From the NCBI RefSeq assembly GCF_900116765.1, contig NZ_UETC01000025.1, positions 1 through 38,399 of the forward strand: a stretch of DNA of 38,399 nucleotides, given 5' to 3'. The notes beneath the pieces were generated by a model that was not told the origin of the DNA, did no database searches, and saw only the letters and a list, made by a program, of their open reading frames with translations. Of the stretch, positions 1 to 38,399 are shown piece by piece (the first letter of the stretch is position 1; the number at the start of each line of letters is the position of its first letter). Made by a program: the position numbers and the translations under genes. This DNA is from Jannaschia seohaensis (lineage in GTDB: Bacteria; Pseudomonadota; Alphaproteobacteria; Rhodobacterales; Rhodobacteraceae).

Positions 1-41
1 TCCAGCACAGCCTCGCAGACACACACACCATCGCCGCATGA
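1..41 (+). CDS. possible 3' end of an upstream gene (partial)
   Basis: In the third frame the first bases read as an open frame ending HTIAA and a TGA at 39-41, 12 bases before the first cheW. This could be the tail of the preceding gene of the chemotaxis operon, for which cheA would be a natural candidate. Only 12 codons are visible and no family motif can be recognised, so this is a placement guess. Confidence 0.25.
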   Translation, partial: QHSLADTHTIAA

Positions 42-53
42 GACCAACCGAAA

Positions 54-530
54 ATGAAACAACAACCCAAACAATCACAACTCATGATCCTCACGTTTCG
101 CATTCGGGGAGAGCGCTTTGCGCTGACGGTCCAGCACGTCAACGAGATCATCGATCCGATCCCCGAGACCCCGGTGCCGCGTGCCTCGGCCTGGGCGCCC
201 TCCCTCGTGAATGTCAGGGGGAGCGTCGTTCCGATGTTCGATATCCGCCATCGGCTCGGCTTGGGGCGGGCAGAGCCGTCGGAGACCTCGCGCATCGTGG
301 TGCTGGACGTCGAGATCCAGGGCGAGCCGACCCGGCTCGCAGTTCTGGTCGAAGCGGTGGAAGACGTGATCGAAGCAGAACTTGCGAGCTTTGAGACGAT
401 TCCCGATCTCGGCGCGCGCTGGCCCGAACGCTTTATCCAGGGTGTCGCGCATCATGGGTCGGACCTGGTCGTCCTGCTGAATTCCGACACGCTGTTCCAT
501 GTCGAGATCAACCGCAGCACAGCCGCTTAA
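54..530 (+). CDS. cheW: CheW-family chemotaxis coupling protein
   Basis: A 158-residue single-domain CheW protein. CheW is the cytoplasmic adaptor that links chemoreceptors to the histidine kinase CheA. The fold signature is visible: an opening strand [15 protein letters not shown], then INEI-like residues (VNEIID), then [19 protein letters not shown], matching the family's NLRG-x-(V/I)P-x-(V/I)D-L-R core, and a late [13 protein letters not shown] strand. The length is normal for a stand-alone CheW. The start is weakly marked, with no strong Shine-Dalgarno before 54. The next in-frame ATG at 84 has no better site, so the longer form is kept. The gene ends 13 bases before the receptor gene, which indicates co-transcription. 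A second CheW paralogue lies downstream at 2839. Confidence 0.93.
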
Positions 531-543
531 CGAGGAATCCAAG

Positions 544-2730
544 ATGAGAATGACGATTAAGTTGAAGCTGGCAGCGGCATTCACACTGGTGCTCGGCCTG
601 TTCGCGGCGACGGCATGGCTCGCCTTGGACACCCTGCGCAGCAACCAAGACACGCTGGAACGCTTGGCGAGCGTCTCGGCCCTGCGCGTGCAACTTGCGG
701 AGGCGATCAAGGCCGAAGTGCTCGAAATTTCGCGCAACGAGAAAAATATCATTCTCGCACGGTCTCAGGACGAGATGGCCGCCTTCTCAGACCGCATTTC
801 CGAAACGCTAGAGACGTTGGAAGCCGACAGTGCCGCGCTGCGCGATCTTTCTACGGCCGAAGGGCGCCAGATCCTGGACGACTTCTCCGCCGCGCTCAAC
901 GTGTATCTCGATCTCAATTATGAGATCAGAGAACTCGCGCAACTCAACTCGAACGTTCGCGCACAGACGCTTTCGGAGACGGAGTCGCGGGCGGCGGTCG
1001 ATCTTGCGTTGGCCGGACTTCGGCAGATTTCGGCGGCGGCCGAACGGGGAACCGGCGATCAGATGGGGAAAATCGTCGCTGTCGCCACCAAGTTGGAGCG
1101 CGATCTTCTGTTGGCCGTCCGACTGGAGAAGGACACCATCCTGACGACCAGTGTGGAGGAGATGCGCGGCTATCGCGAACAACTTGAGGGATTTATCACG
1201 AACATCCGCTCTGACCTCGAAGAGCTCCGCTCGCTCATTGCCTCTGTGCCCTTCCTCGGACTGGATCGACAGGCCCAAATGCTCACGGAGGCAAGCGAGA
1301 CGTTCATTGCCATCAGCCTGGAAATCCAGGAGATCAGCTTGGAGAACGGTAATGTTCGCGCCTTTGAGCTATCGGCAGATGCGGCGGGCCGGGCGTTGGA
1401 CGACGCTCTCACCGAACTGGAACGGATGGTGTCCTACAACATCCAGTCGATGGAGGCCGACACACTCGCGGCGAACGCTGACTACAGGGCCGCCGCGACG
1501 ACGCTGACCACCTTAGCCGTGCTTGCGATCGCGCTCGGCATCGGCTCGGCGACATGGATTTCGCTTGGGATCAGCCGTGGCCTGCGGGATGCGGTAAATG
1601 TGGCCAAAGGCGTGGCGATCGGCGATCTGACCGTCAGCAAGTCGGTCACGCGCCGCAGTGCAGACGAGGTTGGCGACGTCTTGCGCGCACTCGACGACAT
1701 GAGCGCGACCCTCGCGGATACCGCCGAAAGCGCCGAACGCATCGCAAAGGGCGACCTGACGGTCGAGGTGACGCCGCGCTCTGACAAGGACACCCTTGGC
1801 GCGGCCCTTCAGACGATGATCCGCAAGCTGCGAGAGGTGGTCTCGAACGCGATGGCAAGCTCTGACGGTGTCGCCGAGGGAGCGCAGAATATGTCGGCGA
1901 CGGCCGAGCAGCTAAGCCAGGGCGCCACCGAGCAGGCCTCGGCCGCACAGGAAGCCTCGTCCGCCGTAGAGGAAATGGCGGCAAACATCCGTCAAAGCGC
2001 GGACAATGCCGCCCAAACCGAAAAGATCGCGACGCAATCGGCCACTCGGGCAAAGGAAAGCGGCGAGGCTGTCGATCACGCGGTTCAGGCGATGAAGACC
2101 ATCGCCGACAAGATCAACATCATCCAGGAGATCGCCCGCCAGACAGACCTGCTGGCCCTCAACGCCGCGGTGGAGGCCGCCCGGGCCGGGCAGCATGGCA
2201 AGGGCTTTGCCGTTGTCGCGTCGGAGGTCCGCAAACTTGCGGAACGCAGCCAGCATGCCGCCGCCGAGATAAGCGAATTGTCCGCCAAGACCGTGGATGT
2301 GTCGCAAAAGGCCGGCGAGATGCTTGCCAAGCTGGTGCCCGAGATCCAGGGCACGGCCGATTTGGTACAGGAAATCTCGGCCGCGACCCGCGAGCAGAAC
2401 ACCGGTGCCGATCAGATCAATCAGGCCATCCGAGAACTCGACCAGGTCATTCAGCAAAACGCCACCGCATCGGACGAAAGCGCAGCCACATCTCAGCGCC
2501 TCGCGACGCAATCGGATCAGTTGCGCGGCGTGATCAGCTTCTTCGACCTGGGGGATCACGGCGCAAAGCCAGTGGCCCGGCAAATGCCGAGTGTCGGCCG
2601 CCCCGTCGCGGCCCCTGCCAAACCGGTTGTCGCGCCCTTGCCCAAGGTCTCGCCGACGGATCGGCCCAACGGTGTGGAAATCGACCTGGGCGAAGAACTC
2701 GACGATGCGGAATTCGAGAAATATGCCTGA
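544..2730 (+). CDS. methyl-accepting chemotaxis protein with duplicated sensor region
   Basis: A 728-residue transmembrane chemoreceptor. TM1 is about residues 9-28 and TM2 about 319-340. Between them lies an all-helical periplasmic part of about 290 residues. HAMP-type sequence follows TM2, with a second HAMP-like stretch (AKGDLTVEV). The cytoplasmic signalling rod contains the conserved hairpin tip at about 530-570 ([15 protein letters not shown], then [16 protein letters not shown]), which binds CheA and CheW. The periplasmic part appears to be two related helical modules: Glu66-Lys matches Glu195-Lys, and NVRA at 137 matches NVRA at 270. The C terminus ends EFEKYA with no NWETF-type CheR/CheB tether. 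The ATG at 544 is chosen because GAGGA precedes it; an upstream in-frame ATG at 499 would overlap cheW and has no site. The ligand is unknown. Confidence 0.95.
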
Positions 2731-2758
2731 TCGGCCCCGCACCGCTTCGCGAAATCGC

Positions 2759-2783
2759 GCGCTCCGCCATTTGGCGGAGGCGC
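2759..2783 (+). other. stem-loop between receptor gene and second cheW
   Basis: GCGCTCCGCC, a four-base ATTT loop and GGCGGAGGCGC form a ten-pair stem with one bulged G. No T-run follows, so it is not a standard intrinsic terminator. In the 108-base gap inside the che operon it could stabilise an mRNA end or attenuate read-through. That role is inference. Confidence 0.45.
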
Positions 2784-2838
2784 CCCTCCCCCGAAGAGAC
2801 CGTCGCGGCCCGAGCCGCGCCCGACCGAGGTATTGGAC

Positions 2839-3405
2839 ATGCCCGCATCCACCCCAGTGACAGCAGCTGAGCCGGCCTGGAACCCCCTGGAAATTCTGGA
2901 CACCGACCTCGACGCGCCAGAGGAGGGTGTCGATGACACGACCCAGGCCTACCTCATCTTTCAACTGCATGGGCAGTGGCTGGCGGCCAGCGTTGCACAG
3001 GTCCGCGAGATCCTGGACGACCAGCCTTTGACCCCGCTCCCAAACGCACCCCATGACGTCGAAGGCATGATCGACGTCCGTTCGAAGGGGGTCGCGGTCG
3101 TCGACCTCGCCCATCATCTCGGCATCCGGAGCCAGGGTCGGTCCGAGCCCGAGCGCATCGTCGTGTTCGAATTCGAGCGCGGCGACAGGCCTCCTTTGGC
3201 CATCGGTGTCCGGACAGAAACGGTGCGCGACGTCCGCCAGATTGGAGAGGCCGAGATCGAGCCGACGCCTGAAGCTCTGGGACGCTGGGACCAGACCATG
3301 ATCCAGGGCGTGACCCGCGTGGACGACCGGATCGTGGTGCTTGTGGACCCCTCCTCCCTGGTTCGCCGCCCCGACGCGGCCGACGATGCGTTCGATTTCG
3401 AATGA
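2839..3405 (+). CDS. cheW: second CheW-family coupling protein
   Basis: A 188-residue CheW-like adaptor paralogous to the one at 54-530. The domain starts near residue 37 (AYLIFQLHGQWLAASVAQVREIL) and carries a diverged form of the core motif (MIDVRSKGVAVVDLAHHLGI), where the usual RG-x-x-(V/I)P is changed to RSKGVAV. An acidic N-terminal extension of about 35 residues (including DTDLDAPEEG) is unusual for CheW. The start is the ATG at 2839, with ACCGAGG eight bases upstream; a TTG at 2833 is too close to that site. The stop overlaps the cheR start in an ATGA, so the two are translationally coupled. Two CheW copies in one operon may pair with different receptors or partners (inference). Confidence 0.9.
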   Translation: MPASTPVTAAEPAWNPLEILDTDLDAPEEGVDDTTQAYLIFQLHGQWLAASVAQVREILDDQPLTPLPNAPHDVEGMIDVRSKGVAVVDLAHHLGIRSQGRSEPERIVVFEFERGDRPPLAIGVRTETVRDVRQIGEAEIEPTPEALGRWDQTMIQGVTRVDDRIVVLVDPSSLVRRPDAADDAFDFE

Positions 3406-4283
3406 GCCGCTTGGATCCGACGGCCGTCCCGCCGCATCCCCTGGGCACCGGACCCGCACATCCAACGATCCAGGACACCCAGAGGCTGGCTGCCCTCGCC
3501 CTGAGACTCGGCGGATTGCATATCGATCCCGGCAAGCTCGATTTCTTCCGCCAAAGGCTGGGCAAGCGGCTGGCACAAAACGGAAAGACGTCCTTTCGCG
3601 CATATGCCGACCTGCTGGAGAGCGGTGCCGGCACCGCCGAGCGCAAGATCTTCATCGAGGCGTTGACCACCCATACGACCTCCTTCTTCCGAGAGCAGAA
3701 ACACTTCGACTGGCTCGAGGCGACGGGCTGGTCCGAGCTGACCGCAGAAGGCGCGGGCCTTGCCTGGCCCCTGCGGATTTGGAGCGCGGCCTGCTCCAAC
3801 GGGTCGGAACTCTACTCCACCCTGATTTCCCTAAAGGAGCACGACGCCCGTGCCACGCGCCATCTGCGGGTGGAGGGGATCGGGACGGACCTGTCGCAGG
3901 CGATCCTGCGCGCGGCCCGCCAAGGGGTCTATACAGCCAACGAGATCAAGGGGCTCAGCGAGGCGCGGCGCAAACAGTTCGTCCTGCGCGCCAAGGACGG
4001 CTCCGACCGGTATCGCATCGTGCCCGAGCTTCGAAACCTCTGCCGCTTCGACCCGATCAACCTGACCGAAATGGGCAATGACGGGCCCAGTCTCGCCGAC
4101 CTGATCCTCCTCCGCAATGTCCTGATCTACTTCGATCCGCCGACCCAAAAGCGGGTCGTGGCCGCGCTTTGCGCCAGGCTGCGGCCGCATGGCGTGTTGA
4201 TGACCGGCCATACGGAGACGGTCTCGCAGCTGCCCACCGGCATGGTCCAGGTGGCCTCGTCGATCTATCGCAAGGAGAGTTGA
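3402..4283 (+). CDS. cheR: CheR chemoreceptor glutamate methyltransferase
   Basis: A 293-residue SAM-dependent methyltransferase that methylates receptor glutamates during adaptation. The N-terminal helical CheR domain covers about residues 25-90. It is followed by the family signature LTTHTTSFFRE near 88-98. The SAM-binding loop is IWSAACSNGSELYS at 126-139; it is slightly diverged from the common CSTGEEPYS, but the acidic residue is kept. LLRNVLIYFD, the conserved late motif, is near residues 238-247. The ATG overlaps the stop of the preceding cheW by four bases, and cheB starts three bases after this stop, so cheW-cheR-cheB form a tightly coupled block. Length is normal. There is no C-terminal TPR extension. 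Confidence 0.95.
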   Translation: MSRLDPTAVPPHPLGTGPAHPTIQDTQRLAALALRLGGLHIDPGKLDFFRQRLGKRLAQNGKTSFRAYADLLESGAGTAERKIFIEALTTHTTSFFREQKHFDWLEATGWSELTAEGAGLAWPLRIWSAACSNGSELYSTLISLKEHDARATRHLRVEGIGTDLSQAILRAARQGVYTANEIKGLSEARRKQFVLRAKDGSDRYRIVPELRNLCRFDPINLTEMGNDGPSLADLILLRNVLIYFDPPTQKRVVAALCARLRPHGVLMTGHTETVSQLPTGMVQVASSIYRKES

Positions 4284-4286
4284 GCG

Positions 4287-5351
4287 ATGGGCAAGATCCG
4301 CGTTCTCATCGTCGACGACAGTGCTGCCGTGCGCGAGGCCCTGAAATCGGTGATCGGCTCCGAACCGGACATGGAGGTGATGGGCGCCGCCGCGGACCCG
4401 GTACGCGCCGTGCAGATCATCCGGGACGAGGTGCCGGATGTGGTCACGCTCGATGTCGAGATGCCGAGGATGGACGGCGTGACGTTTCTGCGCCGCCTGA
4501 TGGCGCAACACCCGATCCCGGTAGTGATGTGCTCGTCGCTGATGGAAGCAGGATCGCGGACATTGATGGAAGCGATGGAGGCGGGGGCGGTCGCCGCCGT
4601 CTGCAAACCGCGCCTGGACGTGAAAGGCTTCATGGAGGAGAGCCGGATCCAGATCTGCGACGCGATCCGAGGCGCTGCCCAGGCGCGCGTCCGCCGCGCG
4701 CCAAAGCCCCTGGTGCCAGAGCGGAAGAAATCGCCCGATGAGATGCTGGCCCCACCCTCGGGCCGGCCGATGGCCAAGACCACCGACCGCGTGGTCGCCA
4801 TCGGGGCCTCGACCGGCGGGACCGAGGCGCTGCGCCAGCTGCTCCAGGCCCTGCCGCCAGATTGTCCGCCCATCGTTATCGTGCAGCACATGCCCGAGCG
4901 GTTCACCCGCGCCTTTGCGGATCGGCTGGACGAGATCTGCGCCGTCACCGTGGCGGAGGCCACTTCCGGGGCGCGATTGCTGCGCGGCCAGGCGTTGATC
5001 GCACCCGGGGGACGGCACACCCTGGTCCAGCGGCAGGGGGCTCAATACTGCGTCGAGGTGCGGGACGGGCCGCTTGTGTCGCGGCACCGACCCTCCGTGG
5101 ACGTGCTGTTCCGATCCGTAGCGCGGGCGGCGGGGTCGAACGCGGTCGGCGTCATCCTGACGGGGATGGGCGATGACGGCTCCATCGGCCTGGGCGAGAT
5201 GCGCGCGGCGGGGGCGCACACGATCGGCCAGGACGAAGCGACCTCGGTCGTCTACGGCATGCCCAAGATGGCCTTCGAGCGGGGCGCCGTCGCCCGGCAG
5301 TTGCCATTGGACAAGATCCCCGCGGCGCTGATGACGGCGGCCGATGGCTAG
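4287..5351 (+). CDS. cheB: CheB receptor methylesterase/glutamine deamidase
   Basis: A 354-residue two-domain adaptation enzyme. The receiver domain spans about 1-125, with acidic pocket residues DD at 10-11, the phospho-acceptor Asp56 ([12 protein letters not shown]) and Lys107. A linker of about 40 residues leads to the methylesterase domain from about 167. The catalytic triad is visible: Ser175 (GASTGG), His201 (VQHMP) and Asp297 (GMGDDG), at the spacing of the enterobacterial enzyme. It removes methyl groups from receptors and counteracts the neighbouring CheR; phosphorylation by CheA would activate it. GGAGAG precedes the ATG. It is the last recognisable che gene here. Confidence 0.96.
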
Positions 5352-5402
5352 GCCGTCGCCGCCGGGCTTGACCGTCGGCCACGGGGCGGGTCAGACAGGC
5401 GC

Positions 5403-5419
5403 CGCCCGTCATTCGGGCG
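5403..5419 (+). other. short GC stem-loop after cheB
   Basis: CGCCCG, a five-base loop and CGGGCG form a six-pair hairpin in the 92-base gap between cheB and the isomerase gene. It lacks a T-tract and lies about 25 bases before the next start, so it may be an mRNA leader structure or a weak operon end. Confidence 0.25.
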
Positions 5420-5443
5420 ACTGCCCCGGAGGAGAAGGCGCCC

Positions 5444-6133
5444 ATGAAACGCTCGCGCATCAACCAGATCATGGCCGAGGGGGCCGAGACCATTGCCCGC
5501 CACGGCTTTTCCCTGCCCCCGTTCGCGTGGTGGACTCCGGAGGAGTTCCAGGCCAGGGCGACCCAGGCGGCGCATGTGATCGACGCGCGCTGCGGGTGGG
5601 ACGTGACAGATTACGGGGCCGGGAACTGGGACGAGATGGGCCTGTTCCTGTTCACGCTGCGCAACGGGCTGCTGTCGGATCTGACGGCGGGCCGGGGCAT
5701 GTGCTATGCGGAAAAGCTATTGATTTCGCGTCAGGATCAGCTGAGCCCGATGCACACCCATGCGCTCAAGGCCGAGGACATCATCAATCGCGGCGGCGCG
5801 ACGCTGGTGATCGAACTCTATGGCTCGGACGACGCGGGCGGCTTTGCCGAGGATCGCGGCGGCCGGGTCTGGCTGGACGGGATCGCCCATGACTATGGCC
5901 CCGGCGAAAAGCTGCGCCTGAAGCCGGGCGAGAGCGTGACGCTGCGTCCCGGCGATTGGCACGCTTTTTGGGGCGAGGGCGGCGAAGTGCTGATCGGCGA
6001 GGTCTCGACAGTCAACGATGACGAGACCGACAATATCTTCCGCGAGCCCATCGGCCGCTTCTCGACCATCGAGGAAGACGTCGCGCCGACCCATCTGCTG
6101 GTCAGCGACTACGCAGAGAAGCTGGCCCGCTAG
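5444..6133 (+). CDS. D-lyxose isomerase family cupin protein
   Basis: A 229-residue protein of the cupin D-lyxose ketol-isomerase family (YdaE/Lyx_isomer type), which interconverts D-lyxose and D-xylulose, or related pentose/hexose pairs, with a divalent metal. The family signature PMHTHALKAEDIINRGG at 102-118 supplies the predicted metal ligands His104, His106 and Glu111. His173 in LRPGDWHAFWGE is the fourth. Length matches the family. The ATG has GGAGAAGG upstream. No sugar transporter or kinase lies nearby, so the physiological substrate is open; the neighbouring che genes give no clue. Its TAG stop is interlocked with the stop of the convergent RTX gene in a CTAG. Family assignment is firm, substrate is not. 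Confidence 0.88.
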   Translation: MKRSRINQIMAEGAETIARHGFSLPPFAWWTPEEFQARATQAAHVIDARCGWDVTDYGAGNWDEMGLFLFTLRNGLLSDLTAGRGMCYAEKLLISRQDQLSPMHTHALKAEDIINRGGATLVIELYGSDDAGGFAEDRGGRVWLDGIAHDYGPGEKLRLKPGESVTLRPGDWHAFWGEGGEVLIGEVSTVNDDETDNIFREPIGRFSTIEEDVAPTHLLVSDYAEKLAR

Positions 6134-7884
6134 AACAGCATCACGTCGCCGATATCGAGCGCGGGCCGGCCCTCGAACCGGGCAATAACGGCCAGGCCGC
6201 CGGGACCGTCCGGCCCGTCGAAATCGACCGACACGCTGCGCGTCGCTCCATCGTAATCGGCGAGGCCCGTGCGCAGCAGCGCGCGCACCTCCGACGCATC
6301 CAGCGCGCGCAGGTCGATCCCTCCGTCGCCCAAGCCGAAGAAGCGGTCGTCGAGCAGCAGCCGGTCGGTGGCATCGAAATCGAGGATCGTCACGGCGGGC
6401 GCTTCGGAGGTCCGCTCAAAGGCGAAGAAATCGGCCCCGCCGCCGCCGCTCATCGCATCCGCCCCGCCGCCCGAGACCAGGACATTTTCCGCGCCGTTGC
6501 CCACCATCTCGGTCGCGCCCGCATCGCCCAGGATCCAGGCCGCGCCGGCCTCCGCGCGCATCTCGACACGCTCCACCCCGGTCCCGGCGACCTGGAAGCG
6601 GGCTTCCACGGCGAGGATGGCGCGGTCGACCCCCTCCGTGTCGCGCACCCGGTCGCCGCGATCCTCGATCAGATAAGTGTCGTTGCCTGCATCCCCTTGC
6701 AGTATGTCCGCCCCGGATCCGCCGACCAGAGCGTCGTCGCCCGCGCCGCCCACAAGCCTGTCACGCCCGGCCCCGCCCGACAGCACATCGTCGCCCCCAG
6801 CGCCGAGAACCGTGTCGGCCCCCGGCCCTGCGAGCATGTATTCGGAGCGGTTCGTCAGCACCGTCCGGTCACCCGTCTCGCTGAGATCGAGGATGGGCGC
6901 GGACTGCGCCCCGGTCAGGAACGCCCGCGCGGGGTCCGCTGCGATGGCCGTCAACGCAGCGACGTAGGACGCCGCGCTGTGTTCTGCGCCGGACTCGTCG
7001 AAGGCGAGCCGGTCGGGGACGTCGATATCGCGGCGGTCGAAAACCAGGGTCGCCGCCTCGGGGTGGAGATTGTCGACCAGCACATTGGTGAAATGACCCC
7101 AAAGCTCAACCGGAATGCCCGGAAGCGGCGGGAGGCCCAGGGGCTGCTGATCCTCGAAATAGACCGGGTCCTCGGACTGGACGATGCCGCGATAGAAGGA
7201 TGCAGGCCGCAGGGTAGCCGCACCGCCGGACAGGTCGACAAAGGCCGGATCGATCTCGTCGGTGCGATAGGGATCCAAGCCGGTCAGCAGACCGAAATGC
7301 AGGCCCGCGGAGCCCAGCGAGAGGACCGTGACCTCCGGCTCGACCCGCTGCGCGTCATAGGCGGCGAAGATGTCGGCGACGCTTCCGCCGAGGGAGTGGC
7401 CGACGAAGAGGACGCGCTCAATGCCGGAGTCCGGAGCGTTGGCAAAGGCGATTGCGTCGTCGATCCAGGGTCGGTGAAGCTCGTAATGGGCGGCCTGACC
7501 GGCGGCGGTCCAGGCCTGGCCAAGGGCCGCGGCGCTCTGCTGGTCATAGGGGTCCGTGCCACGGGCGGCGTAGATCAGGGTCGCCTTGCCCGCCAACATG
7601 CCGCGCAGGATCAGCGCCTCAGCCGACCCGGCCGCCCCCTCCCCCACGGAGACGAGCAGCCCGCCCGCGCGCAAATCCCCCTGCGCGATCCCGTCGCCGC
7701 CCTCTTCCGTGCCGTCGGCCCAAAGCCGGGGCAGGATCTCGACCCCCTCGGGCAGCGCGGCGGCATAGTCCGCCGACCAGCCGAAATCCTGCGCCGGTCC
7801 GTTGCCCTGGGGGCCGTAGACCAGCGCCGCGATCTCGGCGGCGATGGCGAGGGACACGATATCGTCTCGGAGCGTCGCGGTCAT
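6130..7884 (-). CDS. RTX exoprotein with class-3-lipase-like domain
   Basis: A 584-residue protein without an N-terminal signal peptide. The first about 300 residues look like an alpha/beta hydrolase of the class-3 lipase group: YAARGTDPYD at 105-114 resembles the oxyanion-loop RGT motif, and FVGHSLGG puts the predicted nucleophile at Ser164. Five tandem nine-residue RTX calcium-binding repeats follow at 6685-6819, with a weaker set later. The last about 100 residues include LDDRFFGLGD and end DVMLF, the kind of uncleaved C-terminal signal used by type I secretion. The same tail is present on the giant protein encoded 36 bases upstream, so the two are probably one transcript. It is likely a calcium-stabilised extracellular lipase or esterase; the substrate is unknown. 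AAGGA precedes the ATG. Confidence 0.85.
   Translation of the reverse strand: MTATLRDDIVSLAIAAEIAALVYGPQGNGPAQDFGWSADYAAALPEGVEILPRLWADGTEEGGDGIAQGDLRAGGLLVSVGEGAAGSAEALILRGMLAGKATLIYAARGTDPYDQQSAAALGQAWTAAGQAAHYELHRPWIDDAIAFANAPDSGIERVLFVGHSLGGSVADIFAAYDAQRVEPEVTVLSLGSAGLHFGLLTGLDPYRTDEIDPAFVDLSGGAATLRPASFYRGIVQSEDPVYFEDQQPLGLPPLPGIPVELWGHFTNVLVDNLHPEAATLVFDRRDIDVPDRLAFDESGAEHSAASYVAALTAIAADPARAFLTGAQSAPILDLSETGDRTVLTNRSEYMLAGPGADTVLGAGGDDVLSGGAGRDRLVGGAGDDALVGGSGADILQGDAGNDTYLIEDRGDRVRDTEGVDRAILAVEARFQVAGTGVERVEMRAEAGAAWILGDAGATEMVGNGAENVLVSGGGADAMSGGGGADFFAFERTSEAPAVTILDFDATDRLLLDDRFFGLGDGGIDLRALDASEVRALLRTGLADYDGATRSVSVDFDGPDGPGGLAVIARFEGRPALDIGDVMLF
6685..6819 (-). repeat. five tandem RTX nonapeptide repeats (27-bp units)
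   Basis: Five consecutive nine-residue units of the GGxGxDxLx type run in register from ADTVLGAGG to ADILQGDAG, inside the lipase-like RTX gene. Such units form calcium-bound beta-rolls after secretion. Confidence 0.9.
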
Positions 7885-7920
7885 GAACAGGGATCCTTCA
7901 GGCGCAGGCGGCTGTGGGCG

Positions 7921-10900
7921 TCAGAATAGCAGGATGTCTCCGGGGTCCAGCCGCTGCCCCGCGCCGAGTTCTATCGTCAGGAGCGGCGCCGCCCCGCCCC
8001 GGCCATCGGGGTCGAGTTGCAGACGCCCGGTCGCCGAGTCGAAGATCGCGAGACCTGACCGGAGCGCGGCCTCGACCTGGCCCCCGGTCACGGGGCGCGG
8101 ATCGAAGTCGGCATCGCCCAGACCGAAGAAGCGGTCGTCCAGCGCCAGCTTGTCGCCGTCGCCGTAATCCCTGACCACGACCCGCGCCGTCCCCGCGCGG
8201 AGGAAGGCGAAGACATCCGGCCCCTCCCCTCCCGTCAGCACGTCGTCGCCGCCATCGGCCACCAGCGTATCGGCGCCGGGGCCGCCGTTCAGGCTGTCAT
8301 CGCCGGGGCCGCCCTCCAACCGGTCATCGCCCGCATGCGTCGTTACCAGATCGTCGCCGCTCAGCGCGCGCACCTGATCGCGCCCGTCGCCGGTGGCGAT
8401 CACATCCGCGCCTTGGGTTCCTGCGACCGCGCCATCGCCGCGGATCGCCCGGTCAGGAATGTCGAAGTGGGCGAGGATCTCGGTCGGCGCGCCCTCCAAC
8501 GTGCCCTCCAGGCGCCAGCCATCGTCCTCGCCGACCAGCGCGACCAGGGCAGGATCGACGCGCAGATCTCCGGTCAGATAGCGGCCATCGGTGATGGCCA
8601 GCCGGTCACCCTGCGCGGGATCGTAATCGGTGATCGTGGCGGTCCCGCCTCCGGTCAGCAGGAAGAGGTCGGCGCCCGCGCCTCCGGTCAACACGTTGGC
8701 GCCCGGCCCGCCGACCAGCACGTCGCGGCCCGCCCCACCGGACAAGGTATCGGGCCCGCCCGCCCCGTCGATCAGGTCGTTGCCGCCGCCGCCGTCGATC
8801 TCGTCGGCCTCCGGGCCGCCGCGCAGATCGTCGCCACGCGGGCTGGGCGCGTTGCTGTCGCGGTAGCGGATCAGCGTGCCGTCGCCCTCGGCCAGCACCT
8901 GCACGCCGCCGACCACGGCGCCGAAAAAGGTAAGCGTGGACGTACCGGACGGCCCGGTGATGTCCACGACAGTCTGGCCCACGAAGGCCGCCGTCAGCGC
9001 GTCGAGCGGCGCATCGCCGAAGAGCCCACCCAGGGACGGCGCCGCGCCCAACCCGGCCACATCGAGCGGCGCCAGCCCCTCGGTATCGAAGCGCCGTGCG
9101 ATGTCGAAGCTTTGCGAGCCACGCGGCACATCGGTCAGCAAAAGCTCCGAGCCGTCGCGGAAAGCCAGGATCTCGTCCCCGTCGAACTGCGCCAGCGTGC
9201 CTTCCAACCGGGCGCCCGCCTCGGCGGCGACGAGGGTCTCGGGTGCCTCCGTCACCACGATGTCCGACGTGTCGGTCATACGCAGCACCGCCTCGCCGGG
9301 GCGCAACAGGTCGATCAGCACCGACTGGCGCGTGACCGCGCCCGCTTCGTCGACGACTTCGTAGAAGAACACGTCCGTCCCGCGGAAATCGACGGCGCGC
9401 GGCGGGGTGTAGACGAAGACCTCCAACTCCGCGTCCCAGGCGACAGAGCCTTGCAGGCCGGGCGCGTCCGAGAGGCGCACGGGGTTGCCGTCCTCGTCAA
9501 GGGTGAAGCCGAAGCTGTCCGCCGGGTCGATGACGATGGGCACGCCGTTTTCGCGGACATAATCGATCGGGCCTTCCAGGTCGCTGTCATTGGCGATGGC
9601 GTCGATCAGGATCGGCGCGCGGCTGGTGGCGGTGAAGGTGTCCTCCACCGTCTCGGGCGGGGCGTTGACGGCGAAGTCCAGAACCCGTGGCGTGCCCACC
9701 GAACCGTCGTCATCGGCGAGGCTATAGGACAGACGCGCGGCGCCGGGCGCCGCGCCGGTGACGACCAGGACAGGACCCTCCGCGCCCTCCACGACCGACC
9801 AGGAGATGGCAGAGGCGTCGCCGATCTCCTGGACATCCAGGCTCTCCGCGTCGATCTCGCCATCGACATCCACCGCGCCCTCCAGGAGCAGGATGCGCGC
9901 CTCGCCCTCCACATCGACACCGATCTCCGCATCGCCCGGCAGTCGCGGCGCGTCGTTGACGCCCGCCACCTCGATATCAAGCGAGACCTGGACGGCGGTT
10001 CCCGCCGACGAGAGCGTCACCCGCGCCGCATCGCTGCCCTCAAAATCCGCCTCGGGGATGTAAACCCACCTGTATTCGCCCGGTCTCTCGGTGGCGGCGA
10101 AGGTGAGCAACCCGCCCTCCTCCGTCTCGATCGGGTCCAGGGCGAGAAGGCTGGCGATCTCGCCCGGGTCGGGATCGACCGCGAAGAGCGTGCCGTCGCC
10201 GCCCTCGTCTTCGGTCGCCGCGATGGCGGTCAGAACGGGCCCGTCCGGGGTCGCGCGCAGCTCCGGGTCGTCGGGGACCGGCAGGACCTGGATCGCGACG
10301 GTGGCCTGGGCCTTTTGCCCGGTCTCGTCGGTGGCGATGACGGTGACGCCGAGAGGCGTGGCGTTGGCGTCGGGCGCCGGCGCGAAGACGAAGCCCGTCT
10401 CCGTTGCCACCGCTCTCCCTGCCTCCGGGTCGATCCCGTCCGGGCCGAGGATCTCGCCGATGGAGAAGCTCAGCTCACCGAAGCCGCCCGTCCGCGTGGC
10501 GCTCAGGTCGACCGCAACGCTGCCATCCTCGTCGACGGTGACGGGCTCGCCCAGCCCGATCGCCAGGTCTTGCGCCATGGTGATCACCGCGCGCGCCGGG
10601 TCCGAGCGCAGGCCCGGAATGCTGCCCGCCAGCGTATAGTCGAGCCGCACCTCCTGCCCGCCGCGGCCGTCCCGACCCACAGGGTTGACCGCCAGTTCCT
10701 CGACCTTGCCCGCCGTCAGCACCAGGTCCGCGCCATCGACGAAGATGCCCGGCCCCGAGCCGTCGGTCCCATCCGAGAGATCGACCACCATCTCGAAGGT
10801 GGCCGGGTCCAGCGAGCCCCCCTCCGGCGCGACGTCATTGGCAAAGAGGCGCGTCAGCGGGATGCGGATACCTTCGAACACCTCTGCCGCGGGCAGGACG

Positions 10901-13900
10901 ATGGCGTCGTCGGACACAAGCGGCGGCGGCGTGACCTCGGTCACTTCGACCCACGCCGTATCGGTCAGGGTGATGCCGTCGGTGGCGACATAGCCGAAGC
11001 GGACGATCTCGTCCTTCTTGCCCTCGGGCGCGACGACGGTGAAGGTGCCGGTGCCGAGCCCATCGTTCGGGTCCGTCTCCTGGATGATCTCGCCATTGGC
11101 GAGGTCGCCATCTTGCAGGCGCGCTGCGTCCTCGGCGCTGTCGAAGCGCACCTCCCAGACCTTGAGCCTGTCGCCGTCCTCGTCGATGTCGTTCGCCAGC
11201 ACGTCTATAGTCGCGGGCCGGTCACGGATGACGAAGATTTCGTCGTCGACCGCCTCCGGCTCGGTGGCGGCATAGGTGATTTCCAGGCCGAGATAGTCGC
11301 CGGGCCCGGACCAATGGTTCGCATTAATGGCGCGATAGCTGCCGGCCTCGGTCTCGACGAGGGCGCCGACATCGCCCGTGCTTTGCGGATCGCCCAGGTC
11401 AGGCAGATCGACGAGGCGCAGCTCGAACTTGGAGGCGTCGTAGCGGCCCATCATCTCGAAGCTGAACTGGAGCCCCTGCCCCGGCGGACTGGTCCGGTCC
11501 AGCGGGTCGAGGATCTCGTCCTTGGTGCGAAAGCCGATATCGGCCGTGGCGGGCACCGTCCGCCCGGCATCGCCGGACGGGTCGGACAGGCTGTCGCCGA
11601 TATAGTCCGCCTCGAACAGCCCGATGGTCGCCGTCACGGTCGTGGTCGAGGCGTCCGTGCCGAAGTCGTTGCCGCTGGCCGAGAGATCGAAAGTCAGGGC
11701 GTGGCTGGCTCGGAGCGCGGCCGTGCCGGGGAATCCGCCGATCACGATGGAGGGCGTCGGGGACAGGAACTTGGTCCCGCTCGCCTTGTCCAGGCCCAGA
11801 TCGCCGAACACGCCAATGGCATCCCGCCCCTCGAACTGCGTCATGTCGACGAAGGCCAGATCGAACTGCGTGGTAATGTCGTAGACATATTCTCCGGGCA
11901 GGCCGCTGGAGGGGACGATCCTGTCGGTCTCGAAAAACGACGTTCTCAGACCTTGCAGGTTGAGCGGCACGAAGACCGTGTCGTCATTGCCGAAGCCCAC
12001 GATGGTGTCGTCTTGCAGCGCCGTCGCGGTCGAGGCCGCCGGGCCGATGGCGGGCGAGGGCTCCATGCCGATGCCAAGGGTGCTGTTGGAGACGCCCATC
12101 GGGCCGGTGATCATGTCGATGCCGTTCGGGTCGAGCACGTGCAGAACGTCGCGTGCGCGCAGATAGGCCTCGGGCAATTCGGACGCGGCGCCGATGGCGT
12201 TGCTCGTATAGAGGTTTTCGCCCGCCCCTCCCAACAGCACGTCGAAGGCCGCCGCCTCGTCTGGCCGGGCGGTGAAGGGCAGCGGGTCGCCATCGTCATC
12301 GACGCGCGCCACGCGCAGGGAGGGCGCGATGATTTCGTCGTCGAGCCCGCCCGCGAAGAGCGAATCGTCGCCGTCCCCGCCCTCCAGCCAGTCGGCGCCG
12401 TCGCCGCCGAATAGCCGCAGGTCGAAGATCGAGCCCCGCCCATCCAGGACATCGTTGCCCTCGAAGCCCCGATAGGTGGGACCGATCGGGATCCCTTCGG
12501 TGGTGGTGATGAGCGAGTCCGGTTCCAGCTCCGCGATGCGGAACAGGTCGTTGCCGCCCGTCGCCGTCGCCAGCTCGACATTGGCCTGGGCGACGGTCAT
12601 CACCGGCCCGGTCCGCGAGGTGAACCATTCCTCATACGGGGTCCGGCGCGTGCCCGTGTCGCTTTCCGTGACCGGCGACAGCGACACCTCCAGCCTGTCC
12701 ACCAATGCGCCCTCCGCGATCTCCTGCACGGTGACGGTCGGGGTGCCGATGACGGTGCCCTCGGCATCCACCAGATCGGGGCGGATCAGAAAGTTGAGCG
12801 AGACCTCGCGCGAGAGTTCCCCCTCCAGGTCGAACACCTGATAGCTGAGCCGGTCGCGCCCGAAGAAAGGCAGATCCTCGGTCGGATCGAACAGCCCGCC
12901 GACATCGCGGTCGCGGTTCACCGGCAGCGCGTCCCCGGTGCCCAGTTCCTCCCCGCCCTGGGGCGGCTCATATTCGAACCGGCGCAGGGGCAAGGTCTGC
13001 TCGCGGGCGATATAGACGAGTTCATAATCGACCGCCCCCGTCTCCGGGTCTTTCTCGAAGGCCGCCACGCGGATCAGGTTGCCCTGATCCGTGACCAGTT
13101 CGTCGCCGGGCGTGACGACCAAGGTGCCATTGGCGAAAGCCTCGCGCTTGTCGTCCTCGGTCACGGTCTCGACCACCTGAAACAGGTCGGCGATGCTCTC
13201 GGGCAGCGCGATCTGGCGGAAGGCGATGCCGTTCTCGGGATCGGCCTCGGTGTCGACGTCGAAATCGTTCAGAAAGGGGTCGAAGGCCACGCCGTCTTGG
13301 CTCCAGGCGGTCTCGACGCTCTCGCCGCGCGCGGTGGGCGGGATGTTGTTGTTGAAGATCTCGACGAAACGGACGGTCTCGCCCGCCGCGTTGACGTAGT
13401 CCCCGATGGCCGAGGTCAGCTTGGGGAACGACCCTTCCAGCCGGAACGTCGTGGTGGTGTCGCCGGAAGTGAAGGTGACCACTTCGAAGCCGTCCCGCGA
13501 CGTGCTGGTGAGGGTGTAGTCCTCGGCTTTCTGCACGTCGATCTCGATGCGGACGCTGTCGACGCGGTTGGTCAGGTTGCGGATCGTGTCGCCGTCGAAC
13601 TCCTCCGGCGTGCCGAAATAGACGTCGCCCGAGGCGCCCTCCAGGTCGAAACGGTCGCCATCGTCGGAGCGGCCGCCATCGAGCAGATCGGCCCCCAAGC
13701 CCCCCCGCAGAATGTCGGAGCCGGAGCCGCCGATCAGGGTATCGGCCCCATCGCTGCCCTCCATGCGGAAGCCGGCGCCCTGGTTGCTCAAGGCCTGCAA
13801 CATCCCCGCCTCAGCCCGCGCCAGGGTCAGGTCATAGACGGTGGAAGTCGCGAAGCCGTTCTGCCCGGCCTTGGCGCCGTCATGGGGGTTCTGCTGCCGC

Positions 13901-16050
13901 GCGACCTGCGAGACGTCGAACAGGAAAGGCCGCGCCCCGCCATAGAGCGCGTTCATATCGAAGGCCGCGCCGCTCACCTCAAGGCGCAGCGCGCCCGCGC
14001 CCGACATCTCCAGCCCGTCGAAGCCCGCGAGGCTGGCCGCATCGGTGCGCAGGACGCCCGCGCCCGCGCCGTCCGGCGCGATACGGAGCGTCTCGAACTG
14101 GGAGAAGCGGCCGGCAAAGGCGGTGAGGTCGAAATCGCTCGCCTCCACCGCGTCCCGCCCGGAGCCCGCATCGAAGCTGACGCCATCCTCATGGGTCGTG
14201 CCCCGGGCGAAAGCGTCACCCAGCACCACTTCGTCGATGCCCGCGCCGCCGCGCAACTCCGCCGTGGCGTCCACGAGGCGATGGCGCGCGCCCGTCTCGC
14301 TGAGCGTGACGACCGTATCGAGCCCCTCCCCGCCGAAGATCAGGTTCGTGCCGCCGGTCGAGACGAAGGTATCGGCCCCCGCGCCCCCCTCCATCGTGTC
14401 GTCGCCCATCCCGCCCTGGAGCGTGTCGGCCCCGTCGCCGCCGATCAGGCTGTCATCTTCCGCGCCCCCGAGGATCTGGTCGGCGCCGTCACCCCCGGCC
14501 AGGGTGTCGTCCCCTGCGCCCCCGAAGAGCAGGTCGGCCTCGGCGCCGCCGTCGATCTCGTCGTCATCCTCGCCGCCGAAAAGCTGGTCTTCGCCCGCGC
14601 CGCCGACGATCTGGTCGTCGCCCGCGCGCCCGCGCACGGTGTCGTCGCCCGCGCCCGCCAGGATCAGGTCCCGCCCCTCGGTCCCTTCGACGCTGTCGCC
14701 GCCGCCACCCGCCGCGGCAAAGCCGGACCAGCCGTCATCCTCGCTGCCGTCGGCCACGAGCGCGATGGTCTCGGCGGTGTCGGTGCCCACAAGGATCGCG
14801 TTGTCGGTGATGCCGAAGAACTCCAGCGCCCCACCCTCCCCGGCGATCAGCGCTTCGGTTGCGTCCCCGCCGACGCCCGCGGCGGAGGCCGGGCGGTCCA
14901 CCAGCACATCGGTCAGCGCGCGCGCCAAGTCCTGATAGGTCTGCTCCAGCCGCTCGAACGGCTCCTGAAGGGCGGCGATGAGATCGTCGATGATCTCGTT
15001 CATCTCGTCCAGGATGGGATCGACCACGGCGTCGATCGCGTCCTCGACGGCGCCGCGCACCCGCTGCTCCAGCGTGTCGAGCCCCAAGGCCTTCTCGACC
15101 TTTTCGAACGCCTCGTTGATCAGCCGCGTGATCGGCCCGAAGAAGTCGATCACCGGCTGGATTACCTTGCCCACCGCGTCCAGCACGCCCAGCGCGCCGT
15201 TGATCGGCTTCATCACCGCGCCCACGTCCGGGATGTCGAGCGAGGTGAGCGTGTCGAGTACCGTATCGACGGCATCGAGCCCGGTCCGGAAGGCGTCGAG
15301 CAGAAAGCCCGCCGCATCCGCCGCCCCGTTGGTCGCGCTGTCGATGGCGTCCTCGACCGCATCCAGGAAGGCGATGGCATCCTCGGCCAGGGCGCGACGA
15401 TCCTCGACCCGGGCGGCGAAGGCGTCGAGTCCCGGGCGCAGGTCGATCACCGTGCCCTCGCCCGGCGGCGCGGTCAGCGTCTCCAGCGCGGGCACGACCC
15501 GTGCTTCGACCGCGCCCCAGACCTCAATCTCCTCCTCCAAGGCGGTGCGCAATTCGCCCCGGATGGTGATGACATAGCCCGCCAGCTTCAGCGCCTTGTC
15601 GAGCCGCCCGAAGAACTTGATCTGAGAGTTCAGCGTCTCCTCGATGGTCGTTAGCGTCTCTTCGATGGTCTCGACGGCGGTCAGCGCGCTATCCTTGCTG
15701 AGATCGATGGAGTTGATGATCTTGCGCAGGGTCGGATGCGGGATGGCCTTGAGCGTCTTCAGGATCGTCTCGGCGTCTGCGTCCTTGGCGATGAGTTCGC
15801 TCAGCGGCTCGCGGATCTCCTGGATGCCGTCCCGCTTCTCGGTGAGCTTGTCGACCTTCTTCTTGAGCTTGGACTTGCCCAGCGGCGTCGCGGCGGCGTT
15901 CTCGTCGACGACCGGTTTGATCGCGCGGATCCAGAGGGGGCGTTCTTCTTCCAGTTTGAGGCGGTCATAGAGCTCCGAAAATGTGCCGAGCGTCGCGCTC
16001 GTCTCCTCTCCCAGCTTTGCCGTCCCGATCGTCGTGGAAATCCCGTCCAT
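7921..16050 (-). CDS. giant RTX protein with Ig/cadherin-like segments
   Basis: A 2709-residue putative surface or extracellular protein. Residues 1 to about 380 are helix-rich, with no signal peptide and no recognised family. Eleven in-register RTX nonapeptides follow (about 460-558), then a short RTX patch near 770-800 and another near 1200-1245. The middle contains segments of the bacterial Ig/cadherin-like type, recognisable by VLANDIDEDGD (about 1600-1640), LFANDVAPEGG (about 1730), GVNDAP and AIANDSDLEGP (about 2130-2165). Two further RTX blocks lie near 2415-2460 and 2557-2610. The C terminus (LDDRFFGLGD to DILLF) is a type I secretion-like tail shared with the next gene. The ATG at 16050 has GAGGGG seven bases upstream; a TTG at 16065 is less likely. 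It is probably an adhesin or matrix protein. No HlyB/HlyD/TolC genes are in the window. Confidence 0.88.
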   Translation of the reverse strand: MDGISTTIGTAKLGEETSATLGTFSELYDRLKLEEERPLWIRAIKPVVDENAAATPLGKSKLKKKVDKLTEKRDGIQEIREPLSELIAKDADAETILKTLKAIPHPTLRKIINSIDLSKDSALTAVETIEETLTTIEETLNSQIKFFGRLDKALKLAGYVITIRGELRTALEEEIEVWGAVEARVVPALETLTAPPGEGTVIDLRPGLDAFAARVEDRRALAEDAIAFLDAVEDAIDSATNGAADAAGFLLDAFRTGLDAVDTVLDTLTSLDIPDVGAVMKPINGALGVLDAVGKVIQPVIDFFGPITRLINEAFEKVEKALGLDTLEQRVRGAVEDAIDAVVDPILDEMNEIIDDLIAALQEPFERLEQTYQDLARALTDVLVDRPASAAGVGGDATEALIAGEGGALEFFGITDNAILVGTDTAETIALVADGSEDDGWSGFAAAGGGGDSVEGTEGRDLILAGAGDDTVRGRAGDDQIVGGAGEDQLFGGEDDDEIDGGAEADLLFGGAGDDTLAGGDGADQILGGAEDDSLIGGDGADTLQGGMGDDTMEGGAGADTFVSTGGTNLIFGGEGLDTVVTLSETGARHRLVDATAELRGGAGIDEVVLGDAFARGTTHEDGVSFDAGSGRDAVEASDFDLTAFAGRFSQFETLRIAPDGAGAGVLRTDAASLAGFDGLEMSGAGALRLEVSGAAFDMNALYGGARPFLFDVSQVARQQNPHDGAKAGQNGFATSTVYDLTLARAEAGMLQALSNQGAGFRMEGSDGADTLIGGSGSDILRGGLGADLLDGGRSDDGDRFDLEGASGDVYFGTPEEFDGDTIRNLTNRVDSVRIEIDVQKAEDYTLTSTSRDGFEVVTFTSGDTTTTFRLEGSFPKLTSAIGDYVNAAGETVRFVEIFNNNIPPTARGESVETAWSQDGVAFDPFLNDFDVDTEADPENGIAFRQIALPESIADLFQVVETVTEDDKREAFANGTLVVTPGDELVTDQGNLIRVAAFEKDPETGAVDYELVYIAREQTLPLRRFEYEPPQGGEELGTGDALPVNRDRDVGGLFDPTEDLPFFGRDRLSYQVFDLEGELSREVSLNFLIRPDLVDAEGTVIGTPTVTVQEIAEGALVDRLEVSLSPVTESDTGTRRTPYEEWFTSRTGPVMTVAQANVELATATGGNDLFRIAELEPDSLITTTEGIPIGPTYRGFEGNDVLDGRGSIFDLRLFGGDGADWLEGGDGDDSLFAGGLDDEIIAPSLRVARVDDDGDPLPFTARPDEAAAFDVLLGGAGENLYTSNAIGAASELPEAYLRARDVLHVLDPNGIDMITGPMGVSNSTLGIGMEPSPAIGPAASTATALQDDTIVGFGNDDTVFVPLNLQGLRTSFFETDRIVPSSGLPGEYVYDITTQFDLAFVDMTQFEGRDAIGVFGDLGLDKASGTKFLSPTPSIVIGGFPGTAALRASHALTFDLSASGNDFGTDASTTTVTATIGLFEADYIGDSLSDPSGDAGRTVPATADIGFRTKDEILDPLDRTSPPGQGLQFSFEMMGRYDASKFELRLVDLPDLGDPQSTGDVGALVETEAGSYRAINANHWSGPGDYLGLEITYAATEPEAVDDEIFVIRDRPATIDVLANDIDEDGDRLKVWEVRFDSAEDAARLQDGDLANGEIIQETDPNDGLGTGTFTVVAPEGKKDEIVRFGYVATDGITLTDTAWVEVTEVTPPPLVSDDAIVLPAAEVFEGIRIPLTRLFANDVAPEGGSLDPATFEMVVDLSDGTDGSGPGIFVDGADLVLTAGKVEELAVNPVGRDGRGGQEVRLDYTLAGSIPGLRSDPARAVITMAQDLAIGLGEPVTVDEDGSVAVDLSATRTGGFGELSFSIGEILGPDGIDPEAGRAVATETGFVFAPAPDANATPLGVTVIATDETGQKAQATVAIQVLPVPDDPELRATPDGPVLTAIAATEDEGGDGTLFAVDPDPGEIASLLALDPIETEEGGLLTFAATERPGEYRWVYIPEADFEGSDAARVTLSSAGTAVQVSLDIEVAGVNDAPRLPGDAEIGVDVEGEARILLLEGAVDVDGEIDAESLDVQEIGDASAISWSVVEGAEGPVLVVTGAAPGAARLSYSLADDDGSVGTPRVLDFAVNAPPETVEDTFTATSRAPILIDAIANDSDLEGPIDYVRENGVPIVIDPADSFGFTLDEDGNPVRLSDAPGLQGSVAWDAELEVFVYTPPRAVDFRGTDVFFYEVVDEAGAVTRQSVLIDLLRPGEAVLRMTDTSDIVVTEAPETLVAAEAGARLEGTLAQFDGDEILAFRDGSELLLTDVPRGSQSFDIARRFDTEGLAPLDVAGLGAAPSLGGLFGDAPLDALTAAFVGQTVVDITGPSGTSTLTFFGAVVGGVQVLAEGDGTLIRYRDSNAPSPRGDDLRGGPEADEIDGGGGNDLIDGAGGPDTLSGGAGRDVLVGGPGANVLTGGAGADLFLLTGGGTATITDYDPAQGDRLAITDGRYLTGDLRVDPALVALVGEDDGWRLEGTLEGAPTEILAHFDIPDRAIRGDGAVAGTQGADVIATGDGRDQVRALSGDDLVTTHAGDDRLEGGPGDDSLNGGPGADTLVADGGDDVLTGGEGPDVFAFLRAGTARVVVRDYGDGDKLALDDRFFGLGDADFDPRPVTGGQVEAALRSGLAIFDSATGRLQLDPDGRGGAAPLLTIELGAGQRLDPGDILLF
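8221..8382 (-). repeat. six RTX nonapeptide repeats near the C terminus of the giant protein
   Basis: Six nine-residue units run from RDQVRALSG to DDVLTGGEG, immediately before the secretion-tail segment that begins PDVFAF. The register is intact but some units are degenerate (DDLVTTHAG). Confidence 0.85.
8674..8808 (-). repeat. five RTX nonapeptide repeats in the giant protein
   Basis: Five in-register nine-residue units run from ADEIDGGGG to ANVLTGGAG and are followed by ADLFLL, the usual capping segment of a beta-roll. Confidence 0.88.
14377..14673 (-). repeat. eleven RTX nonapeptide repeats, N-terminal third of the giant protein
   Basis: Eleven uninterrupted nine-residue units run from RDLILAGAG to DDTMEGGAG, with capping segment ADTFVS after them. 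This is the longest RTX run in this protein and directly follows the helical N-terminal part. Confidence 0.92.
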
Positions 16051-16297
16051 GGTCGCGCCCCTCAAATGCGATGCGGGGCCGGCGGGCCGGTCCCATCACC
16101 ACCCTGACCCTACGTCAATCCCTGAACGCTACGCGCGACACGGCCTGCCAAGCAAATGTTTCCGGCCGCGGCGCTCTGGGTCCGGAGGTGCGCAACCTTC
16201 CGCGCATTGGTCGGAAGCGGCCTAGTTGTGCCACGGTTCGGCCCCGATCCCGCGTATCTGAAAGGTGAAACTGACCGCGACCGACAAAGAGGCCGCC
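16051..16297 (+). promoter_or_regulatory. divergent intergenic region between two RTX exoprotein genes
   Basis: This 247-base gap separates the giant RTX gene (leftward) from the CAP-RTX gene (rightward), so it should hold promoters for both. A TTGACG hexamer occurs on the minus strand at 16118-16113, but no good -10 box follows at the usual spacing. No strong operator palindrome was found. Shared control of the two exoproteins is inferred from layout only. Confidence 0.4.
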
Positions 16298-17641
16298 ATG
16301 ACCATCGCCACCGATCTCGAGCGCAGGATGCTCGACCTCGTCAATGCCGCGCGCGCCGCCGAAGGGCTGGGCGCGCTGGCTCTGGAGTTGAACCTGAATG
16401 CCGCCGCCGACGACCACAGTGCCTGGATGCTGGCGGAGAACGACTTCAGCCATACCGGCGCGGGCGGCAGCAGTCCGAGCGAGCGGATCGCGGAGGCGGG
16501 CTTCGACCTCAGCGGCCGCTGGGGCACCGCCGAAAACATCGCGATTCAATCGGTTCGGGGCGCGCCCGGGCTCGTGGACGATGTGGCGAACCTCCATACG
16601 TCGCTCATGAACTCGCCGGGGCACCGGGCCAACATCCTCAACCCGTCCTACGACTGGATCGGGATCGGAATCGATACCGCCGACTTTACCTATACGGGCG
16701 GCTGGACCTTCACCTCGGTCGTGGTGACGCAGAAATTCGCCTATACAGGTGGAACGGTGGATCCGGACCCGGGACCCGATGCGTCGCCGAGCCAGCCAGC
16801 CGAGGAGACGCCGCCCGCCGATCCCGCGCCCGGCAGCCCGACGCAAGACACAGAAACCGAAGCGCCGTCGGACGATCCGGTCGCGGAGACCCCGATGCAA
16901 GATCCCGCGCCCAAAGCCCCCACAAACGATCCCGCCTCCGACCCGCCCGAGGACGAGACGCCCGCGACCGGCCCGACGGAAGGCGACGACCTGCTGCACG
17001 GCACGGCGGAGGCCGACACCATCGACGCCCTCGGCGGCGACGACAGCGTCGAAGGGGACGAGGGGGACGACCGGCTTCTGGGCCGCGGCGGGGCCGACAC
17101 TCTGGACGGGCGTGCGGGCGCGGACACGCTCGATGGCGGCTGGGGCGCGGATCTGCTGCGAGGCGGTGACGGAAACGACCGCCTTTCGGGCAGCCGAGGT
17201 CACGACAGGCTGGAAGGCGGCACCGGCGCGGATCTGCTTGGCGGCGGCCGGGGCAACGACACGCTGGAGGGCGGCGCGGGCAATGACACGCTTGCGGGCG
17301 GCGACGGTGACGATGTCCTTACCGGCGGGGATGGCGCAGACGTCTTCGTCTTCGTCGACTCGAACGGCACCCCCGATGGCGACCGGATCACGGATTTCGA
17401 AAGCCGCCAGGACAGCATCTGGCTTTCGGCCGACCTCCTGGGCGTCGACGGGGGGCGGCTGCGCCTGTCGTACACGGAGCTCGGTACGGTCGCGCGGAAG
17501 GCGGACACGCGCCTGCTCTATGATCGCGAGACGGGCGAGGTGCGGATCGACGCGGATGGCGCGGGCGGGGCGGAGGCGCAGTTGCTCGTCACCTTCGACG
17601 GCGGGGACGCGCCGCATTCGAGCGATGTCCTGCTGATATGA
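16298..17641 (+). CDS. CAP-domain (SCP/PR-1-like) RTX exoprotein
   Basis: A 447-residue protein with a CAP domain at about 5-148, a linker rich in Pro, Asp and Thr (about 152-228), thirteen RTX nonapeptides (230-346) and a C-terminal tail ending DVLLI. CAP cavity residues are present: His52 in FSHTG, Glu79 in GTAENIA and His109 in SPGHRANIL. There is no N-terminal signal peptide, which fits type I secretion directed by the C terminus. CAP proteins bind or process varied targets outside the cell and the bacterial members are poorly understood, so no activity is assigned. The ATG at 16298 is preceded by AGAGG; a GTG at 16265 lacks a site. The gene is transcribed divergently from the giant RTX gene. 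Confidence 0.9.
   Translation: MTIATDLERRMLDLVNAARAAEGLGALALELNLNAAADDHSAWMLAENDFSHTGAGGSSPSERIAEAGFDLSGRWGTAENIAIQSVRGAPGLVDDVANLHTSLMNSPGHRANILNPSYDWIGIGIDTADFTYTGGWTFTSVVVTQKFAYTGGTVDPDPGPDASPSQPAEETPPADPAPGSPTQDTETEAPSDDPVAETPMQDPAPKAPTNDPASDPPEDETPATGPTEGDDLLHGTAEADTIDALGGDDSVEGDEGDDRLLGRGGADTLDGRAGADTLDGGWGADLLRGGDGNDRLSGSRGHDRLEGGTGADLLGGGRGNDTLEGGAGNDTLAGGDGDDVLTGGDGADVFVFVDSNGTPDGDRITDFESRQDSIWLSADLLGVDGGRLRLSYTELGTVARKADTRLLYDRETGEVRIDADGAGGAEAQLLVTFDGGDAPHSSDVLLI
16985..17335 (+). repeat. thirteen tandem RTX nonapeptide repeats (27-bp units)
   Basis: Thirteen uninterrupted nine-residue units run from DDLLHGTAE to DDVLTGGDG and end exactly at ADVFVF. This is the longest unbroken RTX run in the window. 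Confidence 0.95.
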
Positions 17642-17755
17642 GTCCCCGCTCCCCCTATCCCCGGCCTGCCCTCTGTGAAACACTTCCGGCGGCGCGCAAC
17701 CTGCGCGACGCCCCGGCATGATCCAGCCCGGAAGACCGACCGAGGGAGGGTCTCC

Positions 17756-19279
17756 ATGAACAGAGCATCCGATGCGGCGCCCGCCACCGGGGCGCCCCAC
17801 CTGCCGGACTGGCGGGCGCTGCTCGACGCCTCACCAATCGCATCGCTGATCTTCACGCCCGATCTCGTGCTGCTGCATTGCAACGCGGCGCATTCGCGTG
17901 CCTCGGGCGTTTCGTGCGACGCGCTCCGCGGTCGCGCCATGTTCGACGTCTTTCCGAAGAATCCGGACGCCGAAGGTCCCGACACCGAAGAGACGATCCG
18001 CGCCTCGGTGCGCCGCGCGATCGAGACCTCCGCGCCCGACGAGCCGCCCATCCAGAAGCACGACCTGCCCCGCGCGGACGGAAGTTTCGAGCCGCGCTAT
18101 TGGCGGATCATCCATACGCCGGTGATCGCGGATGGCCAGGTCGCGGCGATCCGACAGGATAGCTGGGACGTGACGGCCGCCATCCTGGACGCCGAGCGTC
18201 AGCAGACCTTGCAGCGCGTCGCGGGGACGCTGGCCGGCATCGCCTTCTGGGAACTCGACCCGGCTGCCGACCGGATCCTGCATTCGCCCGAGTTCGATCT
18301 CCTGTTCGGGTTTGCGCCCGCGGAAGGCTCCGATGCGACCCGCCCCTTCTCGACCTATGCGGAGCGCATCCACACCGAAGATCGCGAGATTATCGAAACC
18401 GCCATCGCCGCGCTGCTGGCGGAAGGACCTGGCGCGGTGCGGCAGTTGGAATACCGCGTCATTCGGTCCGACGGCGCCATCCGACATGCGCTTCTGCGCG
18501 GCGAGACCGTCCGCGCAAGGGGCGGCCGCCTCGTGCTGACGGGCATCACGCTCGACATTACCGATCTGGTCGCGAAGGAAGCGCGGCTCGCAACCCTGCT
18601 CGAAGAGAAGGAAGCCTTGCTGGGCGAGGTGAACCATCGGGTCAAGAACTCGCTCCAACTGGTCAGTGCCATCCTGTCGATGGAGGCGCGGCATGCGGCG
18701 CCATCGGAGGCCGCGCGCCTGCGCTCGGCGGCGGGCCGGGTCCAGTCGGTCGCCGCCGTCCACGCCTCGCTCTACCAGGGCCAGACCGTCGGCCGGATCG
18801 AGATCGCGGCCCATCTGGAGACATTCTGCCAGCGGCTTGCCGCGAGCCTGGGCGCGGCCGATCGAGGGATCTCGCTGGTGGTGGAGGCCGCGCCGGCGCA
18901 GCTCTCGGCCAGCAAGGCAATCCCTCTGTCCTTGATCGTAAACGAGTTGGTCACCAATGCGTTCAAACATGCTGCCTTTGAGCCCGAGGCACGCGCCCCC
19001 GTGGTCGCTGTCCGCCTGTCGCCCGGCGCGCAGGGCGGCTGGGTGCTCACGGTGTCAGATTCCGGCACCTCTTCGGGAACCGACCGGCCGCCTCAAGCGT
19101 CTGTCTCTGACGCCAGCGCGGACCCGCAGGATGGGACGGCCGGGGGATTGGGTAGCAAGTTGATCGACGCGCTCGTGCGGCAGATCGGCGGGACGATCGA
19201 GCAAGGACGGGACGACGGATGGACGACACGGATCAGTTTCGAGGATCTGGAGGCGGAGGCCGGGCCCTCCGCGTCCTGA
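17756..19279 (+). CDS. PAS-PAS-HisKA_2 sensor histidine kinase
   Basis: A 507-residue cytoplasmic sensor kinase with no membrane segments. Two PAS-like domains (about 20-140 and 155-270) precede a HisKA_2 dimerisation domain with the phospho-acceptor His294 in GEVNHRVKNSLQLV. A HATPase domain follows, with N-box VNELVTNAFKHA and a glycine-rich late motif GGLGSKLIDALV. No flavin-binding Cys motif of the LOV type (NCRFL) is visible, so the PAS input is unknown. GAGGGAGG precedes the ATG at 17756; a GTG at 17675 is an unlikely alternative. The receiver gene overlaps its end by 61 bases. In alphaproteobacteria, kinases of this group with single-domain receivers often feed the general stress response; that link is inference here. 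Confidence 0.9.
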   Translation: MNRASDAAPATGAPHLPDWRALLDASPIASLIFTPDLVLLHCNAAHSRASGVSCDALRGRAMFDVFPKNPDAEGPDTEETIRASVRRAIETSAPDEPPIQKHDLPRADGSFEPRYWRIIHTPVIADGQVAAIRQDSWDVTAAILDAERQQTLQRVAGTLAGIAFWELDPAADRILHSPEFDLLFGFAPAEGSDATRPFSTYAERIHTEDREIIETAIAALLAEGPGAVRQLEYRVIRSDGAIRHALLRGETVRARGGRLVLTGITLDITDLVAKEARLATLLEEKEALLGEVNHRVKNSLQLVSAILSMEARHAAPSEAARLRSAAGRVQSVAAVHASLYQGQTVGRIEIAAHLETFCQRLAASLGAADRGISLVVEAAPAQLSASKAIPLSLIVNELVTNAFKHAAFEPEARAPVVAVRLSPGAQGGWVLTVSDSGTSSGTDRPPQASVSDASADPQDGTAGGLGSKLIDALVRQIGGTIEQGRDDGWTTRISFEDLEAEAGPSAS

Positions 19280-19620
19280 TCGTCGAAGATGACGCGCTTA
19301 TCGCGATGGACGCGGAACTGATGCTCCTCGATGCGGGGCAGCACGTCGTCGGCATCGCCGCCGAAGAGGACGAGGCGGTCCGGATGGCGCTCATCCATCG
19401 GCCGGACGTCATTCTGCTCGATCTGCGGCTCGCCAAGGGCGGCTGTGGCCGCCGCGTGGCCGAGCGGCTGGCCGGCGAGGTCGATGTGTCGATCATCTTC
19501 GCCTCTGGAAATCTGACCCCGGTCATGCGGGAGCGCCTTGCCGCCCTCTCCCCCGCCGGGATGTTGGGCAAGCCCTACGGTCCCGATCAGCTGATCGGAG
19601 CGATCCACGAATTGGCCTGA
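19219..19620 (+). CDS. single-domain response regulator
   Basis: A 133-residue receiver protein with no output domain. The phosphorylation pocket is seen as ED-D at 23-25 (IVEDDALIAMD), Asp68 (VILLDLRLAKGG), a small residue in IIFASGN and Lys in LGKPYGPDQL. The first about 15 residues, DDTDQF followed by a glycine run, come from the region that overlaps the kinase gene by 61 bases in another frame. The only ATG is at 19219, with GGGACGACGG upstream. It is almost certainly the partner of the upstream HisKA_2 kinase. It may act as a phosphate sink or relay, as LovR does for LovK; this is family knowledge, not shown by the sequence. Confidence 0.9.
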   Translation: MDDTDQFRGSGGGGRALRVLIVEDDALIAMDAELMLLDAGQHVVGIAAEEDEAVRMALIHRPDVILLDLRLAKGGCGRRVAERLAGEVDVSIIFASGNLTPVMRERLAALSPAGMLGKPYGPDQLIGAIHELA

Positions 19621-20073
19621 CCGCGCCGCGCTGGGCACCCGTCCGGAGGTCGTCCGCGCCTTATGGCGGGACATCCTGGTGGGCTGGAAGGGGCGGTCGA
19701 TCCAACTGGGAAGCCGGCCCGCGCTCCGCCATTTCCGCAAATTCGATCCGAGCGGCTTGGGTTGCTGAGCGTTGTCCATTCTGATTTACGCCCGAGGCGT
19801 CAGACCTTGGCGCGCGCGTTCTGCGGGTCGCGCCGAGTCAGGGCCACGAACGCCGGGACCGTCCGACCTTCCTGCTGGGTCGGGCCTCCGAGACTAGCTG
19901 AGACCAAAGCAAGGCGCATGCACCCGCCTTAGAGACCGGAGGCGGCCAGGTTTCGGCTGCCCCCATTCGCGCCACCGGGATCTTCCTCGCGCGTTTCGTC
20001 ATCGGGGGACGCCTCCGGTCCACTCACCGAATGCACGATGCAGGGCTCGTCTTCAAACCGGAGCCACCGATCC
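19621..20073. other. intergenic gap without a recognised gene
   Basis: The 453 bases between the receiver gene and the YqgE-family gene hold several short overlapping open frames of no recognisable family. No tRNA-like fold, insertion sequence end or clear terminator was seen. Confidence 0.5.
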
Positions 20074-20649
20074 ATGACACTAAAGAAACCACGCTCAAGC
20101 CTCGCCGGCTGGATGCTGGTCGCAACGCCCTCCGTCCAGGACAAGGCCTTTCGAAGAGCCGTTGTCCTCGTCTGCGCCCATTCGTCCAGCGGGGCTTTGG
20201 GCCTCATGGTGAACCGTCCCGCCCCGAACATGACGCTCCGCCGCCTGTTCAAGGAGAAGGGCGTGGCGGCGCCGACCGTGCCGCTCGGCGTCCCGATCTT
20301 CGCTGGCGGGCCGGCGGATATCGACAACGTCATCGTCATGCACAAGCCGGTCGAGGCGGACAACGACGCGACGATCCCGATCACCGATCAGATCGAGATC
20401 ACGCCGACCTTGGACATGGTCGGCGATCTGGCCTGCGGCCACCCGACCGGCAGCTACGCCGTCACGCTCGGCCATTGCGCATGGAGCGCCGGCGGCATCG
20501 AGCGGGAATTGGCGGACGGCACGTGGCTCCTCGCGCCGGCCCGGCCGGAGATCATGTTCAACGCGCCCATCGAAGAGCGGTGGGAGGCGGCGATGCGGTT
20601 CATGCGCGTCCCGCCCGAGCGGTTCTCCCCGGTCGCCGGTCACGCCTGA
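20074..20649 (+). CDS. yqgE: YqgE/AlgH family protein
   Basis: A 191-residue cytoplasmic protein of the conserved YqgE/AlgH (DUF179) family. The family start motif is clear: LAGWMLVATPSVQDKAFRRAVV, then HSSSGALGLMVNRP. GVPIFAGGPAD and a late LGHCAWSAGGIERELADGTWL also match. Length is typical. AlgH was linked to alginate regulation in Pseudomonas, but the molecular role of the family is unsettled. The ATG at 20074 has GGAG ten bases upstream; another ATG at 20038 would add 12 residues not found in typical members. The gene stands alone between intergenic gaps. Confidence 0.92.
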   Translation: MTLKKPRSSLAGWMLVATPSVQDKAFRRAVVLVCAHSSSGALGLMVNRPAPNMTLRRLFKEKGVAAPTVPLGVPIFAGGPADIDNVIVMHKPVEADNDATIPITDQIEITPTLDMVGDLACGHPTGSYAVTLGHCAWSAGGIERELADGTWLLAPARPEIMFNAPIEERWEAAMRFMRVPPERFSPVAGHA

Positions 20650-20761
20650 GCCCGGGGCGGCCTCTGACCCGCCCGTCCGGTCTGCCGAATTTATCGGGGC
20701 ATCTCCCCTCCCGGCGGTTGCAAACCGGCCTGTCAGGGCGCAGGTGGGCGCCCGTTTACCG

Positions 20762-20779
20762 GGCGGACCACGGTCCGCC
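20762..20779. promoter_or_regulatory. perfect 8-bp inverted repeat before asnB
   Basis: GGCGGACC, two bases, GGTCCGCC. It ends 18 bases before the asnB start, just upstream of GGAAGGAG. It could be an operator or a leader hairpin that affects translation; the two-base spacer favours a protein site over an RNA loop. Confidence 0.4.
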
Positions 20780-20797
20780 GACGGAAGGAGAGACCAT

Positions 20798-22342
20798 ATG
20801 TGCGGCTTTGTGGTTCTGTGGCGCGTGGGCGACGAGACGCTGGCATCGCGCATGATCGAGAAGATCGCCCATCGGGGACCGGATGCGACGCAGGTTCTGC
20901 ACCCCGGTGGCGCGCCGATCGTCATGGCGCATTGCCGCCTGTCGATCATCGGCCCCGAGGACGGTGCCCAGCCGATCTATGACGGCGGCGACACGCTGGT
21001 GGTGAATGGCGAGATCTACAACCATGCCGATCTGCGCGCGATCCTGGGTGAGAGCGCCTTCGAGACCGCGTCCGATAGCGAGACCGTGCTGCATCTCTAC
21101 CGCGAGGGTCGCGCGCGCTGGGTGTCCCGGCTGGACGGGATGTTCGCCTTCGTGCTGGCGACCAAGGACCGGATCATCGCCGCCCGCGATCCGCTGGGGA
21201 TCAAGCCGCTCTATATGGCGCGGATCCGTCGGGCGGACGGCTCGGAGGGGGTGGCCTTTGCCTCGGAGCTAAAGGCGTTCGACGGGGTGGGCCTGTCGGA
21301 GGTGGAAGTCGAGGCCATCGCGCCCGGCGCTCTCTTCGACAGCGTCGACGGGGTGCGACCCTGGTATCGGACGCCCGCCGGCACCGCCGAGCTGGAGCCG
21401 GGGCTGAGCGAACGCGCGATCTGGTCCGAGCTGCGCCTCGTCTTGGAGGAGGCGGTGGCCAAGTGGATGGTGGCCGATGTGGAGGTCGGGTCGTTCCTCT
21501 CTGGCGGGCTGGACAGCTCGATCATCGCGGCGCTAGCGGCGAAGGTGCGCGCGCGGCGCGGGTTGCCGCCGCTCAAGACCTTCGCGGTCGGCACCGAAGG
21601 TTCGCCCGATCTGGCCGCCGCGCGCAAGGTCGCCGCGCATATCGGCTCCGATCACCATGAGCATGTCTTCACGCCCGAGGACATCGCCGCCGCCCTGCCC
21701 CATGTGATCTATCACCTGGAATCGGCGGATGTGGATCTCGTCCGCTCTGCGGTGCCCACCCATTTCGCGGCCCGGCTCGCCCGCGCCCAGGTCAAGGCGG
21801 TGCTGACCGGCGAAGGGGCCGACGAGCTGTTCGCGGGCTACACTTATCACCACGATTATGTGGACGATCCGCGCGGGCTGGCCGACGAGCTGACGCGCTC
21901 GCTGGGAACGATGCACAACATCAACCTCCAGCGCGTCGACCGCGTCACCATGGCCGAGAGCCTGGAGGCCCGGACGCCCTTCCTCGACCGCGACCTGATC
22001 GACTTCGCCCAGTCGATCCCCGCCGCGCTGAAGCTGCGGCGGACGGACCCGGACGCGGCGGAGAGCACCGGCGCCACCACCGAGAAGTGGATCCTGCGGA
22101 AGGCCTGCGCCGACCTGTTGCCGCACGACCTGGTCTGGCGCAAAAAGGCGCAGTTCGACGAAGGCTCCGGCATGGTCGACGCGCTTCAGGACGCGCTGCG
22201 GCTGGCGGGGGCAGAGACCCCCGTGACGCGCGCGACCGAAAGGGCCTATTACGAGGCACAGCTGCGCTCAGCCTTCGAGACCCCCGACCGCATCCTCGCC
22301 AATGCCGGCGCCTGGACGGCGGACAGGGTCGCGACCGGCTGA
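20798..22342 (+). CDS. asnB: AsnB-type glutamine-dependent amidotransferase
   Basis: A 514-residue class II glutamine amidotransferase of the asparagine synthase family. The start is fixed by the catalytic Cys2 (MCGF), which must follow the initiator Met; GGAAGGAG lies upstream. The glutaminase domain has HRGPD, RLSIIGP, VNGEIYNH and SDSETVLH. The synthase domain carries the ATP pyrophosphatase loop SGGLDSS at 235-241 and GEGADELFAGY. It would use glutamine and ATP to amidate an aspartate-like carboxylate. It is about 40 residues shorter than E. coli AsnB. The next gene, 34 bases downstream, encodes a nitrilase-type amidohydrolase, so the true substrate may not be free aspartate. That is inference; plain asparagine synthesis remains possible. 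Confidence 0.88.
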   Translation: MCGFVVLWRVGDETLASRMIEKIAHRGPDATQVLHPGGAPIVMAHCRLSIIGPEDGAQPIYDGGDTLVVNGEIYNHADLRAILGESAFETASDSETVLHLYREGRARWVSRLDGMFAFVLATKDRIIAARDPLGIKPLYMARIRRADGSEGVAFASELKAFDGVGLSEVEVEAIAPGALFDSVDGVRPWYRTPAGTAELEPGLSERAIWSELRLVLEEAVAKWMVADVEVGSFLSGGLDSSIIAALAAKVRARRGLPPLKTFAVGTEGSPDLAAARKVAAHIGSDHHEHVFTPEDIAAALPHVIYHLESADVDLVRSAVPTHFAARLARAQVKAVLTGEGADELFAGYTYHHDYVDDPRGLADELTRSLGTMHNINLQRVDRVTMAESLEARTPFLDRDLIDFAQSIPAALKLRRTDPDAAESTGATTEKWILRKACADLLPHDLVWRKKAQFDEGSGMVDALQDALRLAGAETPVTRATERAYYEAQLRSAFETPDRILANAGAWTADRVATG

Positions 22343-22376
22343 CGCGACATAACCTGACGAACGAGGGAGGGCGCCG

Positions 22377-23252
22377 ATGGCCACCCGCTTCCGAACGGTC
22401 GGCGCCGCACAGATGGCCTCGGCGACCGGCGACATCGCGGCCAATCTCGCAGTGCATCGCGACTTCATCGCGCAGGCGGCCGCGGTGGGGGTGGACGTGC
22501 TGGTCTTCCCGGAGCTATCGCTGGTCGGCCATTACGGCGCGGAAGCTCTGTTGGACGTCGCGATGAGCCGCAGCGATCCCCGTCTGCTGGAGTTGAGCCG
22601 GGCGGCGGGCGACATGCGGATCGTGGTCGGCTTCGTCGAGGAATCCGCTGGCGCGCAGTTCTACAACGCCGCCGCGGTGCTCCAAAACGGCCGGCTGCTC
22701 TACATCCACCGTAAGATCAACCTGCCCTCCTACGGGCGGCTGATCGAGACGAAGTATTACGCGCATGGGCGCTTCGTCGACACGCATGCCATGGACGAGG
22801 ACTGGGTCATGGGTCTGCTGATCTGCGCGGACCTCTACAACCCCGCGCTCGTCCACCTGGCCTTTCTCCATGGCGCGACCTTTCTCGCCGCGCCGATCTC
22901 CAGCGGGCGCGAGGCGGTGGGCGACGAGTTCGACAACCCCTGGTCCTGGGCGACGACGATCCAGTTCTACGCGATGATGTATGGTGCCCCGCTGGTGATG
23001 GTGAACCGCGTCGGGACCGAGGGCGACCTGAGCTTCTGGGGCGGCTCGCGCATTCTGGACGCGCATGGCCGGGTGCTGGCACAGGGCGGCGCGAGCGAGG
23101 AGCTGATCACCGCCCAGCTCGACTATGCCGATACGCGCCGCGCGCGCGCCATGCTGCCCACGGTCCGTGACAGCAACCTCGCGCTGGTCCAACGCGAGAC
23201 GAACCGCCTCATCGAACGCCTCGGCGTCCCGGACGTGGTGCGGGACGAGTAA
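22377..23252 (+). CDS. nitrilase-superfamily carbon-nitrogen hydrolase
   Basis: A 291-residue enzyme of the nitrilase/amidase fold. The catalytic triad is present: Glu46 (VFPELSL), Lys113 (HRKINLP) and Cys150 (LLICADLYNP). These enzymes usually cleave non-peptide amides or carbamoyl groups; true nitrile hydrolysis is rare in the superfamily. The spacing and length fit the amidohydrolase branches, but the exact branch cannot be told by eye. GAGGGAGG precedes the ATG. The gene follows asnB by 34 bases on the same strand and is probably co-transcribed, suggesting one enzyme makes an amide and the other removes or repairs one. The mrpG gene converges from the right, with a 70-base gap. Confidence 0.88.
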   Translation: MATRFRTVGAAQMASATGDIAANLAVHRDFIAQAAAVGVDVLVFPELSLVGHYGAEALLDVAMSRSDPRLLELSRAAGDMRIVVGFVEESAGAQFYNAAAVLQNGRLLYIHRKINLPSYGRLIETKYYAHGRFVDTHAMDEDWVMGLLICADLYNPALVHLAFLHGATFLAAPISSGREAVGDEFDNPWSWATTIQFYAMMYGAPLVMVNRVGTEGDLSFWGGSRILDAHGRVLAQGGASEELITAQLDYADTRRARAMLPTVRDSNLALVQRETNRLIERLGVPDVVRDE

Positions 23253-23322
23253 CGACGGGCGCGGTGAATGGAGGCGAGGGCCAAGTCCGTCTCGGGACGA
23301 CGCCCGGCGCTCTGCCCCGGCT

Positions 23323-23706
23323 TTAGCGCACGCCGGTCTCGTCGCCCCGTCCGGGAGGATCGTCATAGACCGACCAGCCGGAGCCGGCCTCGTTCTCGGG
23401 CAGTTCGCTCCGGCGCATGTTGCGCGCCATGTAGGTCTTGGCGATGAAATTGGCGGTGATCGGCGCGGTCAGGAACAGGAACAGCGTGATCAGCAATTCA
23501 TGCACCGACAGCGTTCCGGTCTTGGCCGCGAAAAAGATCATCGACGCGATCAGCACGCCGCCGACTCCGAGTGTGGTGGCCTTGGTCGGCGCATGCAGGC
23601 GTTGGAGCGATCCTTTCAGCTTGATCAGACCATAGGAGCCGACGAAGCCGAAGATGCCGCTGACGACCAGGGCAAGCGCGATCAGAAGCTCTGCGAGGAA
23701 ACTCAT
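23323..23706 (-). CDS. mrpG: Mrp Na+/H+ antiporter subunit G
   Basis: A 127-residue small membrane protein with three predicted helices (about 5-27, 42-62 and 68-90) and a polar C-terminal tail. The MnhG/MrpG signature GSYGLIKLKGSLQRLHAPTK is clear. It is the last gene of the antiporter operon, ten bases after mrpF. MrpG is one of the small subunits required to assemble the complex; it has no known catalytic residue of its own. Confidence 0.93.
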   Translation of the reverse strand: MSFLAELLIALALVVSGIFGFVGSYGLIKLKGSLQRLHAPTKATTLGVGGVLIASMIFFAAKTGTLSVHELLITLFLFLTAPITANFIAKTYMARNMRRSELPENEAGSGWSVYDDPPGRGDETGVR

Positions 23707-23716
23707 TGCGCCCTCC

Positions 23717-23986
23717 TTATTCGATGATGTCGCCGCGCAGGACGAAGCGGCAATAGGCGACCGTGGAGACGAACCCCACCATCGCGATCAGCATCGCCGC
23801 CTCGAAATAGATCGCGGTGCCGCGCCAGATCCCATAAAGCACGAGCAGCGCGATCATGTTGATCACCATCGTGTCGAGGGCGAGGATCCGGTCCGCCGCA
23901 TCCGGGCCGACAGCAATCCGCCACAGATCCAGCAAAAGCGCGACCCCGTAGCAGCCAGCCGCGAACAAAAGAGCGATTTCGATCAT
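23717..23986 (-). CDS. mrpF: Mrp Na+/H+ antiporter subunit F
   Basis: An 89-residue membrane protein with three hydrophobic helices. GPDAADRILALDTMVINMIALLV contains the conserved MrpF core, with Asp residues implicated in cation coupling in the family. Its start overlaps the mrpE stop by four bases (ATGA), so translation is coupled. Confidence 0.93.
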   Translation of the reverse strand: MIEIALLFAAGCYGVALLLDLWRIAVGPDAADRILALDTMVINMIALLVLYGIWRGTAIYFEAAMLIAMVGFVSTVAYCRFVLRGDIIE

Positions 23987-24474
23987 GGGAATATCTCCAG
24001 CAGGCGGCTCTCGTAACGGGACTTGATCTCGTCACGGACGGCGTCGGGGTCGTCGGTGTGCAGGCAATGCACGAGGATCGCACTGGCATCGGCCGCGAGT
24101 GTCGCGGACACGGTGCCGGGCGTCATGGTGATGGTGCCCGCCAGCACCGTGATCGCCTCGGCCGAGGTCAGCTTGAGCGGCACCTTGATCCAGTGGGACC
24201 GGATCTCGGGCTCCTTGCGGAAAAGGATGATCATGGCGACCTGGACGTTCGCGACGACGATATCCCAGAGCACGATCGCGATGTATTCCGCGATCTTGAA
24301 CGGCCGCGCGAGTCTCGGACGGTTGGGCCAGTAAGGCGCGGTAAGCATCGGGATGACGAGCCCGAACGCGGCCCCGAGGATCAGGTTGCCGAGCGTGAAC
24401 TTGTTCACCAGCCCGATCCAGACGAGGAGCAGCGTCAGGCTGAGCAGCGGGTGCGGGATCAGACGATTGAGCAT
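23983..24474 (-). CDS. mrpE: Mrp Na+/H+ antiporter subunit E
   Basis: A 163-residue subunit with N-terminal hydrophobic helices (about 10-45 and 62-85) and a cytoplasmic C-terminal part. The family motif TMTPGTVSATL at about 117-127 is diagnostic of MnhE/MrpE. It begins five bases after mrpD ends and overlaps mrpF by four bases. MrpE is needed for complex stability. Confidence 0.93.
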   Translation of the reverse strand: MLNRLIPHPLLSLTLLLVWIGLVNKFTLGNLILGAAFGLVIPMLTAPYWPNRPRLARPFKIAEYIAIVLWDIVVANVQVAMIILFRKEPEIRSHWIKVPLKLTSAEAITVLAGTITMTPGTVSATLAADASAILVHCLHTDDPDAVRDEIKSRYESRLLEIFP

Positions 24475-24479
24475 GGCTC

Positions 24480-26051
24480 TCAGCCCTCTTCCTCTTGGAC
24501 GGCCGCGTCGGCGTCTTGATCCGCCTCTCCGACCCGCTCCTCCAAGCCAACCACGGCGGCGATGTAGCTCTCGCGTGCGAAAAGCTGGTCGGTGGTGCCC
24601 TGCATGTAGCGAGACACCGGACCGGCGAAGGCCGCGAGCAGGGCGAGCAGGGCGAGGCCGGTCATGGCAGGAGCCAGTTCCGCGGCGCTCGCCGGTCTCG
24701 GCGCGGGCGGCGCGGCTTCGGGCGCCGGGATCGCCGTGGATTTCCAGAACAGCGCGCTCCCGGCGCGGGCGAAGCCCAGGATCGTCACGAGCGAGCCGGC
24801 GAGGATCGCCGTCCAGGTCCAGCCGATGACGCCGGGCGCGCGCATCGCGTCCAGCACCAGGAGCTTGCCGAGAAACCCGCTCAGCGGCGGCATGCCCGCC
24901 ATGGCGATGGCCCCCGCGAAGAAGAGCGCTGCAAAAAGCCCGTTCTGGCCGGTCGCGGGAGCGGGCTCGAGACTGTCAGCGGTTCGCCGCGTGACGACGA
25001 GATCCGCCACCAGGAAAAGACAGGCGGCGGCGAAGGTCGAATGGACCAGGTAGTAGAGCGCGGCCGAGATCGCCTCCGCAGAGAAGGCCGACACGGCGAC
25101 CAGAAGCGTGCCCATCGACCCCAGCACAGAGAAGCCGATGAGTGGCATCAAGCGGCGCGCACCGAGCACGCCGATCGCGCCCACCGCGATGGTGACGATG
25201 GCGGCCGGGAACAGCCAAGTGCCGGCAAGATTCTCCGTACCCGGCACGCCGGGGCCGAAAGCCAGGGTGTGCACCCGGATGATGGCGTAGGCGCCGACTT
25301 TGGTCATGATCGCAAAGAGCGCGGCGACCGGCGCGGGCGCGTTGGCATAGGTCGCGGGCAACCAGAACTGCACCGGGAAAAGCGCGGCTTTCACGGCGAA
25401 AACGATCATCAAGAGGATAGCCGCGACCCGGACCAGCGCCGCATCTTCGGCCGCGATCTCGGGGATCTTGGCCGCCATGTCGGCGATATTGAGCGTGCCG
25501 ACCGAGGCATAGAGCGTGCCGAGCGCGAAAAGGAACAGCGTCGAGCCGGCGAGGTTCATCACCACATATTGCAGGCCCGCGCGGATCCGCTCCTTGCCGC
25601 CTGCATGGATCATCAGGCCGTAGGACGCGATCAGAAGCACCTCGAAGAACACGAAGAGGTTGAAGATGTCGCCGGTCAGGAACGCTCCGCAGATGCCCAT
25701 GAGCTGGAACTGATAGAGCGTGTGGAAATGCCGCCCCCGCGCATCCCAGCCCGTGGCGATGGCGTGGATCAGCACGATCAGCGCGAGCACCGCGGTCAGA
25801 AGCACCATCAGCGCCGAAAGCCGGTCGAGAACCAGGACGATGCCGAACGGCGCGGGCCAGTTGCCGAGCCGGTAGACATAGGTGGTGCCGTCGGCCGCGA
25901 AGACGGCGAGACCGATGGCGACCCCGAGCAGCAGAACCGCGCCCGCGACGGAAGCGACCCGCGCGAGCACCATGTCATGGCGCATCACGAAGCCGATCAG
26001 CGGGGCGAGCAGCGCGGGAAGGACGACGGGCAGAATGATCCAGTGCAGCAT
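24480..26051 (-). CDS. mrpD: Mrp Na+/H+ antiporter subunit D (NuoN/M-like)
   Basis: A 523-residue polytopic membrane protein homologous to proton-pumping subunits of complex I. The essential charged residues are visible: Glu137 in FVFFEVLLIASYGL, at the position known from Bacillus MrpD, and Lys221 in AVKAALFPVQFWLP. A later His/Lys-containing helix (VHSTF) is also kept. The C-terminal tail is acidic and polar. The start overlaps the mrpC stop by one base (TGATG). It is one of the two ion-translocating subunits. Confidence 0.95.
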   Translation of the reverse strand: MLHWIILPVVLPALLAPLIGFVMRHDMVLARVASVAGAVLLLGVAIGLAVFAADGTTYVYRLGNWPAPFGIVLVLDRLSALMVLLTAVLALIVLIHAIATGWDARGRHFHTLYQFQLMGICGAFLTGDIFNLFVFFEVLLIASYGLMIHAGGKERIRAGLQYVVMNLAGSTLFLFALGTLYASVGTLNIADMAAKIPEIAAEDAALVRVAAILLMIVFAVKAALFPVQFWLPATYANAPAPVAALFAIMTKVGAYAIIRVHTLAFGPGVPGTENLAGTWLFPAAIVTIAVGAIGVLGARRLMPLIGFSVLGSMGTLLVAVSAFSAEAISAALYYLVHSTFAAACLFLVADLVVTRRTADSLEPAPATGQNGLFAALFFAGAIAMAGMPPLSGFLGKLLVLDAMRAPGVIGWTWTAILAGSLVTILGFARAGSALFWKSTAIPAPEAAPPAPRPASAAELAPAMTGLALLALLAAFAGPVSRYMQGTTDQLFARESYIAAVVGLEERVGEADQDADAAVQEEEG

Positions 26052-26410
26052 CAGCGCGCGTCCTCAGCGGCGGCATCTTCGGATGCGGCGTCGATATCGA
26101 TGCGGTCACTTCCCGCTTCGAGATAGGCCCCAAGCCCGATCATCACCAGAACCGCCGTCATTCCGAAGGAAATCACGATCGCCGTGAGGACCAGCGCCTG
26201 GGGCAGCGGATCGGTATACGTGGCGTCCCCGTATTTCGACAGGATCGGGGACTGGTCGATCGCAAGCCGACCGCTTGCGAAGAGAAAGACGTTCACGGCA
26301 TAGGACAGGAGCGCCAGGCCGAGGATCACCGCGAATGTCCGCAGCCGAAGCATCAGGTAGACGCCCCCCGCCGTCAGCACGCCGACGGTGCTTGCGACAA
26401 TCAGTTCCAT
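26051..26410 (-). CDS. mrpC: Mrp Na+/H+ antiporter subunit C (NuoK-like)
   Basis: A 119-residue membrane protein with three helices, homologous to NuoK. GVYLMLRLRTFAVILGLALLSYAVNVFLF marks the MnhC/MrpC family, and DPLPQALVLTAIVISFGMTA is the conserved third-helix region. It lies one base after mrpAB and overlaps mrpD by one base. Confidence 0.94.
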   Translation of the reverse strand: MELIVASTVGVLTAGGVYLMLRLRTFAVILGLALLSYAVNVFLFASGRLAIDQSPILSKYGDATYTDPLPQALVLTAIVISFGMTAVLVMIGLGAYLEAGSDRIDIDAASEDAAAEDAR

Positions 26411-26411
26411 C

Positions 26412-29273
26412 TTAGCGCTCTCCCTGGGGCTGAACGGCCGGTTGTCTTGGGTCGAAATCCATCGGGTCCGGATTGAGCGTCTCTCCCGCGAAGCGCGCGA
26501 TCCGGCTCAACGAGTAAAGCATCAGCATCACGGCGCCCAGAACAGTCAGGAACACGCCCAGGTCGAACAGCGCCGCGGTCGCCAATTCGAACTCCTCGAT
26601 GGGGGGCAGATGCACATAGGTGTAGGAACTCGTCAGGAAGGGCCGGCCCGCGAGCCACGACCCCACGCCCGTCAGACCCGCGATGACCACGCCGAGGCCG
26701 ATCATGGTGTGATATTCGATCTTCTTGCGCTCCTGCGTCCAGGCGAAGCCCGAGGCCATGTACTGCATCAGCAGCGCGATGGAGATCACCAGCCCGGCCA
26801 CGAAGCCGCCGCCCGGCTCGTTATGGCCGCGCAGGAAGATATAGAGCCCGACGACGACTGCGATGGGCATCAGCACCCGCGTGACCACGACCATCATCAG
26901 CGGATGGCGGTCGCGCGACCGGTTCCGCGAATAGTCGGTGTTCTTGAGCCGCCGCCCCGCCGGACCGTCGAGCAAGGCATGCATCAGCGCGTAGATCACG
27001 AAGCCGGCGATGCCCAGCACGATGATCTCGCCATAGGTATCGTAGCCTCGGAAATCGACGAGGATGACGTTGACGACATTGGTGCCGCCGCCGCCTTCAT
27101 AGCTGTTGGCGATGTGGAAATCCGAGATCGTATCGATGTCGCGCCGCAGGAAAGCATAGGCGAGCCCCGCCACGCCGAGCCCCGCCGCGCCTGCGATCGC
27201 CCCATCCCGGACACGCCGCACGGTGGAGCTTTCCACCGGCGTCGTCTGAGGCATGTAGTGCAGCGCGAGCAACAGCAACATGATCGTCACGGTCTCGACC
27301 GAGATCTGCGTGAGCGCGAGATCGGGCGCCGAGAGATAGGCGAAGCCGGCGGAAATCGACAGACCGATGACGCCCAGGACGGTAAGCGCGAGGAAGCGCT
27401 GGCGATGCTGCAGGACGACGAAGCCCGTCGCCACCACCAGCATGATCCATCCCACCGCGATCACCGGCGGCACAGGCAGCAGGCCGCGCGTCGGCTCGGA
27501 CAGGCCCGCGCCGGCATAGGCGATCCAGCCGAGGCCGACGGCCGTCACGGTGAAGATCGCGAGATAGCGGCTGATGGCGCCGTTATGGCCGAGTTCGGTG
27601 ATGCGGCGGGTCAGCGTGACGGCGCCCGCCACGAGCGCGTCGAAGATCGCCTTGGCTTCGGGCCGCGGCGCGGCGAGCCACGCCCGGTCGAGCGGCCGAT
27701 GCAGCGCCAGCAGAGCCAGACCGCCGAGCACCGCGATGCCGGACATGTAGAGCGCGGGCGTGACCCCGTGCCAGATCTTCAGATGCGGCTCCAACTCCGC
27801 GCCCGTGACCGCGCTGGCCGCCGCGGCCACGATCCCATCGGCGAGGAAGGGCGCGAGACCGATCACGACCACCAACACCGCCAGCAGCGCGGGCGCGGCC
27901 CACATCCCGAAGGGCGGATCATGCGGCTTGTGCGGGTAATCGTCCCGAACGGGCCCGAGGAAGACATGGGCGATGAAGCGGAACGAGTAGGCGACCGACA
28001 GAAGCGCGCCCAGCGTCGCAAGCACGGGAACGACATAGTGGCTGTCGAGCCACGTCGTGTGGGAGGCCTCCTCCAGCATCATCTCCTTGGACAGGAAGCC
28101 GTTGAAGAGCGGGATCCCGGCCATCGACAGCGCCGCCACGGTTCCGATGACGAAGGTGACGGGCATGAGATGGCGCAGCCCTCCGAGGCGCTTGATGTCG
28201 CGCGTATGGGTCTCGTGATCGACGATGCCCGCCGTCATGAAGAGCGCGGCCTTGAAGGTCAGGTGGTTGATGATGTGGAACACCGCCGCGACCGCCGCCG
28301 CCTCCGTCCCGAAGCCCAGCAGCATGGTCAGAAGGCCCAGATGGCTGACCGTCGAGAAGGCCAGCAGCGCCTTCAGATCGTCCTTGAACAGCGCGATAAG
28401 CGCGCCGAGCACCATGGTCACAAGGCCCGTCGTCGCCACGATATAGAACCAGGCATCGGTGCCCGAAAGCACGGGCCACATCCGCGCCATCAGGAAGACG
28501 CCCGCCTTCACCATCGTGGCGGAGTGCAGATAGGCGGAGACCGGAGTCGGCGCGGCCATCGCGTGCGGCAGCCAGAAATGGAACGGGAACTGGGCCGATT
28601 TGGTGAAGGCGCCCAGCAGGATCAGGATCAGCGCGGGCAGATACCACTCCGACGCCCGGATCGCCTCACCCGCCTGGAGGATATCGGTGAGGTTGTAGCT
28701 GCCCGCGATGTTTCCGAGGATCAGCATTCCGCCGATCATCGCCAGCCCGCCCCCGCCGGTCACGGTCAAGGCCATCCGCGCGCCCTGGCGCCCCTCTGGG
28801 AGGTGCTTCCAATAGCCGATCAACAGGAAGGACGACAGCGAGGTCAGCTCCCAGAAGATCAGCAGAAGCAGGATGTTATCCGAGATGACGATCCCCAGCA
28901 TCGCGCCCTGAAAGAGCAGCAGATAGGTATAGAATTGCCCCATCGGGTCCTCGCCCGACAGGTAGAAGCGCGCATAGAGCGTGATCAGAAGCCCGACGCC
29001 CAGGATCATGCAGGCAAAGAGCAATCCGAGCCCGTCGAGAAAGAACGACACCGACAGGCCGAGTTGCGGAAGCCACTCGATCTCGCCCTGGATCACCTCC
29101 CCGCGCAGAACCGCCGGCGCCAGTGTTAGCAGCATGGTCAGTGCGACAAATGTCGGCACCGCGGTCGAAATCGCGCAAACGGTCCGCCCGGCGCGGATCA
29201 TCAGCCCCGGGACGAGGGCCCCAAGGAAAGGCAGCAGCGCGATGACAAAAAGGAGGTGTCCCCCGAGGCTCAT
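26412..29273 (-). CDS. mrpA: Mrp Na+/H+ antiporter fused subunit AB
   Basis: A 953-residue fusion of MrpA and MrpB, the arrangement usual in proteobacteria (PhaAB). The NuoL-like core has the key Glu in FWELTSLSSFLLIGYW and Lys in GAFTKSAQFPFHFWLP, with HSATMVKAGVFL after it. A C-terminal MrpA extension follows, and the last about 140 residues match MrpB (RGHNEPGGGFVAGL, then PIEEFELATAALFDLGVFL). The operon order AB-C-D-E-F-G is complete, so the cell should make a working secondary Na+/H+ (possibly K+/H+) antiporter for pH and salt tolerance. The start at 29273 has an AAGG-type site upstream. This is the first gene of the operon. Confidence 0.95.
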   Translation of the reverse strand: MSLGGHLLFVIALLPFLGALVPGLMIRAGRTVCAISTAVPTFVALTMLLTLAPAVLRGEVIQGEIEWLPQLGLSVSFFLDGLGLLFACMILGVGLLITLYARFYLSGEDPMGQFYTYLLLFQGAMLGIVISDNILLLLIFWELTSLSSFLLIGYWKHLPEGRQGARMALTVTGGGGLAMIGGMLILGNIAGSYNLTDILQAGEAIRASEWYLPALILILLGAFTKSAQFPFHFWLPHAMAAPTPVSAYLHSATMVKAGVFLMARMWPVLSGTDAWFYIVATTGLVTMVLGALIALFKDDLKALLAFSTVSHLGLLTMLLGFGTEAAAVAAVFHIINHLTFKAALFMTAGIVDHETHTRDIKRLGGLRHLMPVTFVIGTVAALSMAGIPLFNGFLSKEMMLEEASHTTWLDSHYVVPVLATLGALLSVAYSFRFIAHVFLGPVRDDYPHKPHDPPFGMWAAPALLAVLVVVIGLAPFLADGIVAAAASAVTGAELEPHLKIWHGVTPALYMSGIAVLGGLALLALHRPLDRAWLAAPRPEAKAIFDALVAGAVTLTRRITELGHNGAISRYLAIFTVTAVGLGWIAYAGAGLSEPTRGLLPVPPVIAVGWIMLVVATGFVVLQHRQRFLALTVLGVIGLSISAGFAYLSAPDLALTQISVETVTIMLLLLALHYMPQTTPVESSTVRRVRDGAIAGAAGLGVAGLAYAFLRRDIDTISDFHIANSYEGGGGTNVVNVILVDFRGYDTYGEIIVLGIAGFVIYALMHALLDGPAGRRLKNTDYSRNRSRDRHPLMMVVVTRVLMPIAVVVGLYIFLRGHNEPGGGFVAGLVISIALLMQYMASGFAWTQERKKIEYHTMIGLGVVIAGLTGVGSWLAGRPFLTSSYTYVHLPPIEEFELATAALFDLGVFLTVLGAVMLMLYSLSRIARFAGETLNPDPMDFDPRQPAVQPQGER

Positions 29274-29733
29274 GGTCTCGCCTTACCTTCGTGTTGTTCA
29301 GACCCGAGGCTATCGGGCGGATCGGGAGGCTACAACCAACCGTTTTGCTGCGCAGCCACGGCTGCGGCCCCCGGACCCGAAAGATCGCCCTGCCCGGCGA
29401 CCGCACGGTCCCGCGCTTCGGTCCCGAACCTGCCCCCGGAAAGACATCCATCAGTCCCCATTCGGGCGTCTGCGACGGACTGCGTCCCTGGAGACGCCCC
29501 CTGGTTCGGCGAGCCGGTCGAGACCTGGAGGCCTGTTCCCGAGGGCATGGACCGGCCCGGCTGGACAGACCGGCCCCACCCGGAACGGCACGTCAGCGCG
29601 GCCCCGCCCTTCGATGGGCACTGTCCGGGAGGCTGCTCAGGATTGAGACCGTCCGGGCCATCCGTTCGGCGGCATGCGGCGCCTCACGGCTTTGTCGGTT
29701 GACGGAAAGGATCGTTCCGCGATTCGTTGAAGG
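29274..29733. other. divergent intergenic region between mrpAB and the DUF1194 gene
   Basis: These 460 bases should hold the mrp operon promoter (leftward) and that of the DUF1194 gene (rightward). A ten-base palindrome GCTGCGCAGC sits at 29347-29356. I could not place a convincing -35/-10 pair. The open frames here have no recognisable family. Confidence 0.45.
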
Positions 29734-30537
29734 ATGATCCGCACCGCGCTCTTCACGATTGCCACTTCGGCCGCGCTCTGGGGCACGCCCGGCCCTTCCT
29801 CCGCGATGGAAGTCGACCTGGAGCTTGTTCTTCTCGTCGATGTCTCGCGGTCGATGACCGAGCGTGAACTCGAGATTCAGAGGCAAGGCTACGCGGCCGC
29901 CCTGCGGTCGGACGACGTCTTCGCCGCCATTCGGTCGGGTCTGCTGCAACGGGTGGCTCTGACTTACGTTGAATGGGCCGGCACTCAGGACGTGGTCGTC
30001 GATTGGAGGCTTCTGGAAACACGCGCGGATCTCGATGATTTTGCGCATGTCCTGACCACGCGCTTCGATCCTGCGCTTCGCCGCACCTCGATCTCCGAAG
30101 CCCTGATATTCGGGGCCGAGATGATCGAAAACAACGCGTTCTATGGCCTGCGCAAGGTGATCGACGTGTCTGGCGACGGCCCCAACAATCAGGGTCGCCC
30201 GGTCCTGGAGGCGCGGGACGCGGTGCTGTCGCAATCTATCGTCATCAACGGCTTGCCGCTGATGACGCGCGAGGGGATGGGCAGTCAGTGGCACCTCGAG
30301 GACCTCGACATCTATTACAGGAGCTGCGTCATCGGCGGTCCGGGCTCCTTCGTGATCCCAGTGCTTGACTGGCAAGACTTCGCGGAAGCCGTGCGCCGCA
30401 AGCTGGTGCTCGAAATCGCGTTGGTGCCGTCGTTCGAGCAAGTCGTGCCAGTGCAATACAGCCCGGAGACACCCTATGACTGCCTGGTCGGGGAGAAGGC
30501 CTGGGAGCGGCGCCAACAATATTGGTCCCTGCCCTGA
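29734..30537 (+). CDS. secreted DUF1194 von Willebrand-type protein
   Basis: A 267-residue protein with a signal peptide (about 1-24, ending PSSA) and a VWA-like domain of the DUF1194 family common in Rhodobacterales. The metal-site motif is DVSRS at 36-40; other family marks are VALTYVEWAG, TSISEALIFGAEMI and VIDVSGDGPNNQG. Two cysteines (YRSCVIGG and YDCLVGE) could form a disulfide. The function of the family is unknown; a periplasmic or extracellular metal-dependent binding role is likely. A stop codon lies three bases before the AGG that precedes the ATG, so the start cannot move upstream; the only purine-rich site, GAAGG, abuts the ATG. Confidence 0.88.
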   Translation: MIRTALFTIATSAALWGTPGPSSAMEVDLELVLLVDVSRSMTERELEIQRQGYAAALRSDDVFAAIRSGLLQRVALTYVEWAGTQDVVVDWRLLETRADLDDFAHVLTTRFDPALRRTSISEALIFGAEMIENNAFYGLRKVIDVSGDGPNNQGRPVLEARDAVLSQSIVINGLPLMTREGMGSQWHLEDLDIYYRSCVIGGPGSFVIPVLDWQDFAEAVRRKLVLEIALVPSFEQVVPVQYSPETPYDCLVGEKAWERRQQYWSLP

Positions 30538-31038
30538 CCCGAGGAGCCCTGGCATGAAATGGGAATGACAGCGCGCCCGTCCGGTCCCAGTTCCGTTGAA
30601 CCGCGCCGCTTCCCGGGTTCGAATGCCCCCGCTCTCGTTGCCCAGGCGCGGGAAGGCCATCAGTCCCTCCGACCCGCCCTGCCATAGCCCATCCCCGGGC
30701 CGCATCGCGACCCGACGGGACCAGCGCGCGCCTCCCGCCCTCTCCGCAACCGCCCTCATCGGCAGCGTCGCATGCCGGGCTAAAGGAGCCCGCAAGCCAC
30801 GGCCGTCCCAACCTCGATCAGAGACTTGAGACAGCGGCGTGGCTCTGGGGCACAAATCGGTTGACGGCCGAGGTTCCCTTTCACCGGAGGGGCTTATCCC
30901 ACAGTGTCCGTGACGGGTATACCGGGCGCGGTGTAGCCGTTCAGCATGGCGATCCGGACCCGAAGCTCTGCGGCCTGGCGGTCGAGGGCAGATCGCTGCG
31001 CCCCGAGCCACCTTCCCCTCACAGGCCCCGGTCGGATG
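30538..31038. other. convergent intergenic region, possible gene remnant
   Basis: These 501 bases lie between two convergent genes. On the minus strand, about 31010-30895, the frame reads a helical-looking tail (ALDRQAAELRVRIAMLNGY, then a short end and TAA) in a frame that is not used by the neighbouring gene. It could be the 3' remnant of a lost gene or chance. A GGGTTCGAAT at about 30616 resembles a tRNA T-loop but does not fold as one. Nothing else is recognised. Confidence 0.3.
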
Positions 31039-33477
31039 TCAGTCGATGCCCGGGATTGCCTGGACCTCGATCCTGTAGCGCTCGGTGGATCGCGCGTTGT
31101 CGTTGCCGTCCGCGACCTCGATGATGTAGCGACCGGGGACGAGACCGTCGATCTCGGCGACGGTATCTCCGCCCTCCGCCAGTGGCGCATTCCAGCCCGA
31201 AACAACGGCGCCGCCTTCGTTTCGCAGTCGGAAGTGCAGGTCGAGTTCTGCGGGGACGGATGTGAGCGCGACCCGCAGCCCTCCGGGCGCGTCGAGCGTC
31301 ACGGCGAACCAGTCACGGTCATCCTCGGGAAAGATCGCGGCCTCCCGGGGCGTGCCCAGGGTCAGCGCCGCCGCGGTGCCGGATCCGTCACTGGGCTCGG
31401 TCGTGTCGCCGGTCGGGGTAAAGGCCGTCGACAGGCGGTAGGGCTCGGCGCTGCGGGCATTGTCGCCCCCGTCGGCCAGTTCCAGCAGATAGCGCCCCGC
31501 GCGCGGAAGGTCGATCACGGTGCGCGTCGGCCCTCCGGCGGCAAGCGGCGCGGCCCAGCCGGTGATCGTCTCCTTATCCGCGTTCCAGGCCCGCACCACG
31601 ATGTCCAGTTCGGGCGCGACCTCGGACGCCTCGACGCTGAGCGCGCCCTGGTCGCCAACCTCAATGGCATACCAATCGCGATCGCCGCGGGGCAGGATAT
31701 TGGCCTGCACGTCCGCCCCCGCGGTCAACCGCGTTGCATCCCCAAAGCGGTTGTTCGGCTCGCCGCGATCGGCGGTCGCGGCGAGAGAGACCTGGAGATC
31801 GTAGGGCGCGGCGCTGCGCGCGTTGTCGCCGCCGTCGCGTAGTTCCAGGTACCAGCGGCCAGGATGCGGGATGTCCACCACCTGCACGTTATCGCCGCCC
31901 TCGCGCAGCGGAGAGAACCAGCCGGCCAGGACGTCGCGGTCTTCAGACCAGACCCGGAAGACGACGTCGAGCTCCGGGGGAGGCGACGTGATGGAGACTG
32001 TCAGCGCCCCCTGCTCCGGCAGGTCGAGCGCATACCAGTCCGCATCGGCCCTCGGCAGGATCGCCGCCTCGACAGGGGTGTCGAGTGCCAGGGGCTGCGC
32101 CGTGCCGGCGGACACGTTCGGCTCTCCGCTGTCGGGCGTCGGCGTGAAAGCCGTGGTCAGGGTGTAGGGCAATGCGCTGCGGGCGTCGTCGCCGCCGTCG
32201 CGCAGTTCGATCAGGTAGGTCCCAGGCCGCGGCAGGTCGGTGACGCCGGCCAGGTCCGCGCCCGGGCCGATCGGGCGATACCAGCCGGCCAGCACGTCTT
32301 TGTTCGCGGTCCAGACCCTGTAATGCAGGTCGAGCTCGGGCGCGACATCGCCCAAGATCACGTCGAGCGCGCCCTGATGGTCGACGGTGACCGCGTACCA
32401 ATCCACGTCGCCCCGAGGCAGGATGGCATCCTGAACCGAGGCACCGATGACCAGCGGGTGGGCGAGGTCGAATCGGTCGTTGGGCTCTGTCGCGTCCGGC
32501 GTCGCGGTGAAGCTGGCGGTGACGGCGTAAGGTTCGACCGAGCGGGCGTTGTCCCCGCCGTCGCGCAACTCGATCCAGTAGTCTCCGGCGGCGGGCAAGT
32601 CCGCCGTGCCGCTGGTTTCGCCGCCCTCCCGCGCCGGAGCGGTCCAGTTCTGCAAGACCGCGCGTTCCGCGCTCCAGACCCGGTAAGTGACATCGAGGGT
32701 CTCGGGCACGTCCGTTACCATCAGCGCCAGTTCGCCGGCGTGATCGACCGTCACGCGGTACCAGTCCACGTCGCCCTCGGGCAGGATCGTGGCCCGAAGA
32801 GGCCCGGCCATCGGCAAGCGCAGGGCGGTCGCGGCGGCGAAGCTGTTATTCGGCTCACCCGCGTCATCCGTCGCGGTGAAGGCGAAAGACAGCGCGTAGT
32901 CGGCGTCCGAGAACGCGTCGTCGCCCCCGTCCCGCAACTCAAGCCAGTAGCGCCCCGGCTCCGGCAGGTCGATCACCGCGCGCAACTCCGCGCCCTGCCG
33001 CATCGGACGGAACCAGCCCGACAACACGTCCTTGTTGCGGGTCCAGGCCCGGAGACTGAGATCCAACTCGCTCGGAACGGCGGTCGTGCTGACGATCAGT
33101 TCGCCCTGCCGGGGCACCTCGATCATGAACCAATCGACGTCGTCCTCGGGCGTGATACGGCCCGTGACGGGCCCGGATGGCGAGACCCGATTGGCCTGCG
33201 AGAACTTGTCGTTCGGCTCGTCCTCGGCGCTCATCAGCGGGGTCAGACCGCTCACCCCAGTCGCGGCCGCCAGCGCGCCGGTCAATGAGGCCGGATCGTC
33301 GGACGCGTGGTAGGTTCCGCCCGCGGCCTCGGCCATGCGTCGCAGCTGATCCTCGGCCGAGCCAGAGACCTCCATGCCGATGATGTGCACCTCGATCTCG
33401 ATCTCGCCTGGGACCTGCGCAGCGGCCGCGCCGGCGAGGACCAGCACCACGATCAACACTGGGAAAATCCGGGTCAT
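31039..33477 (-). CDS. secreted protein: VWA C-terminal-like segment plus six PPC-like repeats
   Basis: An 812-residue protein. A clear signal peptide covers 1 to about 20 (MTRIFPVLIVVLVLAGAAAA). Residues 25 to about 75 (IEVHIIGMEV, then QLRRMAEAAGGTYH) look like the last strand and helices of a VWA domain, with no metal-site motif. Six repeats follow from residue 87, each opening EPN (EPS in the sixth), with DWY, a Trp-Pro stretch and a closing ELRDGGDNARS-type motif, resembling bacterial pre-peptidase C-terminal (PPC) domains. EPN starts are at 87, 208, 331, 452, 573 and 694. GGAG lies eight bases before the ATG at 33477; an ATG at 33495 is possible. The upstream gene encodes the matching VWA N-terminal part and ends 28 bases before this start. 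Function is unknown. Confidence 0.85.
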   Translation of the reverse strand: MTRIFPVLIVVLVLAGAAAAQVPGEIEIEVHIIGMEVSGSAEDQLRRMAEAAGGTYHASDDPASLTGALAAATGVSGLTPLMSAEDEPNDKFSQANRVSPSGPVTGRITPEDDVDWFMIEVPRQGELIVSTTAVPSELDLSLRAWTRNKDVLSGWFRPMRQGAELRAVIDLPEPGRYWLELRDGGDDAFSDADYALSFAFTATDDAGEPNNSFAAATALRLPMAGPLRATILPEGDVDWYRVTVDHAGELALMVTDVPETLDVTYRVWSAERAVLQNWTAPAREGGETSGTADLPAAGDYWIELRDGGDNARSVEPYAVTASFTATPDATEPNDRFDLAHPLVIGASVQDAILPRGDVDWYAVTVDHQGALDVILGDVAPELDLHYRVWTANKDVLAGWYRPIGPGADLAGVTDLPRPGTYLIELRDGGDDARSALPYTLTTAFTPTPDSGEPNVSAGTAQPLALDTPVEAAILPRADADWYALDLPEQGALTVSITSPPPELDVVFRVWSEDRDVLAGWFSPLREGGDNVQVVDIPHPGRWYLELRDGGDNARSAAPYDLQVSLAATADRGEPNNRFGDATRLTAGADVQANILPRGDRDWYAIEVGDQGALSVEASEVAPELDIVVRAWNADKETITGWAAPLAAGGPTRTVIDLPRAGRYLLELADGGDNARSAEPYRLSTAFTPTGDTTEPSDGSGTAAALTLGTPREAAIFPEDDRDWFAVTLDAPGGLRVALTSVPAELDLHFRLRNEGGAVVSGWNAPLAEGGDTVAEIDGLVPGRYIIEVADGNDNARSTERYRIEVQAIPGID
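31042..33219 (-). repeat. six tandem PPC-like repeats of about 363 bp
   Basis: Unit starts (coding direction) are at 33219, 32856, 32487, 32124, 31761 and 31398, giving spacings of 369 once and 363 otherwise; the last unit is 357 bases. At protein level the units share EPN, (I/L)(L/F)P-x-x-D-x-DW(Y/F), PELDL-like strands and (D/N)ARS. Confidence 0.92.
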
Positions 33478-33505
33478 GGTCTGGCTCCGTTGCATGGTGA
33501 CACGC

Positions 33506-36115
33506 TTATTGGCCGATTGCGGCGACCGGGTCGCCGCCACAGCTTTCCTCGCCATCGGTCAACAATATGAAGCGCTTGCGCGCACCGCGCGCCTCGGTCT
33601 GAAGGTAGGTTCGACCCTGGGCCGACGCGGCGGCCAGCGGGGTCGAGCCGCTGGGCCGGATGCCGGGCAGCACGGCGATGATTTCTCCGGGGTCGGTGGT
33701 GAACGGAACTTCGAGCCGGATACTTCCGCAGTCATAGAACACCATCAGCGCAACCTCGATGTCGCCGCCGGCCTGGATCCCTTGCAGGACAGCCGTAGCG
33801 GCGGCGCGGGCCTTCTCGATGCGGCCGTCGTCGCCCATGCTGCCGGAGGCGTCGAAAACGATCAGGATCGACTCGGCCAGCGTGGGCGTAGGCCGCGAGC
33901 TGATGGACCAGATGTCGGAATAGAGCAGCAGCGCGTCCGCGAGGCATTGCTCATAGCCCCTCTGCGCGATGTCCAGCAGGACCTCGGATGCATCGACCTC
34001 CCCGAAGATCGCGTCGATTTCCTGTTCGGGTGTCTGGCCCTGCGGACCTGCAGTAGCCTGCGGGCAACGCGCCTTCGCCGCATCGACGAGGGCCTGCAAG
34101 GAGGCGAGGTCGGGCGCGTCGTCGATGGACCGGTAGGTATAACCACGGCTTCCAAACCAATCCCCCTCGACGCCGTATTGGCAGGACAGCGCCGGCGACA
34201 AGGCCGTGTCGAGTGCTTGGAGGATGCCGCGCAGCTCGGCGCCCAGCGGACCGGAGCGATGGGGCTCCAGCGCCGCGCGGACGAGATCCGCGCGCTGCTC
34301 GGCCTGGGTGATCAGACCCGTGACCCTCCGCTGGGCTGCATGCATCGCTCCCTTCGCCGTCGCGAAATCCGCTGCGATCGACGCAGCATCGGCGGCGCGC
34401 AGATCGGCCAGCCAGCCGTCGAGCCGTGCGAGGTCCTGGGCCACGAGATCGAGCCGGAGCCCGGACTGGGGCGCCTGGCTGGCGCTCGTCACTTGGCGCC
34501 GGATCTCTGCGATATCGGAATGGGCTTTCCGAGCGGCCTCGACACCGGCTTGCGCCTGCGCCGCGCCGTCGCGCGCGGATTGAACCAGCGCGAGCGCCGC
34601 AGGCTGGTCGGCGGCAGTGTCGATGCCGTCGCGCGCGGTGCAGGCGGCGTTCAAGCCCGCCTGCGCCTCGGCGAGCCCGCTGTCGAAGACGCTCCTTAGG
34701 CGCCGCGCCTCGGTCAGATCGCCCGCGAGTGACGCGCCGTCAGGGCCGCAGTCGGGAATGTCACGGGCCCGTATGCGGATGTCGAAGGCGATGCTGCTGA
34801 GCCTTGCCATCGCCGCACGGGCCGCTTCCGCCTCGGTCTTGGCCGCATCGTAGGCCGCACAGGCCGCGACGGCGCCGGCGGCGGCCCGCGCCACGGCATC
34901 GGCGTCGGCCTGACTTCCGGTGATGGCCGCGCGCGCGTCGCGCGTGAGCTGCGCCGCCTCCGCATCTGTCATCGCGGCCAGCGCAAGCGCCGAGAGCCGC
35001 TGCCCCAGAGCCTGCGCGAAGGCGTCGCTCGACGCCATCAATTCGGCCTGCGCCGCGTCTATCTCGGCGGTCAGCCGGCGCTCTTCCTCGGCGATGCGGC
35101 TGGCGACGAGATCGCTGATCCAACTGCGCGGCGACTGGCCCGTTGTGCGATAGGCCTCCAGCATCTGCATCCGGATCGTGTCCGGGTCGATATTCGCCGC
35201 AAGCAGCGCGCGGTCGAACTCCCGATCGGCATAGGCGGCCCCGCCGAGCAGGGCGCAGCGATCATATTCGCTGAGGCTCGACGCGGCGTTCCGGGTCCGA
35301 TTGTAGGTGGTCACATAGGCCTGAAGGCAAGTGTCGATGAAGTAGTCCGAAAGCGCGCCCTGCGACCAGCGGATGAACTGTTTTTCGTAGGCTATCACCT
35401 GCAAATAGGCCTGTCCGGGCGCGACCCCGAGATCGGTGAACGCCCAGTCGATCACGCCGGCGACGGTGTTCTGGGACAGGCTCTCGAGCTCCGAGATCGC
35501 CTCGCCTTTGACGATCTGGAAGGCCTGCCCGGTGTCGCCGCGCAGCAGCGCCGTGCCGACCTGCTGCAAGCTGCCCGCGCGGTTCACAAGCGTGTCCCAG
35601 ACCAGCTTGGTCTGATCGTGTCCCTTTTCCTCCAGGATATCGCCGACGATCGATGCGAAGAGGGTCGCGCCGACGCGCGGCATCTCCTTCTTCAGGGCGG
35701 TATAATTGCCCGCGCTGGCCGCGCCGGCCATCTGTGCGAATCGTGCCGCGTCGGCGCGCAAGGCATCCGCGGCCATCAACGCGTACTTCGAGGAGTATTT
35801 CCGCCAGGCGCTCTCGTTTTGCGGCGTGTAGAGGTCGTCGAGACGTTGGCTGAGCGTCTTGGCGGCTTCTTCGTCGGCGGTTCGTTGTGCCACCTGGCCG
35901 GCGCGCACGGCGGTCAGTTCGTCATGGAGCGCCTGCAAGATCTGGTTCTGATCTTGCTCGCTAAGGACCGCCCAGATGGTCCCGTCGAACGGCCCGGCCG
36001 AGGCGCGCGGCATCGACAGCGTCAGCGCGAGCGCCACGACGCCGACGAAGCGGAGAGCGCGGACGCATAGCCCGCACGGCCTGTTCAGAAGGGCTGAGGT
36101 CATCGAGCTTGCCAC
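33506..36115 (-). CDS. secreted helical protein ending in a C-terminally incomplete VWA domain
   Basis: An 869-residue protein. A signal peptide of about 40 residues ends ASA before GPFDG. Residues about 43-740 are mostly helical and Ala-rich, with probable coiled coils around 380-640 and scattered cysteines, and match no family I know. The C-terminal VWA part runs from about 745: metal-site residues are Asp755-x-Ser757-x-Ser759 (FDASGSM), Thr near 825 (GSTPLAAA) and Asp854 (LLTDGEESCGGDP). The protein stops 15 residues after Asp854, about 50 residues short of a normal VWA end. The following gene starts 28 bases later and appears to supply that end. The GTG start at 36115 has AGGA nine bases upstream; an ATG at 36103 is an alternative that keeps the signal peptide. 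Confidence 0.85.
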   Translation of the reverse strand: MASSMTSALLNRPCGLCVRALRFVGVVALALTLSMPRASAGPFDGTIWAVLSEQDQNQILQALHDELTAVRAGQVAQRTADEEAAKTLSQRLDDLYTPQNESAWRKYSSKYALMAADALRADAARFAQMAGAASAGNYTALKKEMPRVGATLFASIVGDILEEKGHDQTKLVWDTLVNRAGSLQQVGTALLRGDTGQAFQIVKGEAISELESLSQNTVAGVIDWAFTDLGVAPGQAYLQVIAYEKQFIRWSQGALSDYFIDTCLQAYVTTYNRTRNAASSLSEYDRCALLGGAAYADREFDRALLAANIDPDTIRMQMLEAYRTTGQSPRSWISDLVASRIAEEERRLTAEIDAAQAELMASSDAFAQALGQRLSALALAAMTDAEAAQLTRDARAAITGSQADADAVARAAAGAVAACAAYDAAKTEAEAARAAMARLSSIAFDIRIRARDIPDCGPDGASLAGDLTEARRLRSVFDSGLAEAQAGLNAACTARDGIDTAADQPAALALVQSARDGAAQAQAGVEAARKAHSDIAEIRRQVTSASQAPQSGLRLDLVAQDLARLDGWLADLRAADAASIAADFATAKGAMHAAQRRVTGLITQAEQRADLVRAALEPHRSGPLGAELRGILQALDTALSPALSCQYGVEGDWFGSRGYTYRSIDDAPDLASLQALVDAAKARCPQATAGPQGQTPEQEIDAIFGEVDASEVLLDIAQRGYEQCLADALLLYSDIWSISSRPTPTLAESILIVFDASGSMGDDGRIEKARAAATAVLQGIQAGGDIEVALMVFYDCGSIRLEVPFTTDPGEIIAVLPGIRPSGSTPLAAASAQGRTYLQTEARGARKRFILLTDGEESCGGDPVAAIGQ

Positions 36116-36392
36116 TTGCTTTCATCCTGCGCGCGCGCCCGACTTCGACAGCGAGCGCATAACAGTGACAGTGTAGCGCCCGGGACGAGCCGCGGAATGA
36201 CGTCGGTCAAGAGCTCCGGCCCACACTGATCATGGGCGCGGCGGCCGTTTGGCCGGGCGCGGCGTTACGCCCTTCGATCGATGAGCGCGGGGTGGGGACC
36301 ACGCGGGCAAGCCGTCGATGCGCCGGCCCCGTTCAGAACGGCTGGACATGCCTCGCCCCGGCGGAGACCATCCCGGCGAGGAGGAGCGTGAC
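36116..36392. promoter_or_regulatory. divergent intergenic region: split-VWA operon / CoA-transferase
   Basis: The 277 bases between divergent genes should hold both promoters. There is a five-pair hairpin, CGGCC-GTTT-GGCCG, at 36242-36255 and a direct repeat ACAGTG-ACAGTG near 36165. GGAGGAG just before 36393 is the ribosome site of the CoA-transferase gene. No clear -35/-10 pair was identified. Confidence 0.35.
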
Positions 36393-38243
36393 ATGCACAA
36401 GAAGGTGATTGCGGGCGCAGATGCGGCGGCCCTGATCCAGGATGGGGATGTGCTCACGACCTCTGGCTTCGTTGGCATCGGTGTGCCGGACGCACTCCTC
36501 TCTGCGGTCGAAACGCGGTTCTTGGAGACCGGGCATCCCAGGAACCTGTCGCTGGTGTTCGCGGCAGGACAGGGGGATGGCGGCGAGCGGGGGCTGAACC
36601 GCCTCGGGCATGAGGGCCTGCTGCGCCGGGTCGTCGGCGGCCATTGGGGCCTTATTCCGAAGGTCGCGGCCCTCGCCGTCGAGGGCAAGATCGAGGGGTG
36701 GAACCTCCCGCAGGGATGTATCAGCCAACTTTTCCGCGATGCCGCGGCGGGAAAGCCCGGGATGCTGACCAAGGTCGGCCTGGACACGTTCGTCGATCCG
36801 CGAAACGGGGGTGGGGCCGTCAACGACATTTCCGTCGAGCCTCAGGTCGAATTGATGACGCGGGGCGACGAGGAATACCTGTTCTATCCCGCGCCGAAGC
36901 TGACCGTCGCGCTCCTGCGCGGCACCACGGCCGATGAGGCCGGAAACGTCACGATGGAACGCGAGGCGCTCATCATCGACAACTTGGCCCAGGCGATGGC
37001 CGTGAAGAACGCGGGCGGGATCGTCATCGTGCAGGTCGAGCGCCTTGCCCGCGGTCGCAGCCTCCCCGCGCGGGAGGTGCAGATCCCGGGGATCTTCGTC
37101 GATGCGGTCGTCGTCGCGCCGCCCGAGCTTCACATGCAGACCTACAGAACGGCGTTCTCACACGCCTTCACCAATCGCATCCGCCCGCCTGCCGGTGAAA
37201 TCCCGCATATGCCGCTGGATGCCCGGAAGGTCATCGCGCGGCGCTGCGCGTTCGAGCTTCCGGTCAACGGGGTGATCAATCTGGGCATCGGCATGCCCGA
37301 AGGCGTCGCCGCAGTTTCGGCCGAGGAGGGTCTGCTGGATCACGTCACACTGACGGCCGAGCCGGGTGTCGTCGGGGGACAGCCCGCCTCAGGCCTCGAT
37401 TTCGGCGCGGCCGTCGATGTGGACGCCGTCGTGCCTCAGAGCGCCCAATTCGATTTCTACGATGGCGGCGGGCTCGCCGGGGCGGGCGGGTTCATCAATA
37501 TCAGCCAGAACGCGAAGTCGCTCGTCTTCGCCGGAACCTTCACGGCAAAGGGCATCGATGTGGACATCCGCGACGGGGCGCTGACCATCCGCAAGGAGGG
37601 AACGTCCCGGAAGTTCCTTGAGGCCGTCGAACAGGTGACCTTCTCCGGCAGACGCGCCGCGCGGCTCGGCCAACCCGTGCTATACGTGACTGAGCGATGC
37701 GTCTTTCAGTTGCGGCCCGACGGCCTTCACCTGATCGAAGTCGCCCCGGGTGTGGAGATCGAACGCGACATCGTCGGCCAGATGGCGTTTCGGCCGATCA
37801 TCGAAGAAGTCCGGATCATGGACGCGCGCATCTTCCAGCCCGAGCCGATGGACCTGAAACGGGAGCTCCTGCACCTCGATCTGCCGGACAGAATTGCCTT
37901 GGACGCCGGCACGGGACGTCTGTTCATCAATTTCGAGAAGATGAGAATCCGGTCGCTGGACGAAATCGAACAGGTCCGTCGACAGGTGATCGAGGTCTGC
38001 GGCCTGCTGAGGGACAAAGTGGATGTCGTCGTGAACTACGACGGGTTCCAGCTCGAGGACGATATAACGAAAGACTACGCCGACATGGTCGCGGATCTGG
38101 AGAGCCGGTTCTACAAGACGGTGACGCGCTACTCGGGGTCTGCGTTCATGCGATTGAAGTTGGGCGAAACCCTTCCGAAGGCGTCGCCACATATCTTTGA
38201 GACCCGTGAGGCGGCACAAGCGTTTCTCGACCGGCCGACATGA
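36393..38243 (+). CDS. propionate/acetate CoA-transferase-like enzyme with C-terminal extension
   Basis: A 616-residue protein of the family I CoA-transferases of the Pct/YdiF type, which move CoA between acyl-CoA and short-chain acids such as acetate or propionate. Both halves of the fused alpha and beta chains are present. The catalytic Glu323 sits in TAEPGVVGG, one position from Glu324 of the clostridial enzyme. The first about 490 residues cover the usual enzyme. An extra about 125 residues follow (LFINFEKMRIRS, then MRLKLGE and HIFETREAAQAFL), which look like a separate small alpha/beta domain, perhaps STAS-like. The ATG at 36393 is chosen for its GGAGGAG site; upstream in-frame starts lack one. 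It stands alone, divergent from the VWA operon. Confidence 0.9.
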   Translation: MHKKVIAGADAAALIQDGDVLTTSGFVGIGVPDALLSAVETRFLETGHPRNLSLVFAAGQGDGGERGLNRLGHEGLLRRVVGGHWGLIPKVAALAVEGKIEGWNLPQGCISQLFRDAAAGKPGMLTKVGLDTFVDPRNGGGAVNDISVEPQVELMTRGDEEYLFYPAPKLTVALLRGTTADEAGNVTMEREALIIDNLAQAMAVKNAGGIVIVQVERLARGRSLPAREVQIPGIFVDAVVVAPPELHMQTYRTAFSHAFTNRIRPPAGEIPHMPLDARKVIARRCAFELPVNGVINLGIGMPEGVAAVSAEEGLLDHVTLTAEPGVVGGQPASGLDFGAAVDVDAVVPQSAQFDFYDGGGLAGAGGFINISQNAKSLVFAGTFTAKGIDVDIRDGALTIRKEGTSRKFLEAVEQVTFSGRRAARLGQPVLYVTERCVFQLRPDGLHLIEVAPGVEIERDIVGQMAFRPIIEEVRIMDARIFQPEPMDLKRELLHLDLPDRIALDAGTGRLFINFEKMRIRSLDEIEQVRRQVIEVCGLLRDKVDVVVNYDGFQLEDDITKDYADMVADLESRFYKTVTRYSGSAFMRLKLGETLPKASPHIFETREAAQAFLDRPT

Positions 38244-38354
38244 GTCGTATCATTGGGCCTCGACGGCGTGACCGTCTTCGTCGCGTATCGTCGATGACCC
38301 ACTTTAAAGCAACGGACGCGTTCGTAGACTCGGGACTATGTCGGGTGGCGTAGT

Positions 38355-38378
38355 TATGATTCACGTTGTGCAGGAGGG
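38355..38378 (+). promoter_or_regulatory. possible -10 box and ribosome site for a gene at the right edge
   Basis: TATGAT at 38355-38360 is one base from the consensus -10, with no good -35 at the usual distance. AGGAGGG at 38372-38378 lies eight bases before an ATG, an excellent ribosome-binding site. Confidence 0.4.
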
Positions 38379-38386
38379 CTTTGGCG

Positions 38387-38399
38387 ATGCCTGCACCGC
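38387..38399 (+). CDS. possible start of a further gene (partial)
   Basis: The ATG at 38387 follows AGGAGGG with eight-base spacing and reads Met-Pro-Ala-Pro before the window ends. No product can be named. Confidence 0.4.

What the first reader, a model, noticed from the sequence alone, without database searches (positions are those of the whole stretch)
33300..33870. A VWA domain apparently split across two separately exported proteins
Seen: the gene ending at 33506 has the complete VWA metal site (DASGS, Thr, TDGEESCGGDP) but stops about 15 residues after the last metal-site Asp. The next gene, in a different frame and 28 bases on, has its own Sec signal peptide and then IEVHIIGMEV...MAEAAGGTYH, which looks like the missing final strand and helices of a VWA fold. 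Known: single-chain VWA proteins of this group run from LLTDGxETCGGDP through a short helix to a VHVVGF-like strand and a helix ending GGxY. Inferred: each half is exported and they join in the periplasm or outside, so the helical protein and the PPC-repeat protein form one complex through a shared fold. A simple frameshift does not explain it, because joining the frames would insert a hydrophobic signal segment of about 40 residues into the domain.
Basis: partly seen in the sequence, partly recalled or inferred. Interest (0 to 1): 0.82.

Follow-up and report, generated by a model that had tools for sequence, protein, structure and literature searches.

The report
One VWA domain shared by two proteins
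Two neighbouring bacterial genes each encode an exported protein that carries only half of a von Willebrand factor A (VWA) domain, and the same half-and-half arrangement recurs in distant bacteria, which suggests that the two proteins complete one binding domain together outside the cytoplasm.

Summary
Gene A (36115-33506, minus) stops inside a VWA domain that has all its metal-site residues. Gene B (33477-31039, minus) starts 28 bases on with its own signal peptide, then the missing last part of a VWA, then PPC repeats. A's 15 closest relatives, of 44 non-self hits, stop at about the same place. At four other loci (L044, L045, L046, L070) the next gene again has signal peptide, VWA C-half and PPC repeats; at two more (L062, L063) the C-half sits at the other end of the PPC protein. 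A profile from whole VWAs finds the C-half in 7 of 12 partner genes and 0 of 29 PPC controls; five partners remain undecided. In 29 of 29 fetched loci of the window's class the VWA is whole. Read as one chain, the halves model as one VWA (weaker control 85, 92). Physical assembly is inferred, not shown. No report of a split VWA turned up in the searches made. Best reading: an obligate two-protein, metal-dependent binding domain completed after export.

The parts
33506..36115 (-). gene A: signal peptide (by eye), long helical region, VWA N-half at the C-terminus (869 aa from GTG; 865 aa from ATG 36103)
   Evidence: Pfam VWA_2 E 2.2e-13 at residues 750-856
33509..33871 (-). VWA N-half of A (residues 749-869): strands 1-4 and the start of helix 5, all MIDAS residues
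   Evidence: AF2 model
33839..33853 (-). MIDAS motif DASGS
33641..33643 (-). MIDAS Thr (SGSTPLA)
   Evidence: invariant column in alignments A5 and A9
33554..33556 (-). MIDAS Asp (LLTDGEE)
   Evidence: invariant column in alignments A5 and A9
33485..33488 (-). GGAG, ribosome-binding-like site of gene B
   Evidence: by eye
31039..33477 (-). gene B: signal peptide, VWA C-half, PPC repeats (812 aa)
   Evidence: Pfam PPC E 2.5e-23
33415..33477 (-). signal peptide region of B, MTRIFPVLIVVLVLAGAAAAQ
   Evidence: sequence, by eye; mean hydropathy 3.49 over 11 residues
33244..33405 (-). VWA C-half of B (about residues 25-78): strand 5, helix 6, strand 6, helix 7
   Evidence: AF2 model
31042..33219 (-). 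PPC-type repeats of B, six by eye
   Evidence: Pfam PF04151, three stretches pass on their own; six EPN-like repeat starts counted by eye

Best explanation
A and B are an obligate two-gene system in which one VWA domain is shared by two separately exported proteins. A supplies strands 1-4 with the whole metal site; B supplies strands 5 and 6 and helices 6 and 7 at its mature N-terminus, directly in front of its PPC repeats. Both chains cross the inner membrane through their own signal peptides, and B's C-half docks on the open edge of A's sheet in the periplasm or outside, so that the metal site, A's helical region and B's PPC rod become one adhesin- or receptor-like particle. Shown: the two halves, their homology to VWA, their conservation as neighbours, and that they model as one fold when read as one chain. 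Inferred: that they bind each other, where, and the binding role. Because helix 7 leads straight into the PPC chain, the joint could also act as a switch or a force-sensitive clasp; this step is by analogy with integrin I domains and is speculation.
Against: No two-chain prediction and no experiment. The AF2 test ties the halves together by a linker, which favours docking, and AF2 knows the VWA fold; in the control model the C-half is only at pLDDT 56-81 and its tail at 42. The agreement is also what linked inheritance alone would give. L061 is an N-half-only gene whose next gene has no C-half by profile (E 7.9); one is seen only by eye. At L071 and L048-L050 the next gene is also an exported PPC protein with a membrane anchor, but the C-half is again by eye only, and L048-L050 alone compare with whole VWAs at probability 6.5. 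P0043 carries a free C-half and a complete VWA in one chain, so a C-half need not always serve a split N-half.
Confidence: 0.82

Rival explanations
1. The C-half of B is an autonomous small domain, and A's shortened VWA works alone; the two are neighbours but do not complete each other.
For: No direct binding evidence. P0043 has a free C-half beside a complete VWA. L061, an N-half-only gene, has no C-half by profile in the next gene.
Against: Of 8 loci with an N-half-only gene whose next gene could be read (own, L044, L045, L046, L070, L062, L063, L061), 7 have a C-half there by profile; the C-half matches the C-terminal part of whole VWAs; the module sits at the other end of the partner in L062 and L063 while the pairing stays; without it A's sheet lacks its last two strands.
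Confidence: 0.12
2. One interrupted gene: a frameshift, a sequencing error or a programmed frameshift yields a single-chain protein.
For: The two frames overlap (B's frame is open from 33555), and single-chain VWA + PPC proteins exist (P0041, P0043).
Against: The break recurs at about the same residue in 15 relatives from other contigs and in named genomes; each B has its own start and a signal peptide that would lie inside the domain; the frame step is +1 here but +2 at L044, L045, L046, L070, L062 and L063, worked out by me from the coordinates; in L062 and L063 the C-half is at the far end of the second gene, so no frameshift could make a VWA.
Confidence: 0.03
3. A decayed VWA: A's domain is degenerate and the C-half of B is a relic.
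For: B has no match in the 19 other genomes of the genus that were searched.
Against: The metal-site residues are invariant in the 13 N-halves aligned, the C-half modules keep 29-45 % identity to B's, and the pair occurs in at least two phyla by record titles (Rhizobiaceae, Planctomycetaceae and Phycisphaerae MAGs).
Confidence: 0.03

Closest known systems
[quoted passage not shown]
   Same: MIDAS residues, strand and helix order, LLTDGxETCGGDP and HVIGF...GGxY motifs; the fused model superposes on solved VWAs
   Different: The fold is cut inside helix 5 and the two parts are on two exported proteins; 29 of 29 fetched VWA loci of the window's class are in one frame
Single-chain VWA + PPC proteins P0041 and P0043
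   Same: VWA followed by the same kind of PPC repeats in one chain
   Different: Not split; P0043 also carries an extra free C-half ahead of its whole VWA
Donor-strand complementation in pili (recalled, no call)
   Same: A fold is finished by a segment from another exported protein
   Different: There one strand completes an Ig-like fold; here two strands and two helices, about 50 residues, would complete a Rossmann-like fold, and the pair is encoded together
Integrin alpha I domain (two passages read, PMC6275225)
   Same: Metal-site domain whose C-terminal helix alpha7 is coupled to a neighbouring chain; a pull on that helix opens the domain
   Different: The helix is covalently part of the I domain there; here it belongs to the partner protein
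McaA periplasmic VWA (passages read, PMC9512821)
   Same: Exported VWA with a MIDAS needed for function
   Different: Drawn as a single chain; no PPC partner is described in the passages read

Membership tests
VWA domain | MIDAS residues DxSxS, Thr, Asp | tested here: met
   All present in A and invariant in the 13 rows of alignment A5
VWA domain | Complete domain within one polypeptide | tested here: not met
   A has no C-half by profile and ends at the end of the N-half; PF00092 is matched only to position 123 of 174, though the shorter PF13519 is matched in full; Pfam finds no VWA in B
VWA domain | C-terminal strands and helices homologous to VWA, wherever encoded | tested here: met
   model
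PPC-domain proteins (PF04151) | PPC domains at the curated cut-off | tested here: met
   83.2 bits against a cut-off of 25.9
Programmed-frameshift gene | Same frame step in relatives and a continuous product that makes sense | tested here: not met
   +1 here, +2 at six other loci (from coordinates); a signal peptide would lie inside the domain
Fold complementation in trans | The two chains bind and form one fold | tested here: inconclusive
   Only a one-chain reading could be modelled
Integrin I domain-like switch | Movement of helix 7 changes the metal site | not testable with these tools
   Analogy only

The most novel reading that the evidence does not exclude
Split VWA domains form a general class of bacterial surface or periplasmic devices, in at least two gene architectures and two phyla, in which a metal-binding receptor domain exists only when two exported proteins meet, with helix 7 on the partner acting as an assembly- or force-dependent switch for the metal site.
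Probability: 0.35. Interest if true: 0.92.

Novelty: new variant of a known kind. Interest (0 to 1): 0.82.

Why it matters
If true, one of the commonest adhesion folds can be held in two halves by two exported proteins and completed outside the cytoplasm, a form of fold complementation that I found no report of for VWA (searches named in the full report). It offers a natural pair of protein halves, a simple test of heteromer formation, and a possible natural example of a VWA whose regulatory helix belongs to another chain. It also warns that annotating such genes as a short VWA protein plus a PPC protein hides a shared domain.

Tried and rejected
Frameshift, assembly error and decay: rejected (see rivals). 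Plasmid records: tblastn with A gave 4 records, best covering 20 % of A at 31 % identity; with B 1 weak match at 25 %. A viral-contig scan with P0004 found no relative. A first genome-contig scan with A3 found no relative among 91 stretches. B searched in 100 genomes, its own included: 4 of the other 99 had a match, all weak and covering a small part. L061, L071 and L048-L050: the partner's C-terminal segment looks like a C-half by eye, but the profile does not find it, so they are not counted as paired. One search showed several loci in a wrong frame; one search supersedes it. MAFFT misplaced C-half-only rows in A7 and A8, so these were not used for modelling. The Foldseek and VIA-align lists contain VWA domains of many kinds; I draw no closer kinship from their order. 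The N-half profile over 398 genomes of the phylum gave 6 matches at 1e-5, of which only this genome's is strong (123 bits, the others at most 31.8); over 249 genomes of the order of L045 only L045's own genome.

Limits: genome searches score only a capped number of candidates per genome (for the window's genome 14 of 42 and 14 of 47). For P0046-P0060 I could not see whether each ends at a stop codon or at a contig end; the shared end point argues for a stop. The pairs P0055/P0007 and P0059/P0025 are suggested only by equal longest-contig lengths and sources. Signal peptides were judged by eye and hydropathy only.

Full report
What is there. On the minus strand gene A runs from 36115 to 33506 and gene B from 33477 to 31039. 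A has a signal peptide (by eye), a long helical region without a Pfam match above cut-off, and at its C-terminus a VWA domain that begins with DASGS and stops after TDGEESCGGDPVAAIGQ. B starts 28 bases on, in another frame, behind GGAG, with the signal peptide MTRIFPVLIVVLVLAGAAAAQ, then IEIEVHIIGMEVSGSAEDQLRRMAEAAGGTYH, then PPC repeats, six by eye.

The end of A is conserved. A search with A's VWA region alone gave 44 non-self hits. The 15 best, P0046-P0060, have very different lengths (504-1055 aa), yet all end 12-21 residues on, counting from the first residue of TDG, 10 of 15 at 17 like A; none of these 15 has a C-half by profile. Of the other 29 hits, 22 have a C-half recognised by the module profile after the N-half in the same chain; in the remaining 7 the profile found none at 1e-3. 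P0061 and P0062 are single chains with 30 and 33 residues between the two profile matches, at the very place where A stops.

The start of B is conserved too. Of 44 proteins found with B, 12 have a C-half near the N-terminus and no N-half; P0045 has the C-half at its C-terminus; P0041 and P0043 are single chains with a whole VWA; 29 have no C-half (one of them, P0042, matches only the linker end of the profile). Eleven of the 12 were themselves rows of that profile, so the independent test is: a profile made only from ten whole VWAs finds the C-half in 7 of 12 partner genes from genomic loci (own, L044, L045, L046, L070 at E 1.1e-13 to 2.7e-18; L062 and L063 at 7.8e-6 and 7.8e-7) and in 0 of the 29 PPC proteins without it (best E 0.18). 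The five partners not found are L061, L071 and L048-L050. Profile against profile: B-type modules versus whole-VWA C-halves probability 99, E 4.9e-18; the eight C-terminal modules together probability 97, E 8e-11, but L048-L050 alone 6.5.

The two halves are neighbours. A genome-contig scan with the N-half gave 7 loci. L044 (Planctomycetaceae MAG), L045 (Rhizobiaceae MAG) and L046 (Phycisphaerae MAG) each have an N-half-only gene followed by a C-half gene, at gaps of 44, -4 and 29 bases. L047 (Thermoplasmatota MAG) is a small whole VWA. L048-L050 have long proteins with other material after the N-half and are undecided. A search of 294 genomes from the phylum of L044's genome gave 5 matches: that genome, L061, L062, L063, and the whole VWA L059. 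One of 248 genomes from the class of L046's genome gave 3: that genome, L070 and L071. L070 repeats the arrangement of this window. L062 and L063 have a different one: the N-half gene overlaps the start of a gene for signal peptide, PPC repeats, C-half and a membrane anchor. So the partner can carry the C-half at either end, which neither a frameshift nor a simple break of one gene would give. L061, also N-half-only, has an exported PPC partner with a membrane anchor in which a C-half is seen only by eye. The step between the two frames is +1 here and +2 at L044, L045, L046, L070, L062 and L063 (from coordinates).

Ordinary VWAs are whole. The C-half alignment matched 41 of 385 genomes of the window's class, its own included; the 29 loci fetched from other genomes all have N-half and C-half in one frame, 0 to 13 residues apart. 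In the window's genome the C-half module and the N-half each gave one match at the thresholds used, with 14 of 42 and 14 of 47 candidates scored. B has no match in the 19 other genomes of the genus, and by DNA only short pieces of the pair's stretch match there, whereas the antiporter gene about 1.8 kb beyond B is matched over most of the part searched in 5 of 19 at 72-80 %; the pair looks like a sporadic acquisition.

How it may work. Passages of PMC7159879 describe the VWA as six strands with two metal-site aspartates at the ends of strands 1 and 4, and the MIDAS as a peptide-binding site. All of the metal site lies in A. B adds strands 5 and 6 and helices 6 and 7. The simplest reading is an obligate heteromer formed after export. 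In the integrin alpha-M I domain the packing of helix 7 differs between closed and open forms, and a pull on the C-terminal helix is held to open the domain (two passages of PMC6275225); here that helix belongs to B and leads into the PPC rod, so assembly or tension could set the metal site. This last step is analogy only. Donor-strand complementation is recalled, not looked up.

Novelty. Searches for split, truncated, half, incomplete, bipartite or partial VWA domains listed a Giardia Rpn10 paper, a wheat gene-family paper and a protein-folding paper; none was opened. Searches that combine VWA with PPC, MIDAS, fission or complementation terms listed 3 of 3 papers, 15 of 78, 7 of 7 and none; no listed title is about a split VWA. 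The library holds open-licence papers only, so a report elsewhere is possible.

Noticed in passing
window 29734-30537 (+): A DUF1194 protein (Pfam E 4.7e-76, with a sub-threshold VWA_2 match) lies just beyond gene B on the other strand; whether it belongs to the system is unknown.
   Followed up: no
window 30841-30985: A stretch of about 145 bases between DUF1194 and gene B recurs many times in the genus at 68-83 % identity; Rfam has no match in the window. It may be an intergenic repeat family.
   Followed up: partly
window 38305-38399: The last 95 or so bases of the contig recur at 100 % in four other contigs of the same genome (C7, C8, C11, C16), at least once at a contig end: probably a mobile-element end that broke the assembly.
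   Followed up: no
window 6130-17641: A cluster of RTX-repeat proteins: 584 aa, 2714 aa with Ig- and cadherin-like domains, and 458 aa with a CAP domain and a serralysin-type C-terminal match.
   Followed up: no
P0043: A single chain with a free VWA C-half in front of a complete VWA and PPC repeats; its neighbour gene could not be read.
   Followed up: no
L048, L049, L050, L071: A further family: proteins of 1224-1435 aa with a VWA N-half followed by a long different C-terminal region, next to a small exported PPC protein with a membrane anchor and a segment that looks like a C-half by eye.
   Followed up: partly
L062, L063: These N-half proteins end in RRLRIRGAEIREELR and LLRERGAVVREGGR, that is right before strand 5, somewhat later than gene A does.
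   Followed up: partly
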